Assembly: GCA_950295325.1 (NCBI GenBank) | Contig: OX485806.1 | Coordinates: 56,601,169 to 56,665,168, forward strand | Direction: 5' to 3' | DNA length: 64,000 nucleotides | DNA from: Polytrichum commune | Taxonomy: Eukaryota; Streptophyta; Polytrichopsida; Polytrichales; Polytrichaceae | Shown here: positions 1 to 64,000 of the stretch, in pieces | How positions within the stretch are numbered: position 1 is the stretch's first letter | Layout: each line of letters begins with the position of its first letter | Program-made: the position numbers and the translations under genes | The notes under the pieces: generated by a model | What the model saw: only the letters and a program-made list of their open reading frames with translations | The model's database searches: none | What the model was told of the DNA's origin: nothing

Positions 1-3000
1 TCTGCTCCCCGTACTCGTATATGATTGCCATATGCATACATGGCCTTGTATGCCTTTGCTTCTCGTCTAGGAGGCAACAACAATGTTAGTACATCCTCAG
101 AGACATCATTCCCCCTCGCCAATGTCTTCGGACACTGCGTTTTGGAACCACGTTTGGGATAATCCGGGCGTCTTCCCTTGCTACGTCTTTGGACGACTTT
201 TCTGGCCTCTTCTCGTCGAGTCATTTCAGTGGCATACCGCCTGCAGTATACACATCACCTCAAGTCTGTTATTTTCCATAAACTGTAGAAATACTACATC
301 ATGTACAGTTTTGTTCGTCATGTTCTTCATAACTGTGACTATACATAGTAGTTTTCTTCATTTTTTTTATTGTTTCATCTGTCTCGTCCTCATAGCTAAT
401 CCTAAAATAAAAAAACAATGACTAGACGTAGTGCTCTATTTGCCGTATATTACTATGTAACAGTTATATTGCTTAGGTGCATACTCTCTGTAATCTTGAA
501 GTATTTCAGCGTTGTTAAGCACGAACTCATGAATCCACTCTTGCAGTTCCGGAGACAATACGGGCCGTCTCCCCTTCCCTTGTAACACTTCGTCATTTGT
601 ACCTGGCTCCTCTTTGTCGTCCCATACACGGCGTGATGTCATAGTACAATTTTGCATGTACTCGGTGCAGAATCCAAGCGCCTCCTCCATGATATACCCT
701 CTTGCCATCGACCCCTCCGGTTGTGCTCGTTGCCGTACGTAGCCCTTCAACGTTTTCAGATACCGTTCCACAGGGTACATCCAACGTGTGTGAACTGGAC
801 CACAAATGTCTAACTGCTGCACTAAGTGAATCGACAGATGTGACATGACATCAAAAAATGCCGGTGGGAAGACCTTCTCCAACATACACATAGTTACTGT
901 TGTTTCTTCCATCAGGTCTGCCATTGTTGATGGATCCACAGACTTTGCACATAAACGCACAAAGATCCTACTTGTACGAATTATTGTTGCGCGAACTTCC
1001 TTTGGTAGGAGTGTTTGCACACGTAAAGGAAGAATTTGTTGCATCATTATGTGGTAGTCATGTGACTTAAGCCCACGAAGGTCTCCGTCAACGGTTATCC
1101 TCTTCGACAACTGTCCCACGTAGTTGCTGGTGGTCTTCAGGTTGCGGATAGTTTTGATAAATTTTGTCTTCTCCACCTTTGACAGCACATAGGGAGCAAC
1201 TGGTAGTATGATGGTGTCATTTCCACCTGGTTTTGGGTGGAGCTCGGGACGTATCGACGCCTCCTTAAGGTTTAGCCTTACTTTCAATGTATCTTTCAAT
1301 CCCCATATTGTCTTCATGATGTTTTTGCACATGTTTTTTTCGCAATGCATTGGATCCAACACATGGCGGATCATAAGAGCTTGCATTCAGTGTTCAACCC
1401 ATGTTAGAGCAATTCTACACATCCCCTTACTACGGCATTCTGTATGTAGTCGTACATTTAGTCGTCAAATGTAGTCGTGGGTTTGGTGTTGATGACTCAA
1501 ACTAGTCATATTGTATTTACTGAGTCAGTGGATCCAAACATGTGACTACCAACACTAATTTCTTCACTACATATAGTCATGCGCTGAGTGTAGATAATCA
1601 TGTATTGATCACATATAGTGTTTTGTAGTCATATAGTACAAGAACAATGTAAAAAGGTCTAAGGTCTGGAAATGGCTATGGTTCACTAACCTGCCAATAC
1701 GGAAGACGAAACAGGGCTAACAACCTCTTCACTCCAGTTTGGTGCACTGGATCATTGACCCCCCCGTGTCTGTTCTCGTCTGAGGCATTTAGCCATTTCT
1801 CCCTCGCATTAGCATGACACACAATGTCTCGACCAGTAAGAGTGCAAGGTAGTGCTTTATTTTCGTCTTCGCCATCAAATGCTCTTCGGAGTCGTCGATA
1901 CGGGTGATTCCATTTTAGGTATCTCCGATGACCCAAATATACATTTTTGCCCAGTGCAGTTGAGCGACGAGTACTAACATTAGGGCCACATTCAGTGCAT
2001 CCTCTGTAACCCTTTGTCACTTGCCCAAAGACAAGACCATACGCAGGATAATCGTGAATGCACCACAGGACAAAATTCTTGTTTTCACAGTCAGCGGAGA
2101 CATCGACGGCATTCACACCATGCCACAGTTCCTGCAACTCTTCAATAAGTAGGGCCAAGTAGACATCTATATTTTCTGATGTGACGCTTTCTTTTCCAGG
2201 GATTAGAAGAACCAACATTAGAAAAAAAACGTTTCGTGATGAGCCAGGGAGGAAGGTTGTAGTTCAACAATATTACTGGCCACGTTGAGTGACTTAATGA
2301 TTGGTTTGAGTAATGGTTCACACCATCTAGGGCCATCCCTAATCGTATGTTCCTCTCCTCATAGGCAAATTCCGGGTATACAACATAATGTGTTTCCAAG
2401 CTTTTGAGTCTGGAACACTCTCCATATTACCGTCTAGTTCTTTCCATGATGTGTGCCACTTGGTTAACTCTGCAAGCCAGGCACATCGAAACATTCGCAA
2501 CAGTCGGGGTACAAGTGGAAAATGCCTTAGTATCTTCACTGCCCTTGTACTCTTGTCTGATGTGTATCACAACTCCCCACATTTTGGACAGGTCAAGGCA
2601 TCTGCTAACTCTCCTCGAAATAAACAACACCCGTTTCTACAAGCATGGATGGAGTTTTAGGAGAGCCCCAAATGCCGTAGGAATTTCTTCCCTTCCCAAT
2701 GGGATTTTGGCAGTTTATTACCCTTGGGGAGAAGTTCGGTGATCACGTTCAAGATTTCATCTGCACAAGTGTTTGAAACTCCAAATACCGTGAAGCAATT
2801 GAATAGGAAAAACACTGCAACCAAAAGCTTTGTCTGAGAGCCTTCGTATAGTGGAATATTTGATTCCTCAATGACTTTTGTAAGATCTATGTTATTGAGG
2901 TCGTCGTCTTCCAAAGCAATGTTTCTTTTGTCCTCATCAATTCCATCATTGGTAGCGGGAGGGATGTTGTCGTATCTACCAAAGCACTCTGTGACCATCC

Positions 3001-3220
3001 GTGTAAACTCAAATTCATCAGAGTCGGTTTGAATTTTCGGGATTTCCCCATGCGCTTCATTGCATTCGTGGAGGTCCTGGAAATTTTGCCCAGTTTCGTA
3101 CAGTATTCCAGACTCCACACAATAGAATAACAACCCCCCAATTATTTTCTGGTAGGTGACATTACTTGCATTGTTTAGGAGAATGTAACAATATTCAATG
3201 AATCTAAATACTAATGTCAT
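1..3220 (-). pseudogene. CACTA TNP2 transposase core (Transposase_21 and DUF4218 regions), decayed
   Basis: This encodes the DDE-type TNP2 transposase that cuts the CACTA ends. Read on the minus strand, 3220-2657 gives the N-terminal TNP2 segment ending in LPKSHWEGKKFLRHLGLS. Then come a CLFRG...LTCPKCGEL zinc-ribbon-like segment near 2640-2560, WHTSW...DSKAWKHI, and ERNIRLGMALDG...WPVILLNYNLPPWL at 2350-2220. LIPGKES...NIDVYLALLIEELQELW with FVLWCIHDYPAYGLV...TKGYRGCTEC follows at 2218-1676. Block 1386-436 holds MRHVLDPMHCEKN and a DUF4218-like region (HLSIHLVQQL...VHTRWMYPVERYLKTLKGYVR). A last basic exon (about 240 to 1, acceptor TGCAG at 241-246) leaves the window. Frames change repeatedly within the 2657-2142 stretch, so this copy is broken. 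Family membership is clear; exon joints are approximate. Confidence 0.85.
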
Positions 3221-3477
3221 CTATTTGGTAACACTGTCTGCAATTTAGTCGTCCACACCATAACAGTGACATCGATTTAGTCATCTGTGCAAAATGAGTG
3301 AGAACGATTTAGTCATCTCTATGAAAACAGTGACTACGATTTACTCATCTATGCAAAAATAATGACTACATGTACTGATTAGAGTGAACTAACACAATAA
3401 GCAATCATTGAGCACTGAAGTATTACAACAATTTTGAGTATTGTTACCGAGTTCCTTGCTGCAATAGAGACGTCCTA

Positions 3478-4395
3478 TCAATTTAGAGGGTAATATGTGA
3501 ATAGTTCTTCTCCCACATCAATGTCACGTGTTGCTATAGTCATGATATACCCCCAAGTTTTTGGATTCCATGGAGTAGGCAATGACACGTATTCCCAAAG
3601 TACATTCCCTAAATGCTCTCTTCCAATAGAACTGTTAATGAACCCTGCTACATTCCCATTCAAAACATCTCCATCCTGATAAACATTTTTCTTCACGTGT
3701 ATTGCATACTTTACAAATCGCACGGGGAGGTCACTTCATTGTCAAGTTGACACCACGTGCGGACAAAGTTTGCTACCCCTATATTACATGCCATATATAA
3801 TTTAAAAATTTACGATATTTTTTCTACATATACATAACCATTGATTGTATCTTTTGTATACTCATTTGAAGTTTTTAGTCATCTTTATTTTTTTTAGTAA
3901 TTTTTTTAGTTCAATTCTGTGTCATTCTAGGTAGAAATGGTATGTTTTATGAAAAAAACAAATCATCAAATTTAGTTACCACTTTTAACTATGTCATAGG
4001 TACTATATATATCTACTCATGAAAAAAAATTGATAAAATTTTGACCCATTTTGGTGGTGCAACTTACCAAAAGAAGATTTTTTTGGTCGCACGTGGTGTT
4101 CAACTTGACAATGGAGTGATCTACCCGTGACAAATTGTTAGTTTGCTTGACACATACTCTTAAATTCTGCCCCTGATAGTTGTTTCCCAACAAATGGCAA
4201 TAACTCATCACCAGTTTTGGTTGCTTCCATGGCATATAGGCCCCATCCCATGTGCGGATGTGTTGACACCCTAACCTCCCACTTTATATCCCAAAATGTG
4301 AAGGGTGTGAATTTTGGGATGGGGCCTATGCGCCACTGCCCATGGTAGCTATCTGTGTGAATAGTATCCATGAACACTTGCTGATTGGGAACCAA
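3478..4395 (-). pseudogene. SET-domain segment embedded in the CACTA transposase gene
   Basis: Two minus-strand pieces together look like a SET domain, the fold of protein lysine methyltransferases. The first (4395-4138) contains KWEVRVSTHPHMGWGLYA followed by TKTGDELLPFVGKQLS, the usual G-x-G-L-x-A...G-E/D-x-hhx-Y/F-x-G start. The second (3723-3478) contains DGDVLNGNVAGFINSS, corresponding to GN-x-x-R-F-I-N-H-S, and IATRDIDVGEELFTYY, corresponding to the I-x-x-G-E-E-L-T-Y-D-Y end. The histidine of NHS is replaced by serine. The two pieces are separated by about 400 bp of low-complexity sequence that may be an intron. The segment sits between the transposase-associated domain (4782-4570) and the TNP2 core (3220 onward), all on the same strand. 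A degraded copy occurs at the same relative place in the second CACTA. The SET call is by motif reading only; activity is unknown. Confidence 0.65.
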
Positions 4396-4569
4396 ACTAC
4401 TCTCTCCGCTCCTTTGAAGCGGTAGAGTAACTGAAATTACTGACTTTAATGCAGTAGTTGCTACGGCCAGTAGAATAGGTCTCTATGTTTCCTACGTGTT
4501 TCATTGCCACAAAGTAAGGCAACCGCATTAGTTCCCCATATTATTCACATCCAACATATCATACAAAAA

Positions 4570-4782
4570 TTATAGATAGCATACCAGGATTGATCTCTTG
4601 AATTCAGGATCTTGCTTGTACTTCTGTAGATGTTTGCGGATGGTTTTCCTTGACAATATTCTTACACCCATGCATTTCTTACATGGGCAAGGGTAACTTG
4701 TTAGACCTTGTCGGTCTGCTTCTTTCTCTTCCATGTCCCACAGTAGCAATTGCAAAAGATCCTCCCGTGATGTCGGATCCAT
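4570..4782 (-). pseudogene. Transposase-associated N-terminal domain of the CACTA TNP2 gene
   Basis: The 70-codon frame starts MDPTSREDLLQLLLWDMEE and contains YPCPCKKCMGVRILSRKTIRKHL. This matches the transposase-associated domain found at the N-terminus of many plant TNP2 proteins: a short C-x-C-x-x-C cluster followed by a basic helix that probably binds DNA. It is the first exon of the minus-strand gene, and the ATG at 4782 is a plausible start. A diverged copy of the same segment occurs at about 36165-36355. The exon boundary at the C-terminal side is uncertain. Confidence 0.7.
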
Positions 4783-4934
4783 CGGCTAAAATGTGGTCCA
4801 CCTAGACAACATAACCACAATTTTATTAAGAAGCTGCTACATTACATTCAATTTTCTTGATAAGCTGCTATAGTACATTCAATTTTATTGAGGAGCTGCT
4901 ACAGTATAATCAATTCATTGAAATGTTGTAGAAT

Positions 4935-5050
4935 TAGCCATTCAAGTTACGACTACCTTTAGACATGTATCCCAAATCTGACTACCTTTAGTCATGCAGT
5001 CCCAAATCTGACTACCTTTAGTCATGTAGTCACACAAGTCACAAGTCTGA
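4935..5050. repeat. Cluster of TGACTA-N4-TAGTCA palindromes
   Basis: Three near-copies of CTGACTACCTTTAGTCATG follow each other at 31-33 bp spacing upstream of the TNP2 gene start, one of them mutated to TAGACA. The core TGACTA-N4-TAGTCA is an interrupted palindrome. The same core recurs in many other non-coding stretches of both CACTA copies. CACTA elements are known to carry subterminal repeats bound by their own accessory protein, which makes that role plausible here. Confidence 0.6.
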
Positions 5051-5465
5051 CAAAAAATAGACATGGATATACAGTCGGGTACAACATGCTTACAAATTTT
5101 TTGGCCCAGAAATTTCAGCCTAGTATGTAGGAACTTTGAGGAGCTCTAGAAGGTGCAAAAATGAAACCAAAAGTTGCGTTGGAATCACAGAAGAGAGAGC
5201 TTTATAACTTTGATAAATGTGTACATGTACATATGGAAAAGAAAAAAACTGGTTAGAAGCAAATTTTCAAATTAAGCACGGATGCACCACCTAGATTCCT
5301 TGGCTTTATCTTTCAGTTTTGTAGATTTACAACTGATATTACGAAATTATTTCCAACAAAATGCTTCTTAAAAATATTTCATCACCTCCAAATCATGTTC
5401 TGAACACAGTGATCCCTGCGGACACTAAAGATAGTTGCCACCCCTAGTCAAAATTATTCAGATAA

Positions 5466-5711
5466 AAGTCCTCCAGCTTCGCCTTGCTAAGGCATAGTTC
5501 ACCACCTTTCGGGTCCCAGGGGGTGTGCTTTCCTGAAACCTTCCACAGAAGGTCTCGATCGGTTGGTCGGTCAACGGGGGGGGGGGGGGGTTATACCTGC
5601 CAACTAGCTCGTGGTTTCGTCGCCTCCATCGCATATGGGACATTGGGGACAACTCGTGGATCCGTCCCCAAGCTCATTCGTCCTTCCCTCCTTCCCTGGT
5701 TCATGCAGAAC
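5466..5711 (-). rRNA. 26S rRNA-like fragment, antisense, degraded
   Basis: Read on the minus strand, 5466-5580 gives a diverged match to the plant 26S rRNA region around GACCCGAAAGATGGTGAACTATGCC, preceded by ...CCGACC...TTCTG.GAAGG.... Sequence further upstream on that strand (to about 5711) contains a GTTGGCAGGTATAA tract and a run of G/C, also shared with the fragment at 6490-6795. The two fragments are inverted copies of each other flanking an 18S piece. This is not a functional rRNA gene. Confidence 0.65.
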
Positions 5712-5719
5712 TCAAAGTA

Positions 5720-5798
<79 letters not shown>

Positions 5799-6131
5799 GC
5801 GGCTTAATTTGACTCAACACGGGGAAACATAGTAAGGATTGACAAATTGAAAGCTCTTTCTTGATTCTATGGGTGGTGGTGCATGGCCGTTCTTAGTTGG
5901 TGGAGTGATTTTTCTGGTTAATTCCGTTAACGAACGAGACCTTAGCCTGCTAACTAGTTACGCGAAGAATCCTCTTCGTGGCCAACTTCTTAGAGGGACT
6001 ATCAGCATCTAGCCGATGGAAGTTTGAGGCAATAACAGGTCTGTGATGCCCTTAGATGTTCTGGGCCGCACGCGCGCTACACTAATGAATGCAACGAGTT
6101 TATAACCTGGGCCGAGAGGCCCAGGTAATAT

Positions 6132-6169
<38 letters not shown>

Positions 6170-6182
6170 ATCGAGGAATTCC
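5712..6182 (+). rRNA. 18S rRNA fragment (3' half) with internal deletions
   Basis: Starting near GTTCCGGGGGGAGTATGG, the sequence follows plant 18S rRNA closely. Landmarks are the GGAATTGACGGAAGGGCACC universal segment, CGGCTTAATTTGACTC, the TTCCGTTAACGAACGAGACC stem, and ATCGTGATGGGGATAGATCA. At least two short stretches are missing: after GGGGAAA near 5826, and after CATTGCAAT near 6170. The fragment lies between the two divergent CACTA genes and has no 5.8S or spacer next to it. It is a captured or pasted rDNA piece rather than part of an rDNA array. Confidence 0.88.
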
Positions 6183-6189
6183 ACACTCT

Positions 6190-6490
6190 GTACGGCATAT
6201 GGATATAAGTCACATACTTAGTAATCAACAAGTATTCAAGCAATCTCACAAAGAGAATGCAAATTGACAATCTGATACAAATTACCTGACCACTTCCTCT
6301 TGGTTGGTGCAATCCAACCAAAGAAAATGCATAAATTATATAGTGATTTCCAAACTTACCGTGACAATGTAAGTGAAGTGTTGGCACTTGCATAGAAGTC
6401 ACATACATCAACAAGCATCATTCAAGCAAGCTCACAAAGAGAATACATATTGATAATCTGATAATACTACACCACTTCCTCTTGGTTTAC
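6190..6490. repeat. Diverged direct repeat of about 110 bp
   Basis: The stretch from about 6196 to 6306 reappears at about 6392-6485. Both contain AAGTCACATAC, CAACAAG, ATTCAAGCAA, CTCACAAAGAGAAT, TTGA(C/T)AATCTGATA and CCACTTCCTCTTGGTT. The repeat lies between the 18S fragment and the forward 26S fragment. I see no coding potential; it may mark a duplication made when the rRNA chimera formed. Confidence 0.6.
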
Positions 6491-6795
6491 AGCAATAGGT
6501 CCTTGATGCACGAACCAGGGAAGGAGGGAAGTACGAATGAGCTTGGGGACATCCACGGGATGTCCCCAATGTCCCATAGGCGATGGAGGCGATGGAACCA
6601 CGAGTTAGTTGGCAGGTATAATCCCCCCCCCCCCGTTGACTGACCGACCGACCGAGACCTTCTGTGGAAGGTTTCAGGATAAGCACACCTGCTGGGACCT
6701 GAAAGGTGGTGAACTATGCCTCAGCAGGGCGAAGCCAGAGGAAACTCTGGTGGATGCTCGTAGCGATACTGACGTGCAAATCGTTTGAACAACAA
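6490..6795 (+). rRNA. 26S rRNA-like fragment, sense, degraded
   Basis: The segment 6694-6786 matches plant 26S rRNA almost continuously: GGTGGTGAACTATGCCT, GGGCGAAGCCAGAGGAAACT, GATACTGACGTGCAAATCGT. The preceding part, including a C-run at 6620-6633 and GACCGACCGACCGAGACCTT, matches the region just upstream in 26S with many changes. Together with the antisense copy at 5466-5711 it forms an inverted repeat of about 230 bp around the 18S piece. It ends shortly before the start of the CACTA accessory gene. Confidence 0.8.
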
Positions 6796-6953
6796 TTGGA
6801 CATGGGACATTAATTATGAAACCCTAATTCGTTGTTGCTATTGCGATTTTGTAGGTCTTACCTTATAGCAGCAGGGAGGCGGAGAAATGGCAACGTCCAC
6901 AGCCGAACTCCTACTCGCACGTCGTCTTCGTGCCAAGGGGTTGTGCTGTCGCC

Positions 6954-9900
6954 ATGGCCAAGTCAAAGCAGTCCACGGAGAGCAAGAGGTCAAGCTCGAA
7001 GACTACTAAGTCGGCGAGGTCCTCTTTGCAGGAGACGTCCGACGCGGAGCAGTCGAGCGGGGAGTGGGCGAGCAGCAACAACGGCTCCAACAGCGAGGAC
7101 TCCGAGGCGGAGGCGCAGGCGGTGAAGTCCAAGGCAGCTGCGGCTAAGCCGGGATCGGCAAACGCGTACGAGGCGCAGAGACGGGCGAACATCGAGCTCA
7201 ATCTCGCTCGATTTCGGGAGTTGGGCATCAACAACCTGGCTGTAGGGGTGGTGGGCGCAAACCTCTCCAAGCCTCCAAAAACACTTGAGAGAGGGAGAAA
7301 ATGGCGCAGCTCCACCTCTTCCGAGTGCGTACGTGGGCCTATGTGCCTGTGGTACTAAACCCTAATTTTGTTTATCAACTCTTCCTCTAGCTCCAACGTG
7401 TTTTGTTAATGGAGCCAATGCATAATCCCTATAAGCCCTTTGTAGAAGAAATAATGATATTGGTGGCGAACTTTCCAGACGAACGTGTGGAAGAAGTATT
7501 CCAGGGAGTTGCTAGATTGCCACAGATATCGAGTCATGTCTTGAATCGCATGGCAAATGTAATGTCTGACATATTTGCGGACTCCAGGGAGGCTCCCATT
7601 CCACATAACCGGAGGTCCACTTGGCAATCTGTGCGGTGTACACAGCCTTCTAGCCAACCTTCAAGCACGAGGAGATCTGCGAGGATAAGTAGGTCAAACT
7701 CAAAATCAAATAAGGGTGTTGATGATTCGGAGCCTTCTGAAGACGACGAGGACACAGAGTCAGAGGAGAGGGCGTCAGAGGAGGAGGAGGAGCCAGCCTC
7801 GCTTGTGCATCTGCACCCTAACCCAAAGGTAACGCACTATGAGGAAAATTCTTGACATACAATGTTTTTGTAGTCATTCTAGTTGTAGCTTCAAAAAGTA
7901 TGACTATGACTCTGACTACCTTTAGTCACATCTGCCCTCAACTATGACTAGCTGTAGTCACGTAGTCCAAAAATCTGACTACATTTAGTCACGTAGTTGT
8001 AATTGCAATGATCCATTCCAATTAGGTCACGTCTGAGCTAATTGGTAATCAAAGTAGATGGTGCATCTCGAATTCGTTTGGTTTAGGGAGTGAAATGAAC
8101 TTCAACTCGGTTCATTTATGAACTGAAAGGATTGAGGGTTATGCTCCTAATTTACCCTAAAATCCCCTACTCTCTGTTGTTGCTATGCTCCTATGTGGAA
8201 AGCAGAAATCCGAACCGAAGAAGTCGGCACTTCACAAACAAATTTTTGAGGCAGAGCGCACTATAGTGACCACGGTTACTCCGTTGGAGGAGGATGCGCC
8301 AGAACAACTGCTGATCTCGCTGCGAAGAGGAAAGGTAAGCACTTTGTCGGTTCATCATAATGCACGTAAAGCAGATTTATGCTTGTTTCCATAATTGTAG
8401 CAACAAATCCCTACCATTTGTTATTTGTTGTGAAGTCCTTCATTACTCCTGCATGATTTCTGTTTTTCATGTCATGTGCAGGAGCTGAAGACGTCAGAAC
8501 CAGTACAGTGGGCAGTAAAAAAACGTCCTTCTCAATCCACCCCCGAGTTCAGGGTTCCGAAGCGCGTGACCCAAGGTTTGCCACGCCCCACGAGTGCACT
8601 TGCCGTGAAGATGTCGCAGGCATCATGGCCCGGCAATTCAATGGATCATGATTTCTATGAAGAAGAACCTCCACTGGACGATGTGACAATTCCATCTTCA
8701 AATATCGATGATCTCGCTCCTGATTCAGAAGGTGATGAGGACGAGGATGCAGCCATGTCACTGGACCTGGAGATCAAGAAATTGGAGTTGCAGAAGTTGG
8801 AGTTGTTAAGTTCACAACGTCGATGACAAGGTGGATAACACGCGCATGCACAATACTCTGGAGGCAGTGTGCAGCATGGGCATGGACATGGAAGAGATAG
8901 GCTGGAGCGAGACACGGTGATGTGGAAGGAGGACTCAAAGCTACGCAGTCGCAGACGAAAGGTAGAGCTGTAGCAGCAAATGGAAGTTCGGAAAAGAGAG
9001 CACCGTGGCAAGAAGAGGTACACACTGGAGGTTGACATGAAGGGCCATCCCTGCGGTCAAAACAAGCCATTGTGGATGACGTGCATGCGGGGCCATGCCC
9101 AAGATGTGGACTTCAATGTCGACAACTACCACAGGCACAACACAACGATGTTGCTTTCCATCAAGCAACGTGTCGACAACACCTTTGATTACGAGGGGGG
9201 ACTTGGGCGAGTCACCGAGGAAGCCTTCCACTCGTTGTTGAAGAAGCAGTTGAAGACTAAGAGATATCAGCTGAAGAAGGCATTACTAGCTCGGAGGACG
9301 AAGCCTAAGCACATTTGTCAAGAGCATGGGGTGAACCTCTCAAAGCTGATTGTGGAAGAGAGGAAAATAAAGGAGGCGGAGAAGCTAAAAGAGAACCGGG
9401 CACAGTTGAAGAGGCCATCGATATCGACTCGGGACTCAGATGAGATTGCAGCAAATCTCGTAAGTTTTGGACCACCAGCCATTGTTTGAGGCAGTCAATG
9501 TTACATTAATCTTTCATGATAGGATTCAATGATCCACTTTGCAAGGGAAGACTATGTTGGTGCAGGCCATTGAATTGGAGAGGACTCTAACACGACAAGA
9601 ACTTGACTTGTCCATGCGAAAGGAAAGGGAGGCCGTAACTAGGAAGGCAGGTGGCAACCATGTCTCATCCATGTCTCCAGGAGGAAGTAGATTTGATCGC
9701 AGCTCGCCGTCCAGCATGCATTCGAAAATGGTGTCGGATAGAGACATACACAGACGCATGGATGGGTTAGAGGAGAGCATGAAGTTGATATTAACTGCCT
9801 TGAAGATTCCGCAGGTAGACATCGTACCTCCTCCAAATGTACAGCTGGAAGCCGTAGCTGCAAGCAGCTCAGCAGAGAACCTCGACAAAAGATAACATTG

Positions 9901-9980
9901 TCACTGAACCTGGAAGTGACAGCGGAGGGGAGAAAATGAAGAAAGGTTTGAAAGTGCACGATATTGTCTACAGGGGAAAG
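6954..9980 (+). pseudogene. CACTA accessory gene (Ptta/En/Spm-like), 5' exons
   Basis: Exon 1 starts at ATG 6954 (MAKSKQSTESKRSSSK...) and contains YEAQRRANIELNLARFRELGI, a helix common in plant proteins of this kind. Later exons are roughly 7403-7828 (acidic, ending at donor GTAACG), 8204-8333, and 8482 onward. The last includes DDVTIPSSNIDDLAPDSEGDEDEDA and a leucine/lysine helix. Segment 8980-9460 (KPLWMTCMRGHAQDVDFNVDNYHRH...KTKRYQLKKALL) resembles the core of plant Ptta/En/Spm proteins. The last 5' exon ends ...GLKVHDIVYRGK with donor GTATGT at 9981. A frameshift near 8824 breaks the frame: the reading continues as DDKVDNTRMHNTLEAVCSMG in another frame. The 3' exons lie beyond the nested MULE. 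The product is thought to bind element DNA. Confidence 0.65.
7860..8010. repeat. TGACTA-N4-TAGTCA palindromes in an accessory-gene intron
   Basis: Three tandem-like copies (GACTACCTTTAGTCAC, GACTAGCTGTAGTCAC, GACTACATTTAGTCAC) lie within 100 bp in the intron after the second exon. They are the same interrupted palindrome as in the promoter-side cluster and the right end of this CACTA. Confidence 0.6.
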
Positions 9981-10135
9981 GTATGTTGCATCGATTTGAG
10001 ACGCATAATCATTATCTTGTTTAAGTTGTGGTATTTTTGTGCTCGTTGCCTATGAACCTTAAAGTTCCGAATTGCTTATGACAAGTGCTAGTGAAGTTTA
10101 TGGAGTCTATTACTAAAGTTAGTCACATTCTTGAT

Positions 10136-10145
10136 TATTTTTTAC
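10136..10145. other. Left target-site duplication of the MULE
   Basis: TATTTTTTAC here matches TATTTATTAC at 24090-24099 at nine of ten positions. MULE insertions typically make a duplication of about 9 bp, so this pair marks the outer borders of the nested element. Confidence 0.85.
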
Positions 10146-10179
10146 GGGCGAAGCTATTTTGCGAGCGGTGAGCAGTAAG
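10146..10179 (+). repeat. MULE left terminal inverted repeat
   Basis: This 34-bp end matches the reverse complement of 24056-24089 with six mismatches. The shared core is AAGCTATTT and GTGAGCAGT. It probably binds the element's transposase. Confidence 0.85.
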
Positions 10180-10514
10180 TTTTGGATTTTTGAGATAAAA
10201 AAATAGATTAGAGTTCATTGAAGATTAAAAAAATCCTATTTTTGCAAATTAATTTCTAATTATAGTCAAATTTAGGACCTATTACCGTGGGAAATTTGTC
10301 CACGGTGATCGTTGCAAAGTTGTTTTTGGGATGTACTTCGAGAGTGGGAAATGATGAAATCTGGTGGTAGCTTGTTAGGGTATGTAAAATGTAATGAGTT
10401 GTAATCAATATTGACAAACATTGTGGTGTATTTCTATGCAACAAAAATCAACTACATTGGCATTTTTTGAGATGGATGAGATTGAAGATTAAGTCAAGAA
10501 AAGTAGAGAAGGTT

Positions 10515-10880
10515 GTGAGCCACTCAAACCGCTAACGGGTTGAATTAAGGCCCACAATCTACAAAAAAGAAGAAGTTAGTGGTTAGAATTAGTCAATATA
10601 TAGGTGACTGTTAGTTTTTGAAACATCCGCCTGTGGATGCGAGTTGTGTAAGAGACTGGTATTAGGTCTGGACCAACCCGGGTTCGAATCCGGTTGGTTA
10701 CATTGACTGGTGCTATCCCAAATTGAGCTAGTGATAAAGCAGGAATAATCTATAGGCGGATACAGAGAAGGTGTTACTACGCGGTTGTGCGTAGATCCTT
10801 CTCAAATAGTTTTTATCTTTTAGAAACATGTTATTATTTATCCACGTGAAGTAATCAAACCGCTCGCGGTTGGATTAACA
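10515..10880. repeat. tRNA-like/SINE-like block with Pol III B box and inverted flanks
   Basis: GGGTTCGAATCC near 10680 is a good Pol III B box, inside a strong hairpin formed by ACCAAC and GTTGGT arms. About 130 bp apart, CATCCGCCTGTGGAT (near 10624) and ATCTATAGGCGGATA (near 10748) are inverted copies. Outside them, CAAACCGCT(N)CGGTTG(A/G)ATTAA appears twice (about 10526 and 10857), each time with a TGTGGCC/GGCCCACA-like box. CTACGC-GGTTGT-GCGTAG near 10779 is a perfect 6-bp hairpin. I could not find a convincing A box or complete cloverleaf, so a SINE is only one reading. Confidence 0.35.
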
Positions 10881-10962
10881 TTTGTGGCCTAAGTAGAAAG
10901 GAAGTCAGTAAATAGAAATTAGATTTAGATCAATTAGTTAGTATGAAGAAATTTAGACAAGG

Positions 10963-11148
10963 GATGAAGGACAGCGAAAGACATCGTCGGACGGATGAAT
11001 GACAGCGGAGGACGACACCGAATAGGTGAATGACAACGTAGGACGACGTGGAATGGATGAAAGACAACGTAAGACGACGTCGAATGGATAAATGACAATG
11101 TGGGACGACGTTGAATGGATGAAAGACAACGTAGGACAACCCCGAAGG
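10963..11148. repeat. 31-bp minisatellite, six copies
   Basis: GATGAA/GATAAA anchors recur at 10963, 10994, 11025, 11056, 11087 and 11118, exactly 31 bp apart. The unit has the form GATGAA-N-GACAACGTAGGACGACGT-N5. Because 31 is not a multiple of three, the long open frames across it on the minus strand are not protein-coding. It lies in the MULE between the left end and the 3' end of the transposase gene. Confidence 0.9.
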
Positions 11149-11149
11149 A

Positions 11150-11654
11150 ACCAAGTTTTGAACGAAGTAGTGGACGAAGTTGCCTTGACATCAACATATA
11201 AGCGCGGCTTGAAACTCATACAGAACAAGAAGTTAGAGGGGCTTGTGTATGATCGGAGATGACCAGGTGGTAGATGTGGTGTACGATGAGAGAGGAGTGA
11301 GGTATACCACCATTTATAGGTATAAGTGTACTATTCGTGTCTTGTAAGGATAAACTTGTACGGAGGATGAAGTCAAGAAAGAACTATCACTCTCTCAGTG
11401 TTTGAAGTAGAGTGGATAGAAGAAATTGTCGAAAGAAGTGACCTGCTTGATTTGTTTCTAGTCCAAAAGTGTTTATACACAGTAGCTGTAAGATACCTAC
11501 GGTTTCTAGATTATTAGAATGAAATTAAAATGAAGCTTCCAGTTCAAGAAACACAGTGATACATAAAATATCTTGCAGTGGCCCTTTTAGTCTCACTACT
11601 TCATGATTAAATCAAATGCTGCATACATACGTTTATTTGACGATACACTGAACT
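11150..11654. other. Non-coding stretch downstream of the MULE transposase gene
   Basis: AT-rich sequence with no convincing frame on either strand. It lies just past the stop of the minus-strand transposase gene and probably holds its 3' untranslated region. Confidence 0.4.
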
Positions 11655-14600
11655 CTAAGAAGACAAATACTTCAGTAAGCCACTCTCTAAAATTCTCTTC
11701 ACTTCGTTGAAGCTAAAACTAGCTGCGTGAATGAATGTGTCGGATTCTGAATCCAGACCACAAATGACTGTAAACAAATAATACAAGTGCTTACAATTGG
11801 CCCATTGACCCCGCTTTCCAATAGCATTTCTCGACATCTCCTTGAAATACGTGCAAGTGCATGCGGGCGGCTGCGATATGGTTAGGTAGTACTGCTGGAC
11901 TTTCGGAGGTGTGCCCGAATCCAATGAGACGATGCATCCAAGGGCAGGGGCTGGGAGCATGCACAATTTGCGCACGGTGCCTCTGAATGATAGGGCCGAT
12001 GCACAATTATTGGCATGCTTGGTTGACGGGGCCTTCTTGTTGCGCCGAATATTCTTGCCTGACCTGCGGGTGGGAAACTCGTCTGGATATGCCGGAGTCG
12101 TGTAAACTGATAAGTCCATAGATAAAGCTTGGTCCTGAAAGAGTCTTGTAGGGGACATCTCCTTCCGCTGGGGTAGTCTAAAACCTGCATTTTCCAAAGA
12201 CAGGATCTCTTTGCAAGATAAGTTGGTCCCCAACTTAACCGGCCATACCTCTGGAACCGCCGGCCTTGACACCACCCACTTCCATTTTGTGCCCTTGACG
12301 CATCTCTCAATGTCGTCATTGCAGAAGAAGAACTGCATAGACTCCTTCTTATTCTTCTTGTAGTTGTCCATCAAACCCGTGTAGGTTGGAGCGGCAATGC
12401 TCTTCCCATCCTGCACAATCCGTGCGATGCACTTCTTCTTGGTGATTGCTTGTTGAGCAAAGCACGCCTTGGCGGATGTCTTTTGTAGGCGTGCGATATG
12501 CCATTCAGAAGGGTTACATGCTGTCTCCTCAACTGCAGTGACGTGGTAGCGATCAAGCTGCTGAGTAGGGTTGTGTGTTGGAAGATTTAGCTCCTCGTCA
12601 TCGGTAGTTGTAGGAGAATCCGGAACTACCACAGGTGGTGGAGAGTTGTTGTTATTGAGCGCTAATATGGTTTGGACGCGCGGTCTGGATATGCTGATCT
12701 TGTCAGGCCTGTGAGACTCAAGTTCAGAACCAAACGCGGTATCTGGTTTTCGTTTAAGAGAAGCAAATACCTCTTCCCCTTCAAGGTGAGGAGTTATGGT
12801 GCACCACTCGTCGGCGCCAGGCATATTCAAGAAGGCCTCGTGAAGCTGTTTCGAGTTTCCTGTTCGAGCCGCCGACCTTTGAGCACGTCTGAGTTTCAAT
12901 TCCTCCTTTGATGGTCCAGTACCAGGGCGCTCTCCTTTGAGGAATTGGTAATATGCAACACACTGCATGAAGGCACGCACGAAGTCATCCACTGTAGCCA
13001 CAAACAAGTCGCTGCCCCGATCGCCCGATTGTTGTTTCCACTTGTTATGGATAGATTCTGCAAGGTTACAAGATGGCATTTCAGCAAGTTCATCCTCACT
13101 GAGGTCCTGCAATCAAATAATTGTCACAGATTAGCGTAATGGTGGGATACATGTGGAAGTAGTATGCACAATGATGCATAGAAAATAGGTAGAAGAAAAT
13201 AGTGGACTTACCAACTCCATAAATCCACCCCATTGGCGGTAACGGAAATGCCAGAAGGCAAGCCAAAGCTCCAGTCGAGGTAGGCCTTGCTCAGATGCAG
13301 CACCGGATGATGTCCACCATGCTCGAATTGCAAGATACTTAGTCTTAGCCTCCACCATGGACTTGGCATTCTTGTACTATTGGCAGAGTTTTTGATGTTG
13401 GGATTGGAGGTCTTGACGGATGTCGGCCTTGGTGTGCTTTTCCAGGGACTGCGTCCAATGGAAAAGACAAGTCCTCTCTTTATCCACCATCTTCTCAATT
13501 GCATCTCCACTTCCGTATATGATACGAACAACATTCCAATTGGCCTGGGCACTATCGGCCATAAAGCCCTTGAAATTGACTGATTGGACACCGTGACGAG
13601 CCATGACAGCATTCAGATTCTTCCATACAACTGATTGGGCTGCCACGTCCTCCGACTGCGATGGTCATGACCCGGCAATATGTGGAATCGTACACGTGGC
13701 AAGCCATTGTTGTCCAGGACCGGACACGTTTGACATGGTCAAACATTATCCAGGCGTTCTCTAGGTCACCGCCGGCCTGCATTCGCTTGACGAGGTCGAC
13801 TCCACTGCCCGGCCCGACTTCAGACATCTTGAAGACGAAGACCTTGTCCAGATCTTCTCCTTGCCCCGGAAACATGTTCTTCTGAACATAGTTCCAGTTG
13901 CTAGAGCCGCGTAGCATTGTAATGCTATCCATGACACCAAAGCGTCGCATTGCCTTAAATGTTGAGATTGAGTTCCGAATGTTCGGTGAGGTTAGGTGCT
14001 TGCATCGATCAAAAATAGGGATCAGCTGGTCCAGATCCAAGGTCTTGCGTTCTTCACCTTCTTTAGCCAGAAGGAGTGGGCCAAGTACTTCCTTCGCCGT
14101 TTCAAGCACAATGGTGGAACGTGTAGCTGATGGAGTCCATTCGACTTGCTCACCAATCAAGCTCTCTGTCCGCTCGATAAAGTCACGATGATCGCCAGAC
14201 TTCACAGGGTGGTCGTGAGATCCCAAGTGCACACAAGCCCTTGTCATGTGAGGTGCGGCAGTCACGTAGTAAATCTTTGCAGGGCAGACGACAACACAAG
14301 TAGGAGGGACATTACACGTTTTGCAAACAACTGTTGAACCCGTAGGAGGGGTGGACCCAACTTCAAAGACCTTCTCGGACAACCCTTCCCACTCTGTCTC
14401 GTTCACACCGGCCGTTCGATGGTCTCGTCCAAGGTACTCACATGTAACATTGTCACAGCGGAGGTGGCCAAGACATGAGGACATACGAAATAGAAGATTG
14501 AAGTCGTTCCGAATATTAGACGTGATAGTGCGAGACCAAGCATGGCCATCATATCTTCTATCCATTCCACGAAGCTGCTTGGCATTGGAGTTCTGGCCGT

Positions 14601-15288
14601 GGACACCTAAAGGCGGAAACTCAAAGATAATGTCGCCGTTATAACGAGGAGGAAGAAAATCAACCTGCTGGAGTTTCATTGCATTGAAATCAATTCGAGA
14701 TAGAACATTCTTTGACCGTTTACGAGCACTAAGTTTCATCAAAGAATGAACAATGCTGCCAACAGGTTTTGGCACAATATTGGACGGAGTAGAGGTACGT
14801 GATGGACTAACAGGTAGAGTCGCCTCCCGGCGCGTTGCTTGTGGAGAAAGAGCCCTATCGACTTTCCTAACCGGACGTAATAACTCAACCTCATTCTCCG
14901 TGTCATCACTCAATTCATGTATTGTATCAAGATCGGGCTCTACTTTGACCTTGGATAACACCGGGGTCTCAATGCAAACTGTGGACGACTCTCGAGAAGT
15001 TAGAAGTTCAGTAGATGCATCTAGTACTGACTCAGAGACTCCGTACACCCGATACTTCCTTGGATTCAGCAACTAGAACGTCCCCACATCATTCTTTCTG
15101 GACAACTGGCCAACGGCGTGTGAAAGTTCACCGGTTAGATCGTCAAAAACTTCTTCCTCAACGTAGAGAGTGGCTTCACGAAAGTTGAACCTGAGACTAA
15201 GTGTAGTACCAGTAACCATTGCAAGACCATCTTCTCCCAAAGGAAAGGAGACTGGTACGGAATGAAAATCTGCACGAACAAACGCCAT
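11655..15288 (-). pseudogene. Mutator-like (MULE) transposase with SWIM zinc finger, three disruptions
   Basis: The predicted protein of about 1,170 residues starts MAFVRADFHSVPV at 15288. A cysteine/histidine-rich region (HLRCDNVTCEYLGR...VCKTCNVPPTCV...HLGSHDHPV, about 14480-14200) resembles the N-terminal zinc domains of MULE proteins. A DDE-type core follows: FDHVKRVRSWTTMACHVYDS (about 13743) and GFMADSAQANW (about 13570). PSCNLAESIHNKWK after the intron corresponds to the TTN-x-AES motif of MULEs. The C-terminus has a SWIM finger (CTCTYF...NCKHLYYLF, about 11862-11780). A clean GT-AG intron runs 13211-13107. Three lesions are visible: in-frame TAG at 15075-15073, a small frame-changing lesion near 13660 where the frame resumes as SEDVAAQS, and in-frame TAG at 13379-13377 (...HQKLCQ, stop, YKNAKSM...). 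The product would cut and paste the MULE. Confidence 0.85.
13107..13211 (-). other. Intron of the MULE transposase gene
   Basis: On the minus strand the exon ends FMEL, followed by GTAAGTCCAC. The intron ends TTGATTGCAG before DLSEDELAEM. It is 105 bp, phase 0. Intact splice sites and frame agreement on both sides show the gene is eukaryotic and was once functional. Confidence 0.85.
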
Positions 15289-15961
15289 TGTACCTCAATC
15301 CAAGTTGAAGATCACTTGCACTTATCAAAAGCGAAGTCAATGAGGGACATGAGAGAAATAACGACAGTATTAGTACTCGAACAGAGAGCGGTTAGAAGAG
15401 GAATTATTGTATGGATTTAGTTACAAGTAATTTCAAGAATTTTAGGCTAGGACTAGTTGATCCGATTAGTAGGGGATTAGATCATAAAGTTGATGTCCAA
15501 TTGAAGGAACTATAAGACGGCTTGTAGATGCATTTAGATGAACTATTAAAGTGAGAGTGTCAGATGTGGATTTGTCTATAAAATTTTAGGAACCAAAAAT
15601 GAAACATTTATAGATACACCCAAATTATAAACACTCAAAAGCTGTTATGCATTTCTAATCCTGTGATAGTGATAAATGGATTGGCGGCCATTCCTACAAT
15701 GTCAGTACTTAATAACGTTCGTCATTATTCATTGGCGGAATACTTCTATAGAGGGAGTTTAGAATCATTCAGATTAGATTGTATCGCCGTTTTACCACCA
15801 GAATAAATAAAATAGGATGTCAGAATTTTCAAACCTGTGGCATCAATATAATCTGCTTTCAAATCTTAGAGTATATGAACATATACAGTGCTCATAGACA
15901 TAGAACCATGTTAGACTTGGTTTTGCATATAAAGGTTCTAGATGGATTAGTTGTGTTAGAG
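15289..15961. promoter_or_regulatory. Shared intergenic region between the two divergent MULE genes
   Basis: About 670 bp separate the ATG of the minus-strand transposase (15288) from the chosen ATG of the plus-strand methyltransferase-like gene (15962). The stretch is AT-rich, with scattered TATAAA-like strings (for example near 15577 and 15929). No coding frame fits. By position it should hold both promoters, possibly as one bidirectional promoter. I cannot point to a specific transcription start. Confidence 0.45.
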
Positions 15962-16917
15962 ATGATCACTCGGTCGCGTGCGAGAGCAGAGAGAGAAAAT
16001 AGTAGGACTATTGAGAAACAGAGGCGCATTGAGAGAAAGAAGAGGTTTGCTACTAGAGATAACGTAGTGACCTCGTACAACTTGAGGTCAACCATGGGAA
16101 GAAAAGGGGGTAATTCAACTAAGGCTACTCACAGTCGTTCAAAGCGAAATGTTGAGACATTTGAAAAGGCTGAGGTTGCTCCCATTAGGTTATTCTCATT
16201 AGGAGAGGAAGACACCTCTATGGAAAATGAAGAAATTCAGGTATGCTCTGGTTACATTACATTCAGTTTGAATTTATTCAAATTTTATGAGTCCCCTGTA
16301 TAGTTGGCTTGAAAGGAATCATTATGGCATGAGAGGCAACTATCCTATGCATTCGAGTAATGATATTTTCGATGCTTTGTCGCATCATTGCAAGTTTGGT
16401 ACCTAAACCTGGTCCCGGGCAGAGGCAGCAGCAACTACGAAACGCAACCTCTAGTGCATCTACTTCACAGCACACTGGGCAGAAGGTCATTAGGCAGACT
16501 CAACGCAGCAGGGAGGGTGTGCATTGCGACGAGGACAGCTTGGATCGAGGAGAAGCCAGCATGGAGACGTATGGCGAGTACTCCACCGAAGAGGTAAATA
16601 GTTACACCGAAACTGGTTGTTAGGTTTCCATCTTAGAGTCAGAGGGATCAGTTTTGGCCCCGAAACTGATTTTGAGGGTAGAGTCTGAGTGAGAGGTTTC
16701 GGCCCAAAACCGATTTTGAGCGTGGGAGATTTTTCTTCCGTTTCGAACCCGTCCCCGGGTGTCTAAAAATAGACATCGTTTTGGCCAGAAACTTTAAGGG
16801 AAATGAACGTTTTGGAACGGCCAGGAGGAAATAATACCATTTCGTAAGGGTTGTACGCAAGAGGCACACGGAGTGCAGAGGGAGTCGAACGGGGTGAGGG
16901 TAGAGTCTGAGTGAGAG

Positions 16918-17140
16918 GATTCGGCCCCGAAACTGATTTTCGAGGTAGAGTCTGAGTGTGAGGGTTTCGGCCCCGAAACTGATTTTGAGTGTAAAGTCTG
17001 AGTGAAAGGGTTTCGGCCTCGCAACTGTTTTTGTATGTTAAGTCTGTGTGAGAGGGTTTCGGCCCCGAAACTGTTTTTGTCTGTAGAGTCTCTATGAGAG
17101 GGTTTCGGCCCCGAAATTGTTTTTGAGCGTGGGAGATTTT
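16918..17140. repeat. 46-bp tandem array, five units, each with a GTTTCGG...CCGAAAC palindrome
   Basis: The string TCGGCC recurs at 16921, 16967, 17013, 17059 and 17105, exactly 46 bp apart. Each unit contains GTTTCGGCCCCGAAAC or a one- or two-base variant, followed by TG-(A/T)-TTTT and AGTCTGAGTGAGAG-like sequence. Two looser units lie upstream at 16651 and 16696. The palindrome arms are 7 bp with a 2-bp centre. Confidence 0.9.
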
Positions 17141-17149
17141 TCTTCCGGT

Positions 17150-17745
17150 TCGAAGCATTCGGAGCATTTGGAAGAGGCCTCTTTTGTGTGTCAAGGTATG
17201 TGCTTAAAAAATCAAAATGATATGAGAAAATTTGAATGTTTTTGGCCATTTTCTGTAGTATATATTGCATAAGGAAGAACATTCGGAAGAGGCCTCGGAT
17301 TCGAGGCCTCATTTTTCTAACAAGGTATGTGCTTGAAAACTCAAAATGTTATGTGCATAGTTCAATGCTCTCGGCCATTTTCTGTAGTATATATTGCATA
17401 AGGAGGAGCATTCGGAAGATGCCTCGGATCCGAGGTCTCATTTTTTAGTCTAGGTATGTGCTTAAAAACTTAAAATATTATGTGCATAGTTCAATGCTCT
17501 CGGCCTTCTTGTTTTGGGTAGTGCATGAGTTGGAGCATTGGGAAGAGGCCTCCGATCTGAGGCCTCATTTTTTAGTCAAGGTAGGTGCTTGAAAAGTTAA
17601 ATTGTTATGTGCATGTAAGATTTCTCTCGGCCCTCTTGTTTTGGGTAGTGCATAAGGAGGAGGTATGGGAAGAGGCCTCGGATCCGAAGCCTCTCATTCG
17701 TATGTATGTTAGTGCTAGAAATATCAAAATGTTATGTATACTAGA
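17150..17745. repeat. Tandem repeat of 119-139 bp units, four to five copies
   Basis: (A/T)GGTA(T/G)GTGCTT anchors occur at about 17193, 17332, 17451 and 17578. Each unit also carries GGAAGAGGCCTCGGATCCGAGG-like and CAATGCTCTCGGCC-like parts. GCCTCGGATCCGAGGC is itself a palindrome. The repeat lies in intron 2 directly after the 46-bp array. Confidence 0.75.
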
Positions 17746-19124
17746 ATCTGAGTGAGAGGGATTCGGCACCGAAACTAATTGTTTCGGTCTCATTGTTTAG
17801 GTTTCAGAGAAGTGGAATTCTGTTGTTTTGGTGCCGAAATGATATGTTCACATACTTGGAATGTAATTGTTCAGAGCTGACTTCTTGATAATTTTGTGTT
17901 CCTGCAATCCTGCAACCTTAGGAACTAATGTTCGGGACCGAATGATAAGAAACCTCATCTTGCTCTGCAAATGTTTGTGTTGATTTTCAAATGAACATGG
18001 TCAATATGTTGTTCAGCTAATAGCGTTTATGTGCACTGCCGAGCAAGTGATTCTTACTTTGTTGAAAATGTATTGTCTATATGGTAGGTACACGCTGCAT
18101 CTTCGCCACCTACGACACAAGTAATAGAAGGAATGCTGCCAGATTTGGAAATCCTAGAGGACGGGCCTGAGGGAGAAGAAGAGTCACTTGAGGATGATGC
18201 TCATTTTTTGGGTGATGAGGATGAAATTCGGACTCGGCAGAAACTTAATTCGGTGGCCACGATCACAAGCTTGAGATTCCAACCCATCAGTTCCTCGCGA
18301 TTTAGTATTTCCTTGTGCAGAATGCTGGCAATGCCAATGGTAAGGCCAACTCTGGCATCCGATCTTGCTAAGCTCGAGCAAGAGTTTGTCCACGGATACA
18401 GGGAGGGCGCTTCAGTCTTTTATGTTACAACCACCAATGAAGACGGTAAAACACAGGTGGTGCTAGAAGCTGATAATGCTTCTTGGGGTCCTATTTGAAA
18501 CGCCAAAAACGACGTTTTCAACACGTTTCTCCTTTCAGATCCACATTTGGCCCGCTTCACAAATTTGATGTTTTTTGTATGTGACGGAAACCATAGACGT
18601 CAAGCTTGGTTAAATCACATTGACAGACTTCACCGAACTGAGGATTTTTGGCATTATTTGGTGGACTCAATTCTCCTTGACACAAATGACAAAATTGGAC
18701 TTATTATGTAAGTCATGCACAACATTAACAAGTAAGTCCATTTTCTTTTGATATACAATCTTTCATATTAATTTCGACATGGTTTCAAATTCTTTTCATT
18801 GCAATAATCTAATATCTTTGATATGATTTTTGAATTTAGACATACCGAGGACTCTCACGTGAAGACAAACATTGTCCATACCCTGTTTAGGGTTCAGAAG
18901 TATGGTCTAATGTCAATTGACCAGTTCAGAGACATTTTGAGTCCGGCTGACCTCAAAAGATGCAAGAAATCACAAAAAAAGACTTGATATTCGTTACCAT
19001 TAAATGTGTTTACAAATTTCACATTTCAGGTGATTTACTCGTTTGATTTCTTCATTTTTTAAAGTCATGGAATAATCCTTCTTTTGTGAATCGCAACCAG
19101 GTGATTTCGTGAATCTTCAACTCT

Positions 19125-19142
19125 TGTTTCGGGTCCGAAACA
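19125..19142. promoter_or_regulatory. Perfect-arm palindrome TGTTTCGGGTCCGAAACA in an intron
   Basis: The 8-bp arms TGTTTCGG and CCGAAACA are perfect inverted copies around GT. Related sites in other introns lie at 17760-17775, 17929-17944, 21002-21015 (TTTCGGGACCGAAA) and 21063-21080. The outer arms TGTTTC and GAAACA equal those of bacterial parS, but the spacing is two bases longer. A binding site for a product of the element is a guess. Confidence 0.5.
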
Positions 19143-21015
19143 TCATGTCAAACTCTATTTCATTTTCTTCTCACCTTTTGGTTTCCGCATTCTTTTTCTT
19201 CCTTTGTGCAGCACGAACTGGGTCTTGCTGCGGACGATGGTGTATGTCAGCTTGTGGAGCAATCAGAAGGAGAAGTCGCAGTTCAGAAGGTAGCTGTGGC
19301 ACTTCGCATGAAGATGGGAAAACTAGTTGTTATGTCAAACCCGGAGCTTACCGACAGTTGGCTTCGTAAGGTACGTACACTAAACCTTTGTCCATATCAA
19401 TCTTTTCAGCTTATCCTTGAGAAGAGGACTTAGGAACTCACAAGCTCTTTGTCACACAGATTGAGCGACATTACACCCTAAATTCACTCTCACCGGAACT
19501 CAACTTAGAGAAGCTGCAGCTCATTGCAACTTCTAGGGCGTCTTCGGCATTCAAAATAAAATGGCTAGAATACTTTAATTCATCTGCTTTCATTCGCGAG
19601 GCCCGCAGGCTACCTCCCAAACCCATCAACGAAGAGAGATTGGCAAATTTCCTGGCTAAAGCAAGTTTCTGGGTAGGAGTAAGTCCACTGATTTTATGAA
19701 TTTTCAGTTAATTGAGTTCCTCGTTGGCATGTATTTTACCTGCCTCACATTCTTAATTTCATTGACGCAATCATGCATTTGTTGTCTTGCTTATGGCATT
19801 GATCCAGCTAATGCTTATTGTCTTGCTTGCCAGATTTATGAGCAGGCCAATATTATTTTTGACGAGACAATGCGTCAAGACCGACTTCCTATCAACATGA
19901 GTGTTGCCAGTGAGCTGATGTTGTTGCCCGTGTATATCGAAGACTGTCGCATGAAGTTATGGGACCATGCGTTCAACACCTATTTCAGAGGACCCGATTC
20001 CTTCAAAAAAATTGACGACTTTGTTGGATTTAATGGATCTAACCTTGTTGTCCGCAGAGTTCTTTTTAGGTACGTCTCAAATCTTGAAGTACTTTTCATT
20101 AATTTCAGTAATTGGTTTAGTTCATATTATGTGATTTGCTAGTTCGAAAGTTCTAGAATGTAATGTTATGTGCTATTTTGTAACACAGGTACTTTAAGTA
20201 CGAGCTTTTGGCCAAAGGAGCTATTTCCAAAGAAGACCTTCCTGTATTCTTGACCACATGGCTTGATAGATCAAACTCAGCTTGCATGTTCTCAGCTCTT
20301 CAACAACGCACGTGGACAACTTCTCACCTTACCGGCGGTGCCTGGTATCTTGATTGCGCTCCAAGTTTTACTCCTTCGTTTGAGACTGAGCTCAGGAAGT
20401 CAAGGGAGGTTGTAGGTGAGTCTGGAATTGAAATGGTGGAATTACAGGGCATTGAAGATGACAATGAGAGGGCAAAGGCAATGAAACGACGCATCGAAGA
20501 GGACCGAAAGAAAGCGCTGAGGGTCAAGGAGGCTGAGGAGAAAGCTGATCAAAAAGAGCAGGAGAAGCTACAGAAGTCACTGGAGAAGTCCACCAAGAAG
20601 GGCAAAAAGGAGATGAACCCCCCCCCCAGAGCCGGAAGGTAAGAGTCCCGTTGCTCCAAGTCCCACATATGAATCTGGTTCTCATGCTCCAACATTTTCT
20701 AGAGGAACAAAACGCGATTCCTCCTACGAGCAGTTGAGTCAAATTCCTATTTTGACATCGGGGGATGAGCTCGATATGCACCTTCAAGAGCTCATTCTCA
20801 ACGCCTCAATGGAGGACGTTCTTGGCGGTGACACGGAGGAATTCACCCCTTCCTACAACGAGTTGAAAAGATTCATGCTTAAGGTACTGTTCTTCCATAA
20901 TTTTCTCATAACATGTTTGCCTTCAAATTTTTGCATTTCAATCTGGTCCAAATTTTTCATTCAGTAGGTATTGCTTTTCATATTTCAGCAATCGGGTTTT
21001 CTTTCGGGACCGAAA

Positions 21016-21610
21016 CATGGATTCTGACAACTAAGGGCTCGAAAGGGAATAGTTAATGCTTTTGTTTCGGGACCGAAAAATCATATGGAGTGCGAGCTGA
21101 GCCCTCAATGGACTCGGCAATTTGTTTTGTGCTTGCAATCGGCCATTTGTTTTGTTATACCATTTCTTTAAAGGACTTCATCGCATTATAATGTGTATTA
21201 TGATCCAACTTAGTTTTGCAAGCCCCTCTTGTTGCAACTCAACAGTAGCTTACAATATTTGTAGTAACTGTGATTGATATCTAGAGTGGCACCACTTTAG
21301 GAGGGTACAAGAATGTATAAAGAATTTGTTTTGCATTCCAGTACTAGGCAATGTACAAAGCAAGGAGGATTCTTTTAATCCTGTTGATAAGGGTCCTCAA
21401 ATTTGTTATTGTCCGACAGTCACTGCTTACAACTTTTTGATCAAGTCACACATTATCAGGGAGATTTATGTCTTGTGTTTGTTGTAGAGGTAGGTAATCT
21501 TCAAAATGATTTAAACTCCTCGTTGAATGGAACTAGTTGAATGTTTGTTCTATTCACCCTAAACCTTGTTTTATTGAAGTCATTTGTCATGTACAAATTG
21601 TGACAATCTC
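21016..21610. other. Rest of the intron before the methyltransferase core exon
   Basis: AT-rich intron sequence between donor 20884 and acceptor 21624. Besides the two TTTCGGGACCGAAA sites near its 5' end I see nothing notable. Confidence 0.6.
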
Positions 21611-23123
21611 CTTTGATTGTGCAGCACTCAAAAGACAAAACCCGGCACTACAAAGGTTCTCCGGAAGACCATCCATGTTTGGACTTGATTCTTGCAGATA
21701 TACCGGAAGGTCTTCCTGTTCCTGGCATATCAAACCCACCATCGTCCATTCCCGCTTGGAATCAAGAATCGAAAGAGTGGTTACAACCACTATTTGACTT
21801 TGCCGACCAACATCTGCATGACGACGGGGCAATTATTTTGTTTCACCTTTTTCGTATGAGTACGAAGTCCAATATTCTTGGATATTGCAAATCGTATGGC
21901 TTTGCAATTCGGAAAGAGTGGTGGGGAATGAACCGCCTTCATCTTACATCCCCAATAAATCCAGCATCAACTGTAAGATAATGCTTAAGTCTTCTTTCTG
22001 ATCACCGCTGCTTAGTACATTCAGTTTCAATTTCATCCTTGAGGTAGTTCTGAGTGTAGACCCACCAAACTATTATACTCACACAGTTGTGTTGTTTACT
22101 TTGTGAAGTAATATTGATCTTTATGTCTTGTACATTGTAGACCATGAGGTTCGGTATTTCATTGGCGGTCAGAAGCGTGTCGGGGTCACCTGCATCGAAG
22201 TTTTCATTTCGCCATGTCCCTGAATTGGATCCTTATGGGGTGGATGTTGCACGGGATGATATTCTCCAGAACTTGGTCTCTCGTGAGGACCAACTAACTA
22301 ATGGATCCACACCATGGCGAGGGCCTCGTGAAAAGTCCGTGCTTCTAATGCAAATGCTAATTGAAGCATGTAGCTCCCCAGGGGATATTATTCTAGACTG
22401 CACGGCAGCGACCGGTAATATGTCTTTGTAATCTTCCATTTCAGTTGGTTAATCGTTAATATTGTTTTGTTCTACAAAATTCATAGTGTTTTTTGTACTA
22501 AGTTTTTCCAACTTCTTTATTTGCAGGATCTTCCATTCATGCCTGCGGTAATGTGCACCGTCACATTGCGGCATTAGAGGCTGATGTAGATATTTTTGGG
22601 GGCTTACTTGCTCCATTGGTTATCTCTAGAGCAGCCTCTGAAGTCACTCTTGAAGACCGTGTCACTTGTGTAGAGGATCCTGAGGGTGAAGATATCCCCG
22701 TTGAGAGGATTGTGAAGAGATCTCGGTTTACTAAATGAGTATGGTCCACAAATTCTCTTACCAGTGTCATGTTTTTTTGTGTCATTTCATCTAAAGTTGA
22801 GTTATGAACATGGTACCATTGGCATTTGCAGATGCGATAAATTGGGCTATCCTATTCACCTGCCTTTTTTTTGTGACCCTGAATTCTATCCCAGGCCTCC
22901 AAAGTCTTGGCAACTTCCTACATACGCAAATGATATTGCTAATCAACTAGCTGGAGGTTCTTATCAGACATTTAGATCTAAATATCATCCGGGAAGAGTT
23001 TTAGAGTTTTTGGATATAGAAGCTTTTGAGTCTGATGGTCAGGCCTCCTCTGATGCAGATATTAGTGATTCTAGAATGTCTTCATCATCAGGTGATCACA
23101 GTGATTCGGATATGATGAAATAG

Positions 23124-24055
23124 CTTCATGTGGGTGTCTGTGTACTATCTAATATACCAGTTTTTTTTCCTTTCGTTTTTCATTTTGTGCACTCATTCCG
23201 CATGAAATTCATTGTATTTGTATTACTTTCGGAGTTTATGGGATTGAATATATAAAATTGCAGATTTAAGTTAACTTTTGACTTCATATTTTCTAATATT
23301 GTTTAAAATAATTTCGAACATCACTTGGTTACTTATTAACGTTTGAGTTTACGATTAATTTGATTGTTCATCACTTAATTCTATAATCTTACTATTTGTT
23401 CATACCCTTTTATTTTAAATTTAAGGGTTTCCACTATTTTTTTATTATTGTTTTCATATATTTTTTCAATGATTTCTTACGATTTATTGTTGCTGTATTT
23501 GTCTATGGCTATTCAATTGCAAATGAATTCCGACATAAATTGATGTCCACTTTTTTTCTAATTGTCATTCTTGTTTCTTATCCATGACTAGACAGTGAAA
23601 TAATTTTGGCTTGGTGATTAGTATTCCTAGAACCTAATAGACATTGCACGTGTTTGTAATAACTGAGTAAAATTGCTTTGTAGTGATGGGACGTTATGGT
23701 GGCGACTGATGGGTGTTTGCTTACCATTGTCTTCGCCATGAATTCCTCACCACATTTCGCGTCCCCCCTCTCTCGTTATACTTTGCAAAATGGTATTTAG
23801 GGTTAGATGTTTTCGCCTTAAGTCTGAATATCGGCTGCCTCCACATGCACATGTCTAGAATTTAACATTGAAAGGTGCACCTTGGATTTGGACGAAGAGG
23901 CGCACATTATTTTCCCGCACGCACGGATATAGGCGTCATTACGTCATTATCTTGTAAAAAAATTTAAATTACATCAAAATATCGCGGTCATAGGGTGCGC
24001 ATCACTTGACAAAAATTATCAAAATTACCGTTCACTTACAGCTCACGGCTCACGG
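23124..24055. other. MULE right-end non-coding region
   Basis: AT-rich sequence from the stop of the methyltransferase-like gene to the right terminal repeat. Probably 3' untranslated region and subterminal sequence. No coding frame or repeat stands out until the GTGAGC-type heptamers near 24040. Confidence 0.5.
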
Positions 24056-24089
24056 CTCACTGCTCACTGCTCACTAAATAGCTTTTCCC
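24056..24089 (-). repeat. MULE right terminal inverted repeat
   Basis: Its reverse complement starts GGGAAAAGCTATTTAGTGAG and matches the left end at 28 of 34 positions. Just inside it, TGAGC(A/C)G heptamers extend the repeat to about 24030. Confidence 0.85.
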
Positions 24090-24099
24090 TATTTATTAC
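24090..24099. other. Right target-site duplication of the MULE
   Basis: TATTTATTAC differs by one base from TATTTTTTAC at 10136-10145. Confidence 0.85.
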
Positions 24100-24149
24100 T
24101 AGGTTTAGTCAGAAAATGCCTTTTACCCTGACTATGACTGTGACTGACT

Positions 24150-24986
24150 GTGGTTGTCCTAAGGGGTCCAAACAAACCTCTGATAGAAGAGAGGACGTGC
24201 GAATGGAAGAAGTCAGCAAAGGGAAGGAAGAGGTGGACGACGCTGCATTGACGTCCCTGTCGAAGCCTCGTCCACCTGCTGAGAAGAAGAGGAGGATCAC
24301 TAAGATACAGAAGCTGGAAATCATCGGGGGTAACCAGAAAATACCCCGGACGGAGAAGGGTACCACCAGTGAGCAGAGGAGGAAAGACAAGGGGTCCTTG
24401 GACGAGGGGGAGCAGAGCCGGTCAGAGAAGGGATCCCCTGTTATTGAGCAGAGGAAGACACGGGGACAAACTGCAAAACAGAAGCAATCATGCTGTCGTG
24501 GCAATGGATAGAAGAGAAGACAAAATGGGGGCTCACCAGGAGAAGAGCACATGAAAGGTAAGGGGACCCAATGCACTACACATTTGGTGTTTTTTTAAAC
24601 GGTTTGAATAGTCTTACTGGCAGTCTTCATTCCTTTCTTTACAAGTGTTTGTGTTATTGCAGATAAGTGGACAAAAGGATGAAGGTTCATTGACCTCAAA
24701 ATTTTGCAAAGGTGATGTTGTGGAGATCATGGGTGTTGCAGATGGGGAAGAAGAAGAGGTGGCTGGTATTGGAAAAGTGGTTAACTTAGAAGGGGGAAAA
24801 TTGCATGGGGTCACCATCCTAGAAGGGTGTGTCTCCGTGGAGGTGCAGAAGAGCAACCTCGACGAGTACCTTCTCTATTTCAGCGTAGATTTGGACGACC
24901 CTCCCATCACGAAGATGGGACAAGCAGTAGGAAACTTTATATTGTGGCCCACCCAATTCCTTAAGCATCCATATGCACTTAATTAG
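24150..24986 (+). pseudogene. CACTA accessory gene, 3' exons with DUF8039-like C-terminus
   Basis: These exons continue the gene whose 5' part ends at 9980, across the nested MULE. The first (about 24168-24557, donor GTAAGG) is highly charged and contains PRPPAEKKRRITKIQKLEI and QRRKDKGSLDEGEQSRSEKG. The frame changes near 24510. The second starts after TTATTGCAG at 24661 and reads ISGQKDEGSLTSKFCKGDVVEIMGV...GKVVNLEGGKLHGVTILEGCVSVEV...NFILWPTQFL, stopping at 24986. Hallmarks of the DUF8039-type C-terminus of plant En/Spm proteins are HG-x-x-h-x-x-x-x-V-x-V-E-V and a closing h-x-W-P-x-x-h-h. The gene was probably spliced around the MULE site when intact. Confidence 0.65.
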
Positions 24987-25430
24987 GTTAAAATAGGGCA
25001 CTATTCAATTTGGTTAGAACAATATGGATATTAGAGCTTGACGTTGATTGTAGTGATCGATTTCTATGAACGGCCTATATGTAGTCATTTAGTGTTTGGT
25101 GAACTTTTTGGATCTGATGAATATATTATGTAACCCAAGCTGACTATATGTAGTCATTAGCTCTAGTCACATTGTGAGCCCAAAATGGTGCCCACATGTG
25201 TTCTTAACCATTTGAAACTATTAGAAGTTATGTTTTGATGTTTTATGATTATTCACAAAAATGTAAAAAAAATGAGGCTTGAGTGAAGTTATGTTTAGAC
25301 CTTAGGTTGATTAGAAGTTTAGCGGTGTGAAGAAAGTTCCTTACTTAGGTGAGCATAGTGTGTAGTGAACCAAGGGTGGCTCCTTGAGTTAAATGTTTGA
25401 ATTAGGATCTATGTTGTTGGTTAAAGAGTT

Positions 25431-25606
25431 GAAGACTTAAAGAATAGGATGAGAGCCTACAAAGTAAGAAATGATCAACAGGTTTATCTTGAGCCTTGGG
25501 GGTGCTCACCTACTCCTTGAAGACTTAAAGGATAGGATGAGAGCCTACAAAGTAGGAAATGATCAAAAGGTTTATCTTGAGCCTTGGGGGTGCTCACCTA
25601 CTCCCT
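25431..25606. repeat. 88-bp tandem duplication
   Basis: GAAGACTTAAAG...GCCTTGGGGGTGCTCACCTACTCC occurs twice with 88-bp spacing (25431 and 25519), differing at a few bases. It lies in the candidate LTR and shows no coding function. Confidence 0.85.
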
Positions 25607-25944
25607 TTCACCTCACTATATAATCCTCCTTCTCCCCTCTCTCTCTCTCTTTCCTTTGTGCTCATTGGCACCCCACGTATTATGAGTGTGGGTGTGTGGG
25701 AAGCAAGAAAGGAGCACGTGTGTGTGCAAGGTCTCAAGGTGAAGAACCAAGACTAATTAGCCTTGAAGTTAGTTGACACTTGTTAGGAGTAGTCTTTAGT
25801 TTGAGGCATTTAGAGCTTAGCTCGTTGTGTTCAACTTATAGAATTTAGACTTATATCATTTAAATTTATAGTGTTTAGAATTATGACATTTAGAATTGTA
25901 GCATCTAGATTCATGTTAGATTTAAAACATTCAACCTTGTAGGC

Positions 25945-26110
25945 TTTAAGGCGGAGGCCACTTAGGCTAGCTGCTGGTTTGAAGTTGGAGGCAGTCGGCT
26001 TAGTTGCTGGTTTGAAGTTGGAGGCAGTTGGTTTAGCTGTTGGTTTGAAGTTGGAGGCAGTTAAGCTTAGCGGCTGGGTTGAAGAGGGAGGCTAGTTAGG
26101 CCTAGCGGTT
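25945..26110. repeat. 33-bp imperfect tandem repeat
   Basis: GAAGTTGGAGGCAGT occurs at 25981, 26014 and 26047, 33 bp apart, with looser copies on both sides (GGAGGCCACTTAGGCTAG and GGAGGCTAGTTAGGCCTAG). A similar inverted pattern (GCTAGCTCC, GCCAGCTCC) is found at 57310-57500 in another LTR of the family. Confidence 0.75.
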
Positions 26111-26396
26111 GGGTTAAGTAGAGCCAGTTAGATTTAGCGAATGGATTAAGGAGGAATCTAATTCCAACTAGTTGTGCACTCCCGAGTCTAAGCTAGATCG
26201 ACAAGCTAAGTGACTACTAGTTAGTGAGGATGATTAATTAGACTAATGAGTTAGGCTAGTTGGTTTAGTGGTTGCATTATGAGATCAAGTTGGGAAGGAT
26301 TTGTGCGGGACTTGTGGAAGAAGAGGTAATGTTAAGTTATATAAATGTTTTTCAACACTTGTATTAGAACTTATGTGCCTCATGGAATCAACACAT

Positions 26397-26800
26397 CATA
26401 GCCTCAGCGAGGTGTCATGCACCAGTGAAGAATCGACAGCCAGAACCAAAGTTGCAAGGGAGAAATCATTGAAGGCATGCGTGGCAAAGGCAATGGGGTG
26501 GACTCTGGAAAAAGCCGAGGATGTATCTATGCACGAGGTTCACACTAATAAAATATCATGATTTGAATTAAGTTAGAAACTCATCAAGGTAGAACGTACA
26601 TCCCATGTTATTACAAGTTGTTATGTTACACATATGATCTCCAAACCTATTACTAGGACTAGGACGCTTAAGGGTGGTAGGTTTGGCCTCACACACATGT
26701 TTGAAAGCAATGACTACATAAACAAAGGTTGACTTTTCGCAATTTTCCTCAACGTTGTTCTCATATATCGCATCCATATCGGCATATTGTTGGGCGTGAT
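26397..26800. other. Unassigned stretch in the right part of CACTA copy 1
   Basis: A short plus-strand frame (about 26301-26561) contains TARTKVAREKSLKACVAKAMGWTLEKAEDV, which looks like a real but unrecognised coding fragment. Nothing around it allows a function to be named. Confidence 0.3.
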
Positions 26801-26814
26801 CTTTAATGTATCTA

Positions 26815-27440
26815 AAGTTCTGACTACAGTTTCACATACAAAATAGTAACGTAACTAGAAATGATGACTACCAGTGATCAGGAAGCATACGCAAATTTTT
26901 TTAAGTGCATAACTATGAGTAGTCATTTTTCTAGAATGAAAACCGTGGAAAATCAGTCAGAAACCAATATTTTGTTTTTAGGTGTGACTAATTGTAGTCC
27001 CCCGGCATTACTGGATATAATTACGATACCTCGAATGTTTACCAACACATGTGAATGGCTGACGAGCCTTAACAATATCAAAAACAAAATAATGACTAAT
27101 TGTAATCATTACGATCATATTTTGCAACCACTGGCAGTCATGTTATGAGAACCCTAAATTATGACATTTTAGTCATTGAGTTGAAGAAGCTGACTAAATG
27201 CAGTCAAATAATTATGACTAACCCGAGTCACATATTCATGACTAGCAATAGTTACATTTCACGGGCTGCCCAGAATCGAGAAGCCAAAAATCTTTCGGGA
27301 ACGCGCCATTGGGAACGTATGCCCGCAGATATGACCCTAATCATATTTCAAAATATGACTTGTCCATTATGACTGGGTTGATGACTAAAATGGGTAGTAG
27401 TCATAAGGTCACTTTATGCCCATTTTTAGTCACAAAACCC
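26815..27440. repeat. CACTA right subterminal region, dense in TGACTA/TAGTCA motifs
   Basis: At least eight TGACTA or TAGTCA half-sites occur in about 600 bp (for example near 26860, 26920, 26985, 27092, 27190, 27218, 27238, 27381). Several form imperfect TGACTA-N4-TAGTCA pairs. CACTA elements typically carry such arrays next to their ends as binding sites for the accessory protein. Confidence 0.65.
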
Positions 27441-27456
27441 AATCATATTTAGATTA

Positions 27457-27470
27457 TTTTCCTAGTAGTG
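27457..27470 (-). repeat. CACTA right terminus
   Basis: TTTTCCTAGTAGTG is the inverse of CACTACTAGGAAAA. The start of the second copy at 34532 (CACTACAAGGAAAA) differs at one position. Confidence 0.75.
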
Positions 27471-29640
27471 CATGCAACATGGGGTTGGGGTTTGTGGGAT
27501 TGTTTGTGGCTGCCTGTTTGTGGTTTGAGGATAGGGTGGCCTGCATTTGGAATTGTGTGGCTCCAGTTTATTCTTGTTCCTTTTCTTCTTCCCCATACTA
27601 TCATTTTCTGGGAATTTCACATGTTTCTTCCTCGGATGCTCGAATGGGTGTTGTTGATGTGCAAGATTGGAAGTTTTGGGGGTGTTGGTGGTCTTATGCA
27701 GTTTTTATGACTGCTTGTTGATATTGTTGTTGCCGGCTTCTTACACTACTACTCAGACGATAACTTTTTGGGGAGTTTGGTGTTTGGATTTGTTGGCAGT
27801 CTTTCATCCTTGGTTCCAAAACTATTGTGAGCTTGACAATCCTTCAAGCTTTTGGCAAAGTTAGAGCTCCCCTCTCCTTTTACACTAGAGCTTAGCCTGA
27901 CTTCCACTTTTGGGGAGTTTGGTGTCATCTTTGATGACAAACTTTCCTCCTGAGCTTGGATATTGTAGAAAAGTTCACTAATCTTTCCAAGTTTGCCTGC
28001 TAATAGTTTGAGCAACTGTAAAGTGGCCTTCCGGGCCATATACGTAATCATCATATGGGGATGCTTCTGCAATTTCATAGTCCTTGAAGTAGTGTATGTG
28101 GTAACTCCACATCATCACTCAAATTGCTCAGATACTCTTGACTATTGACATATTGAAAAACTTGACCTTCATGGGCTGAAAAATCTGCCTGTTTTTTCAG
28201 TCTCATTTCCAATTTCTTTCTTCACGGATGTAGTGTGGAAAAGGGGTTTGGAATCGCTGACATATTGCCCGATTGTGAACAGATATCTTCACGGGATCCA
28301 ACAGGTTCATTTTTTTCTATTCTTTGTGCCTTGATGAAACCAAAAAGTCTGCAATTTGTTGCTATATATTGGTCTATGTGAATGTATCTTATGCAGGTTT
28401 TTTTGGAGACTGTGTTTTTGTTCAGGAATATGGGCATGGGGAATCCTGCACCTTTGTCCTTGGAAATGTAAGGAGCAAGTCAATTTGGTGAGTGGGCCGA
28501 AGCTTTCGTGTTCTCCAAGAGTGAGTACTCTGTGTTGTTGTATGTATTTGTCCTTTTCTTGCTCTCGAAGCCAGGCTCCACTAGACAAAGTTCCGGCCTT
28601 GCGTTACAGGTGAACCTGTTGAGATTGCTTATTCCCTATGTTGGCACATAGACAAACATAACAAACAAACTTTTGCACAAAACAATTGAACATGGCAAAT
28701 AGAAACTTTGTCAAGTGGTGTTAGATTATAGAGAAAATTAGAGAGCTTCCATAGTAAAACTCGTGTGCAACTCGTATGCTTGTTCCTTTGGAACAAATAC
28801 TATATGTATTGCCCTTCCTGTTGCCATGAGAAATATTGGCAAATCCTTGCAGACCCTGCTCCAACCTTAAAAACTCCCCCTTGACTTTTGTGTTGCTCTT
28901 TTATTCCACCAGACCGCATCTTCTTGTTGATGTCAAATGGCTTGCAGAATAAAACACACTACCGAGGCGTCATCCTCCTCTTAAAGAAAAAAAACCGATG
29001 CGGAGGAAAGTAGGGAGTATAGAAGCTATCCAATCCATGCAATAGAATTCATCACAGAAATTCCAAAAACTGGATGTATTTGATTGGACTTAGATACATT
29101 GGGATATGGACTGATTAAGCCCAAAAATCTTCCTCCCACAGTGGGAGGCTCATTATTCTTCTTTGTTACTTGTGCCCTGTAGAAACCAAGAATTTTGTAA
29201 TTTCTTACACTTCGTGGGCCAGTGTGAATGTTTCTTGTGCAAATATTTTTGGAAACTCTGCTTCTATTCGGGAATTTGGCTGCACAACGTCTTCCACCTT
29301 GGTCTTTTGAAACCTCGGGAAAAAATTGTTATAGTGAGCAGACTGGTGCTTATTTGTTCTTGGGGAGCAAGTTATCGGAGTTGTTGTGTGTTTAGAAGGC
29401 CATAAATAGATAGCAGTTCGGCCCTCTTGTATGGGAGCAAGTTTTTGCAGGCCAAACAAGTCTGCATATGCATTATCAAGAATGACACACCGCATACAAT
29501 GTTTGTTCACACTCAGCCTTGAATCCAAGAGAAACTGCAAGCATTCATTGGTCCTCCAACTTGCATTACTATATGTGCATATGGAACATACACGGCCATG
29601 CCTTTCATGGTTCTTGGACCATCCGTACATGATTTTTGTT
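27471..29640. other. Unassigned sequence with a diverged internal duplication
   Basis: G/T-rich then AT-rich sequence without a convincing gene. A block of about 240 bp at 28316-28560 is repeated in diverged form at 29168-29400: both share TGAAACCAA/AGAAACCAAG, TGTGAATGT, a TTTTTGGA(A/G)ACT tract and GTTGTTGT. It could be two old copies of one exon or the remnant of a terminal repeat. Confidence 0.4.
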
Positions 29641-29999
29641 TTCCCTAACATCTTCGCACCTTGACTTTAGCGTGATTTCATATTATTCCTTTTCCATGTG
29701 TGTTGATAGGGTTCTTTGTCGAGTGATGGATGACATCGTGGATTTGAGCAAGAACTCACAATGTCCATCAACTCAAGTGCCCATTGACGTGAAATTGGCT
29801 TTGGGTCGGAGTTTTTGGACAACCAAACACTGGCTTCCTTTGTGCCAACCGCCACAAGACGAGGTGAATATGCTAGGGGTGGATCAAACACTGGACAATC
29901 ATTGTTGGTTCCATTGCAATCACAAACTGCACTTCCCCACAAGAAACGAGGGCCCAATTGGACTGAGACATAGATGTTTGTCTTCATTGGCCAAAAACA

Positions 30000-30827
30000 T
30001 ATAGAGTGGGACGAGAGGCACAATTCCAATCAACCTTCTCTTATCTGTATATGGAACCACGGCATGAAAATAGGTCTTGGCGGGATGCATGAGTGTGGTG
30101 GGTTTCCGGGTTAGGGATGCCGACCAAGTAACCAACAACTGGGATGGCTTGATCAAGGACTATAAAAAAATCAAAGAGTACATAGAAGGGACAAGTTCAG
30201 CCAATTGGTGGGGATGAGTAGGGAAAAGAAGCAAGAGTTGTCCAAAAATAGGAAAATGTCGTTGGAATTTAGTGAGTCTATGTACCCAGAAATGAAAGGC
30301 TTCGTTGGGTAAAACAAATTTTTGACTGAACAATGGATGTGGTGGACTCTGATAGGTTGACTCCGTTGGTTGCAAGGCAATTTGGTCTTTCCTCTCCTAT
30401 TCCATGTACTTCTTGTGTTGCAATGGAAAGCATTGTGATTAGTGCCGCAACTGTATCCGAGTCTCCAACGGAAAGAACGCTAGGAGATAACACGTCTGGC
30501 TCAACAAGTCGAAAACGGAATGCTGTGGGCACCGCCAACTTGGTGGACTTTGTCAAGGATTTCAATTACGAATACCTTGCACGTGTGGAGGCACAAGACA
30601 AAGACAAACGCGTTTGGAAGAGTAAAGTGTTGGCATTGGAAACAATATGTGAAGCAAGAATTGCACAAAAAGAGGCACAAATTGTAAATATGGATCAATT
30701 TTTTTATGAATTGGAGGTGGAGAGCACAAATTTTTTGGAAAACATGACTAACGTTTTATTGATGTTGGCGTTGTCTATGAATGCTCTTACAAGTTTTTGT
30801 ATTCTACTTTTCTCCTTTGGATTTTGA
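30000..30827 (+). pseudogene. PIF/Harbinger accessory ORF with Myb/SANT-like (trihelix) domain
   Basis: Plus-strand pieces read VTNNWDGLIKDYKKIKEYIEGTSSANWWG (about 30130-30216), typical of the Myb/SANT-like domain that recognises Harbinger ends. They continue with KGFVGKTNF-like sequence. The longest intact part is 30333-30827, with GSTSRKRNAVGTANLVDFVKDF and a helical tail (EYLARVEAQDKDKRVWKSKV...EARIAQKEAQ). Frames shift near 30216 and 30310. It converges on the transposase gene, whose stop is at 30835, eight bases past this stop. In active Harbinger elements the two proteins act together. Confidence 0.65.
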
Positions 30828-30834
30828 CTTATTT

Positions 30835-32060
30835 TTAAGGCCTTCGTCTTTTTAGGTGTTTTGCTATATAGTTGGCATTTTGGATACATACTAGATAATC
30901 TAATAAATCCTTCCTTGCCATCTTTCCTTCTAGCAAGGTTTTTTCTTCACTCACAAGGCCCATTGGCCTTGGGGGTTGAAAGACATATTTTTCGTCTCTA
31001 TGTGGCAAGTCGTTGTCATCCATTGGTGGGAGATAACAATCTACTAAGATTTCATCGAATGTCCGGTCTTTGCTAGCAAATAGTAAGTTGTGCAGAACAT
31101 AATAAAAATGGACAACCGTAGGAAGAAAATCAAGTTTCAAGGAGGATTTGCCTCAATTTCCTTAAATCTTGCTTTAAGTATGTCAAATGCTCGTTCAACG
31201 TTCATTCGCGTAGTTGAATGCTTCCAGTTGAAACAAACTTCTTCTGAAAAAAACAAACCCATAGACCCTATCTTATATGGTGTAATGCACCAATTCAAGA
31301 ATGGGTATTCACGGTCCGCCACAATGTATGGAGAAAATGAAAGACCCGCCGATTAAGTCAATGGATCATTGTGAAACCCACACATAATTCCCTCTTCTAC
31401 CTTTTGGTATAATTTCATAATTTTGAAATGTGCGCTATCATATAAGGATGTTGACAATCCAATATTGATAGACATGAAATAACATTTTCTATCTACAACA
31501 CCTTGTAGTAGGATTGAAAATCATTTGTATCGTTGCGGTGGTCAAATGCCGCGACGATATTTGATGGTGCCACAATATAAATATGTGACCTGTTTATAGC
31601 ACCAATACAATTGGACATTCATTGCTTAGTTTGAAACGTAGATTTGATTTGAACTAATATTCGACCTATCGGCCAAACAATGAGATGTCCGAAATTCTTG
31701 CTTATGGTCAAACACATTTGTCGAATAATCTCATGGACTGTAGATTTGCTAAGTGTCGCTTTATCTGCAACCAGAGGTATAGAGATACCATGCATAAGCT
31801 TAAATAGCGTGAACACCACTTTCTTCTCCACTCCAATTGGTTGTCTCCAATGCGTTTGTTGTCTTTGTATAAACGGTCAAAGGTTATGTACCAACCTGTC
31901 AAAAATTCTCCTTCACATTCGCAGGATGTCATAAAACATATCCGGGGTGTAAATGTGGGAAAAATACTCTTCAAACATATGGATCTAGGTTTAACATACC
32001 ACTTAGCATCTACAACACTACTGTGTCAAGCAAGAAGGTAAAAAATTTGCTTCTCATGTA
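30835..32060 (-). pseudogene. PIF/Harbinger transposase (DDE_Tnp_4-like), broken
   Basis: On the minus strand, about 32010-31780 gives a WYVKPRS...WYITFDRL segment. 31831-31619 gives VVFTLFKLMHGISIPLVADKATLSKSTVHEIIRQM, the N-terminal helical region of Harbinger transposases. 31322-31137 gives DREYPFLNWCITPYKIG followed by FNWKHSTTRMNVERAFDILKARF, the hallmark C-terminal DDE segment. 31140-30835 gives VVHFYYVLHNLL. The order is correct but frames change and the central catalytic part (about 31600-31330) is poorly preserved. Terminal inverted repeats with a TTA/TAA duplication were not found by eye. Confidence 0.75.
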
Positions 32061-34531
32061 GGTGCTCTAATGCTTCCTCCTTAGACTCATACCTTTCCAA
32101 TGGTTTATATATTGGGCCAAAAACATCGACCTCAACCCTATTTTTCAAATTTTTTTCTATGTGCAATATGAGCTTCACTTGCCTCCATTGATGTAATGTG
32201 TATGTGCATCATAATTACAAACATGCCAATCATTGTCATCATTATGGGAATAGCAGAGACAATATCTAGTGTGGCCATTGACCTTTGATGCGATGCGAGA
32301 TGTAGGGGGATGTTGGCGGGTCATCCGCAAAAAAATAGTGGTGGAATGCATGGAATCGTTGGTGGTGGCTGAGGTGGAGACCACATGCCAACAAGAAACT
32401 CCTTTGAAAGGACAAAAAATGTCGGCATTGGAGGTAGAGCTGGGATTTCACCCTCACAAAAAAAAATCAAGAGGTGGAAAGTGTAGAGATGGAGGATCTA
32501 GTTCGGAGGCGGATTGAACTATTGCTTCCTCCCGTGATTTTGCAACTTTCAATTACAAAAAATAGGATTAAGATTACATATCAATGTAGATTGGAGCAAT
32601 GTGTATAGCACTATACACAAAATACAAATTATTGTCACGGTGTTGGCATTTTGATTTTGAATAGCATTCAACAGACACGAAAATAAAATTTAATGTGAAA
32701 CCAAATCATAGTTAGAAATGAAAGCCATCTTAAATGTAATTGGAAATAGTATGTTAACTTCAACATTATTTTATGCTATCATGTGAGCTCCCACATGAAC
32801 CTCAATGTCAATTTAAGTTTGAATGTAAAGTTGTTAGATGATACTAGATCAAAACCAATTTAAAAATCATGTCAAATGGCATTCGAATTGAATGTGAAGA
32901 TGTTTATATATTCAAATTGTATGCATGAAGAACAATGCGTTTGCCAATAACATTGCCAATAAAGATGAAAGAAAGGTAATGGTGAGTAAAACAAATATGA
33001 AAGTGTGCAATTTAGAAGAGAAACCTATAACTACGTGCAGTTGTGGATGAAATTTTTGAAATGCCAAATTAACTGCGGCCAACCTCTCCCTAACGACATT
33101 GAAAGGGTTGGGCGGTGCAATGACGTCATCGCGCCACGGCAAACTATCAAAGTCAGTATCATCATCACGGACCATGAACAAAAGCGGCCCAAATCTGGTG
33201 ATTCTAAATCTTGTTTGGAGTTGAACCAAAGCATAAGAACTCGGAGATTAGTGCAATCATTTTTGCAATTCTCACTTGCAGTACATCTCCACAAGAAGAA
33301 GAAGTTGCATTCATGTGGTGTAGATCACATGATGGGAAGGAAAAGACAACCAAATATGACGGCGCCATATAAGTTGCCTTGTGCAAACACAACCATTGCA
33401 AAGACCTTAAAAAACCACACTTAACATCCATGAACACAAGTCTCCAACAAAAAAAAAAATAATAATCACAAACCCAATTTGGATTGTCAAAATTCGGACT
33501 CATGTTGCAACGAGTGTGAATAGTAATCGTAGAAGAAGATCTTGTACCCTTGCCAATAATCCTCGACCCTACACACATATATCTAGAATTTGATAAACCA
33601 AACATTCATACATGTAAGCATGATGAAGCATTTTCAAAGCACGCATACCAACGATCGAGTGATTCCAAATACAGAAATGACGAACCAACCCATGGTATGC
33701 CAACCATTACCTTGTTTGGTCCGAAACAAAATCCACAATGCTTGAAGTCTCAAAAATTGATCTTATTTACCATAGCCACGAATTTCAAAGAAAATACCTC
33801 TCACAGGCTTTCAAATTCAAAGTTTTTTGGAACTATTAATTGCCAAATGAAAGCTAGGCAGGTGCAAGTTGATTCAGTGGAAGTTAAATTTGAACTAATA
33901 TAACATGCCAAATACTACAACTCGAACCACTGTATGCAACCCTTGCTTCCATCAAAATCTAACAATTACAAGTTGTCATCCCTTCCCCATTGACTTCATC
34001 AGTTTTTTGCAAGGAGTAGGGTCTTCACTTGTCGCACAAAAACACAATACACACTTGTTTTGAACCTGCTACTACTTCCATGCAACATGACAATAAGATG
34101 AGTTTGATGAGCTTTAGAAGAATTAGTCACAAATGAGTATTGGCACCAAGATGCTATGTTACATCAACCAATCACAGACGACATTGAACTGTGAATAGAT
34201 AACATTCAGATTTTCCTATATAAGTAGTAACCTTACAAACTATTTCATAACAGCTGAAAGAATAGTTTATGAAGGCTTTTGGCACTTAAATACTGCATAC
34301 AGAGAAGAGTTGTGCTGACACACCTTCACGATTGCAAATGTTACCGAATTTGAACAAAATTTAAGCTTCAATGACATTGCACATATCACCGAAAACATGT
34401 TATAATTGAGAACCATGCAAAACATAAAAGTAGTGTTCAAATTACTTGTGTGAAAGAATATTGCGCCAAATTAATTGTGATCCCATAATGCACCACTCGG
34501 TTGTCGATTGCTCACATAATTTGGGTGTTGG
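32061..34531. other. Unassigned AT-rich sequence between Harbinger and CACTA copy 2
   Basis: No convincing gene. Several short frames on both strands look random. Some of it may be the upstream part of the Harbinger element. Confidence 0.4.
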
Positions 34532-34554
34532 CACTACAAGGAAAACACAAAAAA

Positions 34555-34800
34555 ATGACTACGGCCATATGACCGGATATGACTATCGGTTTTAAAGTAG
34601 TCATGTTGAATCAAAGTGATGACTAGAAGTGACTTTAGTCATCATATGACTAGGTTTTTAGTTGTATCGGACATGACCTAGATGGGAACTGTGTAGAGAA
34701 TGTGTGGGGGAACATGTTCTCTCAATAATTTTTATTTTCATGATAGTCATAATGAACCATATGACTAAAATTAGTATTTAGCTGACTACGATTTCCAAGT
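34555..34800. repeat. Left subterminal TGACTA motifs of CACTA copy 2
   Basis: Six or more TGACTA/TAGTCA half-sites occur within 250 bp of the CACTACAAGG terminus, matching the pattern at the right end of copy 1. Confidence 0.6.
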
Positions 34801-35429
34801 CCTAATAGTGAATGGTTGTTATATTGCATTTGGACTTTCTTCTTACTTATTCATGTTGTGAGTCCTTAGTCTTTGATCATTTCAGCAAATGTTTTATGGC
34901 AATGGCATTTTTGCTGGTTGTATATTGAATGTTTAGAATACAATCATTTTTTACTTATTTGCAATGCTTTTGAGTTCAATTAATTTTACGCAACATCATA
35001 GTTTATTTCTTGGCTTTACAATATGCAATAACATAGTCCATACGATCCCAAAAAAAATGATATGTGCCTATAGCTACTATCTTTGACATGTGACCTCTCA
35101 TACCTAATGTCAGACAACATCATCTTCCAAATCTGGATCTTCTTCCACAACGTCCAACCCCCGATTCAACGTCTTCCATAGGTAGAGCCCTGCATCCCCT
35201 CAATACATGGGTACCAGATGCTATGTCAATGGAAGTGGTATGGGCCTTGAGCCATGATGTTCTTCGTCCTTGCCTTACTACATACTATGCATTTCAAGTC
35301 TTCTGTCTATTTTTTATGATACTTTTGAGCTTCATGGCTCTCTCCGTAAAATAATATTCCACCCATCTTTTCTCTTGTCATTTAAGAAAAAATAATTGTT
35401 GCACATGAAAGGGAAATGCAAATGAGTCT

Positions 35430-35690
35430 ACTGAATAAGGGATCAATTGATCAAATTTGAAGAGTGAATCATTTACACATGTATTTGATACTCCAGAAAT
35501 TGTGAAGTAATTTTAAGAGGAGAAACATTGTAATTAAACGCATTATTCAAGAACCTTGGTATAGTGGATTAATTTATTCCTCTGGGACCTTCGTGAGCTC
35601 TACCTCCTTGAACTCTTCTTCTTCTATGGTAGTGGCATCTTTGTCATCCTCGAGTCCATCATTAATTATGGTAGGGTTGTTGTTGTAGCA
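35430..35690 (-). pseudogene. TNP2 N-terminal remnant, CACTA copy 2
   Basis: The stretch follows 2745-2970 of copy 1: CACATGTATTTGATACTCCAG, TTGTGAAG, CCTTGGTATAGTGGA, TTCGTGAGCTCTACCTCCTTGA and TCCATCATTAATTATGGTAG correspond base by base with many changes. It no longer encodes a frame. Confidence 0.65.
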
Positions 35691-35739
35691 CATATATTTA
35701 TAAACCATGGGTTTGCTTTGCACATATTTTTGAACTCCA

Positions 35740-35960
35740 TTTTCAAAAGCAATTGCCTTACAAATGACAATAATTCATTCATGGCCTTTGCTGCTTGCTA
35801 TGCAAATACACCCCATCCCATGTATGGATGTGCTAACACTCTAACCTCCCACTTCCTATTCCAAAATGTAAAATGAGTGAGCTTCAGAATTGCTCATAAG
35901 CCCCATCGCCCATAGAAAGTATCTGTCCCAAAATTACATGCCAACTTTTGTTGCTCGCTA
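35740..35960 (-). pseudogene. SET-segment remnant, CACTA copy 2
   Basis: On the minus strand it reads about KWEVRVLAHPYMGWGVFA, then a stop, then NELLSFV, matching KWEVRVSTHPHMGWGLYA...DELLPFV of copy 1 (4390-4180). It lies between the TNP2 N-terminal remnant and the transposase-associated remnant, as in copy 1. This shows the SET segment is part of the family. Confidence 0.7.
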
Positions 35961-36164
35961 AATGAAGTAGGCTCTCTCTTCCTTTGAAGTAGTAGAGTAG
36001 CTGAAATTATAGACTTTAAAAGAACAATTGTTGCGGCCTGCACATAAGATCTCCACATTTCCTACAGGTTTGAATGCAACATAGTAAACTATACACCATC
36101 CCACCTAGATATTGCTTAGAAGAAAAAAAAAACATCAACAATGTCTAGCAAACATATCATGATT

Positions 36165-36355
36165 AATTTCTTGAATTCAGGATCTTGCTTGTACTCTCAA
36201 AGATGTTTGCGAATGATTTTCTTTGATAGCATTTTGCACCCATGCATTTTTTATATATGCATGCCTAACTTGTGAGTTGTTGTCTATCTGCTTTCTTTTC
36301 CTCTATGTTCCACAATTACAACTGCAAAAGATCCTCTTGTGTTCTCGAATCCATT
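36165..36355 (-). pseudogene. Transposase-associated domain remnant, CACTA copy 2
   Basis: TCTTGAATTCAGGATCTTGC, AGATGTTTGCGAATG, CACCCATGCATTT and CTGCAAAAGATCCTC match 4598-4770 of copy 1 in the same orientation. The frame is broken. Confidence 0.75.
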
Positions 36356-36450
36356 TCCAAATGTTTTTATGCAATTAAAGGGGATTCAATTCATTTCTTG
36401 TACATGATAGTCATGCGAAGGATGTATACAAGTCCATGAACGACGGTTGG

Positions 36451-38786
36451 TGTGAGCACCAAACCTTCACCCTTATGCGTCCTAGTCCAGGTGAAGGTTT
36501 AGGATTCACCAGTGAATTTTCAACCCTAGTTGCGGGTGCCAGTTTACTACATGTGACCACGGCACAAATAAAAACGCACACACAACTTTACTGCACTGGT
36601 TTTATTTAAAATAACAAGCATTAACAAATGTTTTATACAAGTGGCCCCATCCCTAACCCTCTCTTCCTTAACTACCACAATTCCACCTTAAATCCTTAGA
36701 CTCCTTCTTTGCTTAAGCCTTGGATCCAACCGGCAGCCAGCAGTCATTCGATTGGCTGCTCCTTGTTGCAAGCCGTCAACCCGTCAACTTCAGGGTATGA
36801 ACCCAGGTTAATGTCCTGCCACACTGGCCAACTGCCTCTGTACTTCCAATCGGCAGCAGCTGGCTTGAACCCCTGTGCCCCCTCTCAATCCCTGGAATCT
36901 AACCCCGCAGCTGCATTCGAATAAGCTGGTCCCTGCCAGACTGCCAACCATTCACTCTGCCACCCAATTCCGGTGTGCACTGCCCTTCGCCGCCCTTAAT
37001 CCATCTTCCCCAAAACCCAGCCTCTTCGTGCTGGATTACAATGCCCATTTCCCAAAGAGATCTGACCTTCCTCAGGATCTTTTCCTGTTAATGCCGCAAG
37101 TCTCCCCTTAAAATCCTCGCATTCTCTTCTCCTTACTGAAATCTTACAATCCTCTCCTGGAATCGTCAGGTTGCTCCCAGTCAATCCACACTCCCTTAGA
37201 ACAATCTTGAAGCAGCATGCTACCTATGCAATGTGCACAAGCATTCAATCTTCAACCTCCTTCACCCCTCTGCCGCATTCAATTCCCCTCCACATTCAAT
37301 CTGCAGCCACATTTTTATCCTCAGCCACCCTCAATCCTCAGCCGCAATTTCATCTTCAGCCTCATTCAATCTGTCCTTGTGAAAATTCCCCTACCGCATT
37401 CCAGCAGCTGCTCTCCGCTGCATGTTCTCCGTAGCCGCACCGAGACGTCAAGAGAGAGAGAGAGAGGAGAGCGGACCAGGGGCTTCTCCTTGGTCCCGGT
37501 CCAAAAATTGTTATGTGTCGCGCACCTCTCCATGAGGAGTGGCCGAAACACCATGGGCACAAGGGGGACCCCGGAGTGACACCCGGGACTTGTGGCGCCG
37601 TTGGTGAGAGGGCCCAAGTGATCCTAGTGTGGGTGAGGGCCCCGGGCGTTGGGAACGCCTCCCACCCACGAAGACTAGGAGGCACAAGGGTAAGGCCATG
37701 AGCTATGCGTAGCTCATGGCATGGTGATTCTAGAAAGCTCAAGAACACCTCAATCGGAGGTGTGAGCTAGGAGTTATGGCCATTTGAGTGGGGCGCTGTC
37801 CCGGGACAGCGCCCTGGTACAGCAGTGCCTGGGAGTGATTCCCGGGACTGCCAAGGTTCAAACAGGCATAACTTCCTCAAGACTTGCTCAAATAGGGCAA
37901 GTGAGGAGTCCATCGGCATCTACGTGAAGCGTAGATGAGGATGAAGTGGTTGGTTGTTATGATCAGACATCATACAAGGAAGTTATGATGGTCTGAAGCT
38001 GCTAGGGGGTTCTAGGCCCAGCAGCTAAAGGAAAATGTCCACTTGGCCCCAACTCTTGGTAGAGAGACAAGAGGTTGGTTGGCGGTGGGGTAGGGGCCCC
38101 GCGTGAAGTCCTAGAGGCTTATATGGGTGAGGTGGTGTGGCCTCACCCACCCGAGGCCGAACGGCAAGGCGTCCATGGGCTTTGGCCTATTGTGAGGCCA
38201 TAGTTGCCTAGTATGGTTCGGGTTGTTGTAGTGTTGCTCCGGCAACGCGATGATCAACATAGGATTGGACTTCCATGGATGGAAGTCCACATTGGGGAAA
38301 TGGGTTACCGATTAAGGGGTGAGTCCCGAAAGCAAAGTAGGAGGGTTGGTTCCCTCCTATGAACTATTGGTCCGGGGTTAGAGGAGCTAACCATTAGCAT
38401 GGCGGTATGCGAAGGGTTAGCCACTCGTAACCTTTGCTAGAATTGAAAATTGGCAAGATGGTCAAGGGGGGGCTAGCAAGGGTTGCGACATTATGGGTGC
38501 AGTGCACCCCCCCCCTTAATCAAACACTCGTTAAGCCTAAACCAAACTGGGTTGTAGCCATCCTCCTAACTAACTTCCTACCTACCACTACAATTTAGCC
38601 CTTCCTTCCTACTACCTCGCTATGTCCGACTAATAACCCCCACCATTATAACTTAATGGTCTAAAAACCACACACACATGCTTTCCATTATTTTTATGTT
38701 TTAATATGATCAATGCAAAGTCAAAACACAAGTCTTAATGAATTTTTAGGTTCAATAACCTGTGTGGGCCCATTTTTGGGCTCACA
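36451..38786 (+). mobile_element. Solo LTR of the TGTGAG...CTCACA family, TSD GTTGG
   Basis: It begins TGTGAGCACCAAACC and ends TTTTTGGGCTCACA. GTTGG precedes it at 36446-36450 and follows at 38787-38791. It contains a second solo LTR (37516-38490), so its own length is about 1.36 kb. No internal retroelement genes are present, consistent with recombination between two LTRs. Confidence 0.88.
37516..38490 (+). mobile_element. Solo LTR of the TGTCGCG gypsy family, TSD TTATG
   Basis: It begins TGTCGCGCACCTCTCC and ends AAGGGTTGCGACA. TTATG flanks both sides (37511-37515 and 38491-38495). It is a close copy of the LTRs of the gypsy element at 46972-59216. It is nested in the TGTGAG-family LTR. 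The open frames inside it (for example the one reading MCRAPLHEEW) are shared by every LTR copy and are not genes. Confidence 0.93.
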
Positions 38787-38834
38787 GTTGGATTATTTAG
38801 AATTTTACTATGATTGAAGTCGATCACGTCTATA

Positions 38835-39035
38835 CCTAGTCAATTTATGACTAGTTGTAGTGTTCAATAAAACAAATAAATGACTACCAATAGTCATCAA
38901 TGTAGTAAGCAATACAGAAAGACCTAAACCTAACAAAAGATCTATGACTAAGACTAGTCATACATGTAGGACAACCATGACTAAATGTAGTCATTCTCTT
39001 TGTAAACCAATGACTACATGTAGTCATCAAGAATT
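38835..39035. repeat. TGACTA-N4-TAGTCA cluster in CACTA copy 2
   Basis: TGACTACCAATAGTCA, TGACTAAGACTAGTCA, TGACTAAATGTAGTCA and TGACTACATGTAGTCA occur within 150 bp. The last is a perfect 16-bp palindrome (39010-39025). Confidence 0.8.
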
Positions 39036-39445
39036 TCAAAAAAAAATCTAAAACCTACATGCAACGTAAATGACATGTCTACCCTATCCCCATGGGTTAC
39101 CTATCCTATTTCCGAGCGATTTCCTTGTAATTCCATGGCCCAGGTACCTATTTCTGTGGCCGTTTCTTTTTTTGCCCCAGTGTGTTGTTATTCAACCTTC
39201 AATTGTTCTTCGGCATTTTTTCTTTGGTCTAGCGTGCTTTGTCCTCTCTTTCATCTCTTTACTTGAAGTCTTATTGTTACATTGAGGTGTGAAGCTTGCT
39301 TCTAGGTATCTCTAACCTTTGAATCAATTGTTGTCTCAATATTGGTCTTCCTCTCCAAGGAAAATGACTCAAATACCTCCACTATTGGCGTCTTCCTTTG
39401 TATACGTGATACTGAGGTCCATAGCCAATTTATTGGGTGAGCATG

Positions 39446-42416
39446 TGTGGTACTTTTGGGCCACCCCCTTTCGAGGGAGCCTAAAAGTATCACACAAGCC
39501 CTTCGGTGAAGGTGGCCTGCATTTGCAGGCGCCCAAGCCGAACCCGGATGATAGGTGTATAACGTGAGTAGTTAGATTTTTAAGGGAGATTAAATATGCG
39601 TCGTAGTACCTCCGGAGGTTGGGCCTTAGTTTTTTACTAGTGTGGCTTTAAACTCCACTAACCAATTTCATATCTAGTTCTAACCTTAACCTACAACCTA
39701 TTCTACGCGCAGACGCACCAGCCTTGAAACCAAGGCAATCCTAATTTGTGAATTGGGATGGTTCTAATACACCCAACCGGGTGTGACTCATACCACCCTA
39801 ACTCAACGAACGGAATAACGACAATTTGATGGACCATTCAATTCTTCTTATTTTTTTATTTAGTTTTATTTAGTTTTCTAAGCGGGGGAACTTGGCCTAA
39901 GTCCCACCCTTCACACAAATTCCTTCTTAATTACTTATTTTTGTTTGCACGTCTTAACTCACTACATTAACATATTAGGCATCACCCCTTACCTGGTTGG
40001 TGCACCCCTTACCTCGGAACCTTCTAAGGCCTCGTGCAGGTCCTTTGAAGGTCGAGTAACATCTCAAACCCTTCGGACATCAATGGTTCGAAGGGTGGTG
40101 TCACTCTACCGAGTTAAGTTTCCGATTCGGGTCTCTTGCCAACAAGGGTTTACGATTTATTTTGTATGTTTTGATTGTTAAATGTGTTTACACTGGATAG
40201 ACCACGAAATGCAACTCAATGGGACCAGGGTGACGGGCAACCTGTAGGTTCAACCTGTTGCGCAATCTTCATAAATTGGGGCCATTACTCCCAATTTATG
40301 GGGCCAACAACATAATAGTGGATTTGCGGGTCATTAACCCCACCTTTCCACCAACAACATTCAGAGTGGTCGTGTCGGTGATTAATCCGACTTACCACAC
40401 ACGAAACTTGCTAATAAATGAAGCTACTACCACAAAACATACCAAGGGCCCCGAAAACAATGGAATTGGGTACTCCCTTGGCGGTCAAGTGGTCAAGCCA
40501 CTTGACCTTACGAGATAGGTGAGTGGGTTTAGAGATGCGTACCTTAGCCGTGCTCCCTCCAATCCTAAATGGAAGGCTTAAGGTTAGTTAATTTACCTCA
40601 ATTTTCCTCGGTTGATTTGGGCTTGATGTAGGCCGAGCCGCTACCTCCTTCCTTGCTCCACTTTCCGAGCGTCGACCTTGCCTCCTTCTTTGTAACTAGT
40701 TTGGTAGTAAGCGTACCTTAGTTAACAATTAAAATATAAAGTGTTATTCTGCCCTGTAATTTAATCCTAAGCATAATATTTATACTTAGTGCACCAAATT
40801 ATCTTTCCAATGATCTAAAAATTACTCTAATCGGATAAGAAATGCAAAAGTTATGAGGGTTGGAAGTGTGAGGTCGATTCAACCGACCCTTCCAACCCAC
40901 CTATCTACCTTCTAACTTCAAGAATTCATAGCACATTCCTTACTACTTGGATCTAGGCTTTCCTTATACCATTGGAAAGCTATGAACAAGCTCTAACTAG
41001 AAAAATTATGACATCAGCAGGTTAAGCTAATAGAAATTCAGCGGACTCCTTGTAACACAGCAGTCAATCAAGAAGGCTTAAACTATGTATCTCGCCTTCA
41101 ACAATTCATATCTAATTCAAATTTTAGTCAAATCAAACGTTCTATATGACCCTGGAGAGATATTAAAAATATGTATTTGATAAAAATATGTGATTAGAAA
41201 GGTAAGCCGAAGTGAACCCAGCAGGTCCTCTGTAATGCAGCAGTCAACCAAAAGTTCTCAAATTATGTGTCCCATCTTGCACAATTCATATCTAATTCAA
41301 ATCATGCTCAAATCAAATGTTCTAAGCCATTTTGGAAAGCTACACAAAAGTTCTACTTGGGAAAAATATAATTTCTTGGAATTAAAATTCTTATTGGGCT
41401 CGCAGGTCTGATCCAGCAGCCGCTACCCACAAGACCACCTAGTTTTTCTACTCCATCTTTGAAAATCCATAACTAATTGTCATCTCAACCAAATCACAAA
41501 TGGGAAACGGCTATGGATAGCTATATGAAATCTCTCTAAGAGAAAAATGATAAGTATCTTGTTCTAGCTTTTGAACTAAGCCTTCAGGGCATTGGCAGAT
41601 GAGGTCTATAATGCCTCTACTCAAAACTCTACCATCCAACCTACCTCTACAAAAGAAGGAATAATTTTGTTGGTGTGTTAATAAACACACAACCTAACTA
41701 GGAGAGAGAGAGTAGAGGAGGTTCTCAAGCCTTTCTTTTAGACCATTGAGAATACATGCTAAAGGATTTTTTCCTAACTACATTGAAGCAGGGCTTCGCC
41801 CAAAAACTAGAGAAAGAGAGAGAGCTACAAGGTGGAAGGAGGGGTTTTTAAACCCTCTCACAAAAGGGTTGGACCCCTCCTCCACCGGATCCATTTTTCA
41901 AACCCTTTCCCGAAATTTTGGCTCGGGGGTTTTCCCGGTTGAGGTTGCCATCCTCTCGCCGAGGTGGCTCCGACAAAAAACCTTTAGAAATCTTTCTAAT
42001 TTTTCCGCCATCGAGTTGGCAAGGGGGCAAGTGGGTAAGTATCCCCCTTGCTCTCTTTCTTTTTTGTCTTCAAAATTCTTCACGCCGATTTTATCTTCTT
42101 ACCTAAACCACCTCTAATAGTCTTGTGTGCCTCACACTACTAATAAACTAACACTTGCTTAGCTAGCATTTACTAACATTTGCTTAATAGCTAGCATCTA
42201 CTAATATTTGCTTAGCTAGTTGTTTTTACTAGCTAGCATATTTTTTCTACTTTGCTATCTTCTAGCACTACTTAGTTTCATTTTGACCTTCCTTCTTCTA
42301 GGCTAAATACTAAATGAACTAATTTTTCCTAAATTCCCTATCAATTCTAACTTTTAATGCTAACATTCTAACTAAAAGTGATCCCGCAGAGTGGTGGACC
42401 ACTCAAAGGGTTCACA
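39446..42416. mobile_element. 2.97-kb solo LTR, TSD GCATG
   Basis: It begins TGTGGTACTTTTGGGCC and ends AAAGGGTTCACA, flanked by GCATG at 39441-39445 and 42417-42421. The second copy at 50089-52926 is nearly identical, apart from a 133-bp segment (about 39986-40118) missing there. Joining its flanks restores similarity to the accessory gene of CACTA copy 1 near 7485, so it inserted into that exon in copy 2. No retroelement genes are inside; orientation is unknown. Confidence 0.9.
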
Positions 42417-42421
42417 GCATG

Positions 42422-43208
42422 TGGAAGAAGTATTCCAAGGAATTGCTATGATACCACAGATATCGATTGTTGTTTTGGATTGAATTTTAAGGTTGTTGTC
42501 TAACATGTTTGAGGACTCTAGGGACGTTCCTATTCTGGGCAAGAGAAGGTCAACTCCTCATAGTCGTTGTTCCAAATCAGGGTGTGGACCTTCTTCCAAT
42601 TGATGTTCAATGTTTGATCCAGTGTTTGATTAAGAAAAGAGGACATGCGCACCAGAGGCAGTGTGGGTGACGACAACAACAAGATGATAGAGTGGGACAA
42701 AGAGCGCATATTGCTGTTGAGTCAACAACCCGCAATAAAGGTACGTAACCCTAAACCCAAAATCCTTAGAGAATATGACTAAGACTAGTTATTAGTTTAA
42801 ACAATATGACTAACACTAATTATTACTTTAAAAAACATGATTAAAACTAGTCATTTCTATAAAAAATGTGACTAAGACTAGTCATCTAAGTCATAGGTAT
42901 GATTAATTATGTCATTATCCTAGAAAACGTTACTACGGCTAGTCGTGTAGTTAGTCATCACTAGTGGTTGTGTATTCACTTGTGAATAATCCATGTGTAT
43001 AGGAAAAACGCCAAATATCATAGCCTCAAATTTGGGAGGTAAGAAGATAACCCTAGACAATGTCGGCAATCCCTTTGGGATTTAGGGTTCCTAAGCCTTA
43101 TTTCCAAACATTGATCATAAAACAATCATACAAGCAAATCAAAATGTTGAAGGAGTCATGACACGATGACGGATCCAACCATGACTACTTGGAAGAGGGA
43201 TGTCAACA
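42422..43208 (+). pseudogene. Accessory-gene remnant, CACTA copy 2, first part
   Basis: GTGGAAGAAGTATTCCA followed by CCACAGATATCGA matches 7488-7545 of copy 1. Further on, AGGACTCTAGGGA...CCTATTC and AGAAGGTCAACT follow 7575-7620. TGACTA/TAGTCA motifs at 42770-42970 correspond to the intron cluster at 7860-8010. Frames are destroyed. Confidence 0.65.
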
Positions 43209-43301
43209 TACAGTCCACCCTCTATAAATTTTACACCTATAAGTGTTAATCCTCTCTAAATGTTAACTTTCTTCTACTCCCCACATATTGCACACTATAA
43301 A

Positions 43302-44297
43302 TGTCGCGCACCTCTCCATGAGGAGTGGCCGAAACACCATGGGCACAAGGGGGACCCCGGAGTGACACCCGGGACTTGTGGCGCCGTTGGTGAGAGGGCC
43401 CAAGTGATCGTAGTGTGGGTGAGGGCCCCGGGCGTTGGGAACGCCTCCCACCCACAAAGACTAGGAGGCATGAGGGTGAGGCCATGAGCTATGCGTAGCT
43501 CATGGCGTGGTGATTCTAGAATGCTCAAGATCACCTCAATCCGAGGTGTGAGCCAGGAGTTATGGCCATTTGAGTGGGGCGCTGTCCCGGGACAGCGCCC
43601 TGGTACAGCAGTGCCTGGGAGTGATTCCCGGGACTGCCAAGGTTCAAACAGGCATAACGTCCTCAATACTTGTCCGAATGGGGCAAGTGAGGAGTCCATC
43701 GGCATCTACGTGAAGCGTAGATGAAGATGAAGTGGTTGGTTGTTATGATCAGACATCATACAAGGAAGTTATGATGGTCTGAAGCTGCTAGGGGGTTCTA
43801 GGCCCAACAGCTAAAGGAAAATGTCCACTTGGCCCCAACTCTTGGTAGAGAGACAAGAGGTTGGTTGACGGTGGGGTAGGGGCCCCGCGTGAAGTCCTAG
43901 AGGCTTATATGGGTGAGGTGGTGTGGCCTCACCCACCCGAGGCCGAACGGCACGGCCTCCATTGGCATTGGCCTAATGTGAGGCCATAGTTGCCTAGTAT
44001 GGTTCGGGTTGTTGTAGTGTTGCTCCGGCAACGCGATGATCAACATAAGATTGGACTTCCATGGATGGAAGTCCACATCTAAGGATTGGCTACTGATTAA
44101 AGGGGTTGGTTAGCGATTGAAGGGGTGAGTCCCGAAAGCAAAGTAGGAGGGTTGGTTCCCCTCCTATGAACTATAAGGTCCGGGGTGAGAGGAGCTTACC
44201 ATTAGCATGGCGGTATGCGAATGGTTAGCGCTCGTAACCTTTGCTAGGAAATGAAAATTGGCAAGATGGTCAAGGAGGGCTAGCAAGGGTTGCGACA
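43302..44297 (+). mobile_element. Solo LTR of the TGTCGCG gypsy family, TSD ATAAA
   Basis: It begins TGTCGCGCACC and ends GGTTGCGACA. ATAAA flanks both sides (43297-43301 and 44298-44302). It is 996 bp and inserted in the pogo-like element, giving the order CACTA, pogo, LTR. Confidence 0.93.
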
Positions 44298-44373
44298 ATA
44301 AATGTTAAACGTGTTAATTGTCAACAAAATGGTATTCCCTTCTTTGTAAATTTGACTCTATAAATGTTAACGA

Positions 44374-44604
44374 ATGAAATACAACCATAATATGGATGAT
44401 AAAAACTACACATCCAGTTACATTCCATCTTATAGTGACTTGCAATCTAGTTTTGGTACCATTAGAAAGTACACGGAATCACGTTCATGTGATGTGTCCA
44501 AGTATGTGGGTTTGTTGGTGCAGATTGAGAAATATTTGCAAGTTGTGCATGCAGATGAATCTCACCAAAGAACCATTGATTCTTACTTCACCCGTGATTT
44601 GTAA
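44374..44604 (+). pseudogene. C-terminal fragment of a pogo/Tigger-like transposase
   Basis: The 76-codon frame contains YSDLQSSFGTIRKY...VSKYVGLLVQIEKYL and ends QRTIDSYFTRDL, like the C-terminal tail of pogo/Tigger transposases. It lies inside the pogo-like terminal repeats. The DNA-binding and DDE parts are gone. Confidence 0.55.
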
Positions 44605-44813
44605 ACTTGATATTGAATAAAGTTTTGATTGGGTTTGCAATTTTATGAATGGTATTCTCTCACAATGACTCTTCATAATTGCTTATATTTATAAATGTTA
44701 AGATTTGTATATTGCTCAAAAAAATAATTTTATAATTGTTAACTGTTAACACCTCTATAAACGTTAACTTTGATCCACTCCCGAGGGTTAACATTTATAG
44801 AAGGTAGACTGTA

Positions 44814-46210
44814 GATGATCTAGTGATTCCATCTTCAAATATTGACGACCTTGGAGGCGAAACCCCTAGATGTGCAAATAACAAAAGTAGAGTTGGAACT
44901 CTTAACTGCAAAACGAGCCCATTTCCATAAACAAAGCGGATGGGAAGGCCAATCTTCTCTAAGTGCAATTGCGTAGAGAGATGTGTTGTTGTGGAACCAT
45001 GCATCTGAACAACGAAGTCGAAGATGAAAGGTGTCTAAGTAGTAACATTCATGGGTGGCAAAAAAAACAATGCGACAAAAAAATATATTGTCATGGTGAG
45101 GAGGAGATCGTAACAAACATGGTGAGTTCCAAACTCATAACTTTTGTGCGAGTAGTTATAGGCCATATTCTATTATTATCCAACAAGTATTAATCCAACA
45201 AAATAGAATATTATATCAATGTAGGCAATTGAATTGGATAGGGCTCCATCACGTGAAGAGATTGAGATGAAGTCGTAGAAACGAAGGGGGGATGAAACAC
45301 GAAAGGCTAGGACAAACCACATGTCTATTGTTTCCTGTGGAAAAAAAAAATTTGACCGCAACTCTTTATCTAATTGTTTGACAAATATGGGCCGAGACCT
45401 ACACATATGAATAAAAGAATTAGAGAATAATATAAAGTTGATGTTGGATGTTCTCAATATTGTGAGGATAAAAAACACAAAAACTGAAAAATAAAACATT
45501 AAACATATGCTACAAGCAACTTGGCAGAGAACCCAAAAGAAAAACAGTCTCCCCTTGAGTTTGAAAATGAAAGCATGGAAAATGAATTGAAGAAAGACCA
45601 AAAGTTTCAATAAACTGTGAAAAATATAGAATTATTTACAATTATGCTTGCAAAGTAATGCGTAGTTAAGTTTGTGTAGTATATGACTATTAATAGTAAT
45701 GTTTGTGAAGTGCAGAACTAGTAGTAGTCATATTTGTGAAATGTATGACTAGCAATAGTCATCATTTTTTGAAATAGTACTAGACGTAGTTATTAATTTA
45801 ATATTTTTACAACAATTGATGAGGTTGCCCATTTCAAATTATAATTATCACTACACAATCATTGTAAAAAACACCTAAGAAAAAAGATGAGTAAGAAGCG
45901 AACAAATGCAACGAGAAGGAAAACAATGTTGATTTAACATCATAGCATGAGGCCCGTCCAAAAATTTGGAAAAAAAGAAAATGAGTCACGGAGGTGGAGA
46001 AACTCCAAATCAACACAAATTATTATAGAAAACCAATGATAAAGATGGAAACTGCAGGGGAGCAAAGGAGCACTAAGATAAAAATTACAAAACACAAAGG
46101 ACCAAGTACAAATAATGTACCGGATAAAGAGGGTAAGAAAAATGAAGGAGGGAAGAAACAACAAAGAGAAGCCACCAAGAATGTAAACATAAATATGCCA
46201 AATTGTGTGA
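44814..46210 (+). pseudogene. Accessory-gene remnant, CACTA copy 2, second part
   Basis: ATTCCATCTTCAAATATTGA (44826) matches 8690 of copy 1. GGCAATTGAATTGGATAGG (about 45223) matches 9565, and the charged stretch at 46060-46180 resembles 24370-24480. So the regions on both sides of the MULE site in copy 1 occur here less than 1 kb apart without a MULE. TGACTA motifs lie at 45680-45770. The DUF8039-like end was not found before the LTR at 46326. Confidence 0.6.
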
Positions 46211-46973
46211 CCATTTAAAATTTCATCAAATCGCATGTTTACTTTTATGGTTTTTCCGTGAGGTTTTGACGTACGTAATCATTGGAACTGTAAGTAGTTG
46301 TAGAGGATAAAGAGGCCCCACCACATGTGAGCATCAATTACCCCCACCCTTCAATTGCGTCCTAGTCCGGGTGGGAAATCAATTACCACATTCTAAGCTT
46401 ACCACTCACATGTGCAAGTACAATTCAAGTGAAGTGGGAGAAGTGGTGTGTATAACACCCTTTTTATTGCCCATGCAAGCACTCACAAATGCTTAATTGC
46501 TACACAATGTCCATTAACAACAAACCCATTAAGCCCCTTTCACTCCCTAATTAATAGCCCTAACTTCCTCCTCTCCATTGAACCCAAGACTCTTAATTGC
46601 AGCCCTACCTTACTACATTGCCTCCCAACTATTGTAGGTTATCCCCCAAGATACCGATTGGTTTCAGTCTAGAGCTAGGAAAACATTAATTATTTGTGCT
46701 CTAAGTTCTCTTCCTGGTGAAGTTCAACACCATCAGGTCATTACTTCCCACTGTTACAGTTGCAGCCCATACAAACGTAGCAAAAACACTACAAGACCTA
46801 ACTAAGCTGCCCATTAGTTTGTAACCAGTCGCGGCAGACTGGCCTAGCCCTCGTTCTCTACCGGTTGAAGCTTCCAACGGCAACCTTCTTCCGCCATTCT
46901 CTTGAATTGGGGGTCCTCGATGGTGTTGCAGCAAGCCACTCCCCCGTCTGTACTCTACGCTGCAGTGCTTCAG

Positions 46974-47946
46974 TGTCGCGCACCTCTCCATGAGGAGTGC
47001 CTGAAACACCATGGGCACAAGGGGGACCCCGGAGTGACACCCGGGACTTGTGGCGCCGTTGGTGAGAGGGCCCAAGTGATCCTAGTGTGGGTGAGGGCCC
47101 CGGGCGTTGGGAACGCCTCCCACCCACAAAGACTAGGAGGCATGAGGGTGAGGCCATGAGCTATGCGTAGCTCATGGCGTGGTGATTCTAGAATGCTCAA
47201 GATCACCTCAATCGGAGGTGTGAGCTAGGAGTTATGGCCATTTGAGTGGGGTGCTGTCCCGGGACAGCGCCCTGGTACAGCAGTGCCTGGGAGTGATTCC
47301 CGGGACTGCCAAGGCTCAAACAGGCATAACTTCCTCAATACTTGTCCGAATGGGGCAAGTGAGGAGTCCATCGGCATCTACGTGAAGCGTAGATGAGGAT
47401 GGAGTGGTTGGTTGTTGTGATCAGACATCATACAAGGAAGTTATGATGGTCTGAAGCTGCTGGGGGGGTTCTAGGCCCAGCAGCTAAGGGAAAATGTCCA
47501 CTTGGCCCCAACTCTTGGTAGAGAGACAAGAGGTTGGTTGGCGGTGGGGTAGGGGCTCCGTGTAGAGTCCTAGAGGCTTATATGGGTGAGGTGGTGTGGC
47601 CTCACCCACCCGAGGCCGAACGGCACGGCCTCCATGGGCATTGGCCCATTGTGAGGCCATAGTTGCCTAGTATGCTTCGGGTTGTTGTAGTGTTGCTCCG
47701 GCAACGCGATGATCAACATAGGATTGGACTTCCATGGATGGAAGTCCACATTGGGGAAATGGGTTACCGATTAAGGGGTGAGCCCCGAAAGCAAAGTAGG
47801 AGGGTTGGTTCCCTCCTATGAACTATTGGTCCGGGGTAAGAGGAGCTATCCATTAGCATGGCGGAATGCGAAGGGTTAGCGCTCGTAACCTTTGCTAGAA
47901 ACGAAAATTGGCAAGATTATTAAGGGACCTAGCAAGGGTTGCGACA
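46974..47946 (+). repeat. 5' LTR of the gypsy element
   Basis: It begins TGTCGCGCACC and ends GTTGCGACA, 973 bp. The only differences from the 3' LTR noticed by eye are single bases, several of them C/T or G/A. Confidence 0.93.
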
Positions 47947-47948
47947 CT

Positions 47949-47960
47949 TGGTATCAGAGC
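47949..47960 (+). promoter_or_regulatory. Primer-binding site for initiator tRNA-Met
   Basis: TGGTATCAGAGC lies two bases after the 5' LTR and is complementary to the 3' end of plant initiator tRNA-Met, the usual primer for plant LTR retrotransposons. Confidence 0.93.
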
Positions 47961-48075
47961 AGGGTTCCAATATTTGAGCTAGCACTTTGAGGGAAGCATG
48001 GCTATCATATAAGCGGGTTATGATGGTGACCCGGGGTTTCCAAAAGGTTGTGAGGCTCAAATTGGAACAAAGATC

Positions 48076-48493
48076 ATGTGTAAATGGAATTTGACCATAC
48101 CATTGGTTCTAATGACAATGGTGGGCATGACGGTGGATTCGGTGAGGAAAATGGAGGAGTGCTTTGAAAAGGCTCCCGCAAACCTCGAAAAGTATTCAGG
48201 GGCTAGAATACCGAATGCACCCAAAACCTTGGAGGGCATTAATGTTGGATTGAAATTTCAATTCGAAATGCTTAGAAGGTGGTGATGTTGAAATGAACTT
48301 GGGGCACATGAGGCACGCGGGGTCTCTTAAGGCGTATATGTGCGAATTTTACACCCAAATGAATGGTACATCTAGGATGGACGAGCTTTCTAAGAAATGC
48401 ATCGTTTTAGGTGGGTTTCAAAAGCGGGTGGTGAAAACCATGTTCAAGACCCCAAAACATCTTGAGGACGTAGTGCGAATCATAAAGATTTGA
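48076..48493 (+). pseudogene. gag remnant of the gypsy element
   Basis: Two short frames give MEECFEKAPANLEKYSGAR and LKAYMCEFYTQMNGTSRMDE...FQKRVVKTMFKTPKHLEDVVRI. The latter resembles the retrotransposon gag capsid region. A stop separates them near 48284, and no zinc knuckle was seen downstream. Confidence 0.55.
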
Positions 48494-48910
48494 AGAGCAT
48501 TGAAGCCGATGTTCCTAAGAAGAAGTTGGACGGCACATCAATACAAACTGGGTTTAGCCGAAAGAGGCCCCAAGGAAATGAGCGCAAGTAGTTTGGCCCA
48601 TTATACCAAGGCAAATCATGCTAGCTCGTGCCGTGGATGAAATGTGAGAAGGTGGTTTGGTGGTACCAAGCTAGATCATATTTGTGCCACGGACGGAGTG
48701 TTAAAAGTTGGCCTTGTGGACCAAGCCAAACTCATGGTGTTGCCGAAGACCAAATGTTAGACGATGGCTTTGTGGCCAAGGCTAGTAGCCTTAAGCCAAG
48801 GCCAACTATTTTATATCTTGAGGCTCAAATGAATGGGACAAACGTCTAATGGGTTGACAAAGAGGCAAGCCATGCCTTCTTGAGCCCAAAACTCATAAGG
48901 GAGTTGGGGC

Positions 48911-49411
48911 TTGCCGATTGGTAGAGCGGGCAAGCCCACCAAGGTGCGGTTTGGAAAGGGCAAACCGCATGAGACAAAGGAGGCCGCGATGCATGTAACC
49001 TTGCAATGTGGGACATTGGATTTTTGTCAAAATTTCACACCAAGTGAAATAGATAAAATGCATGTCATTGTGAAGGCCGCCTTCTTTGAAACTCACATGA
49101 TAGATGTGAGGTGCAAGCCGGTGTGCTTGCGGTGCATTATGATGTGTCATAATGGCAAAGAATTGAAGTTCAAATTAACAATGACTCCTATGGTAGGAGG
49201 ACCTAAGTTGAATTTGGTCTTAATGGACCGAATAAAAATAAATAAAAACATAATGGTCGTGGTTCAATTGGAGCAACTCCAAGGAACGTATGGGGAGGCT
49301 AGGAAAGATGGGCCTCCCCCAAACAACATTGGTGTGATGTTGGTGAAATACAAGGATGTATTCACCAATGTGTTGCCCAAAAAAAAATTACCGCCAAGAA
49401 GTGAAAAATAA
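48911..49411 (+). pseudogene. Protease-to-reverse-transcriptase edge of pol
   Basis: The 166-codon frame includes GGPKLNLVLMDRIKINKN, resembling the segment after the aspartic protease. It ends in LVKYKDVFTNVLPKKKLPPRSE, which corresponds to the N-terminal edge of gypsy reverse transcriptase. The catalytic palm does not follow: from about 49420 the sequence jumps to the C-terminal edge of RT. Confidence 0.6.
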
Positions 49412-49499
49412 CTTTGCTCAACGAGAGATTGAGCTCTTGAGGTATGTGGTGATAAATGAAGTTGGTGGACGAACATGAAGAATGTCAAGGCAATCCAAA

Positions 49500-52400
49500 A
49501 GGAGAATTGACCCTTGATTCAAAAGGGCTTAGGTCATTTGTTGGCCTAGCCAATTAGTACCATAACTTCATTCGAGAGTTTTCTAAGGTTGCTAGGACCT
49601 TATTCAACTTATTGAGGAAAATGGCTATCCCAAGAGTGGGATGAGCCTTGTCACCAAGCCTTTGGGGGGCTCAAAAACAAGTTCTCTTCGCCGCCCGTGC
49701 TTAAGTTCGCGGACTTTGACAAACCTTTTGAGGTGCATACGGGGGCGAGTGACTTTAGCATTGGCGGATGTTGAGGCAAAATGGATGGCCATTGTATATA
49801 AGAGCATGAATCTCGATGGTTGTCCGACCTTGTCCAACTTATGCAAGAAATGGCTATCCCAAAAGTGGGATGAGCTTTGCCACCAAGTCTTTAAGGAGCT
49901 TAAGACCAAGTTTTCTTCGCCGCCCGTGCTCAAGTTTGCGAAATTTGACAAACCTTTTGAGGTGCATACGGGGGCGAGTAACTTTACCATTGGCGGATGT
50001 TGATCCAAGATAGATGCCCATTGCATATGGGAGCATTAAGCTCAAAGGTTGTCAAACCTTGTGCGACTTGTGAAAGAAATGGCTATCCTGTGGTACTTTT
50101 GGGCCACCCCCTTTCGAGGGAGCCTAAAAGTATCACACAAGCCCTTCGGTGAAGGTGGCCTGCATTTGCAGGCGCCCAAGCCGAACCCGAATGATAGGTG
50201 TATAATGTGAGTAGTTAGATTTTTAAGGGAGATTAAATATGCGTCGTAGTACCTCCGGAGGTTGGGCCTTAGTTTTTTACTAGTGTGGCTTTAAACTCCA
50301 CTAACCAATTTCATATCTAGTTCTAACCTTAACCTACAACCTATTCTACGCGCAGACGCACCAGCCTTGAAACCAAGGCAATCCTAATTTGTGAATTGGG
50401 ATGGTTCTGATACACCCAACCGGGTGTGACTCATACCACCCTAACTCAACGAACGGAATAACGACAATTTGATGGACCATTCAATTCTTCCTATTTATTT
50501 ATTTAGTTCTATTTAGTTTTCTAAGCGGGGGAACTTGGCCTAAGTCCCACCCTTCACACAAATTCCTTCTTAATTACTTACTTTTGTTTGCACGTCCTAA
50601 CTTACTACATTAACATATTAGGCATCACCCCTTACCTCGGGTCTCTTGCCAACAAGGGTTTACGATTTATTTTGTATGTTTTGATTGTTAAATGTGTTTA
50701 CACTGGATAGACCACGAAATGCAACTCAATGGGACCAGGGTGACGGGCAACCTGTAGGTTCAACCTGTTGCGCAATCTTCATAAATTGGGGCCATTACTC
50801 CCAATTTATGGGGCCAACAACATAATAGTGGATTTGCGGGTCATTAACCCCACCTTTCCACCAACAACATTCAGAGTGGTCGTGTCGGTGATTAATCCGA
50901 CTTACCACACACGAAACTTGCTAATAAATGAAGCTACTACCACAAAACATACCAAGGGCCCCGAAAACAATGGAATTGGGTACTCCCTTGGCGGTCAAGT
51001 GGTCAAGCCACTTGACCTTACGAGATAGGTGAGTGGGTTTAGAGATGCGTACCTTAGCCGTGCTCCCTCCAATCCTAAATGGAAGGCTTAAGGTTAGTTA
51101 ATTTACCTCAATTTTCCTCGGTTGATTTGGGCTTGATGTAGGCCGAGCCGCTACCTCCTTCCTTGCTCCACTTTCCGAGCGTCGACCTTGCCTCCTTCTT
51201 TGTAACTAGTTTGGTAGTAAGCGTACCTTAGTTAACAATTAAAATATAAAGTGTTATTCTGCCCTGTAATTTAATCCTAAGCATAATATTTATACTTAGT
51301 GCACCAAATTATCTTTCCAATGATCTAAAAATTACTCTAATCGGATAAGAAATGCAAAAGTTATGAGGGTTGGAAGTGTGAGGTCGATTCAACCGACCCT
51401 TCCAACCCACCTATCTACCTTCTAACTTCAAGAATTCATAGCACATTCCTTACTACTTGGATCTAGGCTTTCCTTATACCATTGGAAAGCTATGAACAAG
51501 CTCTAACTAGAAAAATTATGACATCAGCAGGTTAAGCTAATAGAAATTCAGCGGACTCCTTGTAACACAGCAGTCAATCAAGAAGGCTTAAACTATGTAT
51601 CTCGCCTTCAACAATTCATATCTAATTCAAATTTTAGTCAAATCAAACGTTCTATATGACCCTGGAGAGATATTAAAAATATGTATTTGATAAAAATATG
51701 TGATTAGAAAGGTAAGCCGAAGTGAACCCAGCAGGTCCTCTGTAATGCAGCAGTCAACCAAAAGTTCTCAAATTATGTGTCCCATCTTGCACAATTCATA
51801 TCTAATTCAAATCATGCTCAAATCAAATGTTCTAAGCCATTTTGGAAAGCTACACAAAAGTTCTACTTGGGAAAAATATAATTTCTTGGAATTAAAATTC
51901 TTATTGGGCTCGCAGGTCTGATCCAGCAGCCGCTACCCACAAGACCACCTAGTTTTTCTACTCCATCTTTGAAAATCCATAACTAATTGTCATCTCAACC
52001 AAATCACAAATGGGAAACGGCTATGGATAGCTATATGAAATCTCTCTAAGAGAAAAATGATAAGTATCTTGTTCTAGCTTTTGAACTAAGCCTTCAGGGC
52101 ATTGGCAGATGAGGTCTATAATGCCTCTACTCAAAACTCTACCATCCAACCTACCTCTACAAAAGAAGGAATAATTTTGTTGGTGTGTTAATAAACACAC
52201 AACCTAACTAGGAGAGAGAGAGTAGAGGAGGTTCTCAAGCCTTTCTTTTAGACCATTGAGAATACATGCTAAAGGATTTTTTCCTAACTACATTGAAGCA
52301 GGGCTTCGCCCAAAAACTAGAGAAAGAGAGAGAGCTACAAGGTGGAAGGAGGGGTTTTTAAACCCTCTCACAAAAGGGTTGGACCCCTCCTCCACCGGAT

Positions 52401-53380
52401 CCATTTTTCAAACCCTTTCCCGAAATTTTGGCTCGGGGGTTTTCCCGGTTGAGGTTGCCATCCTCTCGCCGAGGTGGCTCCGACAAAAAACCTTTAGAAA
52501 TCTTTCTAATTTTTCCGCCATCGAGTTGGCAAGGGGGCAAGTGGGTAAGTATCCCCCTTGCTCTCTTTCTTTTTTGTCTTCAAAATTCTTCACGCCGATT
52601 TTATCTTCTTACCTAAACCACCTCTAATAGTCTTGTGTGCCTCACACTACTAATAAACTAACACTTGCTTAGCTAGCATTTACTAACATTTGCTTAATAG
52701 CTAGCATCTACTAATATTTGCTTAGCTAGTTGTTTTTACTAGCTAGCATATTTTTTCTACTTTGCTATCTTCTAGCACTACTTAGTTTCATTTTGACCTT
52801 CCTTCTTCTAGGCTAAATGCTAAATGAACTAATTTTTCCTAAATTCCCTATCAATTCTAACTTTTAATGCTAACATTCTAACTAAAAGTGATCCCGCAGA
52901 GTGGTGGACCATTCAAAGGGTTCACATATCCCAAGAGTGGGATGAGCCTTGCCACCAAGTCTTTGAGAAGCTTAAGAGCAAGTTCTCTTCGCTGCCCGTG
53001 CTCAAGTTCGTGGAGTTTGACAAACCTTTTGAGGTGCATACGGGGGCGAGTGACTTTACCATTGGCGGATGTTGAGGCAAGATGGATGGCCATGGCATAT
53101 GAGAGCATGAAGCTCGATGGTTGTCCCACCTTGTGCGACTTGTGGAAGAAATGGCTATCCCAAGAGTGGGATGATGTTTGTCACGAGTCTTTGGGGAGCT
53201 TAATACCAAGTTCTCTTCGCCGTTCGTGCTCAAGTTCGCGGAGCTTGACAAACCTTTCGAGGTGCATACGGGGGTGAATAACTTTGCCAATGGTGGATTA
53301 TGTGTAAGATGGATGGCCATTGCATATGGGAGCATAAAGCTCGATGGTTGTCAAAGAAAACAACCAACTCATGACAAAGA
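49500..53380 (+). pseudogene. RT C-terminal edge and RNase H start, with a 229-bp segment repeated four times
   Basis: After a short RT tail (LRSFVGLAN...HNFIREFSKVARTLFNLLRK, about 49525-49620) a 229-bp unit is repeated at 49621, 49850, 50079 and 53151. The third unit is split by the solo LTR at 50089-52926; removing it and one TSD copy leaves exactly 229 bp. Each unit encodes WDE..HQ.F..LK.KFSSPPVLKF..FDKPFEVHTGAS, the start of the gypsy RNase H domain. Since 229 is not a multiple of three, each unit shifts the frame. Confidence 0.8.
50089..52926. mobile_element. 2.84-kb solo LTR, TSD TATCC, second copy
   Basis: It begins TGTGGTACTTTTGGGCC and ends AAAGGGTTCACA. TATCC flanks both sides (50084-50088 and 52927-52931). 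It is nearly identical to 39446-42416 except for the 133-bp deletion, which has short matching sequence (CCTTACCT/CGG) at its edges. It inserted in the third 229-bp unit of the gypsy pol. Confidence 0.93.
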
Positions 53381-53699
53381 ACTTCTTTGCCGTAATGCAT
53401 TGCTTGAAGATGTGGTGACATTATATGGGGTCGCACAAAGCAAAGGTCTACATGGACAATGTGTCCTAAAAGTATTTTGACATACAAGCGTAAGTGAACG
53501 CCAAGTCATTGCGGAGGCATGATAGTTTGGCGCTTATGAAGGTGGATTTGATCCACAAACCGGACCGTGGAAATGTGGTGCTGGATGCGCGAAGTAGATC
53601 GGAAGAGTTCCAAGCAATGAGAACCATCCAAACCTTGTGGCTAATGTGTGCCGGCAAAGGAAACTTGTAATGCAAGATACGGGAGGGGTAAATTAACTA

Positions 53700-54637
53700 C
53701 CCTAAAGCACTAAAGCTTTTAGGTGAGCTTCGCAAGAGCAAGGTGCTCAAAGAGGTTAAGTTGGTGGACGGATTGTTCAAGTGCAAACAAAGTCGGGTGT
53801 ATGTGCCACAAGGCAAGTTGAGGCTATCGGTTTTGAAGGAGGAATATGATAGTCCTATTGCCGGCCATAGAGGAGAAAGAAAAAGCCGCCATAGAATGGT
53901 GTCAAAGAGGTACCATTGGCGGTGCATAAAGGAAGATATAGCCCACTTTGTGAAGGCTTGAATCAAAGTGCCAAGTGAACCGAGCCTCTTACCAAAAGCA
54001 AGGCGGCTTCTTGCAACCGTTGCCTATCCCGTTGGCGCCATGGCATGGTATGTGCATGGACTTGATCACAAGTTTGCCGGAGTCACATGGGTATGATGCC
54101 ATCTTATTGATGGTAGAGCGGTTTGCCAAGTGGGCACACATGGTGCCGATTGTGGGAACCGCCACCGCGTTGGAGACCGCATAGCCTTTTCTCAAAGGAT
54201 GGTTGAGGCACCACGGGTTGCCAAGAGTGATTGTGTGGGATCAAGATCCAAAGTTCACAAGTGCATTTTCAATGCATTTCTCTAAGGAGGTCGGAATGAA
54301 ACTAAGGTTTAGCATGACCTTGCATTCCCAAATGAATGGGAAATCGGAACGTGTGAATGGAGTCTTGAAGCAATACTTGAGGAACTTGGTGGGGGCGGAC
54401 CAAGGAGATTGGGCGGACTATGTGGGTCGAGCGGAGTGTAATTGCAATGTAGCCACGCACTTGGCTACCAAGGGGTGGTCTTTCGTGGTGGCTTATGGAG
54501 TGGATGCGCTCCAACCTATTAACCTAGCTCTCGAGGGGGCACATTCAACACTAGAGTTCAACCAAGATGGTGAGGACTTGGCCAAGAAGCGTGAACAAGT
54601 CTTGGAGATGACCAAGTTGTTGGTGGAGAAAGCCTGA
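53700..54637 (+). pseudogene. Integrase of the gypsy element
   Basis: The zinc-binding region reads YDSPIAGHRGERKSRHRMVSKRYHW...EDIAHFVKA then a stop where the C-x-x-C pair would be (about 53960). The catalytic core follows: WHGMCMDLITSLPESHGYDAILLMV (54040-54115) and, in the next frame, HGLPRVIVWDQDPKFTSAF...SERVNGVLKQYLRNL (54209-54390). The D-D-E residues appear to be kept, but frames are interrupted by stops at 53961 and 54182. It joined element cDNA to the host genome when intact. Confidence 0.8.
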
Positions 54638-54639
54638 AG

Positions 54640-55160
54640 GTGCTACGGAGTGCAAATCAATGCCGGAAGACGCGAAGTGGAGTATGAGGTGGGCCAAAAG
54701 GCGTTGTTGAATGTGAACAACTTCACTTAGCCGGAAGGCCTCACTCCAAAGTTCATGTCCAAAATTGGAGCTTCGTTTTCCATTGTGGAACAAGTGTTCA
54801 AGGACATATATAAGTTGGAATTACCGCCGGAGATCAAAGTGCATCCGACATTTCATGTCTCATTACGAAAGTCATTTTAGGACGACACCTTGTGGCCCGA
54901 TCACAAGCAAGTGATTAGGCCACCTCCCGACCTTGTGGACGTCATTTGGAACATGAGGTAAGAGGGCATCCTCAAGTGTAGGAAGCCCAAGTGAAAAGGA
55001 AAGAAAAAGTACAAAGGAATACTTGGTGAAATGGTGAGGATACCATGAGAAAAAAACCGCTTGGGTGGCGGCAAGAGACATGGTCAACACCAATGAATTG
55101 GTGAAGCACTTTGAAGAAACTGAGGCTAGACATTCCAATAAAAAGAAGCGTAGGCATTGA
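54640..55160 (+). pseudogene. Integrase C-terminus and chromodomain-like end
   Basis: Broken frames read LTPKFMSKIGASFSIVEQVF...PTFHVSL (about 54740-54870). Further on they read EYLVKW, a TGA stop, then GYHEKKTAWVAARDMVN...LVKHFEE (55018-55122). The YLVKW-x-GY...W...L pattern is that of the chromodomain at the integrase end of chromoviruses, which guides insertion into heterochromatin. Confidence 0.7.
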
Positions 55161-55960
55161 TGAGGACATCAATCTCCTTTAGTGGGGGAGAGACTCTAGT
55201 AGCAAACATAGCTTCGAGGTTAATTGCTCCACAACATGAACTTGTTCTTTGGCTTGAGGGAATAAAGTCCAAACTTTAGTGGTGCAAAGAGAAAAGTATG
55301 AGATGAGGTCTCAGTTTTGTACTTGTGCTTGGTTAATGGAAGAGGGGGAATAGACATGCCAAACTAGGTTGGGTAAGCCGAGTAATTGGGGCCATGGCTT
55401 GGAGGGGCCTTGGATAAAACCAAAAAACTTCTTAGTTGTGGGCTTGTCCGGGCGGGGACAAGGTGATGGCGCGTGCTCATAAAAGTGCTACCCGCGAGCT
55501 AACGAGAGTTGGCGCATGGGAGTCATGAACCCATGTCTCGAAATAGCAAAGTGGGAACCGAGTCGGGCGGGACTTGGCATCACCCCCGTGCGATCGAGGC
55601 GTGGCTTAACAATGGAAAGCCATCTCGGAGTTGCAACCGAGACAACTTAGTGGAAGCGTTGAGGTCTCGCCTAGATGTGTCATGTTAGGCTAGTGGAGCC
55701 TAACGGGGGAGCCCCAAAGGAGGGGCAACCCAAGTGAGTCCCAAAGTAGGTGGGTCTAGTATAGGTTAGGTCCTTGCATGAGAGATCCAAGGTCGCTAAC
55801 GGACCACCTAGGAACGACACCTTTGGGACCATGCCAAATTTGAAGATGCATTGTGGGGGTCGCGCCCTAAGGTAAACACAATGCCGCACCATAGAGGATG
55901 GCAACTTGAGAATTGGTGTGCCGACTACGAGTATAGTCGATGAGGGCATCGACTCCGTTT

Positions 55961-55972
55961 GGTGGGGGTGAG
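55961..55972 (+). promoter_or_regulatory. Polypurine tract of the gypsy element
   Basis: GGTGGGGGTGAG lies directly before the TGTCGCG start of the 3' LTR. Its last two bases, AG, also appear at the outer 5' end of the element. Confidence 0.8.
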
Positions 55973-58900
55973 TGTCGCGCACCTCTCCATGAGGAGTGGC
56001 CAAAACACCATGGGCACAAGGGGGACCCCGGAGTGACACCCGGGACTTGTGGCGCCATTGGTGAGAGGGCCCAAGTGATCCTAGTGTGGGTGAGGGCCCC
56101 GGGCGTTGGGAATGCCTCCCACCCACAAAGACTAGGAGGCATGAGGGTGAGGCCATGAGCTATGCGTAGCTCATGGCGTGGTGATTCTAGAATGCTCAAG
56201 ATCACCTCAATCGGAGGTGTGAGCTAGGAGTTATGGCCATTTGAGTGGGGTGCTGTCCCGGGACAGCGCCCTGGTACAGCAGTGCCTGGGAGTGATTCCC
56301 GGGACTGCCAAGGTTCAAACAGGAATAACTTCCTCAATACTTGTCCGAATGGGGCAAGTGAGGAGTCCATCGGCATCTACGTGAAGCGTAGATGAGGATG
56401 GAGTGGTTGGTTGTTGTGATCAGACATCATACAAGGAAGTTATGATGGTCTGAAGCTGCTGGGGGGGTTCTAGGCCCAGCAGCTAAGGGAAAATGTCCAC
56501 TTGGCCCCAACTCTTGGTAGAGAGACAAGAGGTTGGTTGGCGGTGGGGTAGGGGCTCCGTGTAGAGTCCTAGAGGCTTATATGGGTGAGGTGGTGTGGCC
56601 TGTGAGGCCAAACCCCCCACCCTTAAGCGTTCGTAGTCCGAGTAGTGGGTTTGGGCTCACATTCCTCCGTGGCATTGGCCTTAGGCTTGGATGTGTCCTT
56701 TGATGACTCAAGTGTCCAATTCCTTGCCTTGTACGCGCAAGCCCAAGCAGATACTCCCTTCTTCCTTTTACCAATGGTTACCTTCACTTCTTTAGGGTCC
56801 TTGAGCTCCTCACTAGGTTTGGTTGTTGAGTCCATAGTGCAAGGATCAACTTTTTAACCTCTACTTAATAATTCAATACACCATGCATGGTATGGAAGCA
56901 TCCAAACACACAAATCTTTATTTGACAATCCAAGTGAATAGTATTAAGAAATACTTTTCTCCAAGGCTTATTGTCTCACAATCAAAGCATCAAGCCCAAC
57001 GAGTCTACTCCTCAAGCTTCCTACCCTACCAATCACTTAAACACAACCACCCCAACCTCAAAAACTTAGGAATGTGGCTCTTGGTCCATCACAATCACCA
57101 AATCCTCATTTTTCTATCTTCCTCCATTTTTTTCATTCAAGGTGAGTAGATTCCCCCATAGAAGAACCCCGACAGTCTCCAACAAGACCCTTCCCGAGGT
57201 CTCAGTCTCAAATCTCCGGGTGTAATTTTGCGTTGTTCTCCAATTGTTCCGCCCGTCATCGCCCGTCACTTTCTTCCTTGAGGCACCTGTTCCCCGCAGA
57301 CAAAGACCAGCTCCTTGTTAGCCCTCCTCTAGTTAGGCTAGCTTCGAATTAGCTAGCTCCTGATTTGATTGGCCTTGATTAGCCAGCTCCTACGTAGCTA
57401 GCTCCTCTCTGGCCTAACTTCAAATAGTCCGGCTTCTAATTTGCCAGCTCCTTAGTTAGCTCAACTCGCAATTAGCCTATCTCCTAATTAGCATGGCTCA
57501 TGATTGGCCTAGATGTCCTTTAAACAATTTGTAACCAACTGCCGGTTCTCCCCGATCATAGCCACCTTTCCCTAATTAGCTGCCGTCTGGTGATTCCTTT
57601 GATCTCAGCTTGGTTAGTGCAGCTCCCTTGATTTAATTAATGCAGTTCCCAGTCTCGGCTTCAGTTGCCACCAACAGTCTCGGCTCAACATTACAAGGTC
57701 ACGGCTCTTGGCTCATGTGTGAAGTGGACCTGACCAGCAACTGCAGCTAACTAGGCCCAGCTGCAGAGCTAATCCTAGCTTACAGCTTACCCAGTCTCGG
57801 ACTCCCAGCACCTTCTCCAAAAGTCCTGCTCCTTCTTCAACAATTCAGGCCTTTGGCCAAATATTAAACCATTCAAAATAAGTACCATCATCTAATACCA
57901 ACTGAGTGCGCCAATTTAATGGTTCAAACTAAGCTCTATAAACTAAATGCTATGAGGTGAACACTATGAACTAAACACTATCACTAAATGCCTTAAGTCA
58001 AATACTATATCTAAGCAATGCAAAACCAATCTAAAAACTAGTTTGCCTCGGTTCTCTACCTAGAACCTTGCACCACACGTGCACCCTTCTTGCTCCACAC
58101 ACACCCACACACACCACATGAGGTGCCAAGAGGGCAAGAAGAAAAGAGAGCCAAGAGAGAGAGATTAACTAACTACATTAATTCACCCCACTAATTTCCC
58201 ACACATTGCCTCTAAGTACAAGAGTTTTTCCTACTAACTAAGTCACATCCTCCTCATGAGCTCTAAGAGCTTCACTTCCTAACATCAACAAGAGAGAGCG
58301 AGAATGAGAGCAATCCCCCACCTTACCTCGGACCCCCTTGGGAGTGCTCAACCCAAACTTAGCCTCCTCCACTTTCCGCCGCCATAACTTTCTCCCCTTA
58401 CCTTCCCAAATTGTCTCTCACCACTTTAATTCAAACCACGATGCTTAAATCGTAATTTGATTGGTGCTTTTAGAATTTGCTTATCCTCCATCTTGCATTC
58501 TTCCTTGGACCTTCCCCATTAAGTGGCCACGATGAGGTGGTCCACTTGTGCGCTCAATGTGATCCTCCATTCATCCCAATTCGAATGCACTTGCTTCTTG
58601 AGTCACTTTGGTTGTCTCCATCCATTGTACTAGCCTACTCACTAACCATTTGATCTAAGCCTTTCCTATCTACCCTACTTCACTCCAATCCTTTTCTAAG
58701 GTAAAAATACAATAACCACTCACATGCTAGCCTCTGACAACATTGTACTTCTAAGGCTAACATTTCACTCTTTTTATATTTTTGTGAAGTGATACACCAC
58801 TTCAACGCACACCAACTAATATTTTCTAACGCTAAGACTAAATGTGGGCACCGCTTTGGGCTCACATGGCCTCACCCACCCGAGGCCGAACGGCACGGCC

Positions 58901-59216
58901 TCCATGGGCATTGGCCCATTGTGAGGCCATAGTTGCCTAGTATGCTTCGGGTTGTTGTAGTGTTGCTCCGGCAACGCGATGATCAACATAGGATTGGACT
59001 TCCATGGATGGAAGTCCACATTGGGGAAATGGGTTACCGATTAAGGGGTGAGCCCCGAAAGCAAAGTAGGAGGGTTGGTTCCCTCCTATGAACTATTGGT
59101 CCGGGGTAAGAGGAGCTATCCATTAGCATGGCGGAATGCGAAGGGTTAGCGCTCGTAACCTTTGCTAGAAACGAAAATTGGCAAGATTATTAAGGGACCT
59201 AGCAAGGGTTGCGACA
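55973..59216 (+). repeat. 3' LTR of the gypsy element, interrupted by a solo LTR
   Basis: LTR sequence runs 55973-56600 and resumes at 58872-59216 after the inserted element (56601-58866) and its duplicated TGGCC. The rejoined LTR matches the 5' LTR over its whole length. Confidence 0.92.
56601..58866 (+). mobile_element. 2.27-kb solo LTR of the TGTGAG family, TSD TGGCC
   Basis: It begins TGTGAGGCCAAACCCCCCAC and ends CGCTTTGGGCTCACA. TGGCC flanks both sides (56596-56600 and 58867-58871). It inserted in the 3' LTR of the gypsy element and so is younger. Its interior has CT-rich and AGCTAGCTCC-like irregular repeats (57310-57500). Confidence 0.92.
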
Positions 59217-60006
59217 GCTTCAATGCCTCACTCGCACAATGTTTGCAATCGAGTAACATGCGAGGTCCCTAAGTGGCATGTGTGCTCTCTGGGTGCTCCA
59301 ATGGCCAGCTCCATATCCTTCCACTTCTGTGAATTCTTCTCCCTTATGCGACAGCCAAGAGCAGCTAATCACAAGCTCCCGCACTCCCGAGTAGGCCGTA
59401 GCATTGCTTCCCACCTCGCTCAAAACCAACAACAATTCCCTACAGGATTCCTCGGTACAAGGTCTGTGGCCAGGGAGCCACAACAAATCCTTCCTCTCAC
59501 CGTCCACTCATTAATGCACACTCACCATAAAATCCTAAGATGTCCATGAGCTAACAACCGCGCATGCGCGGGAACAATTTATGCTGACCCACAACATAGA
59601 CCATGACACAACTTCCTACCTCAGATTTTTTTTGGTCTCTTTGTTTGCGACATGTTATTAATGCTCAGACACAGAACCCCATAACGGAAATCCAACAGAA
59701 ATCAATGAGCAGGGGTGCAAGCGCAACGACCACAGGAGCAATTCCATTGATCAAACCACAGCTTCCAGCAGCGGGTTTGCCGTAGGTGCGGCTTGCAAAG
59801 GCATTCAACGTCCTGTGCCCTCCATCTTCAAGCACCTAGTAACTGTGGTTCTTGGAAGGACCAGGCTCCATCTACATTGAATACATTGAGCGCTTCCATG
59901 CTAACGGGAAGAGGGACAATCCAAAACCGTTTCCCGTGTAATCGAATTGTCATTCCCTCAGCGCAGGGCACAAACAGCTGCAATCCATGCAGTCACACCA
60001 AGCCCC
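59217..60006. other. Segment between the gypsy element and the reverse solo LTR
   Basis: By nesting logic this continues the LTR that starts at 46326. No credible gene; the open frames on both strands lack recognisable domains. Confidence 0.4.
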
Positions 60007-63000
60007 TGTGAGCCAAATACAGTGCCCACATGTGTTCTTACCTCTAAAAAGTAATTAAAATGTAGGTTTGATTTTTATTTCAATTATACAAAAGCATAAA
60101 AGTAGTTGTGGCTTTGGAACATTGATCATAGTCAAGTTAAGCTTGAGTTTGGATTAATTAGAAGGATGTGATTTTAGTTAGATGTGACTTCAGATTAGCA
60201 AGGATTGTAGGGGCATTAAGTCAAGGCTCAGAGGTAGGGTTTTAGAGTTTGAAGTAGGATCCCCCCTGCCCATTTTGGGACGGGGCTAGGCTTAACGGAT
60301 AAGCCCCGAACTCCAAGGACGAGAGCGGCAAGAAAGAAGAGTTTGTCCAGCTCCTCTGAGAAAGGGGAAGCCCCTGGCCGAGGAGGCTCTCTCTCTTCGA
60401 AAAACACACAACAAAGAGGGTCGAGAGCGGCACGAGAGCAGCGCACCTGGGAGAACGAAAAAACCTCTTAATGAGGGGTGGCAGATTGACTGGAAGGTAA
60501 CTGTTGGGCCTGAGAGGGAGGCTAAGGGCTCACAGTGTGAGAAAAAAAAAGCTTCGGCCAAGAGGTCAACAGTGGGTTCGGCTGGGGGAATCCAGCGTGT
60601 AATCAAAGGATGATAAGGAGCACAAGCGGAGAATACCTTATTCAAGGCGCGGGATTTCCAATCAGACAGTGGGTGGAAGGATTCAAGGTCAACCTAGGAC
60701 CTTCACCGCTAATTTGGACATGCCATTAAGGACTTGAAAAATGTTGAGGATCCAGGAAAGAAGGACTGCTCGATGAGGGTGAGGCTCTGAGGAGGCGCTC
60801 AAAGTTGAGCTGAGATCAGGCATTCAACAAGGGCAGGCAAACCAGATGAACATGTTGGGTGGTGGGAAGTGATCTGGAATTCGGTGAGCCAGGGTGCTCC
60901 TTCCATCTCCACTGGCCCACGATGGGATTCCCGAAGGGAAAGGCAGCTAAGGCTGCTGGAATGCGGGCAGAGAAGATCCCGAGCACTTGAGAGAGCTTGA
61001 AGGTGAGCAGAAGCCCTGAGTAGCCAACACACTGGAGCGAGGGGGTCGAGGGATACTTGACGGGCACTGACGGGTGACTCCCCGATATGGACAGCGTAGA
61101 TTTCATAGAAACCAGGCGACACTGAGGGACACTGTAGTAAGTTTTTGCTATGTCTTTTAAAACCAAAAACCCAGGGAACTAAGGTCTCTAGGAAGACTGA
61201 GCTAGTGTCTATACAGGTTATTGTCACATTGGATTAAGGATTAGGTTAACAACTTAGGACAATTCTTACTTTACTCCTTCATTATTCCACTTTATCCTTC
61301 ACTCTTAAGGTTCATTTGTGCCTTTTCCGTAGTGAGTGAGTCCGTCCTATAATAAGGTAGTTTTCTATGTCTCTATGGTTTTGACCTATGTCAGTCGTGA
61401 AGCTCAAAAGCTTGGCAAGTAGTCCTTGGCAATTGGTCGGGACCGAAGTCCGGGGTAATGTCTTTGCATGCCATCACATCTTTCACAACAAGAACTTGAA
61501 CCTGCGATAACTCAAATTAATCCTGTTTAATTCAACTTACAGTCTTTCGGCCATTCTTCTTAAAACTGTAACCATCCTCTTCGTCTCCAACTTCTCTGGC
61601 AACTTATCACCACAAACAACCACAAGGTTATGTCTAATCAATGCATCAACTATTCAGGCAATAATCTTTGATCCAAGCTCAAGATTATTTCCAGCTTAGA
61701 AGGGATACACCCCAGGTAATGTCTCACACCAAGGAACCCACTTCTCTCTCAGGAGAAGGTAATGTCTTTTGCAGCCCATAGCCTGCTACTCAGTATGCCT
61801 TTGTCCTTGCAGTCCTACATAGGCTTCACGCCGGGTAATGTCTTGTAGCTCTACCTAGGCTATTGTCTAATGCACTTGCCTCTCAAGAGCCTTTCTCTCT
61901 CTCTGTCATGACACATGTAAGGGCTATGGTCTAGCCTCTCCTTTCCTCTCTGACTCACTCAACGGTCCCAAAGACTATGGCCTTCCCTCTTCTGGTGATT
62001 GCCTCTCGGTTTACAGGTAGGCGATAGCCAAAGAAACCAGGCGATAGCCTTTCTTGACTACTTGCCCTCACTGATTGCTCTTTCTTTCTCTTTCTTTCAA
62101 CTGTTCTCACTGTTGGCCTATTGCCCTGGTTCTTGACTCTCACCTCACAACTATCTTTCAAACTCACAATTCTCTCGCCTATTTGCCAACACTCTTTATC
62201 ATTCTTGTGACTATTGCCCTTGCTTTCACTCACTGACAATAGCCCCTTGCTTGCACATCAGACTCAAAGACATCTCCTTCTTGTCTATGGCCGTTCTCAG
62301 ATTTTGACCATTGCTCTTACTACAATCTTTCTCTCAACGCTCATCGCCCTCTTGGCGTAGATAATCAATTCCTGACTCAAGACTATTGCCACAATCCGAT
62401 AAACACTGCTTTATTCATCAACAACTTCCATACAACAACTTCTCTCACTTCAAAGACTATTGCACTTCCAAGCTACTTGCTCATTGATCAAAATAAAAGT
62501 TTCATGAGAGTCTGAATCACTCAGCTCTCCGCATTGTCCATTACTGCCAGCCTCTCGCTCGGCATTGCCTATTTGCTAATCGTTAAGCCTCAATCACTGA
62601 GTGCTTGAACGCTCCTAACAGCCTAATTGCTCCTACTTTGAGACTATGTCTGATACTACAATGAAAAATAGCCTGCCTTGACAATGGCCAGCCTCCTCCC
62701 TATCAGCGGAGGAGGAGATGGTGGTTACAACCGCCTGCCCACTGGCTATTGCCCTCGTTCACACTGGCTAATCGCCCCTAAGTGACTATTGCCATTACTA
62801 ATCACTAATTTAATGAGTTGGGCTTCGAAGCCAGGCGATTGCCAAAAAATCGAGCTTACAGACACTGCCGGAACTATTTGGGGCATGTTCATCAAGGGGC
62901 GTAGGCTGGACCACTTATTGGGTGATTAAGGGGGGGGGGGTTAAAGTAGTGGTTTGATGAAGGAGTGATAATATAACTAATAAGTAAGGTGGGGGCACTT

Positions 63001-63271
63001 AATCTACAACCCACTTTGCTTATAATTTAGGCTCAAGTGAATTGAGTGTGGCTTGATAAGCCCATTAGAGGGTTTGTGGGATGGGAAGTTAAATTAGAAG
63101 GAGCATTTGTGAATGCTTGTACCTTGTTCTATGAAATGAAAGTTGTGGGTTCTTGTGACATTTGGGGGGACTTCATACATGCTAAGGGTCTAGTGGACAT
63201 TGGGTAGTTAATGTGAGCCATAGATTCTCACCCGGATTACGACACATAAGGGTGGGGGTTTATGGCTGACA
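60007..63271 (-). mobile_element. 3.27-kb solo LTR of the TGTGAG family, reverse orientation, TSD GCCCC
   Basis: On the plus strand it begins TGTGAGCCAAATACAGTGCCCACA and ends TATGGCTGACA. GCCCC flanks both sides (60002-60006 and 63272-63276). Reverse-complemented, its start has CCCTTATGTGTCGTAATCCGGGTGAG, matching the CCCTTATGCGTCCTAGTCCAGGTGAAGG pattern at 36470. No retroelement genes are inside. Segment 61700-62850 is rich in irregularly repeated GACTATTGCC/GCGATAGCC words. Confidence 0.9.
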
Positions 63272-63276
63272 GCCCC

Positions 63277-64000
63277 GCATCATCCTCGAAGCAAAGCCAT
63301 CTCACAGCTTACTTCTCTGTTGAGTGGATGAGGCGGATGCTGGATCGTCCACCCTTCCCCCCTAACGATGCAGGTAGCAGACCCAATTGTTTTCCAATCT
63401 AGGGGATGTGATCCCGGCGTCACTCTCTCCTCTTTCGGCTCCCACTCACACCCAACAATTTAACACCGACCGATCCGGATCTAGATGCACCGAGCTCCGT
63501 GGTTTGGTGATCTTCCCCACCTCCATTATACTCCCCCGTCAACACTGCTCAACATTAGGGTAATGCCGGCGACCGCTCTTGCATGGTTCTTTAGAGGTCA
63601 TGACTTCCCACCCTACCTCTCACTCATTCCTATATCTAGTGATGGTCTTTGTCACACCACCATCTCCGCTGCCTTTGACCGGAACAATGCTTCTGCACCA
63701 CCACCTTCTTTCCCGGACATTACTCTCCCCCTTCCCACACAACACTCCCTGTCTGATGAGCGACTAACTCATGGGTCGCATGCAAACACTCCCATGCTCA
63801 CATGAATGCTCTGTTGCATCACCCCTTCGGTGCTCCTTGCTTGGTACCGCTTCCTCCCGCCTAACTTACCACCACACCCTGGGGAGACAATGTTTCCGCC
63901 TCTTAGTCACCTCTCTACCCTCTTCTCCTCTCTACCTCTTCATCAGTTCCCAGTGCGGCAGGGCTTTGTCCCTCTCCTCCCTTCTACCCTCTTCTCCTAT
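63277..64000. other. Unassigned C/T-rich sequence at the window end
   Basis: CT-rich stretch with short frames on the plus strand (for example 63485-63805) without recognisable domains. It may still belong to the LTR that starts at 46326. Confidence 0.35.

Follow-up and report, generated by a model that had tools for sequence, protein, structure and literature searches.

A probable Mutator-like transposon family in Polytrichum commune carries a conserved methyltransferase-like gene and noncoding palindromes of its own

Results

The window analysed here is a stretch of 64,000 nucleotides from Polytrichum commune, and its positions 10146-24089 are occupied by a single copy of a multi-copy DNA transposon of a probably Mutator-like (MULE) family. 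Terminal inverted repeats of 34 nt lie at 10146..10179 (plus strand; left-end type GG.CGAAGCTATTTTGCGAGC) and 24056..24089 (minus strand; right-end type GGGAAAAGCTATTT), and form the longest inverted pair within 9900-24400. They match at 28 of 34 positions (82%), as a previous reading of the sequence alone (the sequence-only reading) had claimed. The 10 bp flanking the element on either side (10136..10145 and 24090..24099) are a target duplication, TATTTTTTAC / TATTTATTAC, identical at 9 of 10 positions. The left flank alone was matched at four other places in the genome, and in all three relatives of the target that were fetched, 92-95% identical, it runs straight into the right flank with the 10 bp present once, one of them with a base change inside the 10 bp. 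The near-perfect duplication of 9-10 bp reported previously is therefore backed by empty sites. MULE target duplications range from 8 to 11 bp (PMC6446971), and in this family the duplication is 10 bp in three copies and perfect in two of them. Both ends carry 7-bp units of the GTGAGCA type followed by GTAAG, with more units at the right end (those on the left were counted by eye); five 7-bp repeats at 24041..24075 overlap the right terminal repeat in part, and a 31-bp tandem repeat occupies 10962..11137 in the left subterminal region. Copies have these terminal repeats in common: an end pattern allowing up to two mismatches had 221 matches in the genome, against 0 for the reversed pattern. 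Together with the unoccupied sites, this rules out a chance pairing of the terminal repeats. An Rfam search and a tRNA scan gave nothing that led further.

Two divergent genes lie within these ends, in agreement with the sequence-only reading. The transposase gene is on the minus strand at 11658..15288, in two exons (15288-13212 and 13112-11658); in the window copy, two stops and one frameshift interrupt its frame. The window copy is decayed, a point absent from the earlier reading. CxC..CxH and NLAES motifs were read by eye in this transposase, and candidate DDE and SWIM-type CxC..CxH motifs were read in the same way in other copies. Comparison with Pfam returned no match for the window transposase at E≤1; among four transposase pieces of other copies, searched at E≤10, two had no match and two had weak, unrelated ones. 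Transposase_mut was listed for 2 of 48 transposase homologues, with a best E of 0.034, and a transposase search of viral contigs led nowhere. The label of a SWIM-type, Mutator-like transposase given previously thus gained nothing from profiles beyond the motifs read by eye.

The second gene, on the plus strand at 15962..22735, comprises about 11 exons with mostly GT-AG introns, several exon boundaries being approximate; a possible extra 3' exon lies at 22833..23120 (plus strand). In the window, one exon contains two in-frame stops that are missing from three of three other copies; the gene also has a frameshift, at a C-run near 20620. Its product has homology to DNA methyltransferases. N6_N4_Mtase (PF01555) matched six of six family members (best E 7.4e-7), with the window piece scoring 23.0 bits, under the curated 26.7, and there were also matches to DpnA (7.6e-6) and phrog_3008 (5.3e-6). 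At E≤1, the only other Pfam entry listed for the window protein was a dynein model. The first methyltransferase-like exon (21625..21972, plus strand) reads DIPE at the position of motif IV; the second and third (22141-22414 and 22528-22735, within 22141..22735, plus strand) hold motif X and motif I (DCTAATGSS). Both motifs, together with the acid of ALExD, are largely retained in the family. Motif IV reads DIPE, DLPE or DQPE, or EYPD in a divergent copy, and single copies are changed further; in nearly all loci read, D-x-P-E or EYPD stands in place of the catalytic (D/N/S)PP(Y/F/W). With such changes to motif IV in the loci read, DNA modification by this protein appears doubtful. Of the methyltransferase-like domain proposed by the sequence-only reading, the homology stands and the modifying activity is in doubt.

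That reading had also placed a ParB-like domain in the exon with a conserved DGNHR.QAW motif (18088..18735, plus strand). Searched alone, this exon had 319 database homologues at E≤0.01, while the spliced whole protein gave 0 matches among 7999 scored candidates. ParB models were listed at E≤10 in 0 of 49 homologues of the exon, in a search whose HMMER filters drop most weak matches; DUF1015 was listed in 5 of the 49 (best E 0.061). Four genomic copies of the exon were without a Pfam match, and a search by sequence for a ParB structure matched none. With no supporting profile, the ParB identity of this exon was set aside.

Both genes recur together in other copies. Two further copies, read from end to end, show both genes between perfect 10-bp duplications. 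Both genes are also present in a third copy, followed to about 2.4 kb from its end, and in a divergent copy whose transposase is 63% identical and whose second gene is 23-39% identical, depending on the part. Genome-wide, we used 137 second-gene loci from the 139 scored out of 2072 candidates, 90 transposase loci scored out of 1910 first candidates, and 100 placed ends out of the 221 matches. A divergently oriented transposase was found ≤30 kb upstream at 45 of the 137 listed second-gene loci, compared with a mean of 0.53 and a maximum of 3 in random placements, for which the sizes of some contigs were rounded or guessed. A correctly facing end was found ≤8 kb away at 55 of the 137 and a wrongly facing one at 0, which makes a fixed host gene the less likely reading of the second gene. 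These linkages, the end-to-end copies and the empty sites support the proposal that transposase and second gene share one pair of ends and move together. The sequence-only reading had named ends lacking the gene, along with copies of the gene at host loci, as what would speak against it; in a partial check, 18 of 73 listed right-type ends had no listed second gene ≤8 kb away and 87 of the 137 listed loci no listed transposase ≤30 kb away, and within the limited stretches fetched, 2 of 7 relatives showed a transposase while a second gene was not detected. Compared with ten relatives, the second gene has dN/dS values of 0.17-0.29, so the protein is under purifying selection and a pseudogene passenger is ruled out; over aligned codons it is stop-free in 30 of 31 loci.

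Noncoding parts of the element are rich in gapped palindromes of the form GTnTCGG-NN-CCGAnAC. In the window, an intronic array at 16634..17942 consists of tandem repeats of 46-bp and 129-bp units that contain TTCGG-NN-CCGAA dyads, another intronic palindrome (GTTTCGGGTCCGAAAC) lies at 19126..19141, and two more within 21001..21079 (21001-21016 and 21064-21079) are each one mismatch from the 16-bp form. All 12 palindromes of the window element (≤1 mismatch) are outside exons, and palindromes are often located 5' to the methyltransferase exon. Genome counts were 405 for the GTTTCGG type, 1383 for the GTCTCGG type and 49 for the GTATCGG type, against 3, 0 and 1, respectively, for the reversed patterns. 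Tandem repeats with units of 46, 129 or about 250 bp contain many of the sites, which are therefore not independent; tandem duplication inflates these counts. Positions relative to genes were obtained for the first 50 of the 405 and the first 50 of the 1383, all on contig C1, and for all 49 of the GTATCGG type. Within 10 kb of a second gene lay 37 of the first 50 GTTTCGG sites and 24 of the first 50 GTCTCGG sites, and all of the latter 50 were ≤20 kb from a second gene or transposase. GTATCGG-NN-CCGATAC, picked as a negative control, failed as such: 41 of its 49 sites were ≤10 kb upstream of a second gene, at 17 second-gene loci. Among the sites listed, palindromes were mostly intronic or upstream of the second gene, and they differ between subfamilies. 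An asymmetric A/C form has 78 sites, 44 of them ≤10 kb from a second gene; it is commoner than the A/T palindrome (49), so symmetry at position 3 is not strict. The exact TTCGG-NN-CCGAA site was absent from the 20-kb stretch of 4 of 7 fetched relatives.

Other palindromes were noted in passing. TGACTA-N4-TAGTCA occurs 12 times elsewhere in the window, and nine GGACG-NN-CGTCC palindromes, the majority with a GTTTACGGACG-like context, lie in the stretch at C7:35.85, in which the second gene was not detected. The bacterial parS site has a GTTTC half with a spacing unlike that of the window palindrome; the commonest window palindrome shares the GTTTC half and differs in spacing. As no ParB match was obtained, this likeness was given no weight.

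Discussion

Our preferred explanation, to which we give an even chance, is that the second protein serves self-recognition and probably anti-silencing, resembling VANC in action and having no detected similarity to it. The gene would encode a DNA-recognition protein with a degenerate N6/N4-type DNA methyltransferase domain as its scaffold; the protein would bind the GTnTCGG-NN-CCGAnAC palindromes of its own family, located in noncoding DNA in and upstream of its gene and multiplying as tandem repeats, and once bound it would counter the silencing of the element by the host, much as VANC acts on behalf of VANDAL elements. The palindrome arrays, unreported in the sequence-only reading, strengthen its suggestion of self-marking or evasion of silencing, while its DNA-modification part is doubtful. 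The preferred explanation is weakened by the asymmetric A/C form, by the inflation of site counts through tandem duplication, and by fetched relatives lacking the exact TTCGG-NN-CCGAA site or a detected second gene. The methyltransferase domain could also act by an altered chemistry, and the transposase, rather than the second protein, could be the palindrome binder.

Were the protein instead an active methyltransferase marking the element's own DNA at or near the palindromes, the N6_N4_Mtase matches, the DpnA match and the retained motif I, motif X and ALExD acid would be explained, and some retrotransposons are known to carry adenine or cytosine methyltransferases (PMC5890265). The altered motif IV makes this quite unlikely, as a change of SPPY to APPA destroyed the activity of the bdelloid N4CMT (PMC8885841). 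The arrays might also be ordinary minisatellites without a ligand, next to a gene kept for an unrelated function. Their tandem, non-independent sites, the recurrence of TGACTA-N4-TAGTCA and the asymmetric form in one subfamily are in keeping with this. We nevertheless regard it as improbable, given that the dyad is present outside the arrays too (at 17931 and 19128, and as two sites with similar flanks at 21003 and 21066), that the symmetric GTATCGG variant recurs upstream of second genes, and that perfect sites of the three forms number 1837 against 79 T/C and 78 A/C hybrids.

A transposition co-factor or regulator comparable to mudrB or to TnpA-type proteins would make the palindromes operators or helper sites. 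A second ORF is possible in MULEs and mudrB is apparently needed for integration (PMC6446971), and sites 5' of the methyltransferase exon would suit autoregulation. Such a role seems unlikely for sites that in the window are internal (16653-21077) and away from the ends, and that reach up to 20 in one copy, in multi-kb arrays exceeding the needs of an operator. MULEs do tend to pick up fragments of host genes (PMC6446971), yet a chance capture of the Pack-MULE type is very hard to reconcile with purifying selection and with a second gene kept beside transposases about 63% identical.

Taking the preferred explanation a step further, we tentatively suggest, at somewhat less than even chance, that a bacterial-type methyltransferase, no longer catalytic and fused to a new domain, reads the coevolving palindromes of its family and shields that family alone, as an independently built, convergent counterpart of VANC in another plant lineage. 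If so, transposons would have evolved such self-recognition on more than one occasion, the methyltransferase fold would have been retained for recognition and not for catalysis, and comparing the natural protein variants of several subfamilies with their matching palindromes within one genome would reveal the recognition code.

Amino DNA methyltransferases of bacteria (DpnA) and the bdelloid N4CMT share with the present protein the placement of motifs X and I after motif IV; here motif IV is altered and a large N-terminal region is joined. Among mobile elements, DIRS retrotransposons with a Dam-like adenine methyltransferase, and dinoflagellate and charophyte retrotransposons with cytosine methyltransferases, likewise carry a methyltransferase gene (PMC5890265). 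Those are retroelements, whereas the present element is a DNA transposon with an altered catalytic motif. KDZ elements, named in the sequence-only reading, are DNA transposons carrying TET/JBP, a gene of the DNA-modification type, and differ in lineage and enzyme class. KIU/Kaonashi MULEs also have a conserved extra gene (PMC13317346), which is ULP1-like and protease-like, in contrast to the methyltransferase-like gene described here.

The closest comparison is with VANDAL21/Hiun and VANC of Arabidopsis, for which it is established how a transposon counters silencing in a sequence-specific manner: a MULE-type element with a second protein, whose subfamily-specific short motifs have been amassed as tandem repeats in noncoding DNA (PMC5735166). 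The binding target of VANC21 is a short motif that its own elements carry in arrays, within introns and elsewhere in their noncoding DNA (PMC5735166, PMC10398659), and element-specific motif arrays in noncoding DNA are likewise found here. The present element has terminal inverted repeats, unlike VANDAL, and its protein, apparently different from VANC, is methyltransferase-like, with N6_N4_Mtase and a dynein model as its Pfam listing at E≤1. Whereas the VANC motif is a directional 9-mer, the motif here is a gapped palindrome, through which the second protein would bind and protect its own elements.

Insertion site and boundaries of the element

As the sequence-only reading had claimed, terminal inverted repeats were seen at 10146–10179 and 24056–24089 (28 of 34 bases matching, the longest inverted pair of the region), and a 10-bp target duplication with one mismatch surrounds the element. 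Its left flank is repeated in the genome, with four further places matching the flank alone; the three of these four that were fetched were all unoccupied, running continuously across the site at 92–95% identity with the duplicated bases present once; one carries a substitution in these ten bases, and another has a small gap beyond them. Two relatives, C4:48.009 and C4:49.68 (contig:Mb), occupy different insertion sites, each with a perfect 10-bp duplication. The unoccupied sites and these perfect duplications therefore establish a genuine element with exact boundaries. Genome-wide, the end pattern was detected at 221 places versus none for the reversed pattern, left ends being mostly GGACGAAGC and right ends mostly GGGAAAAGC.

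In the left subterminal region, a tRNA B-box-like GGTTCGAATCC lies at window position ~10681, where neither ARAGORN nor Rfam reported a tRNA; it is perhaps an old SINE. The CpG observed/expected ratio is 0.76 in the element (10146–24089), 0.68 in the left flank and ~0.5 on the right side, and the higher element ratio could be caused by a young insertion or by less methylation. Elsewhere in the window, a CACTA-type element is suggested on visual inspection by the open frames at 439–9486, and the insertion's flank has further copies in the genome. Two direct 2290-bp copies (40127–42416 and 50637–52926), 99.9% identical, probably represent the two LTRs of a young retrotransposon. TGACTA-N4-TAGTCA, present 12 times outside the element (4979–45746), several times in 30–33-bp tandem repeats, is perhaps a motif of another transposon family.

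Other copies and genome-wide linkage of the two genes

The source genome comprises 408 Mb in 64 contigs; C1–C7 together hold ~406 Mb, which suggests that these seven long contigs are seven chromosomes and would be in keeping with a moss; the types of gene and transposon point to a plant. The left end with its flank matched 34 other places, and 20 kb was fetched at each of the best seven. C4:48.009 and C4:49.68, read end to end, contain both genes, arranged as in the window copy, with main blocks matching at 95–98%, which bears out the recurrence of both genes within the same ends at other sites. C2:67.72, read up to ~2.4 kb before its end, contains a ~7.5-kb insertion, matches at 94–98% and retains the methyltransferase exons. 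Both genes are also present in the distantly related C6:6.96 (63% for the transposase, 23–39% by part for the second gene), and the match at C6:18.66 is limited to 2.2 kb. At C5:17.56, which has unread letters, and C7:35.85, the transposase is present and the second gene was not found in the stretch read. Transposase copies of a 62–63% subfamily at C3:13620976, C3:58495274 and C3:12063045 have open frames of 2390–2527 residues, far exceeding the others in length.

The methyltransferase exon search gave 180 matches (best 139 of 2072 candidates scored), of which 137 first-exon loci were used, and the transposase search gave 90 scored places (best 90 of 1910 candidates). A divergent transposase lies within 30 kb upstream at no fewer than 45 of the 137 loci, and within 15 kb at at least 31, compared with a mean of 0.53 loci and a maximum of 3 in 500 random placements. 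Among the matches listed, 50 loci have any transposase within 30 kb (the nearest being divergent-upstream in 45 and on the same strand in 5) and 87 have none. For the ends, counts rest on 100 of the 221 (73 right-type, 27 left-type). Again among the matches listed, 55 of the 73 right-type ends face the second gene within 8 kb and 18 have none nearby, while 15 of the 27 left-type ends face the transposase within 12 kb; a correctly facing right end occurs at 55 of the 137 gene loci and a wrongly facing one at none, and both ends occur at 15 loci, 11 of which enclose the transposase. The 18 right-type ends lacking the gene and the 87 loci apart from a transposase, as counted among the matches listed, could count against strict linkage.

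Structure and selection of the second gene

The second gene has about eleven exons, several with approximate boundaries, and mostly GT-AG introns; one donor is GC in the other copies. The exon at 18088–18735 contains two in-frame stops that are absent from all three other copies, and these losses are therefore particular to the window copy; intact frames occur at other loci. The methyltransferase-like exons (278 codons, fewer at some loci) are stop-free in 30 of 31 loci. Compared with the window, ten more distant loci gave dN/dS of 0.17–0.29, and the two closest copies 0.34 and 0.60; the values span 0.13–0.60 across the printed pairs (dS >0.03). A single-exon search returned 319 homologues at E≤0.01 among 422 candidates (65–94% identity in the best 120 of the 319), and the transposase 108 at E≤0.001, none of the latter with a precomputed Pfam domain. 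On these counts, relatives are common in environmental sequence.

METHYLTRANSFERASE homology versus catalysis

The methyltransferase-like domain proposed by the sequence-only reading held up as homology, its catalytic motif being altered. By sequence comparison, it is homologous to N6/N4 amino methyltransferases: PF01555 was matched by all six family members tested (best 7.4e-7, the window piece at 8.6e-5 and under the curated cut-off; one protein hand-joined, the typed ones each with an additional residue where two exons were spliced). These matches, together with those to phrog_3008 (5.3e-6) and DpnA (7.6e-6), span mainly motifs X and I. CcrM gave a near whole-domain match but at 0.033, which does not surpass the unrelated peroxidases (0.026) in the same list.

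In the usual motif numbering of amino methyltransferases, motif IV has the general form (D/N/S)PP(Y/F/W). Here its position is occupied by DIPE at most loci, by DLPE or DQPE in the 75% group at four of its five loci (the fifth has DIPE) and by EYPD in C6:6.96, with further changes in single copies. Some 11 residues on, most loci have NPPS or DPPS (NPPT once, NPIS twice), with no aromatic residue in this motif in the loci read. Forms of motif IV given in part of PMC8885841 are SPPY, DPPY, NPPY and DPPW. The altered motif IV and the downstream motif without an aromatic residue argue for a probable loss or change of catalysis; cofactor binding may be retained.

The ParB-like domain, in turn, found no support: a conserved DGNHR.QAW motif resembles such domains, and a ParB model at E≤10 matched none of 49 homologues (DUF1015 matched five, best 0.061), nor did sequence searches against solved structures or against phage and plasmid sequences give a ParB match. 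The domain is left without a name here.

As for precedents, extra genes in MULEs (PMC6446971 and PMC13317346, in part) and methyltransferases in retroelements (part of PMC5890265) are already known; the word methyltransferase is absent from the main text of PMC6446971. Titles and abstract openings, in several cases from the best of longer result sets (20 of 38, 10 of 613, 8 of 157) and with few subscription journals covered, yielded no report of a MULE with such a gene, which is not proof of novelty.

A subfamily-variable palindrome

Allowing one mismatch, TTCGG-NN-CCGAA occurs 13 times in the window (expected 1.06), 12 of them inside the element at 16653–21077 and all 12 outside exons, which make up a fraction of 0.475 of the gene. 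Without mismatches, the window stretch has 9 sites, the three close copies have 5, 12 and 20, and the four remaining fetched stretches have none. Across the genome, the form GTTTCGG-NN-CCGAAAC is present at 405 sites (reversed pattern 3) and GTCTCGG-NN-CCGAGAC at 1383 (reversed pattern 0); sites within tandem arrays are non-independent. Among the first 50 of the former, all on C1, the gene is at most 10 kb away from 37 (34 of these sites being upstream) and not from the other 13; among the first 50 of the latter, also all on C1, it is at most 10 kb away from 24, and the gene or transposase is at most 20 kb away from all 50 (random 0.74). GTATCGG-NN-CCGATAC, picked as a negative control, has 49 sites: 41 lie upstream of the gene by no more than 10 kb, spread over 17 loci, and 8 do not. 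Of 79 T/C hybrids, 46 have the centre AT and 19 of the other 33 are near the genes; 44 of 78 A/C hybrids, spread over 14 loci, are no more than 10 kb from the gene. These variant and hybrid counts show a constant core, TCGG-NN-CCGA, and a third base that is mostly, not always, symmetric.

The 46 AT-centred hybrids, GTTTCGG-AT-CCGAGAC (e.g. C4:43244381–43245944), often ~157 bp apart, look like one unrelated repeat, none being within 30 kb of either gene among the matches listed. The C7:35.85 stretch (L017/L018 joined, 10625–15777), where no second gene was found, has nine GGACG-NN-CGTCC; most of them form part of a longer GTTTACGGACG-like dyad, and the flanks of several are unrelated. The divergent C6:6.96 copy (L022/L021 joined, 6405–8891) has six GCCGG-NN-CCGGC, some in repeated context.

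Proposed mechanism and comparison with VANC21

The second protein is under selection and present in every copy read end to end. It might recognise the element's own palindromes sequence-specifically, with the variant differing by subfamily, and such self-recognition would have an anti-silencing effect on the element. We infer both that the second protein, and not the transposase, is the binder and that silencing is counteracted. We favour this reading by analogy with VANC21, the anti-silencing protein of Arabidopsis VANDAL21, given the likeness in motif behaviour and the targeting of VANDAL noncoding regions by RNA-directed DNA methylation reported in part of PMC10398659. VANC21 motif arrays, as described in passages of PMC5735166, multiply in noncoding DNA, including introns of the element's own genes; here, likewise, a subfamily-variable palindrome multiplies in noncoding DNA within and upstream of the second gene.
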